From positions 1-64,000 of the forward strand of contig SCQQ01000025.1 in assembly GCA_004299095.1 (NCBI GenBank): a stretch of DNA of 64,000 bases, written 5' to 3'. A program made the translations under genes and the position numbers. Below the pieces are notes generated by a model. That model saw only the letters and a list, made by a program, of their open reading frames with translations. It searched no databases and was not told the origin of the DNA. Of this stretch, positions 1 through 64,000 are shown one piece after another. The DNA comes from Burkholderiaceae bacterium (GTDB taxonomy: Bacteria; Pseudomonadota; Gammaproteobacteria; Burkholderiales; Burkholderiaceae_C). Within the stretch, counting starts at the first letter, position 1; each line of letters starts with the position of its first letter.

Positions 1-173
1 TTCATCTCGGCCACGTTGCGCAGCGTGATCAGTTCGTAAAAACTGGCGGGCTCCTGCACGTTGGCCACCACGTAATGCGCTTTCAGCCCGTTCAGTGTGA
101 GTTGGATGGCAAAGCGAGTTTGCTGCAAGGAAAGGGCGGTACCGTCGATGGGGAGCAGGATTTTGAAAGCCAT
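1..173 (-). CDS. Universal stress protein (UspA family), N-terminal part, cut by window edge
   Basis: Reading leftward from an ATG at 173, the frame is open to the window edge and begins MAFKILLPIDGT, the typical first beta strand of UspA-fold proteins. About 57 residues are visible; the nucleotide-binding glycine loop would lie outside the window. UspA proteins are small cytoplasmic stress proteins. It is divergent from the ABC importer at 348, so 174-347 should hold promoters for both. The family call rests on the first strand and the following helix only. Confidence 0.7.
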   Translation of the reverse strand, partial: MAFKILLPIDGTALSLQQTRFAIQLTLNGLKAHYVVANVQEPASFYELITLRNVAEM

Positions 174-347
174 GGCGTGATATGTCGGCGCAATCGATGA
201 CAGCAGGATAACCGCAACGCGGCGAGGCCACGCGGGCGCGGCGGCGGTCATGAATCGCAGTAAAGTCTGGCCCGCGCCGGCCCCGGGAAAACCGGGCGAC
301 TCCGGCGCGGTTTTGCCGACAGCATTCCATCCAACAAGGAGACTTTC

Positions 348-1376
348 ATGCGCCGTACCGTACTCAAGACCCTGGCACTCGCGCCCGTGCTGGCCGCGTT
401 CCCGCGCGTGTGGGCGCAAGCTGGCAAGCCTGAGAAAACCAAGCTGGTGATTGCGGTCGGCGGAAAGAATCTCTTTTACTACTTGCCGCTCACGATCGCC
501 GAGCAGTTGGGTTATTTCAAGGACGAGGGGCTGGACGTGCAGATCCCCGATTTCGCCGGCGGCTCCAAGGCGCTGCAAGCCTTGGTGGGGCGCAGTGCCG
601 ACGTGGTTTCGGGTGCCTACGAGCACACCATCAACATGCAGGCCAAGGGCCAGTTCATCCAATCGTTCGTGCTGCAGGGGCGGGCGCCGCAAATCGTGCT
701 GGCGGTCTCGACCAAGACCATGCCGGACTACAAGACGATCACCGACCTGAAAGGCAAGAAAATCGGCGTGACCGCGCCAGGATCGTCGACCGCCATGATG
801 GCGAGTTACGTGCTCGCCAAGGCCGGGCTGAAGTCCAGCGACGTGGCGTTCGTGGGCGTGGGCGCATCGAGCGGCGCCATCGCCGCCATGAAATCCGGCC
901 AGATCGACGCCATCGCCAACCTGGACCCGGTGATCACCATGCTGCAGCGCGACCACCTGATCAAGGTGGTGTCCGACACACGCACGCTGAAAGACACGCA
1001 AGCGGTGTATGGCGGGCCGATGCCGGCCGCGGTGCTCTACGCCTACACCAGGTTCATCGAAGAGAACCCCAACACCACGCAGGCGCTCACCAACGCCATG
1101 GTGCGTGCCTTGCGCTGGCTGCAGACCGCGGGCCCCGCGGAGCTGGTGAAGACCGTGCCGGAATCGTATTTGCTGGGCGACCGCGCGCTTTACCTGGACG
1201 CCTGGCAGCACGTCAGGGAAGCGCTTTCGCCCGACGGCCTGATGCCCAAGGAGGGCCCCGCCACGGCGCTGCGCATGTTGCGGACTTTCGAACCCACCAT
1301 GCAAGACAAGCACATCGATTTGGCCAAGACCTACACCAACGCCTTCGTGCGCAAGGTGCCGGCGAAATTCGCATGA
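348..1376 (+). CDS. ABC transporter periplasmic substrate-binding protein, SsuA/NMT1 (THI5-like) family
   Basis: This 342-residue protein starts with MRRTVLKTLALAPVLAAFPR, a signal sequence ending near AWA/Q, followed by the NMT1/SsuA fold. An early 'LPLTIAEQLGYFKDEGLDV' block is diagnostic of binding proteins for nitrate, sulfonate, taurine and pyrimidine-like ligands. A clear ribosome site (AAGGAG) lies about 7 bases before the ATG. It heads an operon with an ATPase (1454) and a permease (2317), giving a complete importer. It is paralogous to the binding protein at 55399 but clearly diverged. The ligand cannot be assigned from sequence. Confidence 0.85.
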   Translation: MRRTVLKTLALAPVLAAFPRVWAQAGKPEKTKLVIAVGGKNLFYYLPLTIAEQLGYFKDEGLDVQIPDFAGGSKALQALVGRSADVVSGAYEHTINMQAKGQFIQSFVLQGRAPQIVLAVSTKTMPDYKTITDLKGKKIGVTAPGSSTAMMASYVLAKAGLKSSDVAFVGVGASSGAIAAMKSGQIDAIANLDPVITMLQRDHLIKVVSDTRTLKDTQAVYGGPMPAAVLYAYTRFIEENPNTTQALTNAMVRALRWLQTAGPAELVKTVPESYLLGDRALYLDAWQHVREALSPDGLMPKEGPATALRMLRTFEPTMQDKHIDLAKTYTNAFVRKVPAKFA

Positions 1377-1453
1377 TCGGCATGTCATACGAACCGGCGG
1401 GTGCGCATGAGCGCCGCGCCGCCGGGCGGTAAGGGCTCGAAAGCAGCGTTGAA

Positions 1454-2320
1454 ATGATGGCAGCTCAAGCAATCGCAGCGCTTGATCTCCAGCACATCAC
1501 CTGTGCCTTCGGCGGGAACGGAACGCGTCGGGGTTCGGCCGCGCCCGCCTATGTCGCCGTGAAGGACGTCGATCTGGCGGTCGCGCCGGGTGAATTCGTT
1601 TCGGTCGTCGGCCCCACGGGTTGCGGCAAGAGCACGTTGCTGAACGTCGGTGCCGGTTTGCTCGCGCCGTCCAGTGGGCGCGTCGAAGTGTTTGGCGAGC
1701 CGCTTGCCGGCATCAATCGGCGCGCGGGCTACATGTTCCAGTCGGAATCGCTGATGCCGTGGAAAACGGCACTGGCCAACGTCGTGGCCGGGCTGGTTTT
1801 TCGCGACGTCGCGCGCCCCGAGGCCGAACGCAAGGCGTGTGCTTGGCTGGAACGCGTGGGGCTGGCCGGATTCGAGGACCGCTATCCGCACCAGCTCTCT
1901 GGCGGCATGCGCAAGCGTGTGGCGATGGCGCAAACGCTCATCCTGGACCCCGACATCATCCTGATGGACGAGCCGTTTTCCGCGCTCGACATTCAAACCC
2001 GGCAGCTGATGGAAAACGAGTTGCTGGCGCTCTGGGCCGAACCCGCGCCCGGAAAGGAGGGCGCGCCGCGTGCCGGACGTGCCGTGCTGTTCATCACGCA
2101 CGATCTGGACGAAGCCATCTCGCTCTCGGATCGGGTGGTGGTGCTGTCGGCCGGTCCGGCCACGCACGCGATGGGCAGCTTCGCGGTCGATTTGCCGCGG
2201 CCGCGCAACGTGGCCGAAATCCGCAACCAGGAGCGCTTCACCGAGCTGCGCGCACAAATCTGGGCGGTGCTGCGCGACGAAGTCCTGAAGGGCTACGACC
2301 GCCAGAGGCGGGCAGCATGA
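1454..2320 (+). CDS. ABC transporter ATP-binding protein (SsuB/TauB type)
   Basis: This 288-residue nucleotide-binding subunit has Walker A GPTGCGKST around residues 53-61, signature LSGGMRKR around 148-155 and Walker B IILMDEP around 168-174, followed by the switch histidine in FITHDLDEA. It energises uptake by the permease encoded next, whose ATG overlaps this stop codon (ATGA), implying translational coupling. A glycine/arginine-rich insertion near residues 20-30 lengthens the N-terminus compared with usual SsuB proteins. It functions on the cytoplasmic face of the inner membrane. Confidence 0.9.
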   Translation: MMAAQAIAALDLQHITCAFGGNGTRRGSAAPAYVAVKDVDLAVAPGEFVSVVGPTGCGKSTLLNVGAGLLAPSSGRVEVFGEPLAGINRRAGYMFQSESLMPWKTALANVVAGLVFRDVARPEAERKACAWLERVGLAGFEDRYPHQLSGGMRKRVAMAQTLILDPDIILMDEPFSALDIQTRQLMENELLALWAEPAPGKEGAPRAGRAVLFITHDLDEAISLSDRVVVLSAGPATHAMGSFAVDLPRPRNVAEIRNQERFTELRAQIWAVLRDEVLKGYDRQRRAA

Positions 2321-3096
2321 ACCGATTCAAGCTGCGCACCTGGCAGATCAGCCTGCTGGTCGTTTTCCTGGCGGTCTGGTACGTCGCCGCCAATCGCTCC
2401 CAGGACATCGCATTCTTTTTCGGCCGGCCGCAGGTGGTGGCCGAACGCCTCTGGAACTGGTTTTTCGTCAACGCCGACATTTATCCGCACTTGTGGGTCA
2501 CGCTGGTCGAGACGCTGCTCGCGTTCGTGATCGGCACGCTGGCGGGCATTGCCGTGGGCCTGTGGCTGGCGCTCGCACCGTTCGCATCGGCGGTACTGGA
2601 CCCCTACCTCAAAGGCGCCAACGCCATGCCGCGCGTGATCCTCGCGCCCATCTTCGGCCTCTGGTTCGGCCTCGGCATCTGGTCCAAGGTGGCGCTCGCG
2701 GTCACGCTGGTGTTTTTCATCGTGTTTTTCAACGTCTACCAGGGCGTGCGCGAAGTAAGCCCGGTGGTCCTTGCCAACGCCCAGATGCTGGGGGCCAACC
2801 GACGCGACCTGATGCGTCACGTGTACGTGCCGAGCGCCATGAGCTGGGTGTTTTCCAGCTTGCACAGCTCGGTCGGACTGGCGTTCGTGGGTGCGGTGGT
2901 GGGCGAATACCTGGGATCCGCCAGCGGCGTCGGCTACCTGATCCTGCAAGCCGAAGGCAGCTTCGACGTCGACACGGTGTTTGCCGGCATCGTGTTGCTC
3001 ACGGCGCTGGCGCTGGTGCTCGACATGCTGGTCACGGTGGCCGAGCGCCGCCTGATGCGCTGGCGCCCGAGCGTGGGGCAGACCGAGAAGCTCTGA
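2317..3096 (+). CDS. ABC transporter permease (SsuC/TauC type)
   Basis: This 259-residue inner-membrane subunit has about six hydrophobic segments and the binding-protein-dependent permease core, including the cytoplasmic loop 'NAQMLGANRRDLMRHVYVP' that contacts the ATPase (EAA-like loop). The start overlaps the ATPase stop by ATGA. It completes the 348-3096 importer operon. It is paralogous to the permease at 57261. The operon is followed by a GC-rich hairpin at 3100-3116. Confidence 0.88.
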   Translation: MNRFKLRTWQISLLVVFLAVWYVAANRSQDIAFFFGRPQVVAERLWNWFFVNADIYPHLWVTLVETLLAFVIGTLAGIAVGLWLALAPFASAVLDPYLKGANAMPRVILAPIFGLWFGLGIWSKVALAVTLVFFIVFFNVYQGVREVSPVVLANAQMLGANRRDLMRHVYVPSAMSWVFSSLHSSVGLAFVGAVVGEYLGSASGVGYLILQAEGSFDVDTVFAGIVLLTALALVLDMLVTVAERRLMRWRPSVGQTEKL

Positions 3097-3099
3097 ACG

Positions 3100-3116
3100 G
3101 GCCGGCCTCGCCGGCC
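3100..3116. terminator. GC-rich hairpin just after the ABC operon
   Basis: A perfect 7-bp stem, GGCCGGC and GCCGGCC, with a 3-base loop begins 3 bases after the permease stop. No proper U-run follows on the plus strand (ATGAAAAATG), so it is a weak intrinsic terminator at best, or an mRNA-stabilising hairpin. Confidence 0.4.
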
Positions 3117-3123
3117 ATGAAAA

Positions 3124-3221
3124 ATGACTTCGCTGCTGCGCGGCTCGATGACGGCGGCAGTGCCGCCATGATTGAAGTCATCGGCGCGGAAGCGCCCGTC
3201 ATTGACGCGTAGCGAAGTCAT
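3124..3221. repeat. Palindromic intergenic element with 11-bp inverted termini
   Basis: ATGACTTCGCT at 3124-3134 and its exact reverse complement at 3211-3221 flank 76 bases. That interior holds further dyads, such as GGCGGC-AGT-GCCGCC and a GAAGTCAT copy of the terminal motif. It lies between the convergent ABC operon and the foldase gene. It could fold as a long bidirectional terminator or be a dispersed REP/MITE-like element. No coding frame explains it. Confidence 0.5.
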
Positions 3222-3312
3222 GCCGGAGCGCAGCAAAGGCGGTCATCCCGCCAGCCGCCCGGTGCGAAGCCTTCTTTCTGGCGCCCTTGGCGCGCGGAAC
3301 GGCGCCGGTCGC

Positions 3313-4125
3313 CTACTGAATCTTCGCCTTGGCGCGCAGTTCTTGCTGGTACTTGGCCAGCTGCTGCTGTTCCAGCTGCTGCTTGATCTGCGCTTTCACT
3401 TCGTCGAACGCCGGCAACTTCGGAGCGGCGGCATCGCGCACATCGTCGAGGCGAATGATGTGGTAGCCAAACTGGGTTTTCACCGGCTCCTGCGTCATTT
3501 CGCCTTTTTTCAGCTTTTCCAGCGCGGCCGCGAACTCGGGCACGTAAGTGCCGGCCGTGGCCCAGCCCAAGTCGCCGCCTTGCGCGCCTGATCCCGGGTC
3601 TTTCGAGTCTTTTTTGGCCAGGTCCTCGAACTTGGCGCCGCCGTCGATATCAGCAATGATTTTCTTAGCTTCAGCTTCGTTGTCGACCAAGATGTGGCTC
3701 GCCTTGTATTCCTTGGCCCCGGCGGCGGGCGTTTGTTCCTTCACCACCTTGTCGTATTCGGTTTTGGCCTCGGCATCGGTGATCGGATGCGCTTTCTGAT
3801 AGCGCGCAAACAGTTCATTGGCCAGCAGGCCCTGGCGCGCCAATTCCATCTTGGCGCGGAAGCCCGGCGTGGCTTCCAGGCCGAGGCGCTTGGCTTCTTG
3901 CGCAAACACTTCGCGTGCAATCACTTCTTCTTTCAACTGGGACTGCACGCCGGGCGGCACCGGTTGCCCCAAGCGCGCCGCCTGCGCCTTGATCTGCTCT
4001 TCCAGCGCCGTCAGGCGCGTCTGCGGCACGGCGACGCCGTTGACGATCGCCACGTTCTGGGCGTAGGCGGGGGTCGCGCCGATCAAAAGCGACGCGAACG
4101 CAACGGCGAAAAGTTGTTTTTTCAT
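3313..4125 (-). CDS. Periplasmic peptidyl-prolyl cis-trans isomerase, PpiC/parvulin (SurA-like) family
   Basis: This 270-residue protein begins with a cleavable signal (MKKQLFAVAFASLLIGATPA, cleavage after AYAQ), then a helical chaperone region. A parvulin rotamase domain spans about residues 135-230: it has the KASHILV start, the 'GGDLGWA' loop and 'FGYHIIRLDD' end that define the PpiC family. It would catalyse prolyl isomerisation and assist folding of exported proteins. It is the last gene of a leftward block downstream of bolA. Confidence 0.9.
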   Translation of the reverse strand: MKKQLFAVAFASLLIGATPAYAQNVAIVNGVAVPQTRLTALEEQIKAQAARLGQPVPPGVQSQLKEEVIAREVFAQEAKRLGLEATPGFRAKMELARQGLLANELFARYQKAHPITDAEAKTEYDKVVKEQTPAAGAKEYKASHILVDNEAEAKKIIADIDGGAKFEDLAKKDSKDPGSGAQGGDLGWATAGTYVPEFAAALEKLKKGEMTQEPVKTQFGYHIIRLDDVRDAAAPKLPAFDEVKAQIKQQLEQQQLAKYQQELRAKAKIQ

Positions 4126-4183
4126 GATGAACTTCGAGGAAGTGAACCCCGCGGAAAGCGGGGCGTTGGAAGGGGTGCGGACT

Positions 4184-4456
4184 TCAGGATTGCTGCGCAT
4201 CGATGGCGATGGCGTGGACGCCGCGGTCGCTGATGAAATCCTGCAGCGCATCGTACACCAGCCGATGGCGCGCCACGCGCGACAAACCGGCGAACGAGGC
4301 CGACGTGATGTGCACCCGGAAGTGCGTGCCGAAACCGGTTCCGTTGGCGCCCACGTGGCCTTCGTGCTGCCAGCTTTCGTCGTCGACCTGCACCGCATCG
4401 GGGTGCAGTTGTGCGCGCAGGCGTTCGGCCATTTCGTCGGCCAGGGTGGGTTTCAT
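4184..4456 (-). CDS. bolA: BolA family protein
   Basis: This 90-residue protein has the BolA/IbaG-like fold: an N-terminal helix (MAERLRAQL), the strand containing 'HEGHVGA', and the helix-turn-helix-like '[17 protein letters not shown]'. BolA proteins bind monothiol glutaredoxins with Fe-S clusters and influence cell shape and stress responses. Its ATG overlaps the stop of yciB (ATGA), indicating coupled translation. Confidence 0.88.
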
Positions 4457-5016
4457 TTCGAGGACTCGTTGCCGCCCGCGGCGATTTGCTTGGGTTCGGT
4501 CATGTGGCGCGCCACATACAGACCTTGGCCGACGATGAAGATCAGCGGAAAGACATAGCCCCACAGCTTGAAATCGGCCCATGCGTTGGTTGAGAAATAC
4601 GCTGCCACGTAGCCGTTGAGCGCGGCCATGAACAGGCAATAAAAAACCCACGCGACACTCAAGCGGTGCCAGACCCGGTCGGGCAGGGCAAGTTGGCTGC
4701 CCAGCATGGCTTTCAGGAAATTCTTGTGATAGACCCAGAGTGCCAGCGCCAGGCCGATGGCCATGGCGCCGTACAGCACCGTGGGTTTCCACTTGATGAA
4801 ACGGTCGTCCTGCAGTGTGAGCGTGAGCGCGCCGAAAATCAGGATCAGCGCCAGCGTTGCCTTGTGCATGGTGCTGAGCTTGCGATCCAGCGCGTAGACA
4901 ATCGCCATCTGGATCACCGTGGCGCCCATGAGGACCGCAGTGCCCACGTATATGCCGTGCAGCTTGTAGGCCACGAAGAACAGCAGGATGGGGATGAAGT
5001 CGAGCAGCAGGCGCAT
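4453..5016 (-). CDS. yciB: Inner-membrane septation protein A (YciB/IspZ family)
   Basis: This 187-residue polytopic membrane protein starts [19 protein letters not shown], the conserved first helix of the YciB family, with further helices around residues 20-40, 50-70, 80-100, 120-140 and 150-170. The family is linked to cell division and envelope biogenesis. It overlaps bolA by four bases. Length and order of helices match the family. Confidence 0.92.
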
Positions 5017-5115
5017 GGAGCGGGTGATTATCGCGGAATGAAGCGGCCGAGGGTTCCAGCAGCGCGAGCGGCGGGCGCGCGGAACAGGGCCTCGATTCGT
5101 CGGGAACGGGACGGA

Positions 5116-5529
5116 TCAACGGTCCTTGAAGTCGAGCGCCGCCGAATTCATGCAATAACGCAAATGCGTGGGGCCGGGTCCGTCGTCGAACACGTGTCCC
5201 AGGTGCGCACCGCAATTCGCGCACAACGTCTCGGTGCGCACCATGCCGAGGCTTCGGTCCTGGCGCTCGATGATGGCGCCGGGCACCGCGGCTTGCGTGA
5301 AACTCGGCCAGCCGCAGCCGGCGTCGAACTTGGCGCTGGATTCGAACAGCTTGGCACCGCAGCAGACGCAGTGGTAGCTGCCGTCGGCCCAATGACTTTC
5401 GTATTTGCCGGTAAATGGCCGCTCGGTGGCGGCATGGCGCGTGACTTCATAGGCGCCGGGTTCAGCGCCGCCCTTGTCTTTCAGCAACGCGCGCCATTCG
5501 GCGTCGGACTTTTCTACGGTGGTGGTCAT
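5116..5529 (-). CDS. msrB: Peptide-methionine (R)-S-oxide reductase MsrB
   Basis: This 137-residue protein reduces methionine-R-sulfoxide in oxidised proteins. Two zinc-binding CxxC pairs are visible (C54/C57 and C103/C106) together with the catalytic cysteine at 126 in '[11 protein letters not shown]'. The core 'GCGWPSF' motif is intact. Its ATG overlaps the selO stop (ATGA), so msrB and selO, both redox-repair functions, are co-transcribed. Confidence 0.95.
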
Positions 5530-6980
5530 GATGAGCAACTGATCTGGATTTGGGATGCCCAGTCGGGCGGGAGGCCGGTCCATTCCGGGTGAGCGGCGGG
5601 CGCTTCATACGGGCGCTGAAGCGCCGCCAGCAATTCTTCGAGCAGCGTGAAATCCTTTAGTTTCGCGCGCGCGATGGCGCTTTCCGCCATGTGGTTGCGC
5701 AGCACGATCGCCGGATTGGTTTTCTTCATCAAGCCGGGGTCGTGCGCAGCGTGTGCGCACAGCGCGTCGAACTCGTGCAGCAACGCGGCCATGGCGGCGC
5801 GGTCGGAGAACAGCGCCAGCACCGGTTCGGCCTTCTGCCCGGTGGCGTAATCGGTCAGGCGCCGCCAGAAAATGGTGTAGTCGGTGTGGTCGCGCGCCAT
5901 CAGTTCGAGCGTGCGGGCAATCCATTGCGAGATGTCAGGTGAGACTTCAGCGAAGCCCGCCTTGCGCGCCATTTGGCGCGCATAAGCGGCCGAGAACGCA
6001 GCGCCGAAGCCGTCCAGGATCTTTTGCGCCGGCGCCGGCTCGCGAATCAGCGGCATCAGCGCCGTGGCCAGCGCACACAGGTTCCAGTGCGCGATCGCCG
6101 GCTGGTTCTGGTAGGCGTAGCGGCCGTAGTGATCCGAGTGGTTGCAGATGTGCGCCGGATCGAACGCGTCCATGAACTGGAACGGCCCGTAATCCATGGT
6201 GAGCCCGAGGATGCTCATGTTGTCGGTGTTCATCACGCCGTGCATGAAGCCCACTGCCTGCCACTGCGCCAGCAGCCGCGCGGTGCGCCGCACCACGGTT
6301 TTCAGCAGCGCGACGTAGGGGTTGTCGGTTCCCAGGCAGGCGCGCTCATGCTGCGCGATCACCAGGTCGGCCAGCTTTTTCAGCTCGTCGTGCTCGCCCG
6401 AATAACTGAAATGCTCGAAGTGGCCAAAGCGGATGAAACTCGGCGCGACCCGCGCGACGATGGCCGCCGTTTCGACCGTTTCTCGCAGCACCGGCTGGTC
6501 AGAGCCAGTAATGCAGAGCGCCCGCGTGGTCGGGATGCCGAGCGCGTGCATGGCTTCGCTGCACAGGAATTCGCGGATGGTCGAGCGCAGCACGGCGCGG
6601 CCGTCGGCGCCGCGCGAATAGGGCGTGCGGCCGCTACCTTTCAGTTGCAGTTCGTCGCCATTCGCGAGCAGCCCGAGGAGCAGCGCGCGGCCGTCGCCCA
6701 GTTGTCCGGCCCAGACGCCGAATTGGTGACCGCTGTAGACCGTGGCGACCGGCTCGCTTTCAGGCAGCACGGTGTTGCCGCTGAAGACCTGCAGGGCGTC
6801 GTCGCTCGCGAGCCAATCAGGGGCGATGTCCAGTTCGCGTGCCAATGCCGGGTTGCGGATGACCCAGTACGGATCAGGGAGCGGCGCTGGACGGACGCGC
6901 GTATAGAAGGCATCGCCCAACTCGTCGAATGGCACGTTTCGGACCGAATACGGGAAACTGCTTGCGACAACTGCGACCAT
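5526..6980 (-). CDS. selO: SelO/YdiU-family protein adenylyltransferase (AMPylase)
   Basis: This 484-residue pseudokinase-fold protein carries SelO signatures: '[12 protein letters not shown]', the '[20 protein letters not shown]' nucleotide loop, and '[11 protein letters not shown]' followed by 'MDYGPF' in the inverted catalytic segment. SelO proteins transfer AMP from ATP to Ser/Thr/Tyr of redox proteins. The C-terminus lacks the selenocysteine/cysteine tail of eukaryotic forms but ends with a short Cys-Ser. It is first gene of the selO-msrB-yciB-bolA-ppiC leftward block. Confidence 0.93.
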
Positions 6981-7315
6981 GCGGCTATTGTCGGCTGCGA
7001 TGCAATTTCACGTCGCTTGCGGGGCTTGTGCCAGATAACCGGGGGCAATTTGGGTTCGACAGGGACTGTCAAGGACGCTCCATGGATAACCCGAGCGAAG
7101 GCGCACGCGCTGGATTCGGATGGATTGCAAGGCGCTTTTTGCCGGCAATAGCCGGGCTATTACCAAGGAAAACAACGTGGCAGACCGCCGAAGCCCGGCG
7201 ATGCGCAATGCGTGACGCGCGAGAGGCCATGCAGGGCGTCCTCAACGCAATGGGTCGTGGTTCGCCCGCCAAAACGCCCCGTGCGTCCGAGTGTCGACGA
7301 CTGTGCCCATCCTGT
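6981..7315. other. 335-bp non-coding gap with one small hairpin
   Basis: No convincing gene is visible between the start of selO and the stop of the AraC gene. The only short open frames have no ribosome site or family resemblance. A perfect small hairpin, AATAGC-CGG-GCTATT, lies at 7147-7161. The selO promoter should be within the first hundred bases. Confidence 0.5.
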
Positions 7316-8386
7316 TCACGCGTCTTTGTGCCGTTTTGCGGATTGCCGGCGCAACGAGATCGGTGACTGCCCGAATTCGGTCTTGAACCACCGCGCAAAG
7401 GCGCTATGCGTGCTGTACCCGAGCAGGTCGGCAATATGCTCGAGGCTGTAATGCGGATTGACGATATATCGCCGCACGAGATTTCTTTTTGCTTCCGCGA
7501 GCAGCACGGTGAAGCTCGTGCCCGTTTCATCCAGCTCACGCTGCAGGGTGCGCAGGCTTCGGCCCAGGTTCCGCGCCACCAATTCGCACGTGACGCGTCC
7601 CGAAGGCAGCATCACGTAGATCATGCGGCGGACCTCGTCGCTCACCTGCGCATCGTTCGGCTCGGCCGCCGGCTCCAACATCTCTTCCGCGTAATGGACC
7701 AACAACGGATCGGCTGACGGATTGGATGCGTCGAGGTCGGACGCGAGGCAAACGATACCGTTGAAATCCGCGTTGAATACCACGGTGCACGAGAACATGG
7801 CGCGATGCACCGTCGGATCAGACGGCGAATCATGGCTGAAGTGGACGCTCTTGGGCCGCCAACGCGACCCGAGGAGCCCCTCGCATATGCGGTAGAGGAC
7901 ACCGACCGCCATCTCGATGTCCTGTCGTCCCGACGAACGCGCCATGACCTCCTCGCGAATGATGACCAGTGAGCCCGCGTTCTCGATGTGCAGCACTAGC
8001 GCATCGTTGAGCAAGTGCAGGCGATCAATGATCGTCGTGAGCACGTCGCGCAGAGTCGCTTGGTAGGTGAGCAGCAGGCTTGTCGAGCCGAGATTCGACA
8101 GTTTGCGCGACTGCACCATGCGCAGTCCTATCGAGTCACATCCAGTGGCCCTTGCTGCGTCTTCGAGGAGCCACGCGACTTTGTTGGCCGGCAAGCGCAG
8201 GTCAGGGTTCTTCAACGCCTTCTGGGACAAACCGGCGCGCCGCATGGCCGCGTCGACGTCATAGCCAAACGCCGCGGTGACTTCTCTGAAGTTCTTCAGT
8301 GCCGCCGCGCGTACGAATTTTTCCGCCACTTGATTGCTCGCTACTGGGATCCGCTGGACGATTTTGGCATGAAATGCTAACCGCAT
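7316..8386 (-). CDS. AraC-family transcriptional regulator with Arabinose_bd-type N-terminal domain
   Basis: This 356-residue protein has an N-terminal ligand-sensing region beginning 'FREVTAAFGYDVDAAMRRAGL', typical of the PF12625 group. A C-terminal double helix-turn-helix covers about residues 255-350 ('VARNLGRSLRTLQREL' and 'LEHIADLLGYSTHSAFARWF'). It is transcribed divergently from the TauD gene with 96 bp between starts, so it probably controls the TauD-porin-BKACE operon and possibly itself. The effector is unknown. The upstream ATG was chosen by length; an internal start is possible. Confidence 0.88.
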   Translation of the reverse strand: MRLAFHAKIVQRIPVASNQVAEKFVRAAALKNFREVTAAFGYDVDAAMRRAGLSQKALKNPDLRLPANKVAWLLEDAARATGCDSIGLRMVQSRKLSNLGSTSLLLTYQATLRDVLTTIIDRLHLLNDALVLHIENAGSLVIIREEVMARSSGRQDIEMAVGVLYRICEGLLGSRWRPKSVHFSHDSPSDPTVHRAMFSCTVVFNADFNGIVCLASDLDASNPSADPLLVHYAEEMLEPAAEPNDAQVSDEVRRMIYVMLPSGRVTCELVARNLGRSLRTLQRELDETGTSFTVLLAEAKRNLVRRYIVNPHYSLEHIADLLGYSTHSAFARWFKTEFGQSPISLRRQSAKRHKDA

Positions 8387-8482
8387 GGCGTCGATCGGTG
8401 CGCGCAGTAAAGCAACCCTGCCTACAGTGCGAAAGCATAGCTATCGGAAGAATAGCCACCACCTCTAACTTGGAGACGCATC
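8387..8482. promoter_or_regulatory. Divergent promoter region between the AraC regulator and the TauD operon
   Basis: The 96 bp separate two divergent starts and are relatively AT-rich. A ribosome site (TTGGAG) precedes the GTG of the dioxygenase. AraC proteins of this group usually bind direct repeats in such a position, but no clear repeat could be defined by eye. Confidence 0.5.
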
Positions 8483-9334
8483 GTGAAAATCAAACCGCTG
8501 ACCTGTGCGATCGGCGCCGAATTAGCTGACATCAGACTTGGAGACGCCGCGCACGACGACAGTCTCTTCGCTGAAGTAAAAGCCGCGCTGCTCAAATACA
8601 AAGTCGTGTTCTTGCGCGACCAGCAGGATATGACCCGTGCCGATCACGTCGCGTTCGCGCATCGATTCGGCGAGCTGGAAGATCACCCGGTGGTTGGCAG
8701 CGATCCCGATTATCCTGGTTTAGTGAGAATTTATAAATCTCCCGACAAACCAGTCGAGCATTATGAAAACGCCTGGCACAGCGACGGCACCTGGCGGGAG
8801 ACGCCGACGATGGGTTGTGTCCTGCATTGCGTGGAATGCCCCACTGAAGGAGGCGACACGATATGGGCAAATATGGCACTTGCCTATGAGAAATTGCCGC
8901 AACATATCAAAGACATAATTGCGCCGCTGCGCGCGAGCCATAGCATCGAATGTTCGTTTGGTGCCGTGATGCCAATCGAAAAACGACATGCACTCAAGGC
9001 ACAATATCCAGATGCTGAGCATCCGGTTGTCCGTACCCACCCAGAGACGGGCGAAAAGGTATTGTTCGTCAACGCTTTTACGACTCACTTGATCAATTTC
9101 CACACTCCCGCCAACGTGCGCGTGGGTCAGGATGCCACGCGGGGCAGTGCGGAGCTTTTGCAGTATTTGGTCGATCAGGCGGCAATTCCTGAATACCAAG
9201 TGAGATGGCGTTGGCAACCGGGCAGCGTCGCCATCTGGGATAACCGTTCGACGCAGCATTATGCCGTGATGGATTATCCGCCTTGCCATCGCAAGATGGA
9301 ACGGGCCGCAATCATCGGCGACAAACCATTCTAG
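8483..9334 (+). CDS. TauD/TfdA-family Fe(II)/2-oxoglutarate-dependent dioxygenase (module copy 1)
   Basis: This 283-residue protein has the facial triad HxD at H99/D101 (in AWHSDGTW) and distal H259 (in STQHYAVMDY), with a downstream arginine for 2-oxoglutarate at 270 or 274. Family members hydroxylate substrates such as taurine, alkylsulfonates or aryloxyacetates, releasing succinate and CO2. A GTG start with a TTGGAG site was chosen because MKI aligns with the paralog at 58401. The two copies are colinear over their whole length. It is followed by a porin and the interrupted BKACE gene. Confidence 0.9.
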   Translation: MKIKPLTCAIGAELADIRLGDAAHDDSLFAEVKAALLKYKVVFLRDQQDMTRADHVAFAHRFGELEDHPVVGSDPDYPGLVRIYKSPDKPVEHYENAWHSDGTWRETPTMGCVLHCVECPTEGGDTIWANMALAYEKLPQHIKDIIAPLRASHSIECSFGAVMPIEKRHALKAQYPDAEHPVVRTHPETGEKVLFVNAFTTHLINFHTPANVRVGQDATRGSAELLQYLVDQAAIPEYQVRWRWQPGSVAIWDNRSTQHYAVMDYPPCHRKMERAAIIGDKPF

Positions 9335-9418
9335 CCAAAGGTGGCTGACCTCGAAATAGTTCCCATATTTTCAGTCAAACGATCGACGTGAATCCGACAA
9401 AACCAAAAATATAAAAAC

Positions 9419-10366
9419 ATGCACAAAAAAATAATCACCATGACGGTATCAGCATTCGCTGTGGTACCTGCGTTCGCGCAGTCGTCCGTAACGCTGTACG
9501 GCACCGCTGATGCGGGGGTAGGCAAGACCTTGGTCGGCGGTAGCGGCAAAACGGAAATGATTTCCGGCAGCCTCATGAACAACTCTACCAGCTATATCGA
9601 ATTCACTGGACGGGAGGACCTGGGTGGAGGCCTGAATTCAGGATTTGATTTTGGAAGCAACCTGAACTTGAAAGACGGCAGCAACCTCACGACCGGGCCC
9701 GGGGCCGGCTATTGGGGTCGTACATCGAAAATCTGGCTGGGAGGCCCATGGGGTACGCTCCAGTTGGGTCGCACCTACAATCCAGCTTTTTTGGCCATGA
9801 TCAGTTGGCAGTTGACCATGGCTGCGAATTATTCCGTCGTCGGTAACACCTACAACTGGGGTGGAAACGGGGTCCGGCAAAATGGCTTGATCGATTACCG
9901 CACACCGAATTTCAACGGATTCAGCGGTGATGTGAGTTATATCATGAAGGACAATAACATCATCAACGGGACCGGGTACGCTCGGTGGGACGGGGCTATC
10001 AGATATTCAGCCGGTCCAGTCGTGGCAGCACTCTCGGCAGATAAGACCGATGGCTCAAAAACCAGTTACACGCTTGGCGGGAAGTACAAATTTGGGCAAT
10101 TTTCGTTCGCATCGTCGTATAACCAGTCTGCCCGGAATGATGCGCTTCGACGCGGATTTTCACTGGGTGGTCAAGGCGCCTTTGGGGCAATGACATTGAC
10201 GCTTGACGTGACACGCGATATCAAGAACGACTGGAACATGAGAAAATATACCAATGAGCTGGTCGAGGCGCGCTATGCGCTATCCAAGCGGACCTTTGTT
10301 TATGCCGCATACCTGCACCTTGATGGAAGTGGTAACTACGGTGTTGGTCTTCGTCACAATTTCTAA
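9419..10366 (+). CDS. Outer-membrane trimeric porin (Gram-negative porin, Burkholderia/Bordetella type)
   Basis: This 315-residue precursor has a signal ending VVPAFAQ, then the 'SSVTLYGTADAGV' first strand and 'LGGPWGTLQLGR' motif of beta-proteobacterial OmpC-type porins. It ends in the C-terminal aromatic 'GLRHNF' recognised by the BAM machinery. It would provide passive entry for anionic small molecules, which fits its place between a dioxygenase and a BKACE gene. No good ribosome site precedes the ATG. The region appears more AT-rich than its neighbours. Confidence 0.93.
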   Translation: MHKKIITMTVSAFAVVPAFAQSSVTLYGTADAGVGKTLVGGSGKTEMISGSLMNNSTSYIEFTGREDLGGGLNSGFDFGSNLNLKDGSNLTTGPGAGYWGRTSKIWLGGPWGTLQLGRTYNPAFLAMISWQLTMAANYSVVGNTYNWGGNGVRQNGLIDYRTPNFNGFSGDVSYIMKDNNIINGTGYARWDGAIRYSAGPVVAALSADKTDGSKTSYTLGGKYKFGQFSFASSYNQSARNDALRRGFSLGGQGAFGAMTLTLDVTRDIKNDWNMRKYTNELVEARYALSKRTFVYAAYLHLDGSGNYGVGLRHNF

Positions 10367-10434
10367 CCTGATTACGTGTGGCGGGTCGCGTATGGGAACA
10401 TCTTATTTTTAACTCGCGTTTTTTGGAGAGCATC

Positions 10435-10921
10435 ATGAACTTCCTCGATGGTCATCTTTACCCCGAAAACCAGCAGCCTTTGATCATCACCGCTGCCCCT
10501 TACGGTCCGGAGTGGATCCCCTCCGATTTTCCGGAGGATATCCCGGTCTCGATGAAGGCCCAAATCCAGAAGGCGGTTGATTGTTACAACGCCGGCGCTT
10601 CGGTCCTTCACCTGCACGTTCGCGAAGAGGATGGCAAAGGCAGCAAACGCCTGTCGAGGTTCAATGAACTAATCGCCGGCGTGCGCAAGGCGGTGCCCGA
10701 GATGGTCATCCAGATCGGGGGATCGATCAGCTTCGCGCCCGAGTCCGAAGGCGCTGTTGCGAAGTGGCTGTCGGACGACACGCGGCACATGCTGGCCGAA
10801 CTCGAACCGAAGCCCGACCAGGTGACCGTGACCGTCAACACCACGCAAATGAACGTGATCGAACACATGGAAGAAGCCGATATCGCGGGGACTTCCATGG
10901 CCACGCCCGCGGGGCGCCGCG
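10435..10921 (+). pseudogene. 5' part of a beta-keto acid cleavage enzyme (BKACE/DUF849) gene, interrupted by prophage
   Basis: The first 162 codons and one base match the intact paralogs at 53957 and 59343 (same MNFLDGHL start, metal-binding HLH at residues 59/61, '[13 protein letters not shown]'). A GGAG site precedes the ATG. At 10922 the frame runs into phage DNA, adds nine foreign codons and stops at 10950. Joining 10435-10921 to 50308-50945 gives 1125 bases, an open 374-residue gene with no frameshift, so disruption is due to the phage alone. BKACE enzymes condense a beta-keto acid with acetyl-CoA and cleave it to acetoacetate or an acyl-CoA plus a new amine or acid. Confidence 0.95.
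10916..10921. repeat. Target-site duplication, left copy (GCCGCG)
   Basis: GCCGCG directly precedes the prophage left terminus and is repeated directly after the right terminus at 50302-50307. Removing one copy with the element restores the host reading frame. Confidence 0.9.
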
Positions 10922-10964
10922 TGAAGCGCGCTGAGATATTTGCGCCTTGATTTGTGCGATATTT
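10922..10964 (+). other. Prophage left terminus with putative transposase-binding motifs
   Basis: TGA is at 10922-10924, TGAGATA at 10932-10938 and GATATTT at 10958-10964. The same three motifs occur at the same distances from the other end in inverted orientation, which is the expected arrangement of MuA-type end sites. The remaining 11,000-11,080 stretch shows no gene. Confidence 0.8.
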
Positions 10965-11080
10965 GATTGCCCATTGCTTTGCAGTGTGAGCAACGGAATT
11001 ACGCGGATGGTAATCCGCGGCTTCGGTGGCCGGCCCCCGGTTCCCCGAAGGGCGCACACCTTTCAAACGGGAGATGACAT

Positions 11081-11293
11081 ATGGCTACGACGCGTCTCTA
11101 CTGCAGCCGATGCCGTGAAAACTATCGTGAACGCATTGCGCGCTACAGGATTGAGCCATCCATTTTCCGCCGCGTGACTGTGACGGCTCACAACCCTAAC
11201 GGAACGTACCAGTGCCAATGCGAATGCGGGCACAAATGGACATCTTGTTCCCCCGAAGCCGAACAGCTTTTCGCTCAGCTGCAGGGCGGATAG
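11081..11293 (+). CDS. Small zinc-ribbon protein at the prophage left end
   Basis: This 70-residue basic protein has an N-terminal CSRC and a C-terminal CQCECGH cluster, likely one zinc site. GGGAGATG 5 bases ahead of the ATG supports the start. It is convergent with the tail operon and the only rightward gene at this end. In Mu the corresponding end (beyond the tail genes) carries the DNA-modification genes com and mom, and Com is also a small zinc protein. No sequence identity with Com is claimed. Function unknown. Confidence 0.6.
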   Translation: MATTRLYCSRCRENYRERIARYRIEPSIFRRVTVTAHNPNGTYQCQCECGHKWTSCSPEAEQLFAQLQGG

Positions 11294-11299
11294 TCGCGG

Positions 11300-11524
11300 C
11301 TACACCTCCCCGCTGTCGAGCGGTAGATCCGGAGCGGGCGCCTGGATGACGCCGTCGCGCACGTAGTAGTGCTGACCGACGGTGGCCTCGCCCAGGGCGC
11401 GCAGGGTGCCGCCGCTGGCGAGTTGCAGGGTGGCGGTGCCGTCGGCGTAGGCGATGGCTTTGCCGACTTGCAGGGGGCCGGCGGCGAACAGGTCGCGCCA
11501 GTCGGTGAAGAGGTTGCTGCTCAT
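11300..11524 (-). CDS. Small phage protein, last gene of the tail operon
   Basis: This 74-residue protein starts MSSNLFTDWRDLFAAGPLQV. Its ATG overlaps the stop of the 640-residue tail gene (ATGA), showing it belongs to the tail operon. It contains a beta-rich segment ('GKAIAYADGTATLQLASGG') that suggests a small tail-tip or baseplate accessory. I do not recognise a family. Confidence 0.6.
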   Translation of the reverse strand: MSSNLFTDWRDLFAAGPLQVGKAIAYADGTATLQLASGGTLRALGEATVGQHYYVRDGVIQAPAPDLPLDSGEV

Positions 11525-13443
11525 GCGGGCGCCTGCACTGTGAGGGTCTGGTCGATGCGCGAGCCGGCCTGGCGCACTTCGGTGGAGCGGACGATGCCGG
11601 TGCGTTGGACCGCCGCGTCGTCGGTGTAGCGCAGCAGGGTGCCGGGCTTGATGATGCCGGTCTCGGGCAAGAGCATGAGCTGCAGCGTTTCCTCGACCTG
11701 GCGGCCGGTGTCGGACAGATCGGCGATGGCGCGCTGGTTCGCGGCGGCGGCGTCCACCAGCAGCGGGTGCACGGCCATGGGCGCGGGCGTGGCGCCGGGC
11801 GTGCCGGCGCGCTTGCGGTAGTAGTTCTTGGTGCCGGGCGTGCCCTGCATGTAGAGCGCGTCGTAGTCGGGTTTTTGTACCCACGCGACTTCCTCGACCG
11901 TGGCGATGCCGGCGGGCAGTTCCAGGTCAGGGGTGGCGCTGGCCAGCTCCCACGAGCGCGCGGGCCACGCGGGCAGGATGCGCAGGGTTTGGGCGGTGTC
12001 GTGCGGCTGGACGTACGCGCCGGCCGCGGCGGCGATGTCGCTCACGGCGCTGATCCATGTGCCCTGGTGGCTCCACGTGTCGGCGGGGATGGGCCAGTCG
12101 GTGATCTTCCAGTCGAGCGTCCAGCCCATGCTCACGCCGTTGGCGGTGAGCACCTCCAGCATGAGCTGCTGCGCGTTGATCATGGCGGGCTGGCTGAAGC
12201 TCTGCTCGGGCGCATAGGGCGCGTCGAGCAGCGCGGCCTTGCCGCGGCCCTCCACGTCGACCACGGCGCGCGGGAAGCGCACCGAGCGGCGCAGCGATTC
12301 GACCAGCATGCGGAAGGGCTGGCCGTTGACGGTGATTTCCAGCTCCGCAGGGTCGCCGCCCGCCGCGGGCTGCAGCAGCGGCTCGGCGCTGGCGTGAAAC
12401 GACACCGAGAAGCCCCAGGTCCAGGAGCGCCAGTCGAGGCGCATGGAAAAGCCGCTGTCGAGCGCGGGCAGGAGCTGGCCGGTATCGGCGCGGCGCACTT
12501 CGATCGAATTGATCACGACGTAGCTCCGGCGGCGCGCGATGACGACGGACGCGCCGGGGCCGGGCGGCGTGACGGTGCCCGCTTTGCAGCAGATGAAAAC
12601 CATCTTGCCATCGCCCGTGAATGCGCGCTCGAAGACCAGCAGGCCCAGGCGCGCGGGGTCGTAGCACAGGTCGCGGCCGTCGTCGGGCTGGTCGTGCCAC
12701 GAGTAGCCGGGCGGCGGCTTGCGGGCGTTTTGCCAGTGGTGCGCGAGCAGGCCGCGCAGCGGCGTGGCGTCTGCGGCCACTTCTTGCAGCCAGCGGCGCG
12801 CGGCGGCGGCGTCTTGCCAGTGCAGGTTGGCCGTGCCGCGCAGGCGCTGCAGGTCTTGCCAACGGTGCGCGAGGGGGTGGCGCAGCGCGGCGGCGTCTTG
12901 CCAGTGCAGGCCGATGATGTTGCGCCGGCGCGTGGTGTCTTGCCAGCCGGTTGCGTCGGCGCTGCGGCGCGCGGAGGTATCTTGCCAGTGCGTGGCGTCG
13001 ATGCGGCGCCGGCGGTCGGTGTCTTGCCAGCTTGCGGCGATGGCGGCCGGGCGCGGCGTGGCGTCTTCCCAATGATTTGCGGCGGCGCCGATGGCGGGGT
13101 CGGATTGCTGCCACGCGCTGGCCGCGGCGCTTGCGGTGCGCGTGGCGTCTTGCCAGGTGTCGCCGGCGTGGTGGCGCAGGCCGCGGCTGACGTTGGCGTC
13201 CCACGCCAGGCCGACGGTTGCGGCCAGGTCGTCGGCGAGGATGGTGTCGATGCCCGCATGCACGACGACTGCGACGCCGATTTGTGCGCGCAGGTCATCC
13301 GCGATGTCGGCATCCAGGGCGACGTCTGGCACCGGCGTGCTGTCGTCGCCGCGCGCGCCGAAGACGAGCCTGCCGCCGTCCCTCGCGGGCAGCCAGAAGA
13401 CGAGCTTGCCGCTGAGTGCTGGTGTATCGGGTGCGCCGGCCAC
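11521..13443 (-). CDS. Tail-tip/baseplate hub-like protein with 14-residue WQD tandem repeats
   Basis: This 640-residue protein has three parts. The N-terminal segment (1-95) is a short beta region. Residues 97-250 form a tandem array with tryptophans every 14 residues (W97, 111, 125, 139, 153, 167, 181, 195, 209, 237) in the pattern WQD(A/T). The C-terminal 300 residues ('SYVVINSIEVRRADTG' to the end) resemble hub proteins of Mu-like siphophages that bind the tail tube end. It follows the fibre/adhesin genes. The repeats may form an extended solenoid or a binding surface; this is inference. Confidence 0.7.
   Translation of the reverse strand: MAGAPDTPALSGKLVFWLPARDGGRLVFGARGDDSTPVPDVALDADIADDLRAQIGVAVVVHAGIDTILADDLAATVGLAWDANVSRGLRHHAGDTWQDATRTASAAASAWQQSDPAIGAAANHWEDATPRPAAIAASWQDTDRRRRIDATHWQDTSARRSADATGWQDTTRRRNIIGLHWQDAAALRHPLAHRWQDLQRLRGTANLHWQDAAAARRWLQEVAADATPLRGLLAHHWQNARKPPPGYSWHDQPDDGRDLCYDPARLGLLVFERAFTGDGKMVFICCKAGTVTPPGPGASVVIARRRSYVVINSIEVRRADTGQLLPALDSGFSMRLDWRSWTWGFSVSFHASAEPLLQPAAGGDPAELEITVNGQPFRMLVESLRRSVRFPRAVVDVEGRGKAALLDAPYAPEQSFSQPAMINAQQLMLEVLTANGVSMGWTLDWKITDWPIPADTWSHQGTWISAVSDIAAAAGAYVQPHDTAQTLRILPAWPARSWELASATPDLELPAGIATVEEVAWVQKPDYDALYMQGTPGTKNYYRKRAGTPGATPAPMAVHPLLVDAAAANQRAIADLSDTGRQVEETLQLMLLPETGIIKPGTLLRYTDDAAVQRTGIVRSTEVRQAGSRIDQTLTVQAPA
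12694..13155 (-). repeat. Coding tandem repeat, 42-bp unit, about 11 copies (WQD repeat)
   Basis: The unit is 14 codons, seen on the plus strand as recurring GTCTTGCCAG every 42 bases. At least ten units keep tryptophan, usually followed by Gln-Asp. The unit at residue 223 has lost the tryptophan but keeps the spacing. The intervening residues vary strongly and are arginine/alanine-rich. Confidence 0.85.
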
Positions 13444-13449
13444 ATCGCG

Positions 13450-13887
13450 TTACCCAATGAGCGCGGTGGCGAGTCGCAGGACGCCGCCGGCGTAGAGCCG
13501 CGTGCCGGCAGTGCCGGACACGACGAATGGCCCGACGCCGTCGGGGTGCGGCACGACGGCGCCGTCCGCATCAGTGTAGTTGCCCGCCGCGTCGGTCACG
13601 TGTCCGCTGGCGATGGGCGCGCCGTCGGCGTCGCACCACTCGCCGTAGCTGGCGCCGCCGTCGGCCAGCACCAGGTCGTCGGTGGCGGCCTGGGCGAGCT
13701 GGATGCGACCGGCGGCGTCCACGCTGCCGCAGGGGCGGGCCAGCACACGCACGGCAAGCAACGTGTCGCCCGGCGCGGTGTAGAGTTTGATGCTGCTAGC
13801 GCCGGCGCCGGTATCAGCCAGCTTGATGCTGGCGGCGTTGCGTGCCGCGCGCAGTGCAGATGTTGGATTGAGCGCAGCCATGGTCAC
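13450..13887 (-). CDS. Small tail-associated protein
   Basis: This 145-residue protein begins with GTG overlapping the stop of the LamG-domain tail gene (GTGA); a second start MAALNPTSALR lies two codons in. It consists mainly of short beta strands and glycine turns ('DGVGPFVVSGTAGTRLYAGG'). It sits between the adhesin-like and hub-like genes, so a tail-tip role is likely. No family recognised. Confidence 0.6.
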   Translation of the reverse strand: MTMAALNPTSALRAARNAASIKLADTGAGASSIKLYTAPGDTLLAVRVLARPCGSVDAAGRIQLAQAATDDLVLADGGASYGEWCDADGAPIASGHVTDAAGNYTDADGAVVPHPDGVGPFVVSGTAGTRLYAGGVLRLATALIG

Positions 13888-15386
13888 GTGACTGCAAACG
13901 GCTCGGTAGGCGGCACGAACGGCCCGGTGTAGCGCGCAACGCCGTTGGTTATGCGCACCGATGCCACGTCACCCTCATACCAGTTCGGGAACAGGGTGTA
14001 ATCAAACGATCCGATCCGGGTGCCGTACGAAGGCGACGCATAAAACGGCGCAAGCGGCGCGGCCCCACCGCTTGCGCCGTTGACGTAGACCGTAAGTGCT
14101 TTGTTGCGATTGACCAGCGCGACGTGCGTCCACTGGCCCACCGTCGGCAGGATCGTCGAATCCAGCTGTGTCGATGGCGTGCCGGAGCCGTTTGAGCTGA
14201 ACGAGCTGCGCAACAGGCCGGCGTTGCAGTTGATCCACCAGCTCAGCGCGTTTGCGTTGCCGTTGCCGCGCGAAATAACCTGATTGGCGTGCGTTACGTT
14301 CGGAATGCGCAGCCACAGCTCGACGGTGAAATCCTGGTCGTAGACCAGACGCTGGCCGTCAGCATAGGCGGCTTGCAAGGACTGGCTGGCACCGTTGAAT
14401 GTCACATAGCCGTCACCGAACGGCCCGCCGCTCGCGTGTACGACCGGGCCGCCGATCGGCGTGAGCACAGCGCCCGTGTAATCGGTGGCCGCGGGCGGCG
14501 TTGCAACCGCGTCCACGATGATCAGATTGACAACTTTGTCGACGTAAACGTCGAGCGAGGTCCGGACCGCGACATTCCGCGTTTTCTGCGCGCCACGCGC
14601 ATCGGTCACGCGAACGCTGAAGTTCTTTTGCCCGGCGACGCCGGGCGTGCCCGAGAGCACGCCGGTGACACCGTCGAGGCTCAGGCCGACGGGCAGCGCG
14701 CCGGTGCTGACGGCATAGGCATACGGTGGCTCGCCACCGCGCGCGGTGAACGCCTGCGGATCGATCGGCACGCCGGTTTGCACGATGCCGGTCGGCCACT
14801 GCTTGCGCATGGCAATCTCGAGCGGGCGCAGCCGCAGATCGATGGTGAGCGGGACGCGCGTGGTTTTGCCGGCCTCGCTCACGTCGATCGCGGCCGCGTA
14901 TCGTCCGGGCGCGCCGGTGGGCGCCGCGGCGGACAGAAACCGGCCGGACAGTTGTGCGCCAGACGGCAGCGTGCCCTCGGCCAGAGTGACCGCCGCGGGC
15001 TCCTGTGCACCGAGCAGCGGCAGGTCGGCCGCAAAGGGCTCACCCACGATCATCGTGACGGGCGCAATCTGCAGCGCGCCGGCGCGCACGGGACCGGCGG
15101 CCACGGCCTCGTATTGCCCACCCGGATCGAGCGCGACGGGGACGTAATCCACGCCGGCTTCGAGCGTGTCTGCGCTGTATTTGCCATGCGCGTCGGACGC
15201 GCCGACCCATGCGCGCTTGCCGTCGGCGGCCCGGTGCAGCGCGACGATGGCGCCCGGCATCGGCAGCTCGGGCGCATTGGCATCGGCCCGGTACAACACT
15301 TGATCGGCAACGCGCCCCGGCGTGACGACCGGCGAGCGCATGTCGCGCGCCAGTTGAGTAAGGTCGAGCCGGTCAACGACGAGCAC
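13884..15386 (-). CDS. Phage tail protein with Ig-like and LamG/concanavalin domains (probable host-recognition protein)
   Basis: This 500-residue protein uses a GTG start with GGAGAT upstream, inside the end of the previous gene. Residues of about 200-265 contain a putative He_PIG immunoglobulin-like domain ('STGALPVGLSLDGVTGVLSG'). The last 170 residues have a LamG/concanavalin-like jelly roll ('VTFNGASQSL', 'FTVELWLRIPN', 'QWTHVALVNRNKALTVYVNG'). Such domains bind carbohydrates, so it probably attaches the phage tip to host surface sugars. N-terminal 200 residues likely anchor it to the tail. Confidence 0.7.
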   Translation of the reverse strand: MLVVDRLDLTQLARDMRSPVVTPGRVADQVLYRADANAPELPMPGAIVALHRAADGKRAWVGASDAHGKYSADTLEAGVDYVPVALDPGGQYEAVAAGPVRAGALQIAPVTMIVGEPFAADLPLLGAQEPAAVTLAEGTLPSGAQLSGRFLSAAAPTGAPGRYAAAIDVSEAGKTTRVPLTIDLRLRPLEIAMRKQWPTGIVQTGVPIDPQAFTARGGEPPYAYAVSTGALPVGLSLDGVTGVLSGTPGVAGQKNFSVRVTDARGAQKTRNVAVRTSLDVYVDKVVNLIIVDAVATPPAATDYTGAVLTPIGGPVVHASGGPFGDGYVTFNGASQSLQAAYADGQRLVYDQDFTVELWLRIPNVTHANQVISRGNGNANALSWWINCNAGLLRSSFSSNGSGTPSTQLDSTILPTVGQWTHVALVNRNKALTVYVNGASGGAAPLAPFYASPSYGTRIGSFDYTLFPNWYEGDVASVRITNGVARYTGPFVPPTEPFAVT

Positions 15387-15389
15387 CCG

Positions 15390-16568
15390 CTATCTCCACG
15401 GCCCAGTAATGTCCACGAGGTAAACGCCGGACGGCAATGCCTGCCCGCGCGTGCCCGTGGCCACCGCTTTATACAAGCGCGCCCCCGCAGCTGAATTGCC
15501 GGTCAGCACGTCGCCATCGGCGACGGCCGCGCCGACAGTTTGAGGTATGTGCACCACGCCCGGCAGCCGCGCGCGCAAATCCGCGGCCGGAGCAAACGCG
15601 AGCATCGGCGTAGTGATCACACGGCCGTTGGGGGCATCGTTCGCCAGCGCGCCGAACGTTGCGCTGGCGCCCGACACGTTGGCGCCGCCCGTCAGCGTAC
15701 GCACGCTCCCGTTCGGCGAGACGTTGGCGCCGGCACGGTCCATTGACAGCGCCAGCGCTCCGGTCGCGCCTGCGGTGTAGGCAGAATCGATCGCGCCGTT
15801 GGCCAGATCGGTCTCAACCACGCTGCCTTGCACGGAGAGAAATGTCGACCAGGGGTCGCCGGCCCAATCGAATGGCAGCGGGTCGCCGAACCCGCGCGCC
15901 GGCGCGGCGGTATACGCGGCATTGATGGACGTTCCCGGCGCGATAGCCAGAATGAACGCGCGTGAATCGGCAAAGAGCCGCCATTTGATTGCCGCGGTCG
16001 AAGTCACGTAGCTTTTGAGCCAGCGGCTCTCGGTAACTTGCGCTGCCGTGGGGAAAAGACCGGTGCCAGTATCCACATCGGTCATGGCGGTGTAGCCGGC
16101 AACGCGGGCCCATCGTGCATCCGCGCCATCATCGACGCGCAAGAAATGCTGCGCGGACAGCGTGTCCGTGCTGCGATACACCGCTTTGTTCGTGCCGCCG
16201 TAGCGCTTTTCCCACGCGTCGCCAAACCCGGCGATCTTGACTGTAATCGTCCCCGTCGCGGCGCCGTCCGCGGCGCTGGTTGCAAACGTGAATGACGTTG
16301 CGGTCGACGCGAGCACGCGACATTCGCCGTTGAGTTCTGTCGGCGCCGCGCCGCTGAGCAGAACGACCGCGTTCGGCGGGAAGGCACCGCCCGACGTGAC
16401 GGTTGCGGTGGCGATGCCACCCGCGACCACAAGCGATTGCAACGTCGTCCCGCCGAAACCTGTAAGCAGGCACGCATCGAGCACGCTGAGCAACGCGCCC
16501 GCGGTGCCGGACAGCACCGGCGCGCCGCGCATGTCGCTGGAAAACCATTTGACGGGATAGCTCGTCAT
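15390..16568 (-). CDS. Phage tail protein, Mu-like siphophage type
   Basis: This 392-residue protein begins MTSYPVKWFSSDMRGAPVLS. The N-terminal motif 'GAPVLSGTAGALLSVLDACL' is one I associate with tail proteins of B3/D3112-like transposable phages. It contains many beta strands and a 'GDAWEKRYGGTNKAVYRS' segment. It lies between the 1177-residue tail protein and the LamG protein, in the tip/fibre zone. Exact role unknown. Confidence 0.65.
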   Translation of the reverse strand: MTSYPVKWFSSDMRGAPVLSGTAGALLSVLDACLLTGFGGTTLQSLVVAGGIATATVTSGGAFPPNAVVLLSGAAPTELNGECRVLASTATSFTFATSAADGAATGTITVKIAGFGDAWEKRYGGTNKAVYRSTDTLSAQHFLRVDDGADARWARVAGYTAMTDVDTGTGLFPTAAQVTESRWLKSYVTSTAAIKWRLFADSRAFILAIAPGTSINAAYTAAPARGFGDPLPFDWAGDPWSTFLSVQGSVVETDLANGAIDSAYTAGATGALALSMDRAGANVSPNGSVRTLTGGANVSGASATFGALANDAPNGRVITTPMLAFAPAADLRARLPGVVHIPQTVGAAVADGDVLTGNSAAGARLYKAVATGTRGQALPSGVYLVDITGPWR

Positions 16569-16572
16569 GCCA

Positions 16573-19500
16573 TTACTCAAACGGCCCCGCCGGCAGCTTA
16601 TCAACATCGCCGCGCTGTTCGAGCAGGAATGAATAGTCCCCGCCCGGCGGGGTGCCGGGCTGGATCGAACGGATCACGTCCACCGGGAAGCTGGCGCCGA
16701 CGGTGTCGATGAAGAGGGTGTTGCCGGCCACCCAGCCGCTGCCCCAGCCGGCAGCCTTGACGGTCATGTAGGGCTGGCCGCTGGCGGGGTTGATGGGGGC
16801 GAAGTTGGCGTTGATGGTGCCGCTGGCGACTTGGCCGAAGTGCTGGCCGATCAGATCGAACGTGGTGGCATCGCTGCGCAGGCGCAGGGCCCAGCGCTCG
16901 GTGATGGCGCCGATGTTGGCGACGGTGATGGGGAAATTGACGGCGTCGTATTTGCCGACCGACGCATCGCCGCTCAGACCATCGACCCAGTTCACGCCGT
17001 CCCACGTCTTCTGGCCGTAGGTGCGGCTGACGCGCGCGAACAGGTCGCCCTGGCGCAGCGCGCTGCTGATGACGGCGCCCACGCCGAGGTCGATGCCAAG
17101 CGGCAGCGTGAGGCGCACGGTGCCGTCGATGCGCACCTCGGCAATGCGTCGGTAGACCTCTTGGCGCGCGTAGACCTCGACCTGCGCGGGCATGGCTGAG
17201 ACGTCGATGAAGGTGACTTTGCCGGCATCGAGGTCAACGCTCCAGCCATCGGCAATGGCCTCCTTGGTGGCGGCATCGAGCACGCGCACGAGCGAGAGGC
17301 GCGGCGTGCCCACGTCGTAGACCTGCGCGTTGCTGGGCGCGAACGCCACGCCTTCAATGGTTTTGGCGGCCACCAGCAGGTCGCCGGGGCGGAACACGGC
17401 CACGCGGCCATCGGCGGGCAGTGCGGTCGGGTCCAGGCCCAAGAGCTCGCTGTCGATCGGCAGGTAAATGAACGAGACGATGCTGTAGCGCAGCGTGGTG
17501 GGATCGACCGGCCACGGGCGCCAGATTTTGCCGGGATCGACCGCGCCCACGTCGGCGGCCTGGTACCACCATTCGGCTTTCTGCGCGGCGGTCAGCGTGG
17601 CATCGTCCACCAAGTCGCCAAACTGCAGTTCGACCGAGCCGGTTGCGAACTGCACCTTGCCGGTCATGTGGCTGCCGGTGATGTTGCCCTGCGCATCCAC
17701 ATTGGCGGTGAGCACGTTGCCGGCGGTATCGACCACCGAGAGCACGAAGCCGCCGGCGCCGGCGCGCAGCGGTGCGGCCGTGGTGTCGAAAAACAGGCTG
17801 GCGGTGGTCCACTGTCCGCGCCGGGTCCAGAGGCTTTGCAGCGTGACGGTTTTGGGGTTGGCGCCCACGACCCAGTCGGTCATGAGCGCGAGGCCCGCGG
17901 CGTAGTCGATGGTGCCGCTGGCCTTGGTACCGGTGCCGCCGCTGCGATAGAGCGTGCCGTCGATGTCGGTGTAGGTGCGGCCCATCCAAGCAAATTGCAC
18001 GCTGCCGGGGACGATGGCGTCTGACGTGTACGGGCACAGGTCGATGTAGACCGGCGGCGGCGTGACGGTGGCGTTTTGTGCCGTTGGCGCGGGGCTGCCG
18101 ACGATGTAGCGCACCGTGACGGTGGAAGCGGCGAGCACTTCCTCGGTGACCGCCGTGGTGCTGTATTCGCCGCCCTGCATGCTGGTCTGGCTGCCCGAGC
18201 CGCTGCCGCCCGGCGTGCCGCCGGTGACGGCCTGCTCGAATTCGGCCGCGTTCTGGTAGTCGCTCTTGTAGGCGCTGGCGCTTTTGCCGAGCGCGACGAA
18301 GCGCAGGTTGACGCTCTTGCCGCTGTAGTTGACGGTGCCGAGCGAACCGACCATGTTGCCCGCGCCGTCGTCGGCCGCGGTGTGGGTGGTGATCACGCGG
18401 TTGCTGCCGTCTTGCGTGCTCGAGGTGGTGCTGGTGTTGCCACCGGTGCTGGTTTTCGAGTACGTGGTGCCGGCGCCGCCCGCAAACGTGTAATACGGCG
18501 CGAAGAAGGTGAAACTGTTGGCCGTTTTGTTGACCGAGGCCGCGTTCACCGAACCGCCGGAGGTGTTGCTGACCTCCTGCGACGTGTTCCACGTGACTTG
18601 CAGCGTGCCGGCCGCGGGCTGCTGCGCAAGGTTCAAGGTTGCGAAACCGCCGGCATCGAGCGACGGGACGGAAAGCGTTTCTTCCACCACGTCGACCGTG
18701 CTGTAGGCCAGCGCGAACTGGCCGCCGGCGTCGATCATGGCGGCGGGCTGCAGGAAGACCAAGCCACTGGGCGCGTCGATGCTGCCTGCGGCGTCGCCGC
18801 TGATGATGCCGGCCACGTTGGCGCTTGCGGTCTTGAGCACGCCGCCCGAGGTCCAGGTGATGACGAGCGAGCCGCGCACGTAGCCCGTCTGCGGCAGCTG
18901 GAACGAATACTCGGGCGCGCGCACTTGCGCGCCCTGGCCGCTGCGGTCGGTGTAGCCGGTGTTCTCGCCCCAGGCGATGGTGACCATGGTGCCCACGTCG
19001 GGCAGCGCCTGCAGCGTGAGCGGGACAACGCCGGAGCTGTAATTCAGCAGGCCCGAGCCGGCGCCCGTGAGGCGCCCCTGGCCATCGTCGGAAACCGTGT
19101 AGCGCTGGCCCATGCTCCAGTAGTGGATGACGATGGTGCCGGGCGCGGGCAGCGGCCGCAGCTGGAACACGTAGGACAGGCCCACGTTGGCCACGGTGAT
19201 CTTGACGCGCTGGGTGTGCGGCGTGACGCCGACGGTGACCGTGATGGGTTGCGTGGCGAGCGTGACGGTGCGGTCGCTCGCGGGCCGCTGGTCGATGCTG
19301 ATCGCCTCGGTGCGGCTGTTGGGCACCAGGCGCGAGTAGACGGTATCGAGCAGCAGCTCGCTGTCGGCCAGCGCCGCCGCTTGTGCGAGCTTGGCGGCGC
19401 CGTAGAACATGCCGGCGTCGGCATAGACGGTCTCGCGCACGCGGGTTTTGGTCGTGTCGCGCGAGAACAGACGCGAGGGCGGCGAGCCGGGGAAGTCGAA

Positions 19501-20106
19501 GCGCAGCGGCTCGAACAGTTCCGCCGTGACGACCTGCGCCTGGTAGTCGACGATCTGGCCGCCGTTGCTGTAGCTGAAGGTGCGCTGCTTGGTATCGACC
19601 GCCTTGATGCGCACGCGCTGGCGGCGCTCGGTGGGCAGGCCCTCCTGGTAGATCAGCACGTACACCAGGCCGATGCCGGGCGGCTCGGAATTGGGCCGCT
19701 GGAAAAGCTGGATGCTGCGCTGGTTGACGCCCTGGTCTTCGAGCAGGTAGCCGTTGAATTCGACCGAGGGCACCATGCTGCCTTCGATGGCCTTGGTGAT
19801 GTCGGTGCGGGTGGCGAACGGGTTCTTGGTGGAGAGCAGCGTGATGTCGACGTTGCTGTCATTTGGCGGAGCGGCGACGATGACGTTGCTGCCCAGCAGC
19901 GGCGCCACATCCTGGTTGCGCAGCACGGTATGCACTTGGCGGATTTCGACCCGGCCGGTGGTGCGGGTTTCTTCGGAGACGTCGGGGTAAATGGTGTTGC
20001 TCGCACCGTCGGGAATCAACTGACTGGTGGGCGCGCCGCCGCCTTCGGGGACGTCGGCCATGACTGCGCTGCGCGCGAAGCGGATGTCGGCTTGTTGGAG
20101 GGGCAT
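16573..20106 (-). CDS. Large tail protein (probable central tail-tip/fibre protein)
   Basis: This 1177-residue protein is rich in beta strands, glycine, threonine and serine, with several internally similar segments describing 'sum of column' beta modules (for example 'VTLQALPDVGTMVTIAWGE'). It follows the tape measure and a small distal-tail gene, the position of the central tip protein in siphophages. No peptidase or lysozyme motif is visible. It probably spans the tail tip and contacts the hub. Confidence 0.7.
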   Translation of the reverse strand: MPLQQADIRFARSAVMADVPEGGGAPTSQLIPDGASNTIYPDVSEETRTTGRVEIRQVHTVLRNQDVAPLLGSNVIVAAPPNDSNVDITLLSTKNPFATRTDITKAIEGSMVPSVEFNGYLLEDQGVNQRSIQLFQRPNSEPPGIGLVYVLIYQEGLPTERRQRVRIKAVDTKQRTFSYSNGGQIVDYQAQVVTAELFEPLRFDFPGSPPSRLFSRDTTKTRVRETVYADAGMFYGAAKLAQAAALADSELLLDTVYSRLVPNSRTEAISIDQRPASDRTVTLATQPITVTVGVTPHTQRVKITVANVGLSYVFQLRPLPAPGTIVIHYWSMGQRYTVSDDGQGRLTGAGSGLLNYSSGVVPLTLQALPDVGTMVTIAWGENTGYTDRSGQGAQVRAPEYSFQLPQTGYVRGSLVITWTSGGVLKTASANVAGIISGDAAGSIDAPSGLVFLQPAAMIDAGGQFALAYSTVDVVEETLSVPSLDAGGFATLNLAQQPAAGTLQVTWNTSQEVSNTSGGSVNAASVNKTANSFTFFAPYYTFAGGAGTTYSKTSTGGNTSTTSSTQDGSNRVITTHTAADDGAGNMVGSLGTVNYSGKSVNLRFVALGKSASAYKSDYQNAAEFEQAVTGGTPGGSGSGSQTSMQGGEYSTTAVTEEVLAASTVTVRYIVGSPAPTAQNATVTPPPVYIDLCPYTSDAIVPGSVQFAWMGRTYTDIDGTLYRSGGTGTKASGTIDYAAGLALMTDWVVGANPKTVTLQSLWTRRGQWTTASLFFDTTAAPLRAGAGGFVLSVVDTAGNVLTANVDAQGNITGSHMTGKVQFATGSVELQFGDLVDDATLTAAQKAEWWYQAADVGAVDPGKIWRPWPVDPTTLRYSIVSFIYLPIDSELLGLDPTALPADGRVAVFRPGDLLVAAKTIEGVAFAPSNAQVYDVGTPRLSLVRVLDAATKEAIADGWSVDLDAGKVTFIDVSAMPAQVEVYARQEVYRRIAEVRIDGTVRLTLPLGIDLGVGAVISSALRQGDLFARVSRTYGQKTWDGVNWVDGLSGDASVGKYDAVNFPITVANIGAITERWALRLRSDATTFDLIGQHFGQVASGTINANFAPINPASGQPYMTVKAAGWGSGWVAGNTLFIDTVGASFPVDVIRSIQPGTPPGGDYSFLLEQRGDVDKLPAGPFE

Positions 20107-20115
20107 CGCTCGGCC

Positions 20116-20532
20116 TTACAGCTCGATGAAGCGGAACGTGGGAACCATGGGCATGTCGGCACTTTGCTCGCCGTCGGCCAGGTCCCACAAAGGACGCGCG
20201 TCAATGGCGGCACCGCCCGTGGCGTCGAACATCACGGTGCGATCCACCCCGCGCAAATGCAGCGTGAACTGCGCGCCGGGGATGGCGGCCCAGGCTTGCA
20301 GCGCCTCGATGTCGGCGCGCGACATCCAGGCGGCGCTGTCCTGGCCTTCCAGCGTGATCGGGCGGCCGGCGCGGCGCACGCGCACGTGCACCATCAGGTC
20401 GCCTTGGGTGCCGTAGTCGGTTTCCATCTGCGGCGGCTGCCAGGCGTTCTCGTCGCGCCAGACCAGGCGGTCGCTCAGGGTGATGGTCGTGGCCGTGCCG
20501 CCTTCGGGGGCGTAGGTGAGCGTGATGGCCAT
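20116..20532 (-). CDS. Minor tail protein between tape measure and tip protein
   Basis: This 138-residue protein begins MAITLTYAPEGGTATTITLS and contains a beta-sandwich-like pattern. The ATG directly abuts the tape-measure stop (TAG-ATG). In siphophages this position holds the distal tail protein or its adaptor, which joins the tube to the tip. The assignment is by position. Confidence 0.65.
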   Translation of the reverse strand: MAITLTYAPEGGTATTITLSDRLVWRDENAWQPPQMETDYGTQGDLMVHVRVRRAGRPITLEGQDSAAWMSRADIEALQAWAAIPGAQFTLHLRGVDRTVMFDATGGAAIDARPLWDLADGEQSADMPMVPTFRFIEL

Positions 20533-23500
20533 CTACAGCGCCCTCGCCTTGTCGCTGGCCAGGCGCTTGAGGAGGTTCGTCACGTTGTCCTGGCTCTGGC
20601 GGTCGGCAAAGCCCGCGCTGGTGGTGCCCAGGCCGGGGATATTGATGTGGCTCACGAACGATGGGCCGCCGTTGCCGGTTGCGGGCGCAGACGGCGGCGC
20701 GGACGCAGCACCGGCGGCCGGGGCGCCGCCAAACCGGACAGCTTCGCCCGCCATGCGCGCCGCTGCGGCGCTGGCGCTTTCGCCAAAACGCTGCAACGGC
20801 TGGCCCACATACTTGCCGCTCGCGTCGAACATCGAGTCGGCGATGCGGCGCGCGTCGGCTTCGCTCGCGCCCCTGCCCTTGGCCAAGCTGTAGATCGACT
20901 GCCACGAATTCACGCCTTGGGACACAGACATTTCGCCGCTTTTCTGCGTTCCCAGGCTCGCGCTTTGGCCGGCGCGGCCGTACTTGAGGTCCTGCGCCGC
21001 GGCGAATTCCTTTTGCGCCGCGGTGGCGTCGCGAATCGAGCCGGCGGCGCCGCGCCAGCTCCCGGCCACCTGGTCACCCGCTTCCCGGCCCGCGCGACCG
21101 GCGCGGCCGGCTTCGTTGCCGAACTCGCGCATGTTGTTGATGGCTTGCTGGGTCACACCCGCCGATTGCCGGATGGCGTCGGCTTCCTTCAGCTTGGCCT
21201 CGGCGACCTTGATGCTGGCTTGCAGCTCGGCTTCCTTGACCTTGGTGAGCTCGCCCTTCACGCGCAGCTCTTCCAGCGTCGCTTGCGCCACGGCGATCGA
21301 GCCCTGCGCCTCGGCTTTCATGGCCTCGGCCTTGGCCTGGGTGATCTTGATGTCGATCTCAAGCTGCTGGATGCGGAAGCGCCGCGCAGCTTCTTCGTTG
21401 CCCATCAGACGGGCGAGCGCTTCGCTTTGCCCCGCGAGCTCCTTTTGCGTCTGCAGCAACGAGATTGCGGAATCCGATTCGGCCTTGCGCGTGATCGCGG
21501 CCGCGCGGGCGGCCTCCGTGGCCGCTTCGGCGGCCTGCGCCTCTTCGCCCTTGGCCTTCGCGTTCGCCGCCGATGCCAGCGCTTGCGCCCGCGCCGCGTC
21601 GGCTTCGATCTGGCGCGCTTCGATGCTTTGTTTCAGTTGCTCGATTTCGTCTTTTTGCGCCTGCGTGATCACGGGCGACTGGTCGAGCACGGCCTGCTTG
21701 GCCGCGAGCTCGGCCTTCAGCACGTCGGCTTGCGTTTGGCGCTTGGCGGCCAGGTCGGCGAGCGCGCCCGCTTCCGCCGCGGCGGCGTCGCCGGTCGCCT
21801 TGCGCAGCGCCGCCTCGTCGCCCAGCAGCCGGGCTTCGGCCACCGCGGCTTCGCCGCGCGCCTTGGCGGCGGCGACTTGCTTGGTGGCCAGGTCGGTTTG
21901 CGTCGCGGTCGCGGCGTTGACCTTGGCGTAGCTTTCGGCCAGCTGACCCCAGAGCAGCGCGGCATCGCCGGCCGCCTTGCGGCCTTCCTCGGTCGCCAGG
22001 GTCAGGCCGCGCTGGGCGCCGGCCATTTGCGCGGCGGTGCCGGCGCCCGCCGCCCATTTGTGCGCCGCATCGTCGAAATGGATCGCGCCGGCGGCAACGG
22101 CGGCGTCCAGCTCTTCCATGCTGACTACGCTGACGCCGGTCTGTTCGGACACCTCGCGAAAGCGCGCCGCGAGCCGGGCATTGGCGTCGTCCAGCCCGCG
22201 CTGCGATTCGCGCGCGCCGGCGGCGGCGTTGCGCCATTTGTTGAGGGCCAGGCCCAAGTCGAGCACCTCGGTGGCCAGCGCCGCGAGCGCGAGCCCCTTG
22301 CTCGCAGCGGCCAGCCCTTCCATGGCCACCTTGGCGCGCGCCAGGGCGCCCGCCAGGCCGGTGGTGGCGCCCGTGAGAGCGACAGTGCCGGTGGCGGCCG
22401 CGCCGAGTTGCGTCACGTACGCGCTCAGCGCGGTGAGTGCGCGCGCGCCGGCCATGGCGGCCAGCACCTCGCCCGCCTTTACCGCCGCGGCAATCACCGT
22501 GTCCAGGTTTTCCGAGAGCAGGTTGATCACGCCCACGATCTTTTGCGTGGCGCCGGTCGCGCTGTTGGCCTGCCCCAGGTACACGCTCCACGTGTTCGAC
22601 AGGCGCTTCATCGCGTCGTTCACGGTGGTGACCATGCCTTCAGTGGCCGCCTTGTTGGCGTCCACCGAGCGGCGCAGGCCCTCGTTCAGACTGGCCACCG
22701 AAAGCTGACCGGCGACACCCAGTTGCCGGATTTCGGCGGCCGTCTTGCCGGTGGCCTTGGCGACGGCATCGACCAGCGTGGGCGTGGCCGCGAGCAGCGT
22801 CTGCCAGCTTTGCGAGTCCACCCGGCCCGACTGGATGCTCTTGGTGTACGCGTCGATCGCGGCGGCGCCCTTTTCGGCGCTGGCCGCGTTGGTGGTGAGC
22901 AGGAAGCTCAACGAGTCGGTGATGTCCAGCACCTGGCTGGTTTCGTAGCCCATGCCGCGCAGCGCGTCGGCCGTGCGGATGTAGAGCTCCTGCTGCTCGG
23001 AGAGGCCGCGGTAAGTGGTGTTGGCCGTCTCCAGCAGGCGCTGCTGCACCTGCTCGTACTCCTGCTGGCTGGCGGTTGCCATCCGGATGCGCTCGGCCAT
23101 CTGGCCGTAGGCGTCGGCCGTAGCGATGGCGTCAACCGCGAAATTCTTGATCTTGGACGCGGCAAACAGGCCCGCCATGGCCCTGCCGACTTTGGTGAAC
23201 GCGGCTTCGACCGCGTTGCCGGAATTCTTCAGCTCGTCGGTGGCGCCCGCGGCCTTGCGGGCTTCGGCTTCGATGTCGCGAGCGCCCTGCGCCGCGCCCT
23301 GCAGCGCGGGCTTCAGGTCGCCGCTGGCGCTGGCGGCCGCGCGCTCCAAATCGCTCGCCAGGTTGCCGGCCATGCCGTGCAGCGAGGCGGCGGTCAGGTC
23401 CGACTGCGCCGCCATCTGGCGCAGGCCGGCGGCGGCGGACGTGAGCGCGCCCTTGAGTTCGCCACTGGAAGACGCGGCCAACTGCTCCACGCGCGCCGCC

Positions 23501-23571
23501 AGGTCGGCCACCGACTGCCGCGCCTGCGCGGCGTCGGCGGTGATCTTCAGCTCAAGGTTCTTGTCCGCCAC
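20533..23571 (-). CDS. Tape measure protein
   Basis: This 1012-residue protein uses a GTG start and begins with the typical 'LELKITADAAQARQSVADLA'. It has the tape-measure domain around residues 100-300 and a very long alanine-rich coiled coil from about 480 to 830 ending in a hydrophobic and glycine-rich tail. Length predicts a tail near 150 nm by the usual 1.5 angstrom per residue rule. No frameshifted G/GT-type chaperone pair is seen between it and the tail tube gene. Confidence 0.93.
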   Translation of the reverse strand: MADKNLELKITADAAQARQSVADLAARVEQLAASSSGELKGALTSAAAGLRQMAAQSDLTAASLHGMAGNLASDLERAAASASGDLKPALQGAAQGARDIEAEARKAAGATDELKNSGNAVEAAFTKVGRAMAGLFAASKIKNFAVDAIATADAYGQMAERIRMATASQQEYEQVQQRLLETANTTYRGLSEQQELYIRTADALRGMGYETSQVLDITDSLSFLLTTNAASAEKGAAAIDAYTKSIQSGRVDSQSWQTLLAATPTLVDAVAKATGKTAAEIRQLGVAGQLSVASLNEGLRRSVDANKAATEGMVTTVNDAMKRLSNTWSVYLGQANSATGATQKIVGVINLLSENLDTVIAAAVKAGEVLAAMAGARALTALSAYVTQLGAAATGTVALTGATTGLAGALARAKVAMEGLAAASKGLALAALATEVLDLGLALNKWRNAAAGARESQRGLDDANARLAARFREVSEQTGVSVVSMEELDAAVAAGAIHFDDAAHKWAAGAGTAAQMAGAQRGLTLATEEGRKAAGDAALLWGQLAESYAKVNAATATQTDLATKQVAAAKARGEAAVAEARLLGDEAALRKATGDAAAAEAGALADLAAKRQTQADVLKAELAAKQAVLDQSPVITQAQKDEIEQLKQSIEARQIEADAARAQALASAANAKAKGEEAQAAEAATEAARAAAITRKAESDSAISLLQTQKELAGQSEALARLMGNEEAARRFRIQQLEIDIKITQAKAEAMKAEAQGSIAVAQATLEELRVKGELTKVKEAELQASIKVAEAKLKEADAIRQSAGVTQQAINNMREFGNEAGRAGRAGREAGDQVAGSWRGAAGSIRDATAAQKEFAAAQDLKYGRAGQSASLGTQKSGEMSVSQGVNSWQSIYSLAKGRGASEADARRIADSMFDASGKYVGQPLQRFGESASAAAARMAGEAVRFGGAPAAGAASAPPSAPATGNGGPSFVSHINIPGLGTTSAGFADRQSQDNVTNLLKRLASDKARAL

Positions 23572-23592
23572 GGCGCGCCACCTCCGCGCCGG

Positions 23593-24375
23593 TTATGCCG
23601 CGACTGCGGCCGCGATCGTCTGCTTGTAGTACTGGCTCACGCCGGTGCCGACCTTGGTCGCGTCTTTCAGCACCGAGCCTTCGACGTCCAGCGCTCCGAA
23701 GTTGTCATTGATCAGCGCGAGCTGCTTGGTGATGGATTGGCTCGCGCGGAAGATTTCCAGCACGCACGGCGCGCCACCGTCGGCTTCGTTCAGGCCGCCG
23801 AAAACGAATTCCAGCTCCGGCGTCTTGGTGGTCAGCGCCTCGATCACGGCCTGGTCGCCGTAGCTGTAGCTCACCCAGAGCTTGTCGGCGGCCAGGATGC
23901 CGGCGGCGTTCGCCAGGATGAAGATGCCTTCGGGGCGGATCACGTAGTTGTCTTTCTCGACCACCGGCGTTGCCGTGGCGGAATCGGCACCCTTTTTCAC
24001 CACCACGTCGGTGGCGGCGATGTGCGCCAGGCGGATCAGGCCGCCCAGCACGGCGTCGTGCGCTTCATCGGTGATGTCGCCGGAATCGACGCCCGAGACG
24101 GTGCCCAGCGTGGCGCGCGCCAGGTTGGTGATGTTCAGGTCGGCCAGCTTCATCTTCAACGTCACGTCGGTCACGCGGCGCACTTCGGCGTGCACGCCGC
24201 CGCCGAGCTTGGTCATGTCGGTCTGGCGCTTCACGTCTTCGGCGTGCTCGATGGTGAGCTCGAGCACGTTGCCGATTTCGGCCAGGGCGGCGGTGCTGCC
24301 GTAGGGTCGCGCATAGACCTGTCCGACCTGCATGCTCGGGCGGTAGGTTTTGCTGGTGAGTTCGGTGGCGGCCAT
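23593..24375 (-). CDS. Major tail tube protein
   Basis: This 260-residue protein starts MAATELTSKTYRPSMQVGQV. It has the pattern of tail tube subunits of Mu-like siphophages ('GNVLELTIEHAEDVKRQTD', 'LEFVFGGLNEADGG'). It lies between the tail terminator and tape measure genes, where the tube gene belongs. No contractile sheath gene precedes it, supporting a flexible non-contractile tail. Confidence 0.85.
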   Translation of the reverse strand: MAATELTSKTYRPSMQVGQVYARPYGSTAALAEIGNVLELTIEHAEDVKRQTDMTKLGGGVHAEVRRVTDVTLKMKLADLNITNLARATLGTVSGVDSGDITDEAHDAVLGGLIRLAHIAATDVVVKKGADSATATPVVEKDNYVIRPEGIFILANAAGILAADKLWVSYSYGDQAVIEALTTKTPELEFVFGGLNEADGGAPCVLEIFRASQSITKQLALINDNFGALDVEGSVLKDATKVGTGVSQYYKQTIAAAVAA

Positions 24376-24399
24376 GGTGGCTCCTTCAGTGGTTACGGG

Positions 24400-24870
24400 T
24401 TACGGGTGGGCGAAACGGGTCTTGCGGAAAACGGTCTCGGCCTGCCAGGCCGAGGGCAAATAGAAAAAGCCGTTCTGGTACTGGCCGGCCGGCGCGCGCG
24501 CGGCCGTGAGCGGCTTGCTCGCGCCGGGCAGCTTTTCGCCCAGCAGCGCTTCCATGGCCAGCGCCAGCAGCGGCCCGGCGTCGCGCCTTGCCGCGTGGCC
24601 GCTTTTTTGCGTGGCCACGTTGCGCACGGCGGCCACCACGTACCAGGTGTGCGTGAGGCGCAGCAGGCGCGGGTCGGCTTCCGCCTGCGGCGCGAAGCCC
24701 TGGCCGATCACATGGATGGCCGGCGTGCGCTGCAGCGACTCTTTCACGTCGGCCAGGTCGGCCGCGGTGAGCACGCTCACCATCGGGCGCAGGTCGGCCA
24801 CGGCGGCTTTCAGCAGCGCGACGATGGCGTCTTCCAGCTGCGAAAAATCGTTGGTCTGGGCGATGGTCAT
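24400..24870 (-). CDS. Tail terminator / head-tail joining protein (Gp37-like, DUF1834 type)
   Basis: This 156-residue protein contains 'DFSQLEDAIVALLKAAVADL' and a central beta region ('HTWYVVAAVRNVA') typical of Mu-like tail completion proteins. Its ATG overlaps the stop of the 24-residue peptide gene upstream. It would cap the tail tube and join it to the head. Confidence 0.7.
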   Translation of the reverse strand: MTIAQTNDFSQLEDAIVALLKAAVADLRPMVSVLTAADLADVKESLQRTPAIHVIGQGFAPQAEADPRLLRLTHTWYVVAAVRNVATQKSGHAARRDAGPLLALAMEALLGEKLPGASKPLTAARAPAGQYQNGFFYLPSAWQAETVFRKTRFAHP

Positions 24871-24941
24871 GCCAGGCCCCAGAAAAGCGAGAGCGGCCAC
24901 CAGGCCCAGAACACGACGGCCATGTGATACGCAATGGTCAC
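24867..24941 (-). CDS. 24-residue hydrophobic peptide coupled to neighbours
   Basis: The frame GTG...TGA encodes VTIAYHMAVVFWAWWPLSLF plus four residues, a single tryptophan-rich membrane segment. Its start overlaps the stop of the upstream gene (GTGA) and its stop overlaps the ATG of the tail terminator gene (ATGA). Two perfect four-base overlaps suggest real translation. It could be a translational linker or a tiny membrane peptide. Confidence 0.45.
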   Translation of the reverse strand: MTIAYHMAVVFWAWWPLSLFWGLA

Positions 24942-25129
24942 AGCGCGCCTCCGTTTTTTGGCGCAGCGCTGGCGCCGGCCGCGCCGGTCCACCACATGGC
25001 GGCGCCGCAGACCACGCCCCACTCGCTGCCGGTCAGGCGCTGTTCGATCAGCGCCCAGGTGGCGCAGCCGACCACGGCCAGCGACAAGATGAGGCGCGGC
25101 CGCGTGAGTTGCTGGAGCACTTCCATCAT
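24938..25129 (-). CDS. Small membrane protein in the head-tail operon
   Basis: This 63-residue protein begins MMEVLQQLTRPRLILSLAVV and has one to two hydrophobic helices ('LILSLAVVGCATWALIE', 'WGVVCGAAMWWTGAAGA'). The start overlaps the stop of the DUF1320 gene. Small membrane proteins in this operon position occur in Mu-like siphophages; a holin-like or structural role is possible but not shown. Confidence 0.55.
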   Translation of the reverse strand: MMEVLQQLTRPRLILSLAVVGCATWALIEQRLTGSEWGVVCGAAMWWTGAAGASAAPKNGGAL

Positions 25130-25620
25130 CGATAGCCTTCGTCCACGTCGCGGCCGATGCCGCGCGGGGCAAAGTCCGCCAGCGTTTCGCCGGCGGTCTC
25201 GCCGCGGCTGGCGAACGCGCCGGGCTCGCCGCCCCAGGGGCAGACCAGGCGCGCGCTGCCGCCGGCAATGGCCTGCAACTCGACGGTTGCGGCTTTGTAG
25301 CGGCGATAGACCTCGGCGTCGGGCGCCAAGTCGTCATAAAGGTAATAGCGCGCCAGGTCGCAGCAGATGCGCGTGAGCTGCGGCGGCGGCACTTGCGCCG
25401 TGGCGCCGGGGTTGCCCGGCTGCGGATCCGGTTTGGTGCAGCCGGCCAGCGGCAGCGCGTAAATCTTGCCCAGCAGGCCATCGGCCAACGCCGTGGCGTC
25501 GGCCAGCGCGCGGTCGATGCGCGCCGGGTCGATGGCGGCCTGGTTCTCCGGGTCGGTGAGCTGGATCAGCTCCGGCTCGCCAAAGCGGTCGATCAGGTCC
25601 TGCTGGGTGGCGTAGTCCAC
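25126..25620 (-). CDS. DUF1320 head-tail adaptor (Mu gp36-like)
   Basis: This 164-residue protein starts with GTG (VDYATQQDLIDRFGEPELIQ), the hallmark N-terminus of the DUF1320 family, and continues with helices ending in 'CDLARYYLYDD'. Mu gp36 is a head completion protein that bridges portal and tail. Its place between capsid genes and tail terminator fits. Confidence 0.85.
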   Translation of the reverse strand: MDYATQQDLIDRFGEPELIQLTDPENQAAIDPARIDRALADATALADGLLGKIYALPLAGCTKPDPQPGNPGATAQVPPPQLTRICCDLARYYLYDDLAPDAEVYRRYKAATVELQAIAGGSARLVCPWGGEPGAFASRGETAGETLADFAPRGIGRDVDEGYR

Positions 25621-25624
25621 GCGA

Positions 25625-25852
25625 TCAGCCTTCGGTATTGACGGGCGTGAAGTCGACGTAGTACTCGGCGCCCAACACGAACTGGGCGGCCGCCGCGTCG
25701 TTCACCACGCTGAGCTGGATCAAGCCACCCGGCGTGTAGCGGAAGAACGAATCGTTCTCCGACGAGCCGCCGGTCACCGGCGTCAGGACGATGACATTGC
25801 CGCTGTCGCTCGGCTTCGTGCTGTCGCAGCGGAATTTGGCGCGAACGGTCAT
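25625..25852 (-). CDS. Small head-associated protein
   Basis: This 75-residue protein begins MTVRAKFRCDSTKPSDSGNV and appears to be an all-beta domain ending 'YYVDFTPVNTEG'. It is found between the DUF2190-like and DUF1320 genes. Comparable small proteins accompany transposable-phage capsids, but I cannot assign a role. Confidence 0.65.
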   Translation of the reverse strand: MTVRAKFRCDSTKPSDSGNVIVLTPVTGGSSENDSFFRYTPGGLIQLSVVNDAAAAQFVLGAEYYVDFTPVNTEG

Positions 25853-25863
25853 GGTCCGGCTCC

Positions 25864-26232
25864 TCAGGCGTGTACGTGTTCGGTGATCTGCACTTCCACC
25901 AGCTGGCCGGCCGCGGTCGCGGCGCCCAGGGCGCGGGCGCAGTGGTCGGTCAGGCTGCCGGTCACCGCCTTGCCCGAGCCGTCGGCGGCGGGCTTGACGT
26001 AGGCGCCGGCGGAAATCGCGGCGCTGGCCTCGACCAGGTAGCTGTAGCCGGTGACCACGCTCACCGCCTCGCCGATGGCGGCCGACTCTTCGGCGATGCC
26101 TTGCGAGTCGCCGGGGCCGGTGGTCGGCAGCGTCGCGGTGTGCGCGCCGCCGTAGCTGACAAAGCGGTAGGCGGTGATGGCCGCGGTGGCGATGACGGTG
26201 GTGGCGTGGACTTTGTCGAATTGGGCGCTCAT
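25864..26232 (-). CDS. Capsid decoration/head fibre-like protein (DUF2190 type)
   Basis: This 122-residue protein has the DUF2190-like pattern: an N-terminal 'ATTVIATAAITAYRFVSYGG', a Gly/Ala-rich middle with 'EASAAISAGAYVKPAADG' and a 'CARALGAATAAGQLVEV' end. Such proteins decorate phage heads. It follows the capsid and a small gene, after a candidate terminator. Confidence 0.75.
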   Translation of the reverse strand: MSAQFDKVHATTVIATAAITAYRFVSYGGAHTATLPTTGPGDSQGIAEESAAIGEAVSVVTGYSYLVEASAAISAGAYVKPAADGSGKAVTGSLTDHCARALGAATAAGQLVEVQITEHVHA

Positions 26233-26291
26233 GGGTTGCTCCAGTGGATACGCGCTTGCGCGGAAAGAAACAGGGTGCTTTCACCCAAAAG

Positions 26292-26317
26292 GCCCACCGG
26301 GCCGAAGCCGGGTGGGC
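26292..26317 (-). terminator. Intrinsic terminator-like hairpin within the head operon
   Basis: On the minus strand GCCCACC pairs with GGTGGGC around a GC-rich loop and is followed by CTTTTGGG. The inner loop itself can pair, extending the stem. It separates capsid genes from the decoration gene, so it could limit read-through and set a high capsid-to-tail ratio. Confidence 0.5.
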
Positions 26318-26350
26318 GAAAGGGCCAAGAGGCCCGGAGGAGACAACCGT

Positions 26351-26566
26351 CTAACTCTTGCCGCGGGCCTTCTTCGGGCTTTCGGGCGTTGCTTTCTCAG
26401 CTTCAGGGTGATCCGGTGCGTCGACGCGTGCGGCGGCCTTGCTGGCCACCAGTTCGTGCTGCTCGGCCGCGGAGACGTCGGGCAGCGCCTCGCCCGGCTG
26501 GACGATGCGGCGCTTGCCGTCCACCACGACAGCGGTGGGTACTTGGGCAATCAGTTGCTTGGTCAT
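26351..26566 (-). CDS. Small basic head protein
   Basis: This 71-residue protein, MTKQLIAQVPTAVVVDGKRR at its start, has a short beta hairpin domain and a charged tail rich in Lys, Glu and Pro. It follows the capsid gene by 14 bases. Position suggests a head accessory; the C-terminal tail may interact with DNA or the capsid. No family recognised. Confidence 0.6.
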   Translation of the reverse strand: MTKQLIAQVPTAVVVDGKRRIVQPGEALPDVSAAEQHELVASKAAARVDAPDHPEAEKATPESPKKARGKS

Positions 26567-26580
26567 GTCGAGTGCGCTCC

Positions 26581-27537
26581 TTAGTTCGGGTTTTGGAACA
26601 GGAAGCCGGCGCTCCCGCGCACCGGCGTGGGCGTGCGCTCGAACGTGGCGCCGTAGATCCAGCTCTTGGTGGCGCGGTCGTAGTACGGCGTTTCCACGAA
26701 CGGGTGGCCGTCCATCCAGGACGTGAAGCCAAAGGCCGGCTCGCCGAGCGACAGGCCCGAGCCGTCAGCGCCGATCGGCGGCGCATACGCCAGGATGGCG
26801 TTGTTGCCCCAGACGTCGGAGACGGTGCCGTCTTCGCCCGTGACCACCGCGTCGGCCACCACGATGTTGGGCACGTTCAGCAGCGTCTTCAGCTGGTCGA
26901 GCGTGGCCGGGCCCAGGTTGGTGCTGGGCAGGTAGCCCTTCACTTCCGGGTTCATCGTCAGCGCGTTCAGCACGCCCGCGCCCAGCACGAAGGTGTTGGG
27001 GCGGCGGCCGGTGCCCTTGCGGATCACCTCGGCCTTGGCGCGCACGTCGGTCACCGGCGTGCCGGTGCTCGCGCTCCACTTGGTGCCGCCGGAGAGCGCC
27101 AGCACGTTGGCGCCGTAGACGCTGGAGTCGGTGGCGATGTCGGAGGCCTCGATCTCGTAGTCGAGGTTGAGCACCTGCAGCGCGGTGTTGACCGCGATCG
27201 TGCTGATGTCGATGTTGAGGCCCACGTTCAGGCGCTTGGCCTCGTCGGCCTCCTGGATCAGCTCGCGCGGGATCGGCACGTCGATGGCGTGCTGCGCGAC
27301 GGTGTACGTCTTGCCCTGCCAACTGATCTTGATTTGCTTGGTGGCCGCACCCGGCGCGCGCCGGGTGTTGTAGTGGCGCGTGGCCTCGTCGCCCATCTGG
27401 CCGAGCTGGAAGCCGCGCAGCGCGGTGGGCAGGCGCGGGAACAGCGCCTGCGCCGCCATTTGCGTGCCTTGCGCCACGCCCGCGAGCATCAAGTTGCCCA
27501 GGATCGGGTTGGCGAGGCGGATGTCTTTGGGAGTCAT
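26581..27537 (-). CDS. Major capsid protein
   Basis: This 318-residue protein begins MTPKDIRLANPILGNLMLAG and has an HK97-like layout: N-arm, E-loop region around 'KISWQGKTYTV', spine helix 'RELIQEADEAKRL', and a C-terminal P-loop rich in beta. It is directly downstream of the protease/scaffold gene, the gene order of Mu I-Z-T. An AAGGA ribosome site is present. Confidence 0.85.
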   Translation of the reverse strand: MTPKDIRLANPILGNLMLAGVAQGTQMAAQALFPRLPTALRGFQLGQMGDEATRHYNTRRAPGAATKQIKISWQGKTYTVAQHAIDVPIPRELIQEADEAKRLNVGLNIDISTIAVNTALQVLNLDYEIEASDIATDSSVYGANVLALSGGTKWSASTGTPVTDVRAKAEVIRKGTGRRPNTFVLGAGVLNALTMNPEVKGYLPSTNLGPATLDQLKTLLNVPNIVVADAVVTGEDGTVSDVWGNNAILAYAPPIGADGSGLSLGEPAFGFTSWMDGHPFVETPYYDRATKSWIYGATFERTPTPVRGSAGFLFQNPN

Positions 27538-27567
27538 TTCTCGAGTTCCTTCGTTGTGCGACTGCGG

Positions 27568-28101
27568 TTATTCGGTGAACGCGGTGACCTTGCCGAGCGC
27601 CTCGGCGTAGTTCACGTTCGGGTGCTCGGCCTGGTAGTGGCGCGCGGCCTGGTCGATTTCGTCGTCGCTCTTGCCGCGGGCGTCGAACCCCTCGGGCGCC
27701 TTGCCGCCGGCGAATTCGCCAAAGCTCACGGCCGCGGTGCGGCTACTCATTTGCCCCTGCAGCCAGGCGCAGAGCTGCAGCGCCGTCACTTGCGTGGTGG
27801 TGCTGCCTTCGGCAAAGGAGAGCGGCTGCTCGACCGCGGCCAGCGTTTCCAACGCAGCGATCGCAACGTTCTTGTCCTTGGGCAGCAGGCGGCCGGCCTT
27901 CACCTCCGCCTCGGCAAAGCTGGCAAAGCCGGCGCGCCGGTCGGCCGCGGCTTTCTCGGCAAAGCTCGCCACCTGCTTCTTGGCGGCCGCGGCGGCTTCC
28001 GTCGCGGTCTTGGCTTCGGCTTGCGCCTTGGCCAGCGCATCCTGGTTGGCCTTGTTTTCGGCGCGCAGCTTGTCCAGCTCCGCCTTGTCTGCATCACTCA
28101 T
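27568..28101 (-). CDS. Nested scaffold protein (Mu gpZ-like) from an internal start
   Basis: Inside the protease gene an ATG at 28101 (MSDADKAELDKLRAENKANQ) is preceded by a strong AGGAG site at 7-base spacing. The 177-residue product is exactly the coiled-coil scaffold portion. Mu makes its scaffold Z from the 3' part of gene I in the same way, so this internal start is probably used to supply excess free scaffold. Confidence 0.7.
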   Translation of the reverse strand: MSDADKAELDKLRAENKANQDALAKAQAEAKTATEAAAAAKKQVASFAEKAAADRRAGFASFAEAEVKAGRLLPKDKNVAIAALETLAAVEQPLSFAEGSTTTQVTALQLCAWLQGQMSSRTAAVSFGEFAGGKAPEGFDARGKSDDEIDQAARHYQAEHPNVNYAEALGKVTAFTE

Positions 28102-28773
28102 GATTTGCTCCTGGTTGGGTTGAGTGCCTGGGGAAAGTGAGGCGGGCGCTGCGGGCGCATCCTCGGAAAAGCTGATGGCTTGCGCCATGTCGTCGGCCGC
28201 AAACGCGATGTCTTTCAGGCCGGCCACGGCGGGCGGCTGCGCGCCCAGGAAGGCCACGTGGCGCAGGTACCACTTGCCGGGCGTGGGGTTGTGCGCGGCG
28301 GTCGGCGGGTAGAAGGATGCGGAGCGCTTCTTGAAGCGGCCCTCTTGCACCATGCGGGCAAACGCCGGATCGACCTGCTGCGGGTCGATCGCCAGGTTGC
28401 CCTGCGCGTTGATGAACACGCGCTTGACCCAGCCGTACGCCGGCAGGTTGTCTTTCGGGTGGCCGACGGTCAGCGGCGCCTCGCGCAACTGGGCGTTGTA
28501 GCTGGCGGCCATTTCCGCGAGCTGCTCCTGGCCGAAGGTGTGCGTGCGGCCGGCGTCGTCGCGGTGCGTGCCGGCGCGGAAAATCTCGATGCCCTGCGGA
28601 AGACTGCCCCCACGCTCCCCCGCTGCGCGAGGTGCGCTGCCCCCCGAGGGGGCTTGACCGCCTTGGGACGGCCCGGCGGCGGTCATGCCGTCGTTGGCGG
28701 CGGGCGCTGGCGCGGCGGCGGTGTTGGGGGTGGCTGCGGGCGCAGCTTGCGATGCCATGGCGGGCATCGTCAC
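27568..28773 (-). CDS. Phage head maturation protease with C-terminal scaffold (Mu gpI-like)
   Basis: This 401-residue protein has a low-complexity Pro/Ala/Gly leader (1-60). A protease domain follows, about 60-200, with 'EIFRAGTHRDDAGRTHTFGQ' and the 'APLTVGHPKDNLPAYGWVK' histidine motif of the Mu I peptidase family. The last 175 residues form a coiled-coil scaffold. The start is GTG at 28773 or one of two ATGs just downstream. The leader is encoded by a GC-rich palindromic element resembling a host repeat (see 28610-28680). Confidence 0.85.
   Translation of the reverse strand: MTMPAMASQAAPAATPNTAAAPAPAANDGMTAAGPSQGGQAPSGGSAPRAAGERGGSLPQGIEIFRAGTHRDDAGRTHTFGQEQLAEMAASYNAQLREAPLTVGHPKDNLPAYGWVKRVFINAQGNLAIDPQQVDPAFARMVQEGRFKKRSASFYPPTAAHNPTPGKWYLRHVAFLGAQPPAVAGLKDIAFAADDMAQAISFSEDAPAAPASLSPGTQPNQEQIMSDADKAELDKLRAENKANQDALAKAQAEAKTATEAAAAAKKQVASFAEKAAADRRAGFASFAEAEVKAGRLLPKDKNVAIAALETLAAVEQPLSFAEGSTTTQVTALQLCAWLQGQMSSRTAAVSFGEFAGGKAPEGFDARGKSDDEIDQAARHYQAEHPNVNYAEALGKVTAFTE
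28610..28680. repeat. Comamonad-type GC-rich palindromic repeat embedded in the protease gene
   Basis: The stretch has tandem C-runs and the hairpin GCCCCC-CGA-GGGGGC at 28639-28653, followed by GGGACGGCCCGGCGG. From memory it closely resembles the intergenic palindromic repeats scattered through Comamonadaceae chromosomes. Here it is read in frame as part of the leader (…GGQAPSGGSAPRAAGERGGS…). A genome-wide copy search would decide. Confidence 0.55.
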
Positions 28774-28794
28774 GCGTCAGGGCCGGGCCGCCCT

Positions 28795-28810
28795 AATGAC
28801 ACTGGTCATT
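28795..28810 (-). promoter_or_regulatory. Perfect dyad upstream of the protease-capsid-tail operon (candidate late activator site)
   Basis: AATGAC-ACTG-GTCATT lies in the 80-bp gap between the Mor stop and the protease start, 22 bp before the GTG. Mor/C proteins bind dyads upstream of late promoters, and a Mor-family gene is immediately upstream. No convincing -35 element is visible, as expected for an activator-dependent promoter. Confidence 0.5.
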
Positions 28811-28853
28811 CTTTGCGGGCCGCGTGGCCCAACCGGCAACGGGCCGGCGGCCG

Positions 28854-29336
28854 CTATTCCAGCGGCAGGTCGCGCTGGCGGCGGGCGCGCTCCTGGCGCA
28901 GCCAGCTGGCTTCGATGCGGCGCACGTGGCGCGCGGTCAGGCCCACTTCCTTGCCGACGCGGTCGTAATCTTGCCGGTACGCGCGCAGCAGGGCAATCAC
29001 GCGGGTGATTTTGCCGGAGCGCTGCAGTTCGCTGCCGACGTTGATGTAGGGCTGCATGCCGCCCATGTCGGCGGCAATGCCGATCATCAGCTCGGCGGCC
29101 AGCGCGCAGGCGTCGCGCGCCGCCGGCGCCTGCGGCCGCGTGACCAGGGTGATGTAGAGCGAGCGCGCCAGGTCGCGCCACGATTCGGGCCAGCCTGCGG
29201 TGCGCAACTCGATCGGCGCGATCTGCTCGAGCGTCAGGTCCGCCAGGTCGGGCCGCTCGGTCAGCAGCAGATCGACGTCTGCCGCTTCCGTGGCGGCGGC
29301 TTCGGCGGCGGGGTCGAGGGTGGCGGCTTCGGTCAT
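28854..29336 (-). CDS. mor: Mor-family middle/late transcription activator
   Basis: This 160-residue protein carries the Mor/C signature: 'AADMGGMQPYINVGSELQRS' (dimer/beta strand), then a helix-turn-helix 'VGKEVGLTARHVRRIEASWL'. Mor activates middle transcription in Mu by binding a dyad near the -35 region. It is the last gene of the early operon and precedes a 16-bp dyad and the structural operon. Confidence 0.88.
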   Translation of the reverse strand: MTEAATLDPAAEAAATEAADVDLLLTERPDLADLTLEQIAPIELRTAGWPESWRDLARSLYITLVTRPQAPAARDACALAAELMIGIAADMGGMQPYINVGSELQRSGKITRVIALLRAYRQDYDRVGKEVGLTARHVRRIEASWLRQERARRQRDLPLE

Positions 29337-29340
29337 GGGG

Positions 29341-29874
29341 TCAGGCGTTGGTGACGGGCGCGAGCAGGAAGCGCTCGGCGGGCAGTGCCAGGGTTTGCGC
29401 CAGCAGCGCGCCATCGGCCGCGCGCGTGCAGACCAGGACCTGACCGACGCGCGCGGCCAGCGCCGGGCTGCCCCAGGCGGCGCGCGCGTGGCGCACCACG
29501 CCGCCGGCGTACACGCGGCGCAGGAACCAGCCCGAGCGCTGCTCGGCCAGGTGGCCGGCGTAGGTGCGCCAGGCGCGCACGATCTTCTCCGGGTTGCGGG
29601 GCCAGTAGCCGTCGCGCAGGCGGGCCACCGTGCGCCGCGCCAGCCCAAGCGCCTGCGCCGCCGCGGTGGGCGATTGGGTGCGCACGAACGCCAGCAAATC
29701 GGCCGGCGGCGATTTCCGGGCCTTGGGCGCGTTTTTGGGTGCCGGACGTCCGGATATAGCCGTTTGATGCCGATCGGCCCGTGTACCCGCGGGCAAAGCG
29801 GGCAAAACGGCCGTCTCGCGTATCGCGATTGATCCGCCTGCGATCGGCCACTTGAAAACGTCGATTTCCCTCAT
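29341..29874 (-). CDS. Helix-turn-helix protein of the early operon
   Basis: This 177-residue protein starts with an ATG overlapping the gemA stop (MREIDVFKWPIAGGSIAIRE). Residues of about 55-80 form a predicted HTH ('SPTAAAQALGLARRTVARLR'), followed by a basic domain rich in Arg and Trp. It lies between gemA and mor, so a regulatory role in the early-to-late switch is plausible. Family not recognised. Confidence 0.65.
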   Translation of the reverse strand: MREIDVFKWPIAGGSIAIRETAVLPALPAGTRADRHQTAISGRPAPKNAPKARKSPPADLLAFVRTQSPTAAAQALGLARRTVARLRDGYWPRNPEKIVRAWRTYAGHLAEQRSGWFLRRVYAGGVVRHARAAWGSPALAARVGQVLVCTRAADGALLAQTLALPAERFLLAPVTNA

Positions 29875-30281
29875 TCCCTTTCCTCCCATCGTTTCAGTGC
29901 TTCGATCAACCCGGAAAGCTGCGGCCAGCTGCAGAACTTCAGGTCGTCCATGCCGGTCTGGCGTTTGACCCACGCGCGCAGTGCCTGCGGGCTGGGGTTC
30001 TTGATGCGGCCCTCGCGGCCGAGCGCGTTCCACAACGCCCAGACCTTGCGCTCCATCGGCGTGGCCTCGCGGTAGGTCTTCTGCCAGCCCGCCGGGCGCG
30101 GCGCGGCCACGCCCAGCTTTTCCGCCAGCTTCTGCATGTGGTCGCGCACCCGGCCGCGCTCGGCGTCGCTCAGGGCCTTGCTGCTGGTCTGGCCCGTGAG
30201 GTTTGCCAGCAGCGCGCGGTAGTCGTCATCCGATAGCTGCAGCTTGCCCTTGAGCACGTGGATGGCGGCCAGGTGTTTCAC
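29871..30281 (-). CDS. gemA: GemA-family regulatory protein (DUF1018)
   Basis: The 136-residue product starts at GTG 30281, which overlaps the previous stop (GTGA), and begins VKHLAAIHVLKGKLQLSDDD, the standard DUF1018 N-terminus. The C-terminus 'SPQALRAWVKRQTGMDDLKF' also matches. Mu GemA modulates host gene expression and supercoiling. A longer upstream start (30368) would duplicate coding inside the neighbour and is less likely. Confidence 0.85.
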   Translation of the reverse strand: MKHLAAIHVLKGKLQLSDDDYRALLANLTGQTSSKALSDAERGRVRDHMQKLAEKLGVAAPRPAGWQKTYREATPMERKVWALWNALGREGRIKNPSPQALRAWVKRQTGMDDLKFCSWPQLSGLIEALKRWEERE

Positions 30282-30535
30282 GCGCGCATCCTCACGGTGC
30301 GACGGATGCGCCAGAGCCCGCGGGTCGTGTTGTTCAGCTCGCGCAGCACCTTCGGAATCGTCTCGCACGTGGCGATGCGGAACTTGGCGCGCTGGTCGCA
30401 GTAGTAGAGGAACCGCGCTGCGTTGAGCGCATTGCTGCGCTTGTCGTCGTCATCGCGCGGCCACGCCGCCAGCGTTTTCCAGGCGCCGGAGTTGTTGATC
30501 TGCAGCTGGTGCTCGATGTCGGAGCGCGCGCTCAT
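30278..30535 (-). CDS. Early-operon protein of unknown function
   Basis: This 85-residue protein begins MSARSDIEHQLQINNSGAWK; the middle 'NALNAARFLYYCDQRAKFRI' is predicted helical. Start and stop overlap neighbours by four bases on both sides. I do not recognise it; small conserved early proteins of this size are common between Gam and GemA in Mu-like phages. Confidence 0.6.
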   Translation of the reverse strand: MSARSDIEHQLQINNSGAWKTLAAWPRDDDDKRSNALNAARFLYYCDQRAKFRIATCETIPKVLRELNNTTRGLWRIRRTVRMRA

Positions 30536-30990
30536 GTCGGCACCTCTGTCATGTGCGCCCACACCACGCCATCACGGCTCTTGCGTTTGCCGCACCAGGC
30601 CAACCAGCGCGCAAGCGCGTCGCCCTTTGCGCGCGGGGTGTCGGCCTCTGGAACGCCGGGCACGAGCAATTTGCCCGTCTGATATGCATGCCGCGCGAGC
30701 ACGCCAATCTCCGCGTCGAGCGCGTACTTGGGCCCGCTTGCGATCTCGATCGCACCGCCGCCGTCTGAGGAGTCTGCCGGCATTGCATCGCCAATCTCGA
30801 TCAGACCGGATGACCAGCACCAGGCAACCTGTGGCGTGCAGTCGTAGTAGTTCTTGCAACCGCAACGCGGGCACACCCGGTCGTACACCTGCAGTTCCGA
30901 TGTCGAACGGCGCGGCCGCGGACGTTCAATGCGATCGGCTTCGGTATGCGCGTGACGGCAACGGGTGCATTTGATCTGCAGGTTTTTCAT
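30532..30990 (-). CDS. Zinc-ribbon early-operon protein
   Basis: This 152-residue protein starts MKNLQIKCTRCRHAHTEADR and has a CxxC at residues 8-11 and a second CPRCGCKNYYDC cluster near residue 45, a classic zinc ribbon (with an extra Cys). The remaining part is alpha-helical. The N-terminus is reminiscent of Com-type translational regulators. It may bind nucleic acid. ATGA overlaps join it to both neighbours. Confidence 0.65.
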   Translation of the reverse strand: MKNLQIKCTRCRHAHTEADRIERPRPRRSTSELQVYDRVCPRCGCKNYYDCTPQVAWCWSSGLIEIGDAMPADSSDGGGAIEIASGPKYALDAEIGVLARHAYQTGKLLVPGVPEADTPRAKGDALARWLAWCGKRKSRDGVVWAHMTEVPT

Positions 30991-31340
30991 GCGTCGACAC
31001 CTCCCTCTTTGGCCTTGGCCCAGTCGGCGTCGCGCTGCAAGAACGCAGCGAGCACCGCGGATTTCAGGTCGAGACGCAGGATGCGAATGCACTCCGGATC
31101 ATCTTCGTCGGCAGGCTCCGTTTCGCACGCTGCTTTCACGACAAGCCACGCGAAGTCGTCGCGCGACAGCGCAGCCGCCTGCTGCTCTCGCCAGGCGGCG
31201 AGCGCGCCCCGGCAGTTGCTGCACACGCCGGTGCCGTCGTCGCGGTTGACCGCGAGCCAACTGCACCCACCCAGGCAGGCGCGCCGGTCGGTGCAGCCGC
31301 AGCCTACGCAGGTCGCTTCGCGGGTTGCGATCGCCTTCAT
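30987..31340 (-). CDS. Cysteine-rich (zinc-finger-like) early-operon protein
   Basis: This 117-residue protein begins MKAIATREATCVGCGCTDRR and has at least seven cysteines in the first 45 residues ('CVGCGC', 'ACLGGC', 'VCSNC'), a pattern of a multi-ligand zinc-binding domain. The rest is a charged helical region. It starts overlapping the Gam-like gene stop. Function unknown; the zinc domain may mediate nucleic-acid or protein contact. Confidence 0.65.
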   Translation of the reverse strand: MKAIATREATCVGCGCTDRRACLGGCSWLAVNRDDGTGVCSNCRGALAAWREQQAAALSRDDFAWLVVKAACETEPADEDDPECIRILRLDLKSAVLAAFLQRDADWAKAKEGGVDA

Positions 31341-31888
31341 GCCGCCAACTCCGCGCGCTCGTCGGCGGCCACGTCCTTGATCACGGCGTTGACGGCCTTC
31401 TCGACGTCGCCGCCCACGCTCTTGATCAGCACGTCGTCGCAGTCGGCTTCCACCGTCACGCCGAGCTTCTTGAGCAGCTTGCCGTCGAGCTGCTCGAGCG
31501 CCTTGGCCACGGGCTTTTCGGTGGTCTGGATCAAGATCGCGAGCTGGTCGCCCGCGATGTCGCCGGCGGCGGCCAGGCGTTTGATGCGCTCGATCAGCTG
31601 CTGGTCGGTGCCCCAGGTCATCTTGCCGCGCTTCTTGGTCAGGCCGAAGCGCAGGCCCTGCACGATGTAGGTGCGCGGCTTGGCGAACAGCTCGCGGTTG
31701 TCGCGGATCAGGTCGGCCAGGCGGCTGTAGTCGGCCGCCACGGTGCGCGCGTTGCGCTGGATGCGCGGCAGCTCGGCGCGCTTGAGCGCATCGACCCGCG
31801 CCTGCAGGTCGCGCAGCGTGCCGGCCAGCGCGTCGCGCGTGCTGGCCAGGATGGCGGCGCGCTTCTGGATGTCTTGCATGGTGCTCAT
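31337..31888 (-). CDS. Gam-like host-nuclease inhibitor (DNA-end-binding) candidate
   Basis: This 183-residue protein has the layout of Mu Gam: an N-terminal helical/coiled-coil half ('STRDALAGTLRDLQARVDAL', 'LADLIRDNRELF') followed by a beta region with 'RFGLTKKRGKMTWGTDQQLI' and a basic helix. Mu Gam, a Ku relative, binds DNA ends against RecBCD. Size and gene order (downstream of the transposition genes) agree, but the sequence match is modest. Confidence 0.6.
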   Translation of the reverse strand: MSTMQDIQKRAAILASTRDALAGTLRDLQARVDALKRAELPRIQRNARTVAADYSRLADLIRDNRELFAKPRTYIVQGLRFGLTKKRGKMTWGTDQQLIERIKRLAAAGDIAGDQLAILIQTTEKPVAKALEQLDGKLLKKLGVTVEADCDDVLIKSVGGDVEKAVNAVIKDVAADERAELAA

Positions 31889-32586
31889 GGGTTTTCTCCG
31901 GGGATTGGGGTTGGGTGCGAGAGGATTTCGTCGACCGCCGTTTGCGCCCGGCGCGCGCGCTGCACCGCGTCGCGGATGGCGCGCACCGCGGGGCTGGTGG
32001 CGGCGCCCGCGTCCGACCTTTTTGCCGGCGCCGGCAAATGGGTGGGCGCGTGCGCCGTCCGCGCGTCGGCAACGCGCTCGCCCGCGGTGGCGATGGGCAG
32101 CGCGACGGTGAGCGTGGCCACGAGGTCGACCGGGTCACAGCGGATGCCGGCGGGCCGCGCGCCGCGGCGGTCGGCCTCGCGCTTCTTCTCGGCGGCCGCC
32201 TCGGTCTTGTCGGCCATGCCGGCGAGCACCGCGTACAGGTAGGCGTGGTGCTTCATCGGCAGTTCCAGCTTGCCGGCGTCGCGCTGGCCCAGCATCTGGT
32301 CGATGGCTTCGGCCCATGCGGCAAGGGGTGCGGGCCAGTCGCGGCCTTTCCACGTGACGGCGCGGCGCTCCAGGTCGGGCAGCAGCTCCAGCAGCAGCTT
32401 GATCTTCTTGCGCGCGGTCAGGCTCTGGCGCGCGGGCTTGAAGAGTTGCACGTACTGCAACACCCGTGCGCCCATGGGAATGCTCACGCTGGCCAGGCGC
32501 GCCAGGGCCTTCTGGTCGGCGGCGCTGGCGAAGAGCGTGGACACGTCGAGGTCGGCGCCGCAGTTGGGGCAGGACAGATCGGTCAT
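31885..32586 (-). CDS. Early-operon protein with N-terminal zinc ribbon
   Basis: This 233-residue protein begins MTDLSCPNCGADLDVSTLFA, half of a zinc ribbon with no obvious second CxxC. The helical core 'SLTARKKIKLLLELLPDLER' and the Pro/Ala-rich C-terminus follow. It is in the early operon between a winged-helix protein and the Gam-like gene. Function not recognised. Confidence 0.6.
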   Translation of the reverse strand: MTDLSCPNCGADLDVSTLFASAADQKALARLASVSIPMGARVLQYVQLFKPARQSLTARKKIKLLLELLPDLERRAVTWKGRDWPAPLAAWAEAIDQMLGQRDAGKLELPMKHHAYLYAVLAGMADKTEAAAEKKREADRRGARPAGIRCDPVDLVATLTVALPIATAGERVADARTAHAPTHLPAPAKRSDAGAATSPAVRAIRDAVQRARRAQTAVDEILSHPTPIPGENP

Positions 32587-33080
32587 CGCGCGCCCTCCCG
32601 ATCGGCGAACACGCTGCGCGACGGCACGGCGAGGAAGTCGTCAGCGCCGGGGCGCGCGCTGTGCCACGCGGGCGGTTGCCAGGCGGGCTGCTCGCGCCAG
32701 TTGCGCCGCGCGGGCGGCACCAGGTCGCGCGGCGGCGCGGGCGTGGGCTCGGCCTTGCGCGGCGTGGTGGCGGGCGAATCGCCGGGGCGCAGCGGCAATG
32801 CGCCGCGCGGCGCCAGGGCGTGCAGCGCGTCGGCGCGCACGCGCCAGCGGCCGGTGTGGCCGTGGCCGCCGGCGTTCTCGACCCAGCCGTAGTCGCTCAA
32901 CTGCCGCAGGTAGCTCGACACCTGGCGCGGCGTGAGCGTGATGCCCTTGAGCGCGCTCAGCACGTCGGCAAAACCGTGCGCGCGGGGCGCGTCGATGGCC
33001 ACGGCGCGCAGCACGCGCTCCATTTGCACGGCGAGCAGGCGGGTGCCGCCGCCCCAGTCGGTTTTCAGGGTGATGGTCAT
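32583..33080 (-). CDS. Winged-helix DNA-binding-like early protein
   Basis: This 165-residue protein has a likely winged helix in its first 80 residues ('ITLTPRQVSSYLRQLSDYGW' then 'HGHTGRWRVRADAL' wing) and a proline-rich C-terminus. Overlaps both neighbours by four bases. Possibly a replication or transcription modulator; no close family is recognised. Confidence 0.6.
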   Translation of the reverse strand: MTITLKTDWGGGTRLLAVQMERVLRAVAIDAPRAHGFADVLSALKGITLTPRQVSSYLRQLSDYGWVENAGGHGHTGRWRVRADALHALAPRGALPLRPGDSPATTPRKAEPTPAPPRDLVPPARRNWREQPAWQPPAWHSARPGADDFLAVPSRSVFADREGAR

Positions 33081-33436
33081 GCCCACACCCCCCAGGCCAA
33101 GAAGATGGAGAGCACCAGCACCACGATCAGGATGGCGCGTGCGTGGCCGCCTTCCTTGCGGTACGGGCCGTAGATGCCGCGGCGCCATTCGGGCGTGGGG
33201 AAAGCCTCTTCCAGCGTGCGCGGGTAGCGGCGCGTGTGCACGTCGGCCATGGGCGCGAGGTCGATCACTTCGCCGGCCCAGCCGGTGGCGTTCATGGCCG
33301 CGCGGACGCAGGCGCGGGCGCTGGCCCAGCGCCGGTCGGCGTCCGTCGGCTGCGCCAGGGTGGCGGCGATTTGCGTGAGCGCCTCGCGCTCGTTGCGCGG
33401 CGCGGGCAGCAGGAACAGGGGTGTGGCGGCGGTCAT
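33077..33436 (-). CDS. Early protein with C-terminal membrane anchor
   Basis: This 119-residue protein is soluble for about 95 residues and ends in a single hydrophobic helix ('AILIVVLVLSIFLAWGVWA') reaching the C-terminus. That is a tail-anchored topology. It lies among transposition accessory genes. Early membrane proteins in phages often act on the host envelope or exclude superinfection, but nothing in the sequence proves this. Confidence 0.6.
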   Translation of the reverse strand: MTAATPLFLLPAPRNEREALTQIAATLAQPTDADRRWASARACVRAAMNATGWAGEVIDLAPMADVHTRRYPRTLEEAFPTPEWRRGIYGPYRKEGGHARAILIVVLVLSIFLAWGVWA

Positions 33437-33645
33437 GGGCGGGCTCCGGCAAGGGCGCGGATGGCCAGGCCGCGGGCGTGGCCGTGGCGCTCCAGCGCGT
33501 CGATCAGGGCATCGGCCGCGCAGCGGGCGGCGCGCACTTCGTACAGGCGCGCGCCCGCCCCGCTCACGGTGACCAGGAATTCCACGGGCTCGGCCCGTTG
33601 CCGTGGCGCGGCGGCCAGGGCGGATTCGGTTTTGCGGATTTGCAT
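33433..33645 (-). CDS. Small early protein
   Basis: This 70-residue protein (MQIRKTESALAAAPRQRAEP...) contains a predicted beta-beta-alpha unit ('VEFLVTVSGAGARLYEVRAA'). A GGAGG site precedes the ATG. It directly follows the MuB-like ATPase gene. Function unknown. Confidence 0.55.
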   Translation of the reverse strand: MQIRKTESALAAAPRQRAEPVEFLVTVSGAGARLYEVRAARCAADALIDALERHGHARGLAIRALAGARP

Positions 33646-33656
33646 GGCGGCCTCCT

Positions 33657-34562
33657 TCAGCAGTGCGCGACCACGTCGGCGTCGACCACCGGGTAGCCGG
33701 CGGTGGCGGCCGCGTTCATGGCGCGCGCGATCAAGTTGTGGACGACGAGCGGGTAGCACACGCTCACGGCGCCGGCGTCGCCCGGCTGGGCGCCGCGGGG
33801 CGTGCGCGTGAGGCGCTCGCGCAGGGCACCCCACGCATCGGGCGCGAACACGTCTTTCGGCTCCAGGCCGAAGCGCGCGAACTTGTGCGCCACGTAGCCT
33901 TCCAGGTCGTTGTCCAGCGGCGGCAGCTCCACCACTTCGCAACGCTGCATGACCTCGCGCACCTCGGGGTTCTGGCTGTTCAGGATGCGGCGCAGCTCGG
34001 GCTGGGCGATGAGCGCGATGCCGATCACGCGCGCCATGCCGTCCTTCAGTTCCAGGAAGCGCTTCAGGTGCTTGAGCGTGGGCAGCGGCAGGCAGTGCGC
34101 CTCCTCGATCACCAGCAGGTGGCGGCGGCCGGCGCGGCGGCTCGCTTTCAGCAGCTCATGCAATTGCGCAAAGCGCGCCTGCGGGCTGCTCTTGATCTTG
34201 AGCTGCGGATCCAGCGCGTAGGCAATGGCCTCGGCGATGTGCGTGGCGCGCAGCGTCTTGCCGCGGCTGTCGCTCGCCTCCATGGCGAGCACGTAGGGGC
34301 GGATGATGAGCACGTCGCGCTCCTCGTCGATCAGGCGCTGTTCCAGGTCTTCCACCAGCGTGCTCTTGCCCGCGCCGGATTCGCCCACCAGCGCCATGAA
34401 GCCGTGGTTCTGCGCGCAGTCCAGCAGCGCGGCGCGGGCGTAGCGCACGGCGGGGCTCTGGTAGACGTCGTCGCGGCTTTGCACGTCGTCCACGAACGGA
34501 CTGCGCGACAGCTTGAAGTGCGCCAGCGCCTTTTGGGTGACAGGGGTGTTTTGAAGTAGCAT
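33657..34562 (-). CDS. MuB-like AAA+ ATPase, transposition target-capture protein
   Basis: This 301-residue protein has Walker A GESGAGKST (about 60-68) and Walker B LLVIEEAH (about 149-156), with the ExeA/TniB-like AAA organisation used by Tn7/Mu-type transposition ATPases. The ATG at 34562 is preceded by a strong GAAGGAG. An upstream in-frame ATG at 34670 overlaps the previous stop and would add 36 residues. MuB binds target DNA and stimulates the transposase. It is downstream of the transposase gene as in Mu. Confidence 0.88.
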   Translation of the reverse strand: MLLQNTPVTQKALAHFKLSRSPFVDDVQSRDDVYQSPAVRYARAALLDCAQNHGFMALVGESGAGKSTLVEDLEQRLIDEERDVLIIRPYVLAMEASDSRGKTLRATHIAEAIAYALDPQLKIKSSPQARFAQLHELLKASRRAGRRHLLVIEEAHCLPLPTLKHLKRFLELKDGMARVIGIALIAQPELRRILNSQNPEVREVMQRCEVVELPPLDNDLEGYVAHKFARFGLEPKDVFAPDAWGALRERLTRTPRGAQPGDAGAVSVCYPLVVHNLIARAMNAAATAGYPVVDADVVAHC

Positions 34563-34666
34563 TGGGTCTTCTCCTTCGGTTGGGTTTTGGTGAACAGAAC
34601 TGCTTGGGGATGCCGCCTCGGCTGTTAGCGCAGCCGGGGCGTTTTCTTTGGTGGAACGGCGTGCGT

Positions 34667-34921
34667 TCATGACGGCTGGCGCAGCGTGTCGCGGATGTCG
34701 CTGGCGATCTGCAGGATGGCCACCAGGTCTTCGGCGCCGTGCGTGCCGCCTTGCTTGCACACCGCGTCCAGCGCCTGGTGCGCGTGCGCCGCGATGTCTT
34801 CGGCGCGCAGGGCGCAGCGCTCCATGCGGCCGAGCAGGTCGCAGTGCGCGCGCAGCCGCTCGCGCTCGGCCGGGCGCATGCCGCCGATGTGCGCAATCGT
34901 TTTGTCTATGGTTTGGGTCAT
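34667..34921 (-). CDS. Small protein between transposase and MuB-like genes
   Basis: This 84-residue protein begins MTQTIDKTIAHIGGMRPAER and is predicted to be all alpha-helical with three helices and two cysteines. It starts inside the last codons of the transposase gene. Small helical proteins are found here in several B3-like phages; function unknown. Confidence 0.6.
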   Translation of the reverse strand: MTQTIDKTIAHIGGMRPAERERLRAHCDLLGRMERCALRAEDIAAHAHQALDAVCKQGGTHGAEDLVAILQIASDIRDTLRQPS

Positions 34922-34937
34922 GGTCTTTCCTCTGGGG

Positions 34938-36728
34938 TCAGTTGGCTTTGGCATCGCTGCCGATCACGCGCAAGGTGGCGCGCACACTCAGGCGCTGCTG
35001 CAGCGCGGGTAACTCGGGCTCGGGCACGCCGGCGGGGTACCAGGCGCGCATCTGGCGCAGGCGCTCGGCATCCATTGGCAAGCCGGCGTCGGTGAGCGCC
35101 TTGCTCGCCTCGAAGAAGGTGAGCGCGCGCGGCGCGGCCGCGGCCACTTCGCCCACGCGCACGCTGGGCGTGACCTGCTCGCCGCGCCGGGGCAGCCAGG
35201 TGCGCGCGGGCGCCTGGTCGATGCGTTTCGCCGGATCGATGCGGCCGCCAAAGGGCGCCGTCCGGGCTTTCTGTGCGGCCTCGGCCTCATCGTTGGTGGC
35301 GGCGCCGTAGGCCAGGCGCTTCATGGCCTTGCGGTTGCGGTCGGCTTGCGTGTCGGCCGGGCGCGCCCAGTCTTCGCCGATCACGTTGGCATCGGCGCGG
35401 AAGTTGCCTTCGCCCACGCGCTCGACCATCGGCGCGTTTTCGTAGCGCTCATGGCCGTCGGCGTCGCGCACGATCACGGTGCAGCCGTCTTGCTGCGCCA
35501 CGCCGTAGGTGACCTGCAGCTTCTCGCCCACCAGCGCGCCGGGGATGCCGGAAACGTCGAACTCGCGCCCGTCGAACTGCACGGTCAGCGTGACGCTCAC
35601 CTTGCGCGGCTCGGGCGTGTGCACCAGCAGCTTCTGGCACACCTCGACCGCGGGCGGCTCGCGCAACTGCGCGGCGGCGATGGTCATCCAGCAGTCGGTG
35701 CGCGTCTTGCCGTGGCGCGTGTGCGCGCGGCTCGCGTTGAACCAGGCGGCCCAGCGGCCGGCCTGCGCGTTCAGCTCTTCCAGCCCCGCCACCGGTTTGA
35801 AGCGCAGGCCCGACTCAAAGCCGCGCTCGATGATGTCGCGCGCCTTCTCCACCTGGCCGGTGGCGCGCGCGCTGCCCGGTGCGTGCGCGATCAGCTCCAC
35901 GCCCAAGGCCCGTGCCAGGTTCTTGAACAGGCCGCTGGTGTTGGCGCTGCCCGGGTCCATCATGAGGATGCGCGGCACGCCGTGGAACGGCTCGTCCGGG
36001 CGCCGGTGCATGGCGCAAATGAACGATTCGGCCAGGTTGGCGCCGCTCTCGGCGCCCATCACGTAGTGCACGCCGATGGCGCCGCTGAAGTGGTCGGTCC
36101 ACTCGTATGACCACACCCGGTCGGCGGTGATGCGCGCCAGGTTCCTGGGCTTGTTCTTGTAGAAGCGCTCGCGCTCCATCACCTGCAGGCCGCTGTCGCG
36201 GCCGCGGCCTTCGTGCAGGTAATAGAGCACGCACAGGCTGGCGTCGATCTGCCACACGTGATTGGGGTGCAGGCTGGCGAGCTCCACCGCCGGCGCGGGC
36301 CGGTTCAGCTGGTCGGGGTGCAGGCCGTAGGCGCGCAGCGCGCGGGCGCAGGCGCTGGCCGAGAGCCGTGTAACTTCGCCCGTGGCGGCGTCGATCGCTT
36401 CGGCGCGCAGCTCGCCGTTGGCGCGCAGGATGTCCAGGGCGTCGCCCAGGCTCATCAGGCGCTTGCCGTTCTTGCGGTGGCTTTCCTGCAGGAAGGCGGA
36501 GAGCGTTTCCGCTTCCACGCGCGGCAGCGCCGACGTGCCAGCGTCCAGCCGCTCCTTGCGCCGCGGCGCCACGCGCACGTCGTGCATCCAGCGGTGCAGC
36601 GTGGGCAGCGAGCAGCCGAGCTCGGCGCACGCCGCGGCGTAGATCGCGCCCTTGGCGCCTTGCGGCGCGGTGGCGGCGGATTGGGCAATCTGCAACAGGC
36701 GGGGCATGATGGCGGCCTTGGGTGGCAT
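34938..36728 (-). CDS. MuA-like DDE transposase
   Basis: This 596-residue transposase has an N-terminal helix-turn-helix region ('CAELGCSLPTLHRWMHDV') and an RNase-H-like core. The catalytic triad is visible as D162 (in WQIDASLC), D258 (in LMMDPGSANTSG) and E294 (in TGQVEKARDII), a DD35E-type spacing. The C-terminal third follows the Mu transposase beta-barrel and a basic tail. It pairs with the AAA+ gene downstream. No good ribosome site precedes the first ATG; MPRLLQIAQ seven codons in is an alternative start. Confidence 0.95.
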   Translation of the reverse strand: MPPKAAIMPRLLQIAQSAATAPQGAKGAIYAAACAELGCSLPTLHRWMHDVRVAPRRKERLDAGTSALPRVEAETLSAFLQESHRKNGKRLMSLGDALDILRANGELRAEAIDAATGEVTRLSASACARALRAYGLHPDQLNRPAPAVELASLHPNHVWQIDASLCVLYYLHEGRGRDSGLQVMERERFYKNKPRNLARITADRVWSYEWTDHFSGAIGVHYVMGAESGANLAESFICAMHRRPDEPFHGVPRILMMDPGSANTSGLFKNLARALGVELIAHAPGSARATGQVEKARDIIERGFESGLRFKPVAGLEELNAQAGRWAAWFNASRAHTRHGKTRTDCWMTIAAAQLREPPAVEVCQKLLVHTPEPRKVSVTLTVQFDGREFDVSGIPGALVGEKLQVTYGVAQQDGCTVIVRDADGHERYENAPMVERVGEGNFRADANVIGEDWARPADTQADRNRKAMKRLAYGAATNDEAEAAQKARTAPFGGRIDPAKRIDQAPARTWLPRRGEQVTPSVRVGEVAAAAPRALTFFEASKALTDAGLPMDAERLRQMRAWYPAGVPEPELPALQQRLSVRATLRVIGSDAKAN

Positions 36729-36776
36729 GGCTCGGACTGGCGGCGGGTGGCTGCTGGGGCGGCGGCGCGGGCGCGC

Positions 36777-37700
36777 TCAGTGCGCGGCGGCTTCGGGTTC
36801 GACGGCCGCAGCCGGCGCAGCGGCGGGGCCCGACCACTGGGCCATCTCGGCGATGGTCTGCAGGTCGCGCGCGTTGCTCACGTCGGGCAGGTCGAACTCG
36901 TCGCGCAGCAGCGCGAGCTGGTGCGCCAGTTGCCCCACAAGGCCGGCGCAGAACACGGCGTTGCTGTCCGGGTCGTCGCGGCCGTCGTCCTTCAGTGCGA
37001 TCAGCGCCTGGCGCAAGTTGCCCCTGATGCAGCCGAGCGCATCGTTCATCTGGTCGGTGGCTTCCTTCTGCAGCGCGAGCAGCGCCTCGTCGCGCGGCAG
37101 CCTGGCAATGCGCTGTTTCTCGCGCTCCAACCGATCGATCTGTTTGTTCTTGGCGTTGATGCGCTCGCCCGCGGCTTGCAGGTCGGCCTTGGTGTCGCGC
37201 AGCGCGGCGCGCAGCTCCGACGCGCTCATGCGGTCGATGGTGTCCAGGCCCGCCACCGTTTTTTCAATCACCTCGTCGTCTTCGGTGATCAGTTCCAGGA
37301 AGGCTTTCTGGTTTTTGACTTCGGTCGCCAAAAGCGACACTGTGGCGCTTTTGGCGACCCTGGCCGCCGCTCGCATGAAGCGCTGCGCGGTCTTGATGTG
37401 GAAACCGAGTATTTCCACGCGCTGCACGAATTCCCCGTGCGGCGTCAGCTCCTTCAGCAGCAGCAGGCGCTTGCCGGTCTCCAGCAGCGCTTCCACGCTG
37501 CGCCGCTGGTAGAAACGGATTTCGTCCTCCAGCGCGCCCACGGTGAGCGTGCCGTCATAGCTGAGCTCGAGCGCCAGATGGTGTGCGGCGTCCTGCGCTT
37601 CGGTGGCCAGGTCTTGCCCGCGCGTCATTTGCTCGGCCATGGCCGGCAGGATTTCGGGCATGTCGGCGGGCGCCGCCGGGGTGTTCTTGGGTCTTGCCAT
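36777..37700 (-). CDS. DUF3102-like phage protein
   Basis: This 307-residue protein has the DUF3102-type signature 'SVEALLETGKRLLLLKELTP' followed by 'GFHIKTAQRFMRAAARV', an HTH-like, ParB-related core. A long coiled coil (about 165-225) and a helical C-terminus follow. It is upstream of the transposase and may organise DNA during early replication; role is inferred. Confidence 0.65.
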   Translation of the reverse strand: MARPKNTPAAPADMPEILPAMAEQMTRGQDLATEAQDAAHHLALELSYDGTLTVGALEDEIRFYQRRSVEALLETGKRLLLLKELTPHGEFVQRVEILGFHIKTAQRFMRAAARVAKSATVSLLATEVKNQKAFLELITEDDEVIEKTVAGLDTIDRMSASELRAALRDTKADLQAAGERINAKNKQIDRLEREKQRIARLPRDEALLALQKEATDQMNDALGCIRGNLRQALIALKDDGRDDPDSNAVFCAGLVGQLAHQLALLRDEFDLPDVSNARDLQTIAEMAQWSGPAAAPAAAVEPEAAAH

Positions 37701-37740
37701 TGCTCTCTCTCGCTTTCTCTTTGGGTTGTGGTGAAACGGG

Positions 37741-38040
37741 TCAGCGGCCGGTGAGCGCGCGCTCCTGGTCGTCGAGGCGCGTGCGCTGTCGGTCGATGTC
37801 TGCCAGCACGCGGAACGTCAGGCGCGTGAAATCGGGCGTGGGATAGAAGCGGCCGTTTTCGGGGTTCTTGCGCGCCCAGCCCTTGGCAATCAGTTGCGCC
37901 ATGGCGCGCGTGATGTTGGAGGCGCTGGTGCGCGCGGCGTCGGCCAGCTCGCGGTTGCTTGCGCCCGTGGCGGCAAAGCCCGCGAGCGCCTCCAGCACGT
38001 CGAGCGTGCGCAGCGTGAGGTTGCGGGTATCGGCGCTCAT
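37741..38040 (-). CDS. Small winged-helix (IclR/MarR-like) regulator
   Basis: This 99-residue protein matches a winged-helix fold: 'TLDVLEALAGFAATGASNRE' then recognition helix 'AARTSASNITRAMAQLIAKG' and wing 'RKNPENGRFYPTPDF'. It overlaps the previous gene by ATGA. Probably regulates phage early transcription. Family naming stays generic. Confidence 0.7.
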   Translation of the reverse strand: MSADTRNLTLRTLDVLEALAGFAATGASNRELADAARTSASNITRAMAQLIAKGWARKNPENGRFYPTPDFTRLTFRVLADIDRQRTRLDDQERALTGR

Positions 38041-38537
38041 TCGGCCAGCTCCAGTTGCGGCTCGGCAAAGCCGGCCACGTTGTGGTGGTGGTAAGCCACG
38101 GCCTCCAGGTGCCCGCGCAGCGCGTCGAGCACGGCTTGCGGGTCGGTGGCGCCTTCGCTCTTGTAGAAGTCGCTCAGGAGCTGCAGCGCGTGCTGGAAGC
38201 CGCTGCCGAGCTGCACCAGGTCGGCGGCGTCGGCGGCACGCCCGACGGGCATGGCCACCAGCAGCTTGTGCTGGGTGGCGGCAAGCCAGCGCGTGGCCAG
38301 GTCGATGCCGCAGACGTTCTCGTACGCGGGCAGCAGCACCGCCGGGAAACGCCCCGACTCGATCCACTTGTAGATGGCCCAGTGGTCGGCCAGGCCCATC
38401 AGGTCGGCAATGCGCTCGACGCTGAGGTTGTGGCGCTCGCGGGCGTAATCCTTGGCCTTGGCCAGGGCGTCGCGCAAGCTGGTGGGCTGGTAGCGCTTCC
38501 AGAAGCGGGCGCGCATTGGAGCGATGCGGACGGTCAT
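38037..38537 (-). CDS. Conserved early phage protein with HTH-like domain
   Basis: This 166-residue protein begins with 'MRARFWKRYQPTSLRDALAK' shortly after the first residues and contains 'LSVERIADLMGLADHWAIYK', an HTH-type helix pair seen in many Burkholderiales prophages. The C-terminal half is helical. It is read leftward from the early region. Probably a regulatory protein; exact role unknown. Confidence 0.7.
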   Translation of the reverse strand: MTVRIAPMRARFWKRYQPTSLRDALAKAKDYARERHNLSVERIADLMGLADHWAIYKWIESGRFPAVLLPAYENVCGIDLATRWLAATQHKLLVAMPVGRAADAADLVQLGSGFQHALQLLSDFYKSEGATDPQAVLDALRGHLEAVAYHHHNVAGFAEPQLELAE

Positions 38538-38634
38538 GGTGGCTCAGCGCTCCAAACAAAGAGTTGGCATGGGTCTGGGCAAGCCGGCGGCGGCCGTGAA
38601 CAATGGGCCCATCCCAATGAAACTGGAGGAATTC

Positions 38635-38874
38635 ATGACCGACACCGCCGTTCTGGATGCGCTGCAGGCGCTGCTTGACCAGCTGGCCGAATACCAGCAG
38701 CGCCACGCGGCGCTGGCGGCCGCATTTGTGGTGTTGGCGCGCCGCCCGCATGCCGGGCCGGACGTGCTGGCGCAGTCGCTGGACACGCTGGCTGCGACGG
38801 CGCCCGAGCCAGGCTGGCAAGCCGAACTTGCAGAACTTGCAGGCGCTTTGCGTTTGCCCGGTGACCGCGCATGA
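38635..38874 (+). CDS. Short protein oriented against the early operon
   Basis: This 79-residue helical protein (MTDTAVLDALQALLDQLAEY...) has a clear GGAGG site and interrupts the leftward early operon on the opposite strand. A further 25-residue frame begins at its stop (ATGA, 38871-38948) but has no support beyond the overlap. It could be an independently expressed cargo or regulatory gene. Not recognised. Confidence 0.5.
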   Translation: MTDTAVLDALQALLDQLAEYQQRHAALAAAFVVLARRPHAGPDVLAQSLDTLAATAPEPGWQAELAELAGALRLPGDRA

Positions 38875-38965
38875 GCACGGCGGCGATGGCGCGGGCTTTG
38901 CCGGTGGCGAGCGGGCGCGATGACCCCACGACGCGCGGGCTCGAATAAGATTCGCGCATGGCGGT

Positions 38966-39175
38966 CTACGCGGCTTCGGCCGTGGAGTGGACGTTGGCCT
39001 TCAGACCGAGCTGCACGGCGATCTTGTGTGATTCGCCGTAATAGCCCTTGTCGAAGCCGCCCATCACTCGGTAGACCTTGTTGGGTGTGTAGCCGTGCTC
39101 GCGGGCCCAGTCGGCGAGCGTGCGGCCTTCAGCGCGGAAGCGCTGGCGGACTTGATCGCGGGTTTGTACTTTCAT
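38966..39175 (-). CDS. Ner-like regulator, BcepMu gp16 family
   Basis: This 69-residue DNA-binding protein matches the phage-associated BcepMu gp16 family: 'RFRAEGRTLADWAREHGYTP' followed by 'KVYRVMGGFDKGYYGESHKI' and 'AVQLGLK'. In Mu the Ner repressor negatively regulates early transcription and repressor expression. It is the first gene leftward from the operator region and divergent from the repressor. Confidence 0.85.
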   Translation of the reverse strand: MKVQTRDQVRQRFRAEGRTLADWAREHGYTPNKVYRVMGGFDKGYYGESHKIAVQLGLKANVHSTAEAA

Positions 39176-39180
39176 CGCTG

Positions 39181-39265
39181 TGCAACTTGTTGAACGTTGG
39201 TTGGGTTTTGGTTGAGAGGATGATAGTGCACAAACGTGCAACATAGCAATAGTTGACTTGCACAA
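39181..39265. promoter_or_regulatory. Early promoter and operator region between Ner-like gene and repressor
   Basis: Leftward, -35 TTGCTA (39249-39244) and -10 TATCAT (39225-39220) are 18 bases apart. Copies of TGCA(C)A motifs lie at 39181-39186 (TGCAAC), 39227-39233 (TGCACAA), 39237-39242 (TGCAAC) and 39259-39265 (TGCACAA). Two sit inside the promoter spacer, ideal for repression. The last abuts the repressor ATG, for which no ribosome site is visible, so the repressor could be autoregulated and initiated without a typical leader. Confidence 0.65.
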
Positions 39266-39667
39266 ATGGACATTATTGGAACGCGACTACGTGAGGAGCG
39301 CGAACGATTGGGGATGACGCAAGACGGCTTCGCGGCAGCGGGCGCTGTCGGAAAGCGCGCGTTGATCCATTACGAAAAAGCGGAACGCTCACCCGACGCG
39401 GCGTTTCTCGCGGCCATTGCCGCCGCCGGCGCCGACGTGCTCTACATCCTCACGGGGCAACGGGCCCGAATGGGCGCACTTAAAGCGACCGAACCAGGCG
39501 CGGGCTACTCGTTTGCACGTACGCCGCGCGAGCGCGCGCTGCTGGACAACTACCGCGCCAGTCCCGACGCGGGCCGCCGCGTGATTGAGGGGGCGGCTAC
39601 TCTTGCAGCGCAATCAGCAACGGGCAAGGACAAGCCCCTGAAAAAGCGCGGCAACCAGGCGACTTGA
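39266..39667 (+). CDS. Prophage repressor, XRE-family helix-turn-helix
   Basis: This 133-residue protein starts MDIIGTRLREERERLGMTQD with a typical Cro/CI HTH ('MTQDGFAAAGAVGKRALIHY'). It has no peptidase or dimerisation domain of the LexA type, suggesting control by degradation as for Mu repressor or by another protein. It is divergent from the Ner-like gene and first of a rightward operon that includes Rex-like genes, so it should be expressed in lysogens. Confidence 0.88.
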   Translation: MDIIGTRLREERERLGMTQDGFAAAGAVGKRALIHYEKAERSPDAAFLAAIAAAGADVLYILTGQRARMGALKATEPGAGYSFARTPRERALLDNYRASPDAGRRVIEGAATLAAQSATGKDKPLKKRGNQAT

Positions 39668-39790
39668 GGAGTCGAGAAAACGCAGTCATGGAGTGGGGCA
39701 ACTATCCAGGGCGGCGAACCGCTGCCGGGCACCTAACGCGGCCCGAACGCAACCGATAATGGGTTCAACAAAAACAAAGGAGGCAGAGCG

Positions 39791-40124
39791 ATGACACGAC
39801 CCATCACGATCAACTTGTTCGACGTCTCGCGCGGCGCCAACACGCTGCCGCTCGAACAGGTACTGGACGAGTTTGCCGCGTTGGCCGTGGCGGACCGCTG
39901 GCGCGAGAACATCCGGCTCGACCGCGTGGCGCGGGTGCCGGCGGACGCGGCCCAAGTGCCTGCAACTCGCCGGGCGCTATGCCGCGATCGCCAAGTGCTT
40001 ACGGCCGCTTGCGCGTGAAGATGAGAGGCTGCAACGTGAAACAGCGCGCGCTGCGTTCAATGAACAATTGGCAATGACGCGCGCGGTCACGCGTGCGCCG
40101 CAAACGCTGGGAGGAAGACGATGA
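39791..40124 (+). pseudogene. Small gene upstream of the Rex-like pair, apparently frameshifted
   Basis: A strong AAAGGAGG site precedes ATG 39791. The first frame runs 'MTRPITINLFDVSRGANTLP' then 'EQVLDEFAALAVADRWRENI' but ends in an unlikely arginine/cysteine tail at 40018. From about 39950, a different frame gives a coding-like helical stretch ('REDERLQRETARAAFNEQLA') that ends TGA at 40124, overlapping the next ATG (ATGA). Joined, they give about 110 residues. Either a frameshift mutation, a sequencing error or programmed shifting explains it. The N-terminal strand-helix-strand could be RexA-like. Confidence 0.5.
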
Positions 40125-40951
40125 AACGGACTTATCAGGTGCGCTTCGCGCGGCCCGTGGTGGGCAAGGAAGCGACGCCGCTAGCGCCCAAGCTGCAGCA
40201 GCTATTCAAGGTGTACGGACCGCATTTGCCCGCGCAGGTTTGCGGCGGCGACCGTTTCCAGGTGCGCGATCTGGTGCGCACCGGCACGGTGTGGCACGGC
40301 GTTTTTGGCAAGCTGCGCGACGACGCGCCGCACTTGGTCAATGGTGCCAACGAGGAGCGCGAGCTGCCGCTGCACGACGGCGACCGGCTGCTGGAAAAAT
40401 GTCACTTTCTGTACCGCGAACGTAGCAACCTGCTGGTCTGGCAGTTGAACCGGGCGTCTGGCGGCATGAGCCGCTTGGAGAACTATTTGAGCCTGGCAAG
40501 CGAGGCGGTGGTGCTGGTGCCAGTGCTGATGAACACAGCCGAGCTCGAGGACGCGCTGCGGCACCGCATTTACGAGATTTCCTATGGCTACGACCGGCCA
40601 CCGGTGATGGACGCGAACGCGCCGGCGTGGAATCAGCGGCAGTTCGACAAAATGAAAGCCATGGAGGCCGGGCACGCAAAATTCCTATTTCGCGCTGCGC
40701 GCAAAGGGCAGCTCGCCGAAGGCGCAAAGGACATGGTGCGCGACGCGTTTGGCCTGAACGGCATAAAGAAGATACGCGTGCGCCTGACGGACGAGAGCGA
40801 TCCAATCGACTTGTTTGCCGCGCCGCTCAAGCATAAGATCAGCGTCGAAGTGCTGGGTCGCTACCCGGCAGCAAAAGAAGTGTTCGCGGAGCTCGAGAAT
40901 GCCTACGACCACAACCGGAATCTCATCGACGCAGGCGACGCGCCGTCTTGA
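40121..40951 (+). CDS. RexA-like prophage protein (276 residues), probable superinfection exclusion sensor
   Basis: The ATG overlaps the preceding stop (ATGA) and has a GGGAGG site. Length (276) equals lambda RexA (279) within three residues. By recall, three regions align in order: an N-terminal beta strand 'YQVRFARPVVG', 'VLVPVLMNTAELEDALRHRI' versus the RexA VQIEPLMRG segment, and 'VRLTDESDPIDLFAAPLKHK' with a terminal helix 'VFAELENAYDHNRN' versus the RexA C-terminus. No transmembrane helix. Followed after 13 bp by a four-helix membrane protein. Role in abortive exclusion is inferred from context; no experiment. Confidence 0.6.
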   Translation: MKRTYQVRFARPVVGKEATPLAPKLQQLFKVYGPHLPAQVCGGDRFQVRDLVRTGTVWHGVFGKLRDDAPHLVNGANEERELPLHDGDRLLEKCHFLYRERSNLLVWQLNRASGGMSRLENYLSLASEAVVLVPVLMNTAELEDALRHRIYEISYGYDRPPVMDANAPAWNQRQFDKMKAMEAGHAKFLFRAARKGQLAEGAKDMVRDAFGLNGIKKIRVRLTDESDPIDLFAAPLKHKISVEVLGRYPAAKEVFAELENAYDHNRNLIDAGDAPS

Positions 40952-40964
40952 AGGCTCGAGCGCG

Positions 40965-41384
40965 ATGCGCCCGCTGATCGCTCCGTTGATTGTCGCGCTG
41001 ATCGCGCTGATGCTGGCCGGCTTGACGCATTGGCCGCCAGCCCTTGCCGACCGGGCAGCCGCGCTGGCGTTCGCCGGCGCGATCCTGACCGTTGCGACGA
41101 CGCTGCTCGGCTTCACGCTTGCCGCGCTGGCGATCGTGGCGAGTATCACGCAGACCACGCTCGTGCAGCGCATGCACAAAACTGGCCATTACGACGACCT
41201 TCTACGCACGCTGTTTTACGCGGGCGCGGTGTTTCTGGCAATCGACATGCTCGGCTTCGCACTGCTCTTTGGTACGCCTGCAACCACCGGCGTGATGTCC
41301 GTCGCGCTGGCGTTGCACGCGGCCGCCCTGGTGCTGCTGATCGATGCGGCGCGCAAATTCCGGCTGGTGCTGACGAATCTGTAA
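40965..41384 (+). CDS. RexB-like four-helix inner-membrane protein (139 residues)
   Basis: Start has a GAAGG site 13 bases after the RexA-like stop. Four hydrophobic segments (about 2-20, 33-60, 80-103, 108-128) with a basic loop between helix 2 and 3 ('TTLVQRMHKTGHYDDLLRT') match lambda RexB (144 residues, four helices) in number, spacing and loop charge. In lambda RexB is an ion channel activated by RexA that depolarises the cell on superinfection. This product is in the same repressor-led operon. Annotation as RexB analog is structural inference. Confidence 0.62.
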   Translation: MRPLIAPLIVALIALMLAGLTHWPPALADRAAALAFAGAILTVATTLLGFTLAALAIVASITQTTLVQRMHKTGHYDDLLRTLFYAGAVFLAIDMLGFALLFGTPATTGVMSVALALHAAALVLLIDAARKFRLVLTNL

Positions 41385-41394
41385 CATCGGCCGC

Positions 41395-41784
41395 ATGAAA
41401 GCCGCCGCATTCATTGTTTCCGCGCTCGTGTTTGCCATGCCCGCGGTGGCGCAGGTCTACAAATGCCCCGACGCCGCCGGCCATACCGTGATCCAGCAAC
41501 TGCCTTGCGCGGGCGGCAACAAAATGGACGTGAAGCCCGCGAGCGGCGCAGGCACCGATGACCCTGAACAGCTGCGCCTCTTGCGCGCCGTTGCCACCGG
41601 CAAAGTCACGCCCGGCATGACGGCGGAGCAAATGCGCACATCATGGGGCAGCCCGACATCGATCAACCGATCCGTGGGGTCGTACGGCGTGCATGAGCAG
41701 TGGGTTTACCGGTGGAGCAACGGGAAAACGCAGTACGTCTACCTCCAGAACGGCGTGGTGACGAGCTTCCAGACTCCAGATTGA
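41395..41784 (+). CDS. Exported small protein with DUF4124-like N-terminus and SmpA/OmlA-like C-terminus
   Basis: This 129-residue precursor has a signal ending in AMPAVAQ, a DUF4124-like 'VYKCPDAAGHTVIQQLPCAG' with two cysteines, and a C-terminal half resembling SmpA/BamE-type folds ('KVTPGMTAEQMRTSWGSPTS' to 'QWVYRWSNGKTQYVYL'). It starts 10 bases after the RexB-like stop, so is likely lysogen-expressed. A periplasmic lysogenic-conversion or superinfection-blocking factor is possible. Not a usual lysis gene. Confidence 0.65.
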   Translation: MKAAAFIVSALVFAMPAVAQVYKCPDAAGHTVIQQLPCAGGNKMDVKPASGAGTDDPEQLRLLRAVATGKVTPGMTAEQMRTSWGSPTSINRSVGSYGVHEQWVYRWSNGKTQYVYLQNGVVTSFQTPD

Positions 41785-41915
41785 CGTGGCTACCGGCACG
41801 ATGGCCGGCTGCTGCGCAGCGCGACTGCCAGCCCTGACGCCCCCGCGGCACACGCCGTCCCGTAATTGACTCGCGTCCTTTAAGCCCGGGCGCACTCCCG
41901 CGGCACAGTCACTGC

Positions 41916-42116
41916 ATGACTGAGCCCGCCCACCCGTGCGCCGCGTGCGCGCACTTCGACCCGCGCAAGAGCGATCTGGGTCATCTGGGCTTTGGCCAGT
42001 GCAGCCACATGCCCGCCTGGCGCCACGTCAGTGGCCGCTCGGCGTGCGCTTTTCACCCCTGTCGCTGGAGCCCTCACCGTGAAAAACCTGCGCCAAAAAT
42101 CCACCGCGCTCTTTAG
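41916..42116 (+). CDS. Small cysteine/histidine-rich phage protein
   Basis: This 66-residue protein begins MTEPAHPCAACAHFDPRKSD and contains seven cysteines or histidines in CxxC..H..C patterns ('CAACAHFDPR', 'GQCSHMPAW'). Such short zinc-binding proteins precede lysis genes in other Burkholderiales Mu-like prophages. It overlaps the next gene. Start lies in a CAGTCA-CTGCA-TGACTG dyad at 41905-41921. Confidence 0.55.
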   Translation: MTEPAHPCAACAHFDPRKSDLGHLGFGQCSHMPAWRHVSGRSACAFHPCRWSPHREKPAPKIHRAL

Positions 42117-42492
42117 CCGCGCCGTGCACGTCCGCATGGCCGATTGGGCGCTGGCCGCGCTGATCCTGCTGGCGGTGGTGGCGCTGATCGCGCCGCAGCA
42201 GCTGGGCGTGAGCGTCTACAAGATGAGCCTGATTGCGCTGGCCGCGCTCGCGGGCTACTGGATCGACCGCAGCGCGTTTCCGTACGCGCGGCCCGACAGC
42301 TACTTTGATCCGCCCAAGGGTGGCCAGGAAACCACCTTCACCGCGATCCGCGGCGTGGTCAACTTTACCGAGCGCGTGATCGACCCGGACAAGGCCGACG
42401 ACGATCAACTTCTGACGCTGGCGCGCACCGCGATGCTGCGCCGCGCCTTGATCATGGCCGCGACCATGCTGGCCGTGAGCCTGGGGGCGTGA
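42079..42492 (+). CDS. Putative holin-like membrane protein
   Basis: Starting at GTG 42079 (GGAG 8 bases upstream), this 137-residue protein has two hydrophobic helices near 'WALAALILLAVVALIA' and 'MSLIALAALAGYWID', a polar middle and a short third helix at the C-terminus ('ALIMAATMLAVSLGA'). It is directly upstream of the transglycosylase and spanins, the usual holin place. Overlaps both neighbours. The function is inferred from topology and position. Confidence 0.6.
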   Translation: MKNLRQKSTALFSRAVHVRMADWALAALILLAVVALIAPQQLGVSVYKMSLIALAALAGYWIDRSAFPYARPDSYFDPPKGGQETTFTAIRGVVNFTERVIDPDKADDDQLLTLARTAMLRRALIMAATMLAVSLGA

Positions 42493-43160
42493 GCGCGATG
42501 GACTGGTTCGCCCGCGCCGCCCAGACCGCCTTGCTGCTGGTGGTGGCGCTGCTGTTGCTGGCGCTGTCCGCCACCGTATCCGCCGTGCTGGGCGCGGAGC
42601 TGCCGCCGCCCGCCGCCGCGCGCTACCAGCGCCTGCTCACGCGCCAGGCGCACATGCAATGGGGCCTCAATGCGCCGATTGCCGCGATGGCCGCGCAGGT
42701 GCAGCAGGAAAGCGCCTGGAACCCGCAGGCCGTGAGTCGCGCCGGAGCGCGCGGGCTGGCGCAGTTCATGCCGGCCACCGCCACGTGGTGGTGCGAGAAG
42801 CTCGGGCTTTCGGTCACCGCCTGCCAACCCCACAACGCCACGTGGGCGTTGCGCGCGCTGGCGGGCTACGACAAGTTTCTGTACGACCGCGTGTCCGCGC
42901 GCTTTGGCCCGTTCGACCGCCTGTGGCTCGCGCTGCGCGGCTACAACGGCGGCGAGGGCCACGTGACGGCCGAGGCCAAGGCGACCGGGCTGGCCGCGCC
43001 CACGCGGCAGCAGATCGACGCCGCCTGCGGCCAGGCGCGCCGCGCCAAGCTGCACTGCGCCGAGAACCTGGGCTACCCGGCGCGCATCCTGCTCACGCTG
43101 CAGCCGCGCTACGCCACTTGGGGCCCGCAGGTGTTGCCGGTCACGGAGGCGGCGCGGTGA
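42489..43160 (+). CDS. Endolysin: lytic transglycosylase, SLT domain, with signal-anchor
   Basis: This 223-residue enzyme has an N-terminal hydrophobic helix (about 10-32, possibly a signal-anchor-release type) and an SLT domain with catalytic Glu at 74 in 'VQQESAWNPQAVSRAGARGL', then 'QFMPAT' and 'ALRGYNGGEG'. It cleaves peptidoglycan glycosidic bonds for lysis. Overlaps the holin-like gene and the Rz-like gene. Confidence 0.9.
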   Translation: MSAMDWFARAAQTALLLVVALLLLALSATVSAVLGAELPPPAAARYQRLLTRQAHMQWGLNAPIAAMAAQVQQESAWNPQAVSRAGARGLAQFMPATATWWCEKLGLSVTACQPHNATWALRALAGYDKFLYDRVSARFGPFDRLWLALRGYNGGEGHVTAEAKATGLAAPTRQQIDAACGQARRAKLHCAENLGYPARILLTLQPRYATWGPQVLPVTEAAR

Positions 43161-43705
43161 GCATCGCCATCAAGCTCGCCCTGGCGCTGGTCGTGGCGCT
43201 GGCGTCGTACTTCGGCACCAACGCCTTGACCGAGCACTACCGCGCGCAAGGCCGCGCCGAGGTGCAGGACAAGTGGGATGCGGCCAATCTGAAACAGGAG
43301 CGGGATCATGCAGAAGCCGTCGCGAAAAGCGAAATACAAGAGCGCGCGAAGGAACGCGCCGCGCAAGTTGCATCGGAAGAAAACGCGCGCGCTGCGGCAC
43401 ACCGCGAAGCCGTTTTGCGCAGTCGCGCCGCTGATCTTGACCGCAGCGTTGACGGGTTGCGCCGCGAGCTTGCCGCCACCGACCGCGCTTTTGCCGCCTA
43501 CCGTGCAGCCCGCCCGGATGCCGCTGCCGGCGCCGGGCCTGATGCAGCCGCCGCCGGCGCCCGAGAGCTTTTTGGACAGTGCGCAGACCGATATGCAGGC
43601 ATGGCAAAAAGCGCTGCAAACCTCTCGGCCCAAGTGATCGGGCTGCAGGCGCACGTGCTGGTGATTCAACCCGAGGCCGCGCGCCTCATGGAGCCGCTTG
43701 AATGA
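43157..43705 (+). CDS. Rz: Rz-like inner-membrane spanin
   Basis: The GTG at 43157 overlaps the endolysin stop (GTGA). The 182-residue protein has an N-terminal signal-anchor ('ALALVVALASYFGTN') and a long charged helical periplasmic domain with 'VAKSEIQERAKERAAQVASE'. It works with the outer-membrane Rz1 lipoprotein encoded inside it to fuse membranes during lysis. Confidence 0.85.
   Translation: MSIAIKLALALVVALASYFGTNALTEHYRAQGRAEVQDKWDAANLKQERDHAEAVAKSEIQERAKERAAQVASEENARAAAHREAVLRSRAADLDRSVDGLRRELAATDRAFAAYRAARPDAAAGAGPDAAAAGARELFGQCADRYAGMAKSAANLSAQVIGLQAHVLVIQPEAARLMEPLE
43308..43637 (+). CDS. Rz1: Rz1-like outer-membrane spanin lipoprotein, embedded in Rz
   Basis: Read in a different frame inside the Rz gene, this frame encodes a lipobox 'LILTAALTGC' followed by a proline-rich mature part ('AASLPPPTALLPPTVQPARM'). 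Such small proline-rich lipoproteins nested in Rz are a hallmark of spanins. The first ATG gives a 109-residue precursor with a long basic leader; a start closer to the signal is possible. Confidence 0.85.
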   Translation: MQKPSRKAKYKSARRNAPRKLHRKKTRALRHTAKPFCAVAPLILTAALTGCAASLPPPTALLPPTVQPARMPLPAPGLMQPPPAPESFLDSAQTDMQAWQKALQTSRPK

Positions 43706-44004
43706 CGCCCAACTGGACTGGCTGGCAAGCCGACGCGATCTTGTTGATTGGGCTGATCGTGCTGGCGGTTTACCTGTGGCGCATGGCCAAGGTACTGGCG
43801 GAGGTGAACCACCAGCAAAAGCACATGCAGCAGCGCATCGACCAGTTGCCGGGGACGGAGTTGATGACCGACCTGCGCCTGCAGCTCGGCCGCATGGAGG
43901 CGCTGGGCGAGAGCACGCAGCGCGAAATCCACGCCACCGGCGCGCGCCTGCGCCGGGTGGAAGACTATTTGATGGAGGCCAAGCGCCATGGTGATGACGT
44001 CTAA
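43702..44004 (+). CDS. DUF2730 phage protein
   Basis: This 100-residue protein has an N-terminal transmembrane helix ('AILLIGLIVLAVYLWRM') and a coiled-coil periplasmic or cytoplasmic region ending in 'RLRRVEDYLM', characteristic of DUF2730 (Mu gp25 position). The start overlaps the Rz stop by ATGA. Role in Mu-like phages unknown. Confidence 0.8.
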   Translation: MTPNWTGWQADAILLIGLIVLAVYLWRMAKVLAEVNHQQKHMQQRIDQLPGTELMTDLRLQLGRMEALGESTQREIHATGARLRRVEDYLMEAKRHGDDV

Positions 44005-44293
44005 ATTCAAGGACCACGTGGCCGCCGAGCGCCGCCTGGCCATCCTGCAAACGCTGGCCGAGAGCGTGGGCTACCAGGCCAACGAATACACGCTGGAGGC
44101 GCTACTGGAAGACCTGGCGCTGGGCGTGAGCAACGCGCGGCTACGCGCCGATTTGGCGCATTTGGCCGAGCTGGGCCTGCTGGAGACCAACGGCGTGGGC
44201 GGCGTGACGATTGCGCACCTGACGCGCGCCGGCCTGGACGCCGCCGCCGGCAAGAGCCAGGTGCCCGGCGTGGCGCGGCCGCGGCCGGAATGA
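43988..44293 (+). CDS. VpaChn25_0724-family phage protein (Mu gp26-like)
   Basis: This 101-residue winged-helix-like protein matches 'FKDHVAAERRLAILQTLAES' and ends 'HLTRAGLDAAAGKSQVPGVA', the pattern I associate with this Mu-like family. It overlaps the previous gene and has GGAGG upstream. It could be a regulatory or packaging accessory. Confidence 0.82.
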   Translation: MVMTSKFKDHVAAERRLAILQTLAESVGYQANEYTLEALLEDLALGVSNARLRADLAHLAELGLLETNGVGGVTIAHLTRAGLDAAAGKSQVPGVARPRPE

Positions 44294-44305
44294 AGGAGAG
44301 CCGAG

Positions 44306-44581
44306 ATGACGGATACCCCGCGCGTTACGCCCGAGCAGATTGACGCCTGCATCGTGAAAGAGCAGTACCACCGCTTTGCCGGAACGACGCTCACCGTGTG
44401 CGCGCTCACGCTGCGCAACGGCTACACCGTGACCGGCGAAAGCGCCAGCGTGACGGCGGCCGGCTTCAACGCCGAGATCGGCCGCAAGATCGCCCGCGAA
44501 GACGCTCGCGACAAGATTTGGGCGCTTGAGGGCTACCTGCTGCGCGAGCAGCTGCATCGGGCGTCGCCCCGGACGTACTGA
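44306..44581 (+). CDS. Gp49-family phage protein
   Basis: This 91-residue protein begins MTDTPRVTPEQIDACIVKEQ and has the Gp49 pattern of 'LTLRNGYTVTGESASV' and 'AREDARDKIWALEGYLLRE'. Widely found before the small terminase in transposable phages. Function unknown. AAGGAG precedes its start. Confidence 0.82.
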   Translation: MTDTPRVTPEQIDACIVKEQYHRFAGTTLTVCALTLRNGYTVTGESASVTAAGFNAEIGRKIAREDARDKIWALEGYLLREQLHRASPRTY

Positions 44582-44593
44582 GGATGTATTGAC

Positions 44594-45145
44594 ATGGGCC
44601 GCCGCTCCACCGTCGCCGCGCTGCCGAAAGAGCTGCTCGAGCGCTGCCACGCGCTGATCCGCGAGGGCTACACGATCGAGGAAATCCTGGGCGCGCTACA
44701 GGGCATGGGCGCCGAGGTGTCGCGCTCGGCCGTGGGGCGCTACGTGAAGAGCGCGCGCGAGACGTTCGAGAAATACCGCCAGGCGCAGGAAGTGGCCAAG
44801 GTGTGGGTGGACAAACTGGAGGCCGAGCCCGCGGGCGACGTGGGGCGACTGCTGCCCGAAATGCTGCGCACCGTGGCGTTCCAAACGCTCACCAGCATGG
44901 GCGAGGGCGAGGCGGACGCGAAGCCCGCCGACATCATGCTGCTGGCGCGCGCCATCAAGGACGTGGCGGGCGCCACCAAGACCAACATCGACGTCGAGCT
45001 GCAGCTGCGCCGCGTGCGCGAGCAGATTGCCGCGCGCGCCGACGCCGCGGCCAAGGCCGCCGCCAAGGAAATGAAGCAGGCCGGCGTTTCAGCAGACACG
45101 ATCGCCGCCATCCGGCAGCGCATTCTGGGGGTGGCTGCGCCGTGA
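44594..45145 (+). CDS. Small terminase subunit (DUF3486, Mu gp27-like)
   Basis: This 183-residue protein begins MGRRSTVAALPKELLERCHA, contains an HTH-like N-terminus ('EEILGALQGMGAEVSRSAVG') and a coiled C-terminus 'QLRRVREQIAARADAAAKAA'. DUF3486 proteins are the DNA-recognition subunit of the Mu-like packaging motor. It precedes the large terminase, with one short gene between. Confidence 0.88.
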   Translation: MGRRSTVAALPKELLERCHALIREGYTIEEILGALQGMGAEVSRSAVGRYVKSARETFEKYRQAQEVAKVWVDKLEAEPAGDVGRLLPEMLRTVAFQTLTSMGEGEADAKPADIMLLARAIKDVAGATKTNIDVELQLRRVREQIAARADAAAKAAAKEMKQAGVSADTIAAIRQRILGVAAP

Positions 45146-45303
45146 AAGCCGGACGATTCTTCATGGGCGTCGCACCGCGCGAGTCCTTTGCCCGCGTTGT
45201 ATTCGTCGTGCGAAACATCCACCCGGCGGCGCGCGGCTTTTGCATTCACATCGGCGGGCGTGAACTTTGGGTTTGCGTGAACCCGCCGCGGGTGCGCCAA
45301 TGA
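45142..45303 (+). CDS. 53-residue peptide between terminase subunits
   Basis: GTG 45142 overlaps the small terminase stop (GTGA), and the stop overlaps the large terminase ATG (ATGA). The product contains a beta-rich 'ARVVFVVRNIHPAARGFCIH'. Both overlaps suggest a genuine small gene. Function unknown. Confidence 0.5.
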   Translation: MKAGRFFMGVAPRESFARVVFVVRNIHPAARGFCIHIGGRELWVCVNPPRVRQ

Positions 45304-46697
45304 CAACGAAGCCCCGCGGCAACGCCCAGCGCATCCCCGAGCAGCCGGACGCGCTTTTCCTGCCGTTCCAGGCGAAGTGGGTGGCGGACGATTCGCGCCT
45401 GAAGCTCATGGAAAAGAGCCGCCAGATCGGCATCAGCTGGTCCACGGCGTACAAGGCGGTGGAGCGCACCGCGGCCGCTGGCGCCGGGCACGACCAGTGG
45501 GTGTCGAGCCGCGACGACCTGCAGGCGCGCCTGTTCCTGGAAGACTGCAAGATGTTTGCCGAGGCGCTGCAGATGGCGGCCACGGATTTGGGCGAGCAGG
45601 TGATCGACCCGGAGCGCAAGATCACCGCCTACGTGCTGCAGTTCGCCAACGGGCGGCGCATCCATTCGATGAGCAGCAACCCCGACGCGCAGGCGGGCAA
45701 GCGCGGCGGCCGCATCCTGGATGAGTTCGCGCTGCACCCGGATCCGCGCAAGCTGTGGAGCATTGCCTACCCCGGCATCACGTGGGGCGGCTCGATGGAG
45801 CTGGTCTCCACGCACCGCGGCAGCCACAACTTCTTCAACGCGCTGGTGCGTGAGGCGCGCGAGGGCGGCAACCCCAAGCGCATCAGCCTGCACCGTGTGA
45901 CGCTGCAGGACGCGCTGGACCAGGGCTTTCTCTACAAGCTGCAGCAGACGCTGCCGGCGGACGACGAGCGCCAGGCGATGGACGAGGCGGCGTACTTCGA
46001 CTTCGTGAAAAAAGGCGCGGCCGACGAAGAGAGCTTCCAGCAGGAGTACATGTGCCAGCCCGCCGACGACGACGTGGCGTTCCTGGAGTACGACCTGATC
46101 GCCGCCTGCGAATACGCCGAAAGCGCCCGCTGGCAAACGCGCGAGAAGGGGCGCCTGTTCGCCGGCGTGGACATCGGCCGCAAGAAAGACCTGACCGTTC
46201 TTTGGGTGGTGGAGCTGCTGGGCGACGTGGCCTACACGCGCCACGTGGAGGCGCTGCAGGCCATGGCCAAGGGCGACCAGGAGAAGGTGCTGTGGCCGTG
46301 GTTTGAGCGCTGCGACCGGGTGTGCATCGACGCCACCGGGCTGGGTATTGGCTGGGCGGACGACGCGCAGAAGAAGTTCGGCGCGTACAAGGTGGAGGGC
46401 GTGACGTTTACCGCGCGGGTGAAGGAGCAGCTCGCCTACCCGGTGCGCTCGGCCATGCAGGAGCGCCGGCTGCGCATTCCGTTTTCCGGCGCGATCCGCG
46501 CCGACCTGCGGTCGATCACCAAGCAGACCACCGCCGCAGGCAATATCCGCTTCACGGCCGAGCGCACGCCCGATGGCCACGCCGACCGCTTCTGGGCACT
46601 GGCGCTGGCGATCCATGCCGCCGCCCGCCCGGCCGCGCCCATTGAATACCTGAGCGACGGGCCGATCGGCGCCGGCGACTACGAGGGCTACCTGTAA
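45300..46697 (+). CDS. Terminase large subunit (Mu gp28-like)
   Basis: This 465-residue protein packages DNA into heads. The degenerate Walker A region 'MEKSRQIGISWSTAY' lies near 38-50; Walker B ILDEF (D141/E142) follows. The C-terminal nuclease has acidic residues in 'FAGVDIGRKKDLTVLW' (D291), 'CIDATGLG' (D344) and 'DGHADRFWA' (D429). The start overlaps the small gene. Confidence 0.93.
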   Translation: MTTKPRGNAQRIPEQPDALFLPFQAKWVADDSRLKLMEKSRQIGISWSTAYKAVERTAAAGAGHDQWVSSRDDLQARLFLEDCKMFAEALQMAATDLGEQVIDPERKITAYVLQFANGRRIHSMSSNPDAQAGKRGGRILDEFALHPDPRKLWSIAYPGITWGGSMELVSTHRGSHNFFNALVREAREGGNPKRISLHRVTLQDALDQGFLYKLQQTLPADDERQAMDEAAYFDFVKKGAADEESFQQEYMCQPADDDVAFLEYDLIAACEYAESARWQTREKGRLFAGVDIGRKKDLTVLWVVELLGDVAYTRHVEALQAMAKGDQEKVLWPWFERCDRVCIDATGLGIGWADDAQKKFGAYKVEGVTFTARVKEQLAYPVRSAMQERRLRIPFSGAIRADLRSITKQTTAAGNIRFTAERTPDGHADRFWALALAIHAAARPAAPIEYLSDGPIGAGDYEGYL

Positions 46698-48259
46698 TGC
46701 CTACAAAAACGGCCGCAAGAATTAACACGCCCCCGGCGCGCCCGCCGCTGGATACCGAAACCGCCAGCGCCGCGCTGGACCCGTTCGCCAGCATCTTCAT
46801 GGGCGTGCTGCAGAGCAACGACCCGCTGATCATCGAGCGCGGGCTGAACGGCAGCCAGGCGCATGAGCTGTACCGCGACCTGCGGCGCGACGGCAAGGTG
46901 TTTGCCGGCCTGCAAAAGCGCAAGTTGGCGGTGGTGAGCCGCCCGTGGACGGTGGAGCCGGTGAGCGACGACGCCGCCGGCAACGCCGACGCCGCGGTGG
47001 TGAGCGACATCCTGAAAGGCTTTGCCTTCGACCAGCTTTGCAACGACTTGATGGACGCGCTCTTGGTGGGCTGGCAGCCGGCGGAAATCATCTGGACGCT
47101 GGCGCCCGTGGCCGGCGCGCGCGAGCGGGTGGTGCCGCGGCGCGTGGTCAAGCGCGCGCACCGGCGCTTCGTCTACCTGCAGGAGGCGGGCCAGCCGGCC
47201 GCGCTGCGGCTGCTGACGCGCGAGCACATGCAGCAAGGCATCGCGCTGCCCGAGCGCAAGTTCATCGTGCATCGGGTCAACGCCGAGGACGACAACCCCT
47301 ACGGCACCGGCCTCGGGCTGCAGCTTTACTGGCCGGTGTATTTCAAACGCAAGGGGGTGCTGGCGTGGACCAAGTTCCTCGATCGCTTTGGTCTGCCGAT
47401 CCCGTGGGGCAAGTACCCGACGAGCGCCACGCCGCGCGAGAAAGGCACGCTGTTCGACGCGCTGCGCGCCGTGAGCAACGACGGCATGATCATGACGCCC
47501 GAGGGCACCATGATCGAGCTGCTGGAGAGCAAGTTGAGCGGCAGCGGTACGCCGCACCAGGCGCACGTGGAATTCATGGACGACTGGATCATGGAAGTGA
47601 TCCTGGGCCAGTCGCCACGCGGCGGCAGCGGCGGCGCGCTGGCCGCCGCCGCCAACGAGCGCCAGGACGTGCGCTTGGAGTTGAGCCAGGCCGACAGCGA
47701 CCTGCTGTCCGAGACGCTGAACGCCACTCTGGTCAAGTGGATTTGCGAGCTGAACGGCCTGGCGCCTTGCACCGTGTACCGCAAGGTCGAGGCCGAGGAA
47801 GACACGAAGGCAACCAGCGAGTCCGACCTGAACGTGACGCAGATGGGCTTCCAGATGACCGAAGAGGCGGTGCGCGCCAAGTACGGCGAAGGCTGGGAGA
47901 AAAGCGCCAATCCGCCATCGGCTGGGGCGAACCCGGCGAACTCGTTCCACACGAACCTTACTATTCCGGCCAGTGGGTCGAGCAATTTTGCCGAGGCGCC
48001 GCACGCGCACGCCAGCACAGACCAGGTAGCGCTGGACGACGCGCTCGACAAGATGCTGGCCGACGACGCATTGCAGCAGCAAATGGAGCAGGTTTTGGCG
48101 CCGGTCTTCGAACAGTTGCAGAAGGAAAACGACCCGCAAGCCATGCTCGGATGGCTGGCGGAACGCTTCCCCGATCTGCCCGAAGACGCGTTGCAGGAGC
48201 GCCTGAGCCAGGTGCTGTTTGCCGCGGCGGTGTGGGGCCGGCTGCATGGCAAAGCCTGA
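46697..48259 (+). CDS. Portal protein (DUF935, Mu gp29-like)
   Basis: This 520-residue protein begins MPTKTAARINTPPARPPLDT. It has DUF935 features: 'RRDGKVFAGLQKRKLAVVSR' and a central 'ENPYGTGLGLQLYWPVYFKR'-like segment (here DDNPYGTGLG). Forms the dodecameric ring at the capsid vertex. ATG overlaps the terminase stop by one base (TAATG). Confidence 0.93.
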   Translation: MPTKTAARINTPPARPPLDTETASAALDPFASIFMGVLQSNDPLIIERGLNGSQAHELYRDLRRDGKVFAGLQKRKLAVVSRPWTVEPVSDDAAGNADAAVVSDILKGFAFDQLCNDLMDALLVGWQPAEIIWTLAPVAGARERVVPRRVVKRAHRRFVYLQEAGQPAALRLLTREHMQQGIALPERKFIVHRVNAEDDNPYGTGLGLQLYWPVYFKRKGVLAWTKFLDRFGLPIPWGKYPTSATPREKGTLFDALRAVSNDGMIMTPEGTMIELLESKLSGSGTPHQAHVEFMDDWIMEVILGQSPRGGSGGALAAAANERQDVRLELSQADSDLLSETLNATLVKWICELNGLAPCTVYRKVEAEEDTKATSESDLNVTQMGFQMTEEAVRAKYGEGWEKSANPPSAGANPANSFHTNLTIPASGSSNFAEAPHAHASTDQVALDDALDKMLADDALQQQMEQVLAPVFEQLQKENDPQAMLGWLAERFPDLPEDALQERLSQVLFAAAVWGRLHGKA

Positions 48260-49586
48260 CGACCAGGACGTGCTGGGCGCGCTGTTCAATCGGCCGCCCA
48301 AGGATGCGATCGAGTACCTGAAGAGCAAAGGCCTGCGCATCACGTTCAAGTGGCAGGAGATGCTGGACGAGGCGCACGCGCGCGCGTTCACCGTGGCCAA
48401 GGCGATGAACCTGGACGTGCTGCGGGATATTCGCAGTGACCTGTTGGACGCGCTGAAAGAGGGCAAAACGCTGCGCGATTTTTCCAAAGAGCTCGCGCCC
48501 AAGCTGCAGCAAAAGGGCTGGTGGGGCAAGCAGATCGTGGTGGCGGGCGACGGCCAGGCGCAGGAAGTGCAGCTTGGCGGCTTGCGCCGGCTGAAGACGA
48601 TCTATCAGACCAACCTGCAGAGCGCCTACATGGCGGGCCGGGCAAAAGCGATCGCGGAAAGCTCCGGCGCGTTTCCGTGGCTGATGTATGTGGCGGTGAT
48701 GGACAACCGCACGCGCCCGGCGCACGCGGCGCTCAACGGCAAGATTTGGCCGAAAAACGACCCGATTTGGCAGTCGATTTTTCCGCCCAACGGCTTCAAC
48801 TGCCGCTGCCGCACGCGGCCGCTGACCGCTGGGCAGATGAAGCGCGAGGGCCTGGCGCCATCGCCGCCGCCCGACGTCGTGACGCGCACGGTCAACGCCG
48901 GCACCGATCCGCTCACCGGTGAGCTCTTTCCCACGATGCAAACCGGCGTGCGCGTGACGAGTGAAGACGGCCAGCCGATCACCATGTGGACCGACCCGGG
49001 ATTCAACGCGAGCCCGATGGCGGGCCACGCTTTCGACGAGCTGCTGGCGCGCAAGGCGGTGGCGGCGCTGGGGGATGAGGCGGGCTTCAACGCAACGCGC
49101 GATGTGATCCTGTCAGAGCCGCGGGTGAAAGCGTGGGAGGCGTTCACGGAAGGCGCGTTCGAGCCGGGGTTTCGCACGTCGCGAGGCGAAGTGCCGGTGC
49201 AAAACCAATCCATGACGGTGGGCATCCTGCCGCTGGAGGCCGCGCGCGACCTGATCGGTCGCGGCACGCCAGTGATGCCGGTGCTGCACGTGGATGACCG
49301 CCTGATTGCGGGCCGCAAGGCGCGGCGCCACACGGCGGAGGGCAATGCGCTATCGGCCGAACAGTGGCAGGCGTTGCCCGAATTGCTGAAAGGCGCGACC
49401 TACTATCTGGACAAGGACAGCGGCAATGTGCTGGCCGTCGTGGATGCCGGCATCAACCGGGTTTTGAAAGTGGCGTTTTCCGCGACCGGTGCGGCCGATA
49501 CGGCATTCATCGTGCCGGCGGTCTCTGTCGAAGCGGCAGTGGGAAGCGGTCGGTGGGAGTTGCTGAGCAACGGGCGAGGGACTTGA
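48246..49586 (+). CDS. MuF head morphogenesis protein with C-terminal PBECR-like nuclease domain
   Basis: This 446-residue protein overlaps the portal gene. The MuF core covers about 40-200, including 'AVMDNRTRPAHAALNGKIWP' and the 'FPPNGFNCRCRTRPLT' cysteine motif. The last 150 residues ('GTPVMPVLHVDDRLIAGRKA' and 'LSAEQWQALPELLKGATYYL') resemble the phage barnase-EndoU-colicin-RelE-like (PBECR) nuclease folds found at MuF C-termini. It may be injected into cells as an RNase-type toxin or effector; this is inferred. Confidence 0.8.
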   Translation: MAKPDDQDVLGALFNRPPKDAIEYLKSKGLRITFKWQEMLDEAHARAFTVAKAMNLDVLRDIRSDLLDALKEGKTLRDFSKELAPKLQQKGWWGKQIVVAGDGQAQEVQLGGLRRLKTIYQTNLQSAYMAGRAKAIAESSGAFPWLMYVAVMDNRTRPAHAALNGKIWPKNDPIWQSIFPPNGFNCRCRTRPLTAGQMKREGLAPSPPPDVVTRTVNAGTDPLTGELFPTMQTGVRVTSEDGQPITMWTDPGFNASPMAGHAFDELLARKAVAALGDEAGFNATRDVILSEPRVKAWEAFTEGAFEPGFRTSRGEVPVQNQSMTVGILPLEAARDLIGRGTPVMPVLHVDDRLIAGRKARRHTAEGNALSAEQWQALPELLKGATYYLDKDSGNVLAVVDAGINRVLKVAFSATGAADTAFIVPAVSVEAAVGSGRWELLSNGRGT

Positions 49587-49666
49587 ACCCAATCGACTTC
49601 CGCTTGCGCGGCGCCACGCCTCCAGGGAGCGTATCTACCCATGACCCAGCGCGTTGAATTATCAAG

Positions 49667-50152
49667 ATGATCACCATCGAAGTCAACGACCGCAGCGTGC
49701 TCGACGCGCTGCACAAGCTGGCCGACGCGATGGCGGACACGACGCCGCTGATGGCCGACGTCGCAGGCGTTTTGCTGGGCGAATCGGAGCGCCAGTTCGC
49801 GAGCGAATCCGGACCGCTGGGAGCGTGGCCGGGCTTGAGCGATACGACCCAAGCGCTGCGCGCCAAGGCCGGCTACTGGCCAGGTAAAACGCTGCAACAA
49901 AGCGGCCAGCTCGCCGCGTCGGTCCAGGTCGAGCACGGCAACGGCTGGGCCAGCATCGGCAGCAACAAGGTCTATGCGCCCATGCAGTTCTTCGGCGGCA
50001 CCACCAGCGCGCAGAGCATGATCCCAAACAAGCGCATCCCGGCGCGGCCGTTCCTGCCGATGAACCCGGAAACCCACGCGATCACGCCCGAAGCCGAGCA
50101 GACGGTGCTGGAGGTGTTGTCCGGCTGGCTCGACAAGATCATCGCCAACTGA
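49667..50152 (+). CDS. Virion morphogenesis protein (Mu gpG-like, tail completion)
   Basis: This 161-residue protein begins MITIEVNDRSVLDALHKLAD and shows the phage virion morphogenesis family pattern: 'ARPFLPMNPETHAITPEAEQ' and the middle 'GWASIGSNKVYAPMQFFGG'. Mu G participates in head-tail joining. It is the last rightward phage gene, only 149 bp from the right terminus. Confidence 0.88.
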   Translation: MITIEVNDRSVLDALHKLADAMADTTPLMADVAGVLLGESERQFASESGPLGAWPGLSDTTQALRAKAGYWPGKTLQQSGQLAASVQVEHGNGWASIGSNKVYAPMQFFGGTTSAQSMIPNKRIPARPFLPMNPETHAITPEAEQTVLEVLSGWLDKIIAN

Positions 50153-50258
50153 CCCCGCCAAAACTTCCCAAAACGGTCGCCGATTTTTCGTTGCAGTCTT
50201 TGCAACGCCGTTGCTGACAAAATCCCATGAGTCGCCACGACATCCCATCAAAACCCGG

Positions 50259-50301
50259 AAATATCTCGCCTCTCACTATTCGTTTATCTCACCTCCGATC
50301 A
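50259..50301 (-). other. Prophage right terminus with putative transposase-binding motifs
   Basis: Read inward from 50301 the minus strand has TGA at offset 1-3, TGAGATA at offset 11-17 (plus strand 50285-50291) and GATATTT at offset 37-43 (50259-50265), the same layout as the left end. This mirror match fixes the end at 50301. Confidence 0.8.
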
Positions 50302-50307
50302 GCCGCG
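50302..50307. repeat. Target-site duplication, right copy (GCCGCG)
   Basis: Direct repeat of the six bases at 10916-10921, directly outside the right terminus. Continues into the BKACE 3' part. Confidence 0.9.
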
Positions 50308-50945
50308 CCTACAGCGAGATGGTCGTGCCTTCGACACCCAGTTTCGTCGAAGAACACGTGCGACGCCTGAGTGCGAAGGGCATACAGAGCGCCTTTCAGT
50401 TTTACAACCTGAACAGCTACGAGACGGTCGAACGCCTGGTGCGTCGCGGCGTCTACAAAGGTCCGCTGGTGATGAACTGGGTTGCGATCAGTGGCGGCAT
50501 GGATGCGCCCAACATTTACAACCTGGCCAACTTCGTGCGGGCAATTCCCGACAACGCGGTGTTGACCGTCGAAAGCAGCATGCGCAACGTGCTGCCGATC
50601 AACATGATCGGAATGGCCATGGGCCTGCATGTCCGCTGCGGCATCGAAGACAACCTTTGGAACCAATCGCGCACGAAAAAACTGGGCACAGTGGGACAGA
50701 TCGAACAGTTGGTGCGTGTTGCCCATGAATTTGGGCGCAAGATTGCCACCTCTGCCGAAGCGCGCGAGATTTGCAAGATCGGTGTCTTCTACGACACGGT
50801 GGAAGAGACGCTGGCGGCCAATGGTCTTTCGCCCAACCGCAACGGCGGTAATCAAGGCTTCCTGCACAAGCCGGTTCAAAAGGCCTCGGCCGTGCCGCAT
50901 CCCAGCAAACGTGACAAGACGCTCGCCGCGGAAGTCACGCTTTGA
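50308..50945 (+). pseudogene. 3' part of the prophage-interrupted BKACE gene
   Basis: This is the remaining 212 codons of the DUF849 gene begun at 10435; it resumes as AYSEMVVPSTPSFVEEHVRR. '[20 protein letters not shown]' and the end '...[15 protein letters not shown]...' type tail align with the paralogs at 53957 and 59343 without gaps. A phage-derived ATG upstream (50211) opens a fused frame, but it has no ribosome site and the product would lack the metal-binding HxH. Confidence 0.93.
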
Positions 50946-50957
50946 TCTCCCGCCTCC

Positions 50958-51125
50958 ATGAGCGCACGATCTCGAATTCGAAGAAGTGCGACTCATGGCG
51001 GGTTGGCGCGAGCCTGGGGCAACCATCTCGTCGATTTGAGTGATGTCGGCCACCTCAACCCTGCTCCCGGATTTGGGGAGTGGCCGGCCGCCGAGCGTCT
51101 CGCAGCCAAACTTGTCGTTGAATGA
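50958..51125 (+). pseudogene. C-terminal remnant of an RBBP9/YdeN-type serine hydrolase
   Basis: The frame ends 'LARAWGNHLVDLSDVGHLNP' then 'APGFGEWPAAERLAAKLVVE', aligning with residues of about 150-186 of the intact hydrolase at 61761 ('FARAWGSETVDLGEVGHLNP'). Only the C-terminal fifth, with the catalytic His, is left; the nucleophile region is gone. In both copies it lies just before an MFS gene, showing the duplicated module order. Confidence 0.8.
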
Positions 51126-51176
51126 TCCTTTTAATCAATTCGAGTTGACATTCATTTCAAAGCTGAAAGCGACCCC

Positions 51177-52499
51177 ATGGAAGCCACGAGCAGCAACTCA
51201 TTAGCGAAGGATCAGGATACTTATCTTTACAGCGCAGGCTCGGCTTGGTTTGTGTTGGCGATGACCGTCGGGCTGATGCTTTTCGATTACATCGATCGAC
51301 AAGTCATCGTGTCGCTGTTCCCCCACATCAAGGCGGAGTGGGGGCTCTCTGACGAGCAACTGGGCGGACTGGTCTCAATCGTGTCGATCACAGTCGCGAT
51401 CGGGAGCGTGCCGGTCGCGTTGGTGGCCGACCGCATCAGTCGTGTCAAAAGTGTCGTGGCCATGGGTTTTGTCTGGAGCCTGGCCTGTATTTCGTGCATG
51501 TTCACGCAAAACTATGCGCAGCTTTTCACGGCACGCGCCGTGGTCGGCGCCGGCGAAGCAGGTTACGGTTCCGTGGGTACCGCATTGATCGCGAGCCATT
51601 TCCCGTCCCGCATGCGGAGCGCAGTATTGGCTGTCCTTTTTTCGACAGCATCCATTGGATCTGTCATAGGCGTCGCGCTCGGTGGCGTGATTGCGGTTCA
51701 TTGGGGTTGGAAAACTGCGTTCGGGATCATGGGATTCCCGGGTTTGCTGTTGGCCTTGCTCTATTTGAAAGTCCGGGACTATCGCACTGTCGAACTGACG
51801 GGGAGACATAGTGCAGCGATGCAGTCCACCGGTGGTGTTGTGCGCCTTATCGTGCAAGCGCTATCCCGTTCTCCAACGATGTTGTGGACGTGCGTGGGCG
51901 GCGCTTGCCAATTGATCGTCCTTTCGGCGGTGTGGTCCTGGCTGCCCAGCTACCTGAACCGGTTCTACGCCGTCCCGGTGGCTCAGGCGGGAATCAAGGC
52001 CGCGGTCGTGATTTTTTGCGGCGCCGTCGGAGCAGTCGTTTGGGGCTACGTGGTCGACCGGGCGAGTCGGCGGAATCCTTGCAACAAATTGCTTGTGCTC
52101 GCCGCGTTGTGCCTGGTGACCATGCTGATCCTGGTCTTCGCCTTTGGCGTCGGTGTGTGGTTTGGGCTACCTCCCGGTTTGGGTGGCCGGTTTGGTTTGA
52201 TCGCTTTGGGTGGGTTCTTTGCGAACTGCACCGTGGGGCCGGTGGCCGCTGTTGTCATTGATGTCGTCCATCCATCCGTTCGCTCTACCGGCGCCTCCGT
52301 ACTGGCACTCTTTCAAAACCTGTTTGGTCTGGCTGTGGGACCGTTTATCGCTGGCGCGTTATCGGATGCCCTTGGTTTGCAAGTTGCCATGGCGATCATA
52401 CCGATATTCGGGGTGTTTGCCGCGTTGTCTTTTTTAAAGGCTTCCCGCAGTTATGACAGGGATGTGCAGCGAACCTACTTGGCCGTCCGCACGGCTTAA
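51177..52499 (+). CDS. MFS transporter, spinster/ACS-like (module copy 1)
   Basis: This 440-residue protein has 12 predicted membrane helices and the MFS motif 'LVADRISRVKSVVAMGFVWS'. The membrane entry 'LFDYIDRQVIVSLFPHIKAE' marks it as an organic-anion transporter of the phthalate/spinster type. It is a close paralog of the MFS gene at 62398 ('MMFDYIDRQVIVSLFPHIKE'). A TTGACA hexamer occurs at 51145-51150, but no clear -10. Likely imports the island's substrate. Confidence 0.9.
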   Translation: MEATSSNSLAKDQDTYLYSAGSAWFVLAMTVGLMLFDYIDRQVIVSLFPHIKAEWGLSDEQLGGLVSIVSITVAIGSVPVALVADRISRVKSVVAMGFVWSLACISCMFTQNYAQLFTARAVVGAGEAGYGSVGTALIASHFPSRMRSAVLAVLFSTASIGSVIGVALGGVIAVHWGWKTAFGIMGFPGLLLALLYLKVRDYRTVELTGRHSAAMQSTGGVVRLIVQALSRSPTMLWTCVGGACQLIVLSAVWSWLPSYLNRFYAVPVAQAGIKAAVVIFCGAVGAVVWGYVVDRASRRNPCNKLLVLAALCLVTMLILVFAFGVGVWFGLPPGLGGRFGLIALGGFFANCTVGPVAAVVIDVVHPSVRSTGASVLALFQNLFGLAVGPFIAGALSDALGLQVAMAIIPIFGVFAALSFLKASRSYDRDVQRTYLAVRTA

Positions 52500-52700
52500 C
52501 GCGGTTCGCATCAATTTCAGATTTGTTTAAACCGAGATTTCCGTTGCATTCGAAGCGTTTGAGCATTTTCTGACGGCCATCGCCAATTGGACAGTGTTGG
52601 TACAAGTTACGGTTTCGGTCCGTGGAAGCGCAAGCATCGCACGGTGTGTTCCAGCGGCGATTATCTCATGGTCGTCCATCGTTCGACAAAGGTGATTTTT

Positions 52701-53672
52701 ATGACGAAGGCTATACGGTTTTATGAAACAGGCGGCCCGGAGGTATTGAAGTTCGAGGACGTCGAGGTCGGTGACCCTGGCCCCGGTCAAGCGCGGGTAC
52801 GCCACAACTATATTGCCCTTAATTTCATCGACGTATATTTCAGGACCGGCCGCTATCCGCTGGCGCTGCCGAACGGCCTGGGCTCCGACGCAGTCGGAGT
52901 GGTCGAAGCGGTCGGCGAGGGCGTTGATTACCTCAAACCCGGGGATCGGGTGGGCTACTTAATGGGCCCGCAAGGTGCCTATTCACAAGTGCGCGTGATG
53001 CCGGCCGAGGTTTTGATTCCGCTGCCGGACGGGGTGAGCGATCGAACTGCCGCCACGCTGATGATGAAAGGCATGACGGCGCAATATTTGTTCCGCCAGG
53101 TCTATCCCCTCAAGGGGGGGGAAACCATCCTCTACCATGCCGCCGCCGGAGGTGTCGGGTCCATTGCATGCCAGTGGGCGCGCGCGCTGGGCGTCACCAT
53201 GATCGGCACCGTGAGCACCGACGAAAAAGCGGCGATTGCCCGCGCCAACGGTTGCGCATACACAATCGTTACCAAGCGTGAAAACATCGTCGAGCGCGTG
53301 AAGGAAATCACGAATGGCAAGGGCGTACCGGTGGTGTTCGACTCGGTCGGCAAGGACACCTTGATGGATTCGTTGAAGTGCCTGCAGCCCCGCGGCACTC
53401 TGGTCAGCAACGGAACCTCGTCGGGGTCGGTGGTCGTGGATTCGCATTTGTTGGCAGCCAACGGCTCGCTCTGGATGACCCGCCCCGCGATGGTGCATTA
53501 CATATGGCCGCGTGCGCACATGCTTGATATGGCCAAGGAGTTGTTCGACCACGTATTGGCGGGTCGGATCGTCAGTGATGTGCGACAGGAATTCGCACTC
53601 GCCGACGCGGCTGAAGCGCACCGGGCCTTGGAATCGCGCAAAACTGTCGGTGCGACGGTGCTCATCCCCTGA
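52701..53672 (+). CDS. NADPH:quinone oxidoreductase (zinc-independent MDR family)
   Basis: This 323-residue protein begins MTKAIRFYETGGPEVLKFED and carries 'YIALNFIDVYFRTGRYP' and the dinucleotide-binding AAAGGVG at about 147-153, typical of quinone oxidoreductase Qor-type enzymes. No structural zinc cysteines are seen. It follows the MFS gene. A decayed second copy is found at 63755 after the other MFS gene. It probably reduces a quinone or enone intermediate. Confidence 0.9.
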   Translation: MTKAIRFYETGGPEVLKFEDVEVGDPGPGQARVRHNYIALNFIDVYFRTGRYPLALPNGLGSDAVGVVEAVGEGVDYLKPGDRVGYLMGPQGAYSQVRVMPAEVLIPLPDGVSDRTAATLMMKGMTAQYLFRQVYPLKGGETILYHAAAGGVGSIACQWARALGVTMIGTVSTDEKAAIARANGCAYTIVTKRENIVERVKEITNGKGVPVVFDSVGKDTLMDSLKCLQPRGTLVSNGTSSGSVVVDSHLLAANGSLWMTRPAMVHYIWPRAHMLDMAKELFDHVLAGRIVSDVRQEFALADAAEAHRALESRKTVGATVLIP

Positions 53673-53731
53673 AGGCGGCCGATTTGCCAATGCTTTTGAA
53701 GCGGGTCGATCAATCGGGCTCGTATCTCGTT

Positions 53732-53768
53732 GCAAAGAAGCATTTGCCGAGCTGACGCGCTTCTTTGC
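53732..53768. terminator. Hairpin downstream of the quinone oxidoreductase gene
   Basis: GCAAAGAAGC at 53732-53741 is perfectly repeated in inverted form at 53759-53768 with a 17-base loop. It lies 60 bp after the stop of the oxidoreductase. Plus-strand bases after it are CTTTGCATTG, only weakly U-rich, so it could act as a terminator or RNA-stabilising hairpin. Confidence 0.45.
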
Positions 53769-53956
53769 CTTTGCATTGAAATGGCCCGGGACGGACGCGA
53801 GACGCTGTCATGAAAAGCTAAATCTGGGACACGCAATGACAAGCAGGAAGCGGCGCTGAGACGGATGATCCCAACCACGTCGCGGATTATTCCGGACGCC
53901 CTGTCAGTTCGTCCGACATTTTCAAAACCTACGTTTCAACCTGGAGACCCATCACC

Positions 53957-55090
53957 ATGAACTTCCTTGACGGCCATTTGTACCCCGAGAACCAGCAGCC
54001 GCTGATCATCACCGCAGCCCCTTATGCGCCGGGCTGGATTCCGTCCGACTTCCCGGAAGATATCCCGATCACGATGGAAGAGCAGATCCAGAAAGCGGTG
54101 GATTGTTACGAAGCCGGCGCCAGGGTGCTGCATCTGCACGTGCGCGAACCCGACGGCAAAGGCAGCAAGCGCCTGTCCACTTTCAATAAGTTGATTGCCG
54201 GCATACGCAAGGCGGTGCCCGAAATGCTCATCCAGGTGGGTGGCTCCATCAGCTTCGCTCCCGAAGGCCCGAACGGCGAGGCCAGATGGCCCTCCGACGA
54301 CACGCGTCACATGCTGGCCGAACTCGATCCGAAGCCTGACCAGGTGACGGTCACCGTCAACACCACGCAGATGAACGTGACGGAGCACGCCGGCATCGAT
54401 GACTTCAAAGGCGTGTCGCGAGGATTCCCGCACCTCTATGACACCTACAGGGACATGATCGTGCCTTCGAATCCCAGCTTTTTCGAGGAGCACGTCCGGC
54501 GCTTGACGGCCGCCGGCATACAGAGCGAGTTTCAGGTCTACAACATCAACAGCTTCGAGACGATCGAGCGGATGATCCGCCGCGGCGTCTACAAGGGGCC
54601 GCTGGTGATGAACTGGGTGGCCATCAGCGGCGGCATGGATCAGGCGAACATCTACAACCTGGCCAACATGCTGCGTGCCGTGCCGGACGGCGCCGTGGTC
54701 ACGGTGGAAAGTTCGGTGCTGAACGTGCTGCCCATCAACATGATCGGCATGGCTCTCGGTCTGCACGTGCGCTGCGGTATCGAGGACGTGCTCTGGAAAC
54801 AGGACCGCTCGGGCAAGGCGACCACCGTCGAGCAGATCAAGCAACTGGTGCGTATCGCCGGCGAATTCGGCCGACCCATAGCGACACCGGAACAAGCGCG
54901 GGAGATCACCAGGATAGGGGTCTTCTACGATACCGCGGACGAGACGTTGGCAGCCAACGGCTTCTCTCCCAATCGCAACGGTGGTGACCAAGGTTTCCTA
55001 CGCAAGCCGGCTCAAAAGACTTCGGCCGCGTCGCACCCCAGCAAGCACGACAAGGGTAATGAAGCGCTTGCCGCGGAAGCGACACCTTAA
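53957..55090 (+). CDS. Beta-keto acid cleavage enzyme, DUF849/BKACE family (copy 2)
   Basis: This 377-residue zinc-dependent enzyme family condenses a beta-keto acid with acetyl-CoA. The metal-binding H59 and H61 (VLHLHVRE) are visible, as are '[10 protein letters not shown]' and '[20 protein letters not shown]'. A GGAGACC ribosome site precedes the ATG. It is one of three paralogs in the window. Substrate specificity in this family depends on residues near the binding pocket, so the exact beta-keto acid cannot be named. Confidence 0.9.
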   Translation: MNFLDGHLYPENQQPLIITAAPYAPGWIPSDFPEDIPITMEEQIQKAVDCYEAGARVLHLHVREPDGKGSKRLSTFNKLIAGIRKAVPEMLIQVGGSISFAPEGPNGEARWPSDDTRHMLAELDPKPDQVTVTVNTTQMNVTEHAGIDDFKGVSRGFPHLYDTYRDMIVPSNPSFFEEHVRRLTAAGIQSEFQVYNINSFETIERMIRRGVYKGPLVMNWVAISGGMDQANIYNLANMLRAVPDGAVVTVESSVLNVLPINMIGMALGLHVRCGIEDVLWKQDRSGKATTVEQIKQLVRIAGEFGRPIATPEQAREITRIGVFYDTADETLAANGFSPNRNGGDQGFLRKPAQKTSAASHPSKHDKGNEALAAEATP

Positions 55091-55398
55091 TTTCCCACTT
55101 CCGTGGATCGCGTGATCGTGTTCACAATAATCGGCCGCCTGTGCCTGCAGGCCGTCGGCACGGCCTCATCGGGCGAGCCTGCGGTCAACCGGGCGAGCGG
55201 CTCGTGACGACCACCACGCCGACCCGTGTTACGCGTGGATCGGCGCTGACATGTTCGCGGACCCGACGACACGAGCACAAACGCCTGTCCACACCTGGTG
55301 GGCCAATCAACCGGGGTGCGCAAGGTGGCATCTGCTCTTGTCGATGACACGGCATCGTTGATTGCTCTTATCCCAAAACATACACAACCGGAGACATC
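55091..55398. other. 308-bp non-coding gap before the second ABC importer
   Basis: No gene is supported here. Short frames lack ribosome sites. The interval presumably holds the promoter of the ABC operon beginning at 55399; a CGGAGACATC ribosome site is at its end. Confidence 0.4.
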
Positions 55399-56451
55399 AT
55401 GAACAAGACATCACATCACCCGAAGACGTGCGGGCACCTATTCAGGGCCTTGGTCGCGGCGACGCTGGCTATCGTCACCGTGGCGGCGTTCGCTCAAGGA
55501 AAGGGCGAGACGATCACTATCCAAGACTATCCCGGGACGATCGGTCTGACGATGCGTGTCGCCATCGCCAAGGGCTACTGCGCGGACGCCGGCATCACGT
55601 GCAAATTGCAGGTGATCCCGAGCGCACCATTGGGGATCCAGGCGATGCTGGCCAAGAGCATCGATGCGGCTATTGGGAGCCCGGAAGCCATTATTCCGGC
55701 CGTGCTGAGGGGCGCCAAGGTAACGTGGATCCTAGATGACTACGCCAAAGGCGTCGGTGTCGTGCTCGTTGGTAATCAGGTTCCCACCCCGAACGCTGGC
55801 AAACCCTTTCCGGAATGGGTGCAGGACATGAAAGGCAAGAAGATCGGCGTCACTTCGCGCGGCAGTGGTAATGAGACCCAGGTACGTTTCATACTCGAAA
55901 AGGCCGGCGTGAAGGCGGATGATGTCACTTTCGTTGCGGTCGGAGGACCCACCACTGCGATCCCAGCGCTGGTCCATAAACAGATCGATTTCGCCGCCAG
56001 CTTCGAGCCCGGAGCCACGATGTGCGAGGTGACCAAGCAATGCAAGGTGGCCTGGCGTGCCGATGCCAATCGCCAGCCCGCCGAGATTTATGCTGCCAAC
56101 CTCGCAGGCGACGGCTTGTATCTGACGCAGGAATATGCCGATGCCCACCCGGACGTCGTCGCGGCACTGATCAAGGCCGCCCACGAGGCCAACAAGTTCA
56201 TCAACGATCCGGCGAACTTCGAGGAAGTCGTGAAGATCAGCGAGTCGTTCTTCAAGTTCTCGGGGCCTGACGGCGATGAGTTGACACGGGCGCTGTTGCG
56301 GCGCCAGATCAAGACCGGCGGGCACAATGAACACGTCGACCGCGCCGCGGTGAAGGCGACTGTTGAATACATGATCGAGACGGGCGAGATAGGGAAGGCG
56401 ATCAACGTATCAGAATTGGTCGATCAATTGGTCTATTCGCACGCGCCCTGA
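55399..56451 (+). CDS. ABC transporter substrate-binding protein, SsuA/NMT1 family (second importer)
   Basis: This 350-residue precursor has a signal with a long n-region ending VAAFAQ, and an NMT1-like fold beginning 'ITIQDYPGTIGLTMRVAIAK'. Cysteines in 'GYCADAGITC' and 'MCEVTKQC' could form disulfides. It starts an importer operon (binding protein, ATPase, permease). It sits in the catabolic island between BKACE and TauD genes, so likely delivers its substrate. Confidence 0.88.
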   Translation: MNKTSHHPKTCGHLFRALVAATLAIVTVAAFAQGKGETITIQDYPGTIGLTMRVAIAKGYCADAGITCKLQVIPSAPLGIQAMLAKSIDAAIGSPEAIIPAVLRGAKVTWILDDYAKGVGVVLVGNQVPTPNAGKPFPEWVQDMKGKKIGVTSRGSGNETQVRFILEKAGVKADDVTFVAVGGPTTAIPALVHKQIDFAASFEPGATMCEVTKQCKVAWRADANRQPAEIYAANLAGDGLYLTQEYADAHPDVVAALIKAAHEANKFINDPANFEEVVKISESFFKFSGPDGDELTRALLRRQIKTGGHNEHVDRAAVKATVEYMIETGEIGKAINVSELVDQLVYSHAP

Positions 56452-56464
56452 CGAGAGACGCGCC

Positions 56465-57250
56465 ATGCCTGCCATTTCAATAGGAAGCTTGACAGTCCGC
56501 TTCGGCCCGCGGGTGCTGGCGGTGGACGACTTCTCGCTGGACATCAACGAGGGGGATTTCATCTCCATCGTCGGACCGAGCGGCTGCGGCAAGACCACGG
56601 TCCTGAATCAGCTCACCGGCTTGCTGCCACCCCAGGAGGGCACGATCACGATCCTGGGCAAGCCACCGCATGAAGGAAACTCCGACCTGGCCTACATGCT
56701 GGCGCGAGACTGCCTGTTGCCATGGCGCACGGCGCTGTCGAATGCCTGCTATGGCATGCAGATACGCGGCATGCCGAAAGCCGAAGCAGAAGCGCAGGCG
56801 CGCGAGCTGCTCGCCCTGGTGGGCCTGAAGGGTTTCGAGGGCAACTATCCGAAGGCGTTGTCGCACGGCATGCGCCAGCGCTGCGCGTTGGCACGCACTT
56901 TCGGACTGAAATCGCCGATCCTGCTGATGGACGAGCCCTTCGGCGCGCTCGATGCGCAGACCAAGCTCGCGCTGGAAGACCTGCTGCTGCAACTGTGGGA
57001 GAAGCACCGCCGCACCGTGGTCTTCATCACGCACGACCTCGCTGAAGCGGTCGCGCTGTCGGACCGGGTCATCGTGATGAGCGCACGGCCTGGTCGCATG
57101 GTGGCTGACGTGCCAATTCCGCTGGCCCGGCCGCGCTCGGTTCGCGAGCTGCAGAAGAGCCCGGAATTCCACGAAATTTATGCCCATGTCTGGGAAGAGC
57201 TCGAGCGCGGCATTCAATTGTCTGGCGCGCCCGCGCAAACCGTCGAATGA
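56465..57250 (+). CDS. ABC transporter ATP-binding protein (second importer)
   Basis: This 261-residue subunit has Walker A GPSGCGKTT (37-45), Walker B ILLMDEP (152-158) and switch His in 'FITHDLAEAV'. The signature reads LSHGMRQR where LSGGM is usual: one glycine is replaced by histidine. Similar substitutions occur in some SsuB/TauB proteins. It starts 13 bp after the binding protein. Confidence 0.9.
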   Translation: MPAISIGSLTVRFGPRVLAVDDFSLDINEGDFISIVGPSGCGKTTVLNQLTGLLPPQEGTITILGKPPHEGNSDLAYMLARDCLLPWRTALSNACYGMQIRGMPKAEAEAQARELLALVGLKGFEGNYPKALSHGMRQRCALARTFGLKSPILLMDEPFGALDAQTKLALEDLLLQLWEKHRRTVVFITHDLAEAVALSDRVIVMSARPGRMVADVPIPLARPRSVRELQKSPEFHEIYAHVWEELERGIQLSGAPAQTVE

Positions 57251-57260
57251 GGATCAGACC

Positions 57261-58031
57261 TTGAACGACATCAAGCATTCCTGGAGCTGGCGAGAAGTGG
57301 CGGGCCATCTGGCCTTCCTGATCGTCTTTATTGGCGCGTGGGAATTTGCCTGCGCGCACGGGTGGCTCGACGCCACCTTCTTCGGACGCCCGTCGGAGAT
57401 CACGGCGTATCTCTATCAGGGCTTCGTGTCCAAGCCCACGCTGTGGCTGGATTTGGGGTACACCCTGCTGGGAACCGCGGTTTCGTTTGTGCTTGGCAGC
57501 GTGCTCGCGATTCTTCTTGGGCTGATGTTCGTGACTTGGCCGCGTTTCGAACGCGCAGCCGACCCGTACCTGACGCTGCTCAATGCGATGCCGCGTATTG
57601 CGCTGGTCCCCTTGTTCCTGTTGTGGTTCGGACTGGGCATTGGCTCCAAGATCGCGGTCGGGACGAGCCTGTCATTCTTCATCGTGCTGGCGAACACCGT
57701 GGCCGGCATTCGCGGCGTGTCGGGTGATCTGCTGACGCTGACGCGCAGCCTGGGCGCGTCGCCGCTGCAGTTGTTCATGCAAGTGACGCTGCCATCGGCT
57801 GTGCCGGTGATCGCATCGGGCCTGCGGCTGGCGCTCGTGTACTCGATGCTCGGCGTGGTCGGCGCCGAGCTGATTGCCGCGGAACATGGCCTGGGGCAGC
57901 AGTTGGCCTATATGCAGTCGACCTTCAACATGAACGGCGTGATGGGGCTGTTGCTGGTTTTGGCGCTGCTGGGCGTGGTCGTCACCTCGGGCATGTCGTG
58001 GCTGGAGCGCAGGTTGCTGAGATGGCAATGA
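57261..58031 (+). CDS. ABC transporter permease (second importer)
   Basis: The TTG at 57261 with a GAGG site 8 bases upstream is the best start (LNDIKHSWSWREVAGHLAFL), since the ATG overlapping the ATPase stop is closed after five codons. The 256-residue protein has six hydrophobic segments and the EAA-like loop 'LTRSLGASPLQLFMQVTLPS'. It completes the 55399-58031 importer. Confidence 0.87.
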   Translation: MNDIKHSWSWREVAGHLAFLIVFIGAWEFACAHGWLDATFFGRPSEITAYLYQGFVSKPTLWLDLGYTLLGTAVSFVLGSVLAILLGLMFVTWPRFERAADPYLTLLNAMPRIALVPLFLLWFGLGIGSKIAVGTSLSFFIVLANTVAGIRGVSGDLLTLTRSLGASPLQLFMQVTLPSAVPVIASGLRLALVYSMLGVVGAELIAAEHGLGQQLAYMQSTFNMNGVMGLLLVLALLGVVVTSGMSWLERRLLRWQ

Positions 58032-58400
58032 GGTCGGGATACACCCTGAAACCGCTCCGCGTGGCAACGCTGCCCGCAGGTCGGCACGAGCACAGCCAGC
58101 AGTCCGCTCCGCCACCGCAAGACACGGCGCGCCGGGGCCATCGGGGCTCACTGGCCCGAATGGGCAACGCCCGGCTTCAGCGACCTTGTGTCGAGTGGGA
58201 ACAGCACCTCTTTCAGAAAAACGCGGGAGAGGCGGGAGACAGGAATCGACGCTGCCCGGAATGAGTCATTGAGAGGTTCCAACGGGCAATCAGAGATCGG
58301 GAACGTTCGCCGTATTTGCAGGAGATCCCAGCGTCATGCCGGCGCCGGACCGTAACACCCGGGTGGGCCGACCGTTCGCCCGCCACAGGAGATATCAGAG
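58032..58400. other. 369-bp non-coding gap before the second TauD gene
   Basis: No supported gene. A frame running on from the permease to 58264 is arginine-rich and unlike a protein. The promoter of the dioxygenase operon is presumably near the end; AGGAGATA ribosome site precedes 58401. Confidence 0.4.
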
Positions 58401-59243
58401 ATGAAGATTCGACAAATCACCCCCGCTATTGGCGCCGAGCTTTCGGACGTTTCCCTTGGCGATGCTGCGCGCGATGCCGGCCTGTTCGCCGAGATCAAGG
58501 CACTGCTGCTCAAGCACCGCGTGCTGTTCCTGCGCGATCAAGACTTCACGCGCGCCGAGCACGTGGCCTTCGCGCGCCGCTTCGGCAAACTCGAGGACCA
58601 CCCGGTCGCCGGCAGCGACCCGGAGAACCCGGGCCTGGTGCAGATCTACCGCAGCGAAAAACGCGAGAACTACGAGAACAACTATCACTCCGACGGGCTG
58701 TGGCGCGAAAACCCGTCGATGGGCGCCGTCCTGCGTTGCATCGAATGCCCGGAGCTCGGCGGCGACACCATCTGGGTGAACATGGTCGAGGCCTACAAGA
58801 ACCTGCCCGATGACATCAAGCACCGCATCGACGGCCTGCGCGCCAGGAACAGCATCGAGCATTCCTTCGGTGCGGTGATGCCGGCAGAGAAGCGCCGTGC
58901 CCTGGCAGCCAAGAACCCGCCGGCCGAACACCCCGTGGTACGCACCCACCCCGAGACCGGCGAAAAGGTGCTGAACGTCTGCAGCTTCACGACCCACTTC
59001 GTCAACTTCCATACACCGGAGAACGTGCGCTACGGTCTGGACAAGACACCCGGCGCCAGCCTCCTGCTGAATTACCTCGTCAGCCAGGCCAACATCCCCG
59101 AGTACCAAGTGCGCTTCAGCTGGAAGCCCAACAGCGTGGCGATCTGGGACAACCGCAGCACCCAGCACTACGCGGTCATGGACTACTGGCCTGCGCCGCG
59201 CAAGATGGAGCGCGCCGGGATCGTGGGCGATATCCCGTATTGA
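58401..59243 (+). CDS. TauD/TfdA-family Fe(II)/2-oxoglutarate-dependent dioxygenase (module copy 2)
   Basis: This 280-residue protein is a close paralog of the one at 8483. The iron-binding triad is H96/D98 (YHSDGLW) and H256 (STQHYAVMDY). Both copies have the same 'VVRTHPETGEKVL' loop, which suggests a common, probably related substrate. It is followed by BKACE copy 3 and an acyl-CoA dehydrogenase. Confidence 0.9.
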   Translation: MKIRQITPAIGAELSDVSLGDAARDAGLFAEIKALLLKHRVLFLRDQDFTRAEHVAFARRFGKLEDHPVAGSDPENPGLVQIYRSEKRENYENNYHSDGLWRENPSMGAVLRCIECPELGGDTIWVNMVEAYKNLPDDIKHRIDGLRARNSIEHSFGAVMPAEKRRALAAKNPPAEHPVVRTHPETGEKVLNVCSFTTHFVNFHTPENVRYGLDKTPGASLLLNYLVSQANIPEYQVRFSWKPNSVAIWDNRSTQHYAVMDYWPAPRKMERAGIVGDIPY

Positions 59244-59342
59244 ACGGCCGACACCAAAAGGACGGTTGATGGCGCCGATTGCACGGGCGTCAGGGCCAGA
59301 TTTCGTTCCAATCTCGTCTCAGCAAATCGCCGGAGCGCACCG

Positions 59343-60395
59343 ATGAACTTCCTCGACGGTCACCTTTTCCCCGAAAACCAGCAACCGCTGATCATCACGG
59401 CCGCGCCTTACGCGCCGGGCTGGCTGCCTTCGGACTTCCCCGAAGACATCCCGGTCACCATGGAAGCGCAAATCCAGAAGGCAGTGGACTGCTACAACGC
59501 CGGCGCCACCGTGCTGCACATGCATGTGCGCGAACTCGACGGCAAAGGCTCCAAGCGCCTGTCCCAGTTCAACAAGCTGATCGCCGGCGTACGCAAGGCA
59601 GTGCCCGAGATGATCATCCAGGTCGGCGGTTCCATCAGCTTCGCGCCCGAGACCGAAGGCGCCGCGGCCAAGTGGCTTTCCGACGATACGCGCCACATGT
59701 TGGCCGAACTCGAGCCCAAGCCCGATCAGGTGACGGTGACGGTGAACACCTCGCAGATGAACGTCACCGAGCAGGCGGAGCTCGCAGATTTCAAGGGCAC
59801 CTCGCGCGAGAACCCCGCCATCTTCAACGCCTACAAGGAAATGACGGTGCCCGCGCATCCCGCCTGGGTGGAAGAGCACGTGTGCCGCCTGACCAAGGCC
59901 GGCATCCAGAGCGCTTTCCAGTGCTACAACATCAACAGCTTCGAATCGGTGGAGCGCCTGATGCGCCGCGGCATCTACAAGGGCCCGCTGGTGATGAACT
60001 GGGTCGCCATCGGTGGCGGCATGGACAAGCCCAGCCTCTACAGCCTGGCCCACTTCGTGCGCGAAGTGCCCGATGGCGCGGTACTGACGGTGGAAAGCCA
60101 CGTGCGCAACGTGCTGCCCGTCAACATGTGGGGCATCTCAGCCGGCCTGCACGTGCGCTGCGGCACCGAAGACAACCTCTGGAACCAAGACCGCAGCGCC
60201 AAAGCAAGCACCGTCTCGCAAATCGAGCAGCTAGTGCGCATCTCGCGCGAGTTCGGCCGTCCGATTGCCACCCCGAGCCAGGCGCGCGAGATCTGCAGGA
60301 TCGGCGTGTTCTACGACACGGCGGAAGAAAGCTTGATGGCCAACGGCTTTGCATCGAATCGCAACGGCGGCAATCAGGGCTACTTGCACAAGTGA
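59343..60395 (+). CDS. Beta-keto acid cleavage enzyme, DUF849/BKACE family (copy 3)
   Basis: This 350-residue paralog of 53957 has metal-binding H59/H61 (VLHMHVRE) and the same catalytic blocks, but a shorter C-terminus than copies 1 and 2, ending '[12 protein letters not shown]'. It lies in TauD-BKACE-acyl-CoA-dehydrogenase order, suggesting that its product enters an acyl-CoA pathway. Confidence 0.9.
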
Positions 60396-60421
60396 ATCAC
60401 AAGAGCACACAGGAGATCGAG

Positions 60422-61615
60422 ATGTCATCCACTTCATCACACCCAACCTTCAGCTGGGAAGACCCGTTCGCGCTGCGCGCCCAGCTCACAGACGACGAGC
60501 GCGCGGTGCAGGATGCCGCCCACGCCTACTGTCAGGACAAGCTCCTGCCGCGCGTGCAGCAGGCCTTCCGCAGCGAACAGACCGACCCGGCCATCTTCCG
60601 CGAGATGGGCGCGCTCGGTCTGCTCGGACCCACCATCCCGGAGCAGTATGGCGGCGCCGGCCTGGGCTATGTCAGCTACGGCCTGATTGCGCGCGAGGTC
60701 GAGCGCGTGGACTCGGGCTACCGCTCGATGATGAGCGTGCAGTCCTCGCTCGTCATGGTGCCGATCAACGAATTCGCCAACACGGAAACGAAACAGAAGT
60801 ATCTGCCCAAGCTGGCCACCGGCGAATGGATCGGCTGCTTCGGCCTGACCGAACCGAATCACGGCTCGGACCCGGGCAGCATGATCACCCGCGCGAAGAG
60901 GGTCAAGGGTGGGTACTCGCTCTCCGGCAGCAAGATGTGGATCAGCAACAGCCCGATCGCCGACGTGTTCGTGATCTGGGCCAAGGACGACGAAGGCACG
61001 ATCCGCGGCTTCGTGCTGGACAAGGGCGCCAAGGGCCTGTCGGCCCCCGCCATCCACGGCAAGGTGGGTTTGCGCGCCAGCATTACCGGCGAGGTGGTGA
61101 TGGACGAGGTGTTCTGTCCGGAAGAGAACGCCTTCCCCGAGGTGCGCGGCTTGAAAGGCCCGTTCACCTGCCTGAACTCGGCGCGCTTTGGCATTGCCTG
61201 GGGGGCGCTCGGCGCGGCCGAGGACTGCTACCACCGCGCGCGCCAGTACGTGCTCGACCGCCAGCAGTTTGGCCGGCCGCTGGCAGCCAATCAGCTGATC
61301 CAGAAAAAGCTCGCCGACATGCTCACCGAGATCACGCTCGGGCTGCAAGGGTGCCTGCGGCTCGGGCGGATGAAGGACGAGGGCCAGGCCGCGGTCGAAC
61401 TCACCTCGATCGTCAAGCGCAACGGCTGCGGCAAGTCGCTCGACATCGCCCGCCTGGCGCGCGACATGATGGGCGGCAACGGCATCAGCGACGAGTTCGG
61501 CGTTGCGCGCCACCTGGTCAACCTGGAAGTCGTTAACACCTACGAGGGCACGCACGACGTCCATGCGCTGATCCTCGGGCGCGCGATCACCGGTATCGCC
61601 GCGTTCGCGAACTGA
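60422..61615 (+). CDS. Acyl-CoA dehydrogenase, glutaryl-CoA dehydrogenase type
   Basis: This 397-residue flavoenzyme has the GCDH hallmarks: R101 in '[16 protein letters not shown]' and the catalytic base E375 in '[20 protein letters not shown]', plus '[17 protein letters not shown]'. Glutaryl-CoA dehydrogenases oxidise and decarboxylate glutaryl-CoA to crotonyl-CoA. The arginine is the residue that selects dicarboxylyl substrates. A long upstream frame extending to 59279 is a shadow of the BKACE gene, so ATG 60422 (GGAGATCGAG) is correct. Confidence 0.92.
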
Positions 61616-61760
61616 CCGACCGCAGTCCTGACCCAGTCACCTGCGGCGTACATGCCCGCGCCTGGCACTGATGTTGGCAGCAGGGCGCGAACGAGCTCCG
61701 TAACTTTCCACCCCGCGTAGGCCACCCTCCCCACAACCCCGAACCCGACGAAGTCCATCA

Positions 61761-62345
61761 ATGAAAATTCCCACTGTACTGATCGTTCCGGGGCTGCGCG
61801 ACCACGCCCCACAGCACTGGCAGACTCTGCTTGAGGAGCGTTTGCGCGAGGCCGGCAAACCGGTGACAAGCGTGCCGCCGATGGGCCGCAACGACCTCGA
61901 CTGCGGTGCCAAGGTGGCGGCGATCGAACGTGTCGCGCAATCGCTGGCCGGACCGATCGTGATCCTCGCGCACAGTGCCGGCTGCATCATGGTCGTGCAT
62001 TGGGCGCGGCAGACGAAGCGGGCGGTACACGGCGCGCTATTGGCGGCGCCGCCGGATTTCGAGCGGCCGATGCCTGAGGGCTACCCGACTCTGGAGGCAC
62101 TCCGCGTCGCCGGCTGGCTGCCCGTCCCGCGCGAGCAGTTGCCGTTCCGAAGCATCGTCGGCTCGAGTCGCAACGATCCGCTGGGAACGCAAGAGCGCGT
62201 GAGCGAGTTTGCCCGGGCCTGGGGCAGCGAGACCGTCGATTTGGGCGAGGTCGGGCACCTCAATCCCGCATCCGGCTTTGGCCCGTGGCCCATGGCTGAA
62301 GACCTGATAGCACGACTGACCACTGGCCAAGCCATTGCCCCCTGA
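61761..62345 (+). CDS. RBBP9/YdeN-family serine hydrolase
   Basis: This 194-residue alpha/beta hydrolase has nucleophile S72 in 'LAHSAGC', acid D139 in 'SSRNDP' and H166 in 'VGHLNP', the usual RBBP9 triad. Typical for hydrolysis of small esters or amides. In the left module copy only a C-terminal piece is left (50958). Precedes an MFS transporter. Confidence 0.88.
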   Translation: MKIPTVLIVPGLRDHAPQHWQTLLEERLREAGKPVTSVPPMGRNDLDCGAKVAAIERVAQSLAGPIVILAHSAGCIMVVHWARQTKRAVHGALLAAPPDFERPMPEGYPTLEALRVAGWLPVPREQLPFRSIVGSSRNDPLGTQERVSEFARAWGSETVDLGEVGHLNPASGFGPWPMAEDLIARLTTGQAIAP

Positions 62346-62397
62346 CCACGGCCGCATCCGCACGGACCGTGGCCGATATTTCCATTAGGAGACAAGC

Positions 62398-63741
62398 ATG
62401 AACGTGATGCCCGACGGCCCCGCGGCTGAGAGTGACGACTACCTGATCGGCAAACCGCAAGCGTGGTTTGCTTTCGCGATGACCTTCGCGCTCATGATGT
62501 TCGATTACATCGACCGGCAGGTGATCGTCTCGCTATTCCCCCACATCAAGGAAGAATGGGGACTGAGCGACAAACATCTGGGTTCACTGGTGTCCATCAT
62601 CTCCATCGTGATCGGGTTGGGCGGCATACCGGTGGCGCTGCTGGCGGACCGCATCAGCCGGGTAAAAAGCATCGCCATCATGGCCACCATATGGAGTCTG
62701 GCCACCATCGCGTGCATGTTCACCCACAACTTCGGCCAGCTATTTGCCGCGCGCGCCACGGTGGGGGCCGGTGAAACCGGCTATGGCTCGGTGGGGTCTG
62801 CGCTGATCTCCACGCTGTTTCCCAAGCGCTTGCGCAGTACCGTTCTCGGCGCCTTTTTTGCTGCCGGCTCGCTGGGATCGGTGCTGGGCGTGATGCTGGG
62901 GGGCATGATCGCGGCCCATTGGGGATGGCGGGCTGCCTTCGGCGTGGTCGGCATACCAGGCTTGATGCTGGCGCTGCTCTATCTGTTCGTGCGCGACTAC
63001 AAGACCGTGGAACTGACGCCCAGACAGGATCACGTGGCCCGCTCCCTGACGCGGACGGTCAAGCACATTTTCAACTCGCTGACACACACGCCCACCCTGC
63101 TGTGGGCCTGCTTCGCGGGCGCAATGCAACTGGTGACGATGTCGACCATCATGGCATGGCTGCCCAGTTTCCTGAACCGCTTCCACGGTTTAAACCCGGC
63201 AGATGCCGGCAAGCAGACGGCACTGGTGATCCTGGTCAGTGCCGTGGGTGTCATCACCTCGGGCATCGTGGTGGACCGCCTGGCACGCCGCACGCCACGC
63301 TACAAGCTGCTCCTGCTGGCCACGCTGTGCATATTCACCGCCGTGATTTTCATCGTTGCGTTTGGCGGCCCCTACACGGGCTCCACACAGTTCAAGCTGA
63401 TCCTCCTGGGCGGGTTCTTCATGAACTCCATCATTGGCGTGATCGTCGGCGTAGTCATGGATGTCATCCACCCGGGTATCCGCTCCACCGGCGCGGCCGT
63501 GCTGGCCGCGATCCTGAACCTGTTTGGCCTGGCTGTGGGGCCGTTCCTGACGGGTGTCTTATCCGACCAATTCGGTTTGCAGCATGCACTGGCCATCGTC
63601 CCGCTGTTCAGCGTGGGGGCCGCGGTACTTTTCCTCATCGCCATGCGCAGCTACGACGCCGATGTCGCCCGGATCGCCGATGTGAAGCTGGACGTGGCGC
63701 CATCCATCACCGGCCACCTGAGCACCAGTTCCGCTGCCTGA
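62398..63741 (+). CDS. MFS transporter, spinster/ACS-like (module copy 2)
   Basis: This 447-residue, 12-helix transporter has the motif 'LLADRISRVKSIAIMATIWS' and is a close paralog of the gene at 51177. 'GAGETGYGSVGSALISTLFP' marks helix 4. A GGAGACAAGC ribosome site precedes the ATG. Expected to import an organic anion with protons. Confidence 0.9.
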   Translation: MNVMPDGPAAESDDYLIGKPQAWFAFAMTFALMMFDYIDRQVIVSLFPHIKEEWGLSDKHLGSLVSIISIVIGLGGIPVALLADRISRVKSIAIMATIWSLATIACMFTHNFGQLFAARATVGAGETGYGSVGSALISTLFPKRLRSTVLGAFFAAGSLGSVLGVMLGGMIAAHWGWRAAFGVVGIPGLMLALLYLFVRDYKTVELTPRQDHVARSLTRTVKHIFNSLTHTPTLLWACFAGAMQLVTMSTIMAWLPSFLNRFHGLNPADAGKQTALVILVSAVGVITSGIVVDRLARRTPRYKLLLLATLCIFTAVIFIVAFGGPYTGSTQFKLILLGGFFMNSIIGVIVGVVMDVIHPGIRSTGAAVLAAILNLFGLAVGPFLTGVLSDQFGLQHALAIVPLFSVGAAVLFLIAMRSYDADVARIADVKLDVAPSITGHLSTSSAA

Positions 63742-63754
63742 GCAGCCGAAATGT

Positions 63755-63830
63755 GCTGGTCGTACCGGCCGCTACCCGCTGGCGCTCCCTGACGCGTCCG
63801 ACGGTGATCCACTACATCCGTGCGGCAAGA
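63755..63830 (+). pseudogene. Remnant of a quinone oxidoreductase gene
   Basis: CGT ACC GGC CGC TAC ... encodes RTGRYPLALPDA (63761-63796), identical to a conserved block of the enzyme at 52701. In the overlapping frame 'TRPTVIHYIRA' (63792-63824) matches its later segment 'TRPAMVHYIWPRA'. About 210 intermediate residues have been deleted and the frame is broken. It follows the MFS gene, mirroring the left copy's MFS-oxidoreductase order. Confidence 0.75.
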
Positions 63831-64000
63831 TCGCGGAAGCGCGAGTTGATCGGGCAGAGAGCCTCGGGTGCTGAAATAAATGTTTTCGGCGAACTTGAGG
63901 AAACCTGCCGTGCGGGACAGAAGACGCGAGGCCGCCAGCGCGAGCAACGATGCTCGGCCTTGGGAGAGGTGTTCATGACCGGGCACATGAATTGATTGCC

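Follow-up and report, generated by a model that had tools for sequence, protein, structure and literature searches.

The RexA and RexB proteins of phage lambda are a pair that halts the multiplication of other viruses in a cell already harbouring lambda. They form a classic phage-exclusion system, the trigger of which is still open. As counted in January 2026 in the accessible text of PMC12894663, there are five RexAB-like systems: those of lambda, Sbash, CarolAnn, Butters and Pseudomonas putida (RexABpp). RexABpp (PP_5643-5644, prophage P1) is a two-gene pair that follows a CI-like repressor, with other genes in the interval, and has a four-helix membrane protein; its RexA came to light through HHpred or structure alone (Dali Z 8.8 to 8TWQ). 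According to the same text its function is demonstrated: defence needs both genes, and the membrane is damaged once the membrane protein is activated (PMC12894663). The available descriptions of Sbash gp30/gp31 and CarolAnn gp44/gp43 show a two-gene exclusion logic, again with a four-helix membrane partner (PMC6426596, PMC6426606). The Sbash pair is reported to have its own promoter, and therefore a position behind the repressor is not a strict RexAB feature.

Exclusion genes are also described in transposable phages. The B3-like phages Fc02 and Ps56 use olg1, which is DEDDh exonuclease-like, and gene 10, neither of them Rex-like; in Fc02 these genes sit near the repressor (accessible text of PMC9936078). 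In the accessible text of PMC4378225, PMC9936078, PMC11796409, PMC3324506, PMC10884400 and PMC11990801, taken from literature joining Rex with Mu-like or transposable terms, we found no Rex-like pair in a transposable phage, in agreement with the initial annotation of the locus described here.

That locus lies in a 64,000-nucleotide stretch of DNA (the window), in which two adjacent genes follow the repressor of a prophage. We consider it probable, at roughly 75%, that they constitute an abortive exclusion module of RexAB type from a divergent branch, with a DUF6731 protein as its RexA, in a B3-like prophage. Like Fc02 and Ps56, this would be a B3-like transposable prophage with exclusion genes. 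It resembles RexABpp in gene position, in its membrane protein and in the manner in which its RexA is recognized, a likeness drawn from the published description. It differs from the Sbash and CarolAnn systems, which have RexA partners of 370-372 aa and belong to actinobacterial phages.

The gene pair and its prophage

The features of the locus are listed below in window coordinates.

34938..36728, minus strand: transposase A of a B3-like transposable phage (phrog_310, 1.9e-107)
38966..39265, minus strand: Ner-like HTH gene, divergent from the repressor (phrog_925, 1.8e-25)
39266..39667, plus strand: prophage repressor, HTH_3, 133 aa, divergent from the Ner-like gene (Pfam HTH_3, 3.9e-7)
39791..40120, plus strand: candidate small gene (Shine-Dalgarno AAAGGAGG; GC3 frame plot)
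40121..40951, plus strand: rexA-like gene, DUF6731, 276 aa, soluble product P0001 (PF20505; predicted model)
40965..41384, plus strand: rexB-like gene, 139 aa, four membrane helices, product P0002 (PADLOC RexB; family profile; model)

The reading frames, the lengths of 276 and 139 aa and the 13-bp gap between the co-oriented genes were all as first annotated, and the lambda sizes quoted for comparison (279 aa for rexA, 144 aa for rexB) were correct. Both frames are open and carry a coding-type, in-frame GC3 bias (0.79 for the rexA-like and 0.81 for the rexB-like gene). The arrangement is like that of lambda in protein sizes and in the order repressor, rexA, rexB on one strand. The pair had been placed directly downstream of the repressor. 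It does lie behind the immunity repressor on the same strand, but the repressor ends at 39667 and the rexA-like gene starts at 40121, with one small gene between; position 39791, given as the start of the cassette, is the start of this small gene. Unlike in lambda, then, a gene intervenes, and the phage is transposable and not lambdoid. A promoter and terminator scan of 38900-42000 gave a single promoter-like site, on the minus strand, and none ahead of the cassette.

The small gene, which has a strong Shine-Dalgarno sequence, contains a 75-aa open reading frame (39791-40018), without a match among phage records, and a second, overlapping frame (39873-40124) that closes in an ATGA overlap with the rexA-like start; no single open frame runs through to this overlap. 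GC3 favours frame 0 up to about position 39960 and not beyond. The gene is perhaps frameshifted; it may be broken, misread or two short genes. This unclear frame, together with a frameshifted rexA in one relative, might be taken to mean that the pair is RexAB-like by descent and inactive in the window prophage, which is compatible with the other readings discussed below. We hold such inactivity to be quite unlikely in view of the two open, GC3-biased rex-like frames and of a transposase and a terminase that are likewise long open frames.

The surroundings match Pseudomonas phage B3. Transposase A is 47.7% identical to that of B3, 51.4% to that of KP12 and 51.8% to that of PhiKM, and the B3 gene order is kept: transposase, DUF3102, regulator, CII-like gene, Ner, divergent repressor, lysis genes, terminase (TerL) and Mu portal (46865-47887). 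The Ner-like gene shares 57% identity over 56 aa with the B3 ORF17 region, and by tblastn the repressor is 39% identical to the B3 ORF18 repressor region. Among the lysis genes, a B3-type holin homologue (41992-42492) shares 52% identity over 56 aa with the holin region of B3, and a transglycosylase is also present. At the DNA level, megablast of window positions 34000-50000 returned no relatives among phage records. From the transposase and the gene order we assign the prophage to the B3 type of transposable phages (Beetrevirus type), which narrows the earlier and correct designation as Mu-like. In the slot behind the repressor B3 has ORF20 and ORF21, where the window prophage has the small gene and the pair; the pair thus occupies what seems to be an accessory slot.

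Relationship of the two proteins to RexA and RexB

P0001 belongs to the Pfam family DUF6731 (PF20505; 43.6 bits against a cut-off of 27), which also matches 15 of 19 aligned relatives at E ≤ 0.05. This family has no assigned function, and the term DUF6731 did not occur in the literature searched. Sequence comparison with lambda RexA was uniformly negative. Pfam RexA (PF15969) did not match P0001 at E ≤ 1, while matching lambda RexA itself at 1e-97. Neither PADLOC RexA nor, at E ≤ 1, Pfam RdgC matched P0001, and blastp against lambda RexA returned chance fragments only. When the P0001 family was compared with RexA using hhalign, the score of 21.4 was not above controls, being exceeded by 2 of 365 unrelated soluble open reading frames (counted after four family members had been set aside). 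The family profile found two chance matches among PDB sequences, with E values of 1 and 1.3.

The predicted structure gave a different picture. A model of P0001 built from 19 homologues (m9b78f241df65; mean pLDDT 83.3, pTM 0.68) was searched with Foldseek against 350,542 PDB chains, and lambda RexA was the best match (8twq_B, E 4.9e-8, probability 1.00; 8twq_A, 2.6e-7), followed by RdgC (2owl_A, 3.7e-4) and then Iml3. RdgC and Iml3 are the fold relatives reported for RexA itself in the accessible text of PMC11077077. Among 996 chains aligned with VIA-align, RexA reached Z 13.7 with an rmsd of 2.7 Å over 146 residues, and the next chain Z 8.3. The whole-chain TM-score to RexA was 0.37-0.39. This low value may reflect a differing orientation of the two domains or an imperfect model (pTM 0.68); lambda RexA is a two-domain protein whose domain arrangement is reported to change on DNA binding (PMC11077077, accessible text), and such movable domains may account for it. 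Judged by the model, P0001 has the RexA/RdgC fold, with an RdgC-like split globular domain, and is nearer to RexA than to RdgC; an identity as RdgC is not borne out. A structural comparison, which could have contradicted the kinship with RexA, was thus favourable, and since hhalign stayed within its controls the proposed homology to RexA rests on the predicted fold.

For the membrane protein the relationship emerged at the profile level. The model of P0002 (pLDDT 87.2) has four main helices (5-21, 30-60, 75-102 and 108-138), and its hydropathy peaks are in register with those of lambda RexB (3-21 with 8-26, 40-58 with 48-66, 83-101 with 84-102, and 108-126 with 116-134), bearing out the topology originally proposed. 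The basic loop lies between helices 2 and 3, at the expected position; its charge is weak, for it contains R and K but is net 0 (K/R minus D/E), and the lambda loop is visibly more basic. PADLOC RexB matches P0002 at 2.8e-5 and 13 of 20 members of its family at E ≤ 0.05, whereas Pfam RexB (PF15968) matches neither P0002 nor, at that threshold, any of the 20 members.

A profile HMM of these 20 members scored lambda RexB at 18.1 bits, compared with a maximum of 6.5 among 87 slices of membrane proteins. In hhalign the family matched RexB with a score of 26.8 (probability 28, E 6e-4); controls, which were membrane proteins or slices in three sets of 16, 17 and 87, gave no more than 17.8. Pairwise comparison was insensitive: blastp of P0002 with lambda RexB gave no alignment, and 17 of 300 block-shuffles reached the score of the global alignment, which is not significant. 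The short segments that had seemed to agree by eye therefore did not survive pairwise testing of either protein. Kinship is visible only through family profiles for RexB and through predicted structure for RexA. On profile evidence P0002 is a RexB homologue, and by architecture, fold and RexB profile the pair is of RexAB type, while lying outside the Pfam RexA and RexB sequence families.

The specificity of the profile also bears on the idea that this is a lysis-related or holin-like accessory pair that merely resembles RexAB. Such a role would suit a small multi-helix membrane protein, and in the window, as in locus L008, the pair stands shortly before lysis genes. Scanned over 5,321 open reading frames (at least 75 aa, from the window and all loci, which had been fetched for reasons other than the membrane gene), however, the profile returned 64 at 12 bits or more. 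Of these, 50 (counting duplicates) are partners of the first gene and the other 14 are RexB proteins of lambda type, with nothing else among them. The prophage already possesses its B3-type holin homologue and transglycosylase, and at three loci (L012, L025 and L026) the pair is away from lysis genes. On the strength of the holin homologue and the profile specificity, we regard a lysis function as extremely improbable.

The best PDB alignments of the P0002 model (NINJ1, Z 13.5, and designed three-helix bundles) were discarded, this range being uninformative for helical proteins. In the viral structure library BFVD the best matches of the P0001 and P0002 models both came from one phage, ctylc9. 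The second match of P0002 was a 165-aa Sbash protein (probability 0.96 but E 0.21), which is probably gp31, as gp31 also has 165 aa. Profiles of the P0001 and P0002 families gave no signal against the Sbash and CarolAnn proteins.

Linkage, distribution and setting of the pair

Homologues were gathered with the first gene alone from phage records, viral contigs and genomes, with membership of the first family set at 25 bits or more against the P0001-family profile. A membrane gene of the second family was found directly behind the first gene in all 31 distinct loci, the window included; the initial annotation had named rare adjacency, and absence from the side of repressors, as grounds for rejecting it. 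Here, directly behind means that the longest frame of the second gene starts between 200 bp before and 300 bp after the end of the first; the starts observed fell between −136 and +28 bp, the first piece of locus L023 excepted. Loci counted as distinct when their first proteins differed in the last 60 residues, with duplicates merged, and the resulting 32 keys were reduced by one because the frameshifted gene of L023 is in two pieces. Twelve of the 31 membrane proteins had not been used in building the profile.

Association with a repressor was looser. Across 23 loci (the last eight, L100-L110, lie outside this count), 11 have a same-strand repressor-type gene upstream, either directly or with one to two genes between, and in the other 12, some of them near contig ends, no repressor was seen by eye within about 2 kb. 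The Pfam test was applied to those genes picked by eye as likely repressors: the window gene matched HTH_3, and all ten others HTH or S24. Linkage to the membrane gene is thus closer than linkage to the repressor.

The family is rare: it occurs in 2 of 399 genomes from the order, in 1 of 299 from the family and in 2 of 369 from the class, with the window's genome counted every time. By tblastn, P0001 matched three phage records and P0002 none of 50,697; P0001 was absent from plasmids and, when used alone as query, from viral contigs. Relatives were carried by 3 of 398 Pseudomonas genomes, two of which were already among the loci; this is the genus of P. putida NBRC 14671 (L028), where a DUF6731 pair follows a repressor-type gene. 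None of the relatives in viral contigs and Pseudomonas genomes could be identified as PP_5643 of KT2440.

Several loci differ in condition or setting. In Alcaligenaceae bacterium 429 (L023, 4339-5218) a frameshift cuts the rexA-like gene in two, and the membrane gene is open. In Escherichia phage vB_EcoS-733R5 (L007, 2483-3871) the family gene, which has a four-helix partner, is annotated as 'portal (connector) protein', and the pair is on the opposite strand between Q and the lysis genes.

A B3-type transposase was found in none of the 22 records that hold the other loci, and the Mu portal and Mu transposase families then served to recognize transposable phages. The contig that bears the pair also carries a Mu portal gene in the window and, among the 23 genomes or records surveyed, in four others. 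One of these settings, L008/G399, has the order repressor-type gene, small gene, rexA-like gene, rexB-like gene, amidase, terminase and portal. In three Mu-type phages the pair is in the late operon, away from the repressor, flanked by a Mu G-like and an I-like gene (Pfam Phage_tail_S and Mu-like_Pro):

L012, 3024-6352: pair in late operon
L025, 3822-7267: pair in late operon, with a Mu-type transposase on the same contig
L026, 3810-7079: pair in late operon, with a Mu-type transposase on the same contig

These three loci, together with the 12 of 23 that have no visible repressor, indicate that expression in the lysogen is not general, and the late-operon site poses the question of when the pair is expressed.

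The same settings bear on a different reading, in which the RexA-like protein chiefly tunes the lysis-lysogeny switch of its own phage through binding to DNA or to the repressor, the membrane protein is its antagonist, and exclusion is a by-product or absent. There is precedent in lambda, where RexA biases the CI-Cro switch without RexB and exclusion does not track DNA binding (accessible text of PMC11077077), and the repressor-type gene ahead of the pair in 11 of 23 loci would fit. Against this, the pair is away from the repressor in the three Mu-type late operons and in L007, where tuning of the switch would need action in trans, and the complete linkage to the membrane gene is tighter than that to the repressor. 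We consider this reading unlikely. The variety of loci, the three late-operon cases included, does make it possible to ask whether Rex is chiefly a matter of defence or of switch control.

In viral contigs L014 and L015 the repressor-type gene upstream of the pair and the Ner gene are 39-44% identical to those of the window (44% for the repressor by tblastn). Neither a Mu portal nor a B3 transposase was found in these records, which may be fragments. It may be that different phage types have the immunity region in common.

Proposed mode of action and wider occurrence

The reading as a RexAB-type exclusion module, and with it the interpretation first offered for the locus, is supported, and its anti-phage role is a prediction by analogy with described systems. 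Placed behind the repressor, the pair would be made in the lysogen. The soluble protein would probably dimerise and bind DNA, as judged from RexA and RexApp, and upon infection by another phage it might detect a phage protein or an intermediate of replication or recombination. It could then switch on the membrane protein through the conserved loop between helices 2 and 3 (about residues 61-78), which includes KTGHY, the strongest motif of the family. Sbash gp31 with either of the substitutions R70A and D73A, which lie between helices 2 and 3 in its central cytoplasmic part, is described as inactive in defence (PMC6426596, accessible text), consistent with such a role. By analogy with lambda, Sbash, CarolAnn and RexABpp, the membrane protein would depolarise or permeabilise the inner membrane, resulting in growth arrest and abortion of the infection.

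The roles of the two proteins could also be reversed. In Butters gp30/gp31, a system of the same anatomy, toxicity resides in the soluble protein, which its membrane partner restrains until infection, whereas lambda, Sbash, CarolAnn and RexABpp use the membrane protein as effector (accessible text of PMC12894663). The conserved loop of the membrane protein would fit either logic, and we consider the Butters arrangement very unlikely for the window pair.

If the pair is indeed an exclusion module of RexAB type, the uncharacterised family DUF6731 would acquire a probable function, some thirty sequence-diverse natural pairs from different temperate phages would be added to those described, and Rex systems would extend to transposable phages. 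Automatic defence annotation is likely to miss the pair, as PADLOC RexA does not match it and PADLOC RexB does so weakly. More speculatively, DUF6731 and its membrane partner might represent a separate, mobile branch of Rex, a moron passed between temperate phages of unrelated kinds (lambdoid, B3-like and Mu-like) and inserted either after the repressor or between late genes G and I. The RdgC-like RexA of transposable phages might then detect or clamp intermediates of strand transfer and replication, and exclusion would in this way be tied to transposition or to the lytic switch of the prophage itself. We offer this combined proposal tentatively, as a possibility with the odds against it.

Two further observations concern neighbouring genes. 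In L025 (2435-3715) and L026 (2439-3704) a PBECR2 nuclease-like domain forms the C-terminal part of the Mu F-like head protein. In L020 (2739-3989, 416 aa) and L023 (2261-3421, 386 aa) similar-looking genes precede the pair, and by eye we take their products to resemble the N-terminal domains of type I restriction HsdR proteins.
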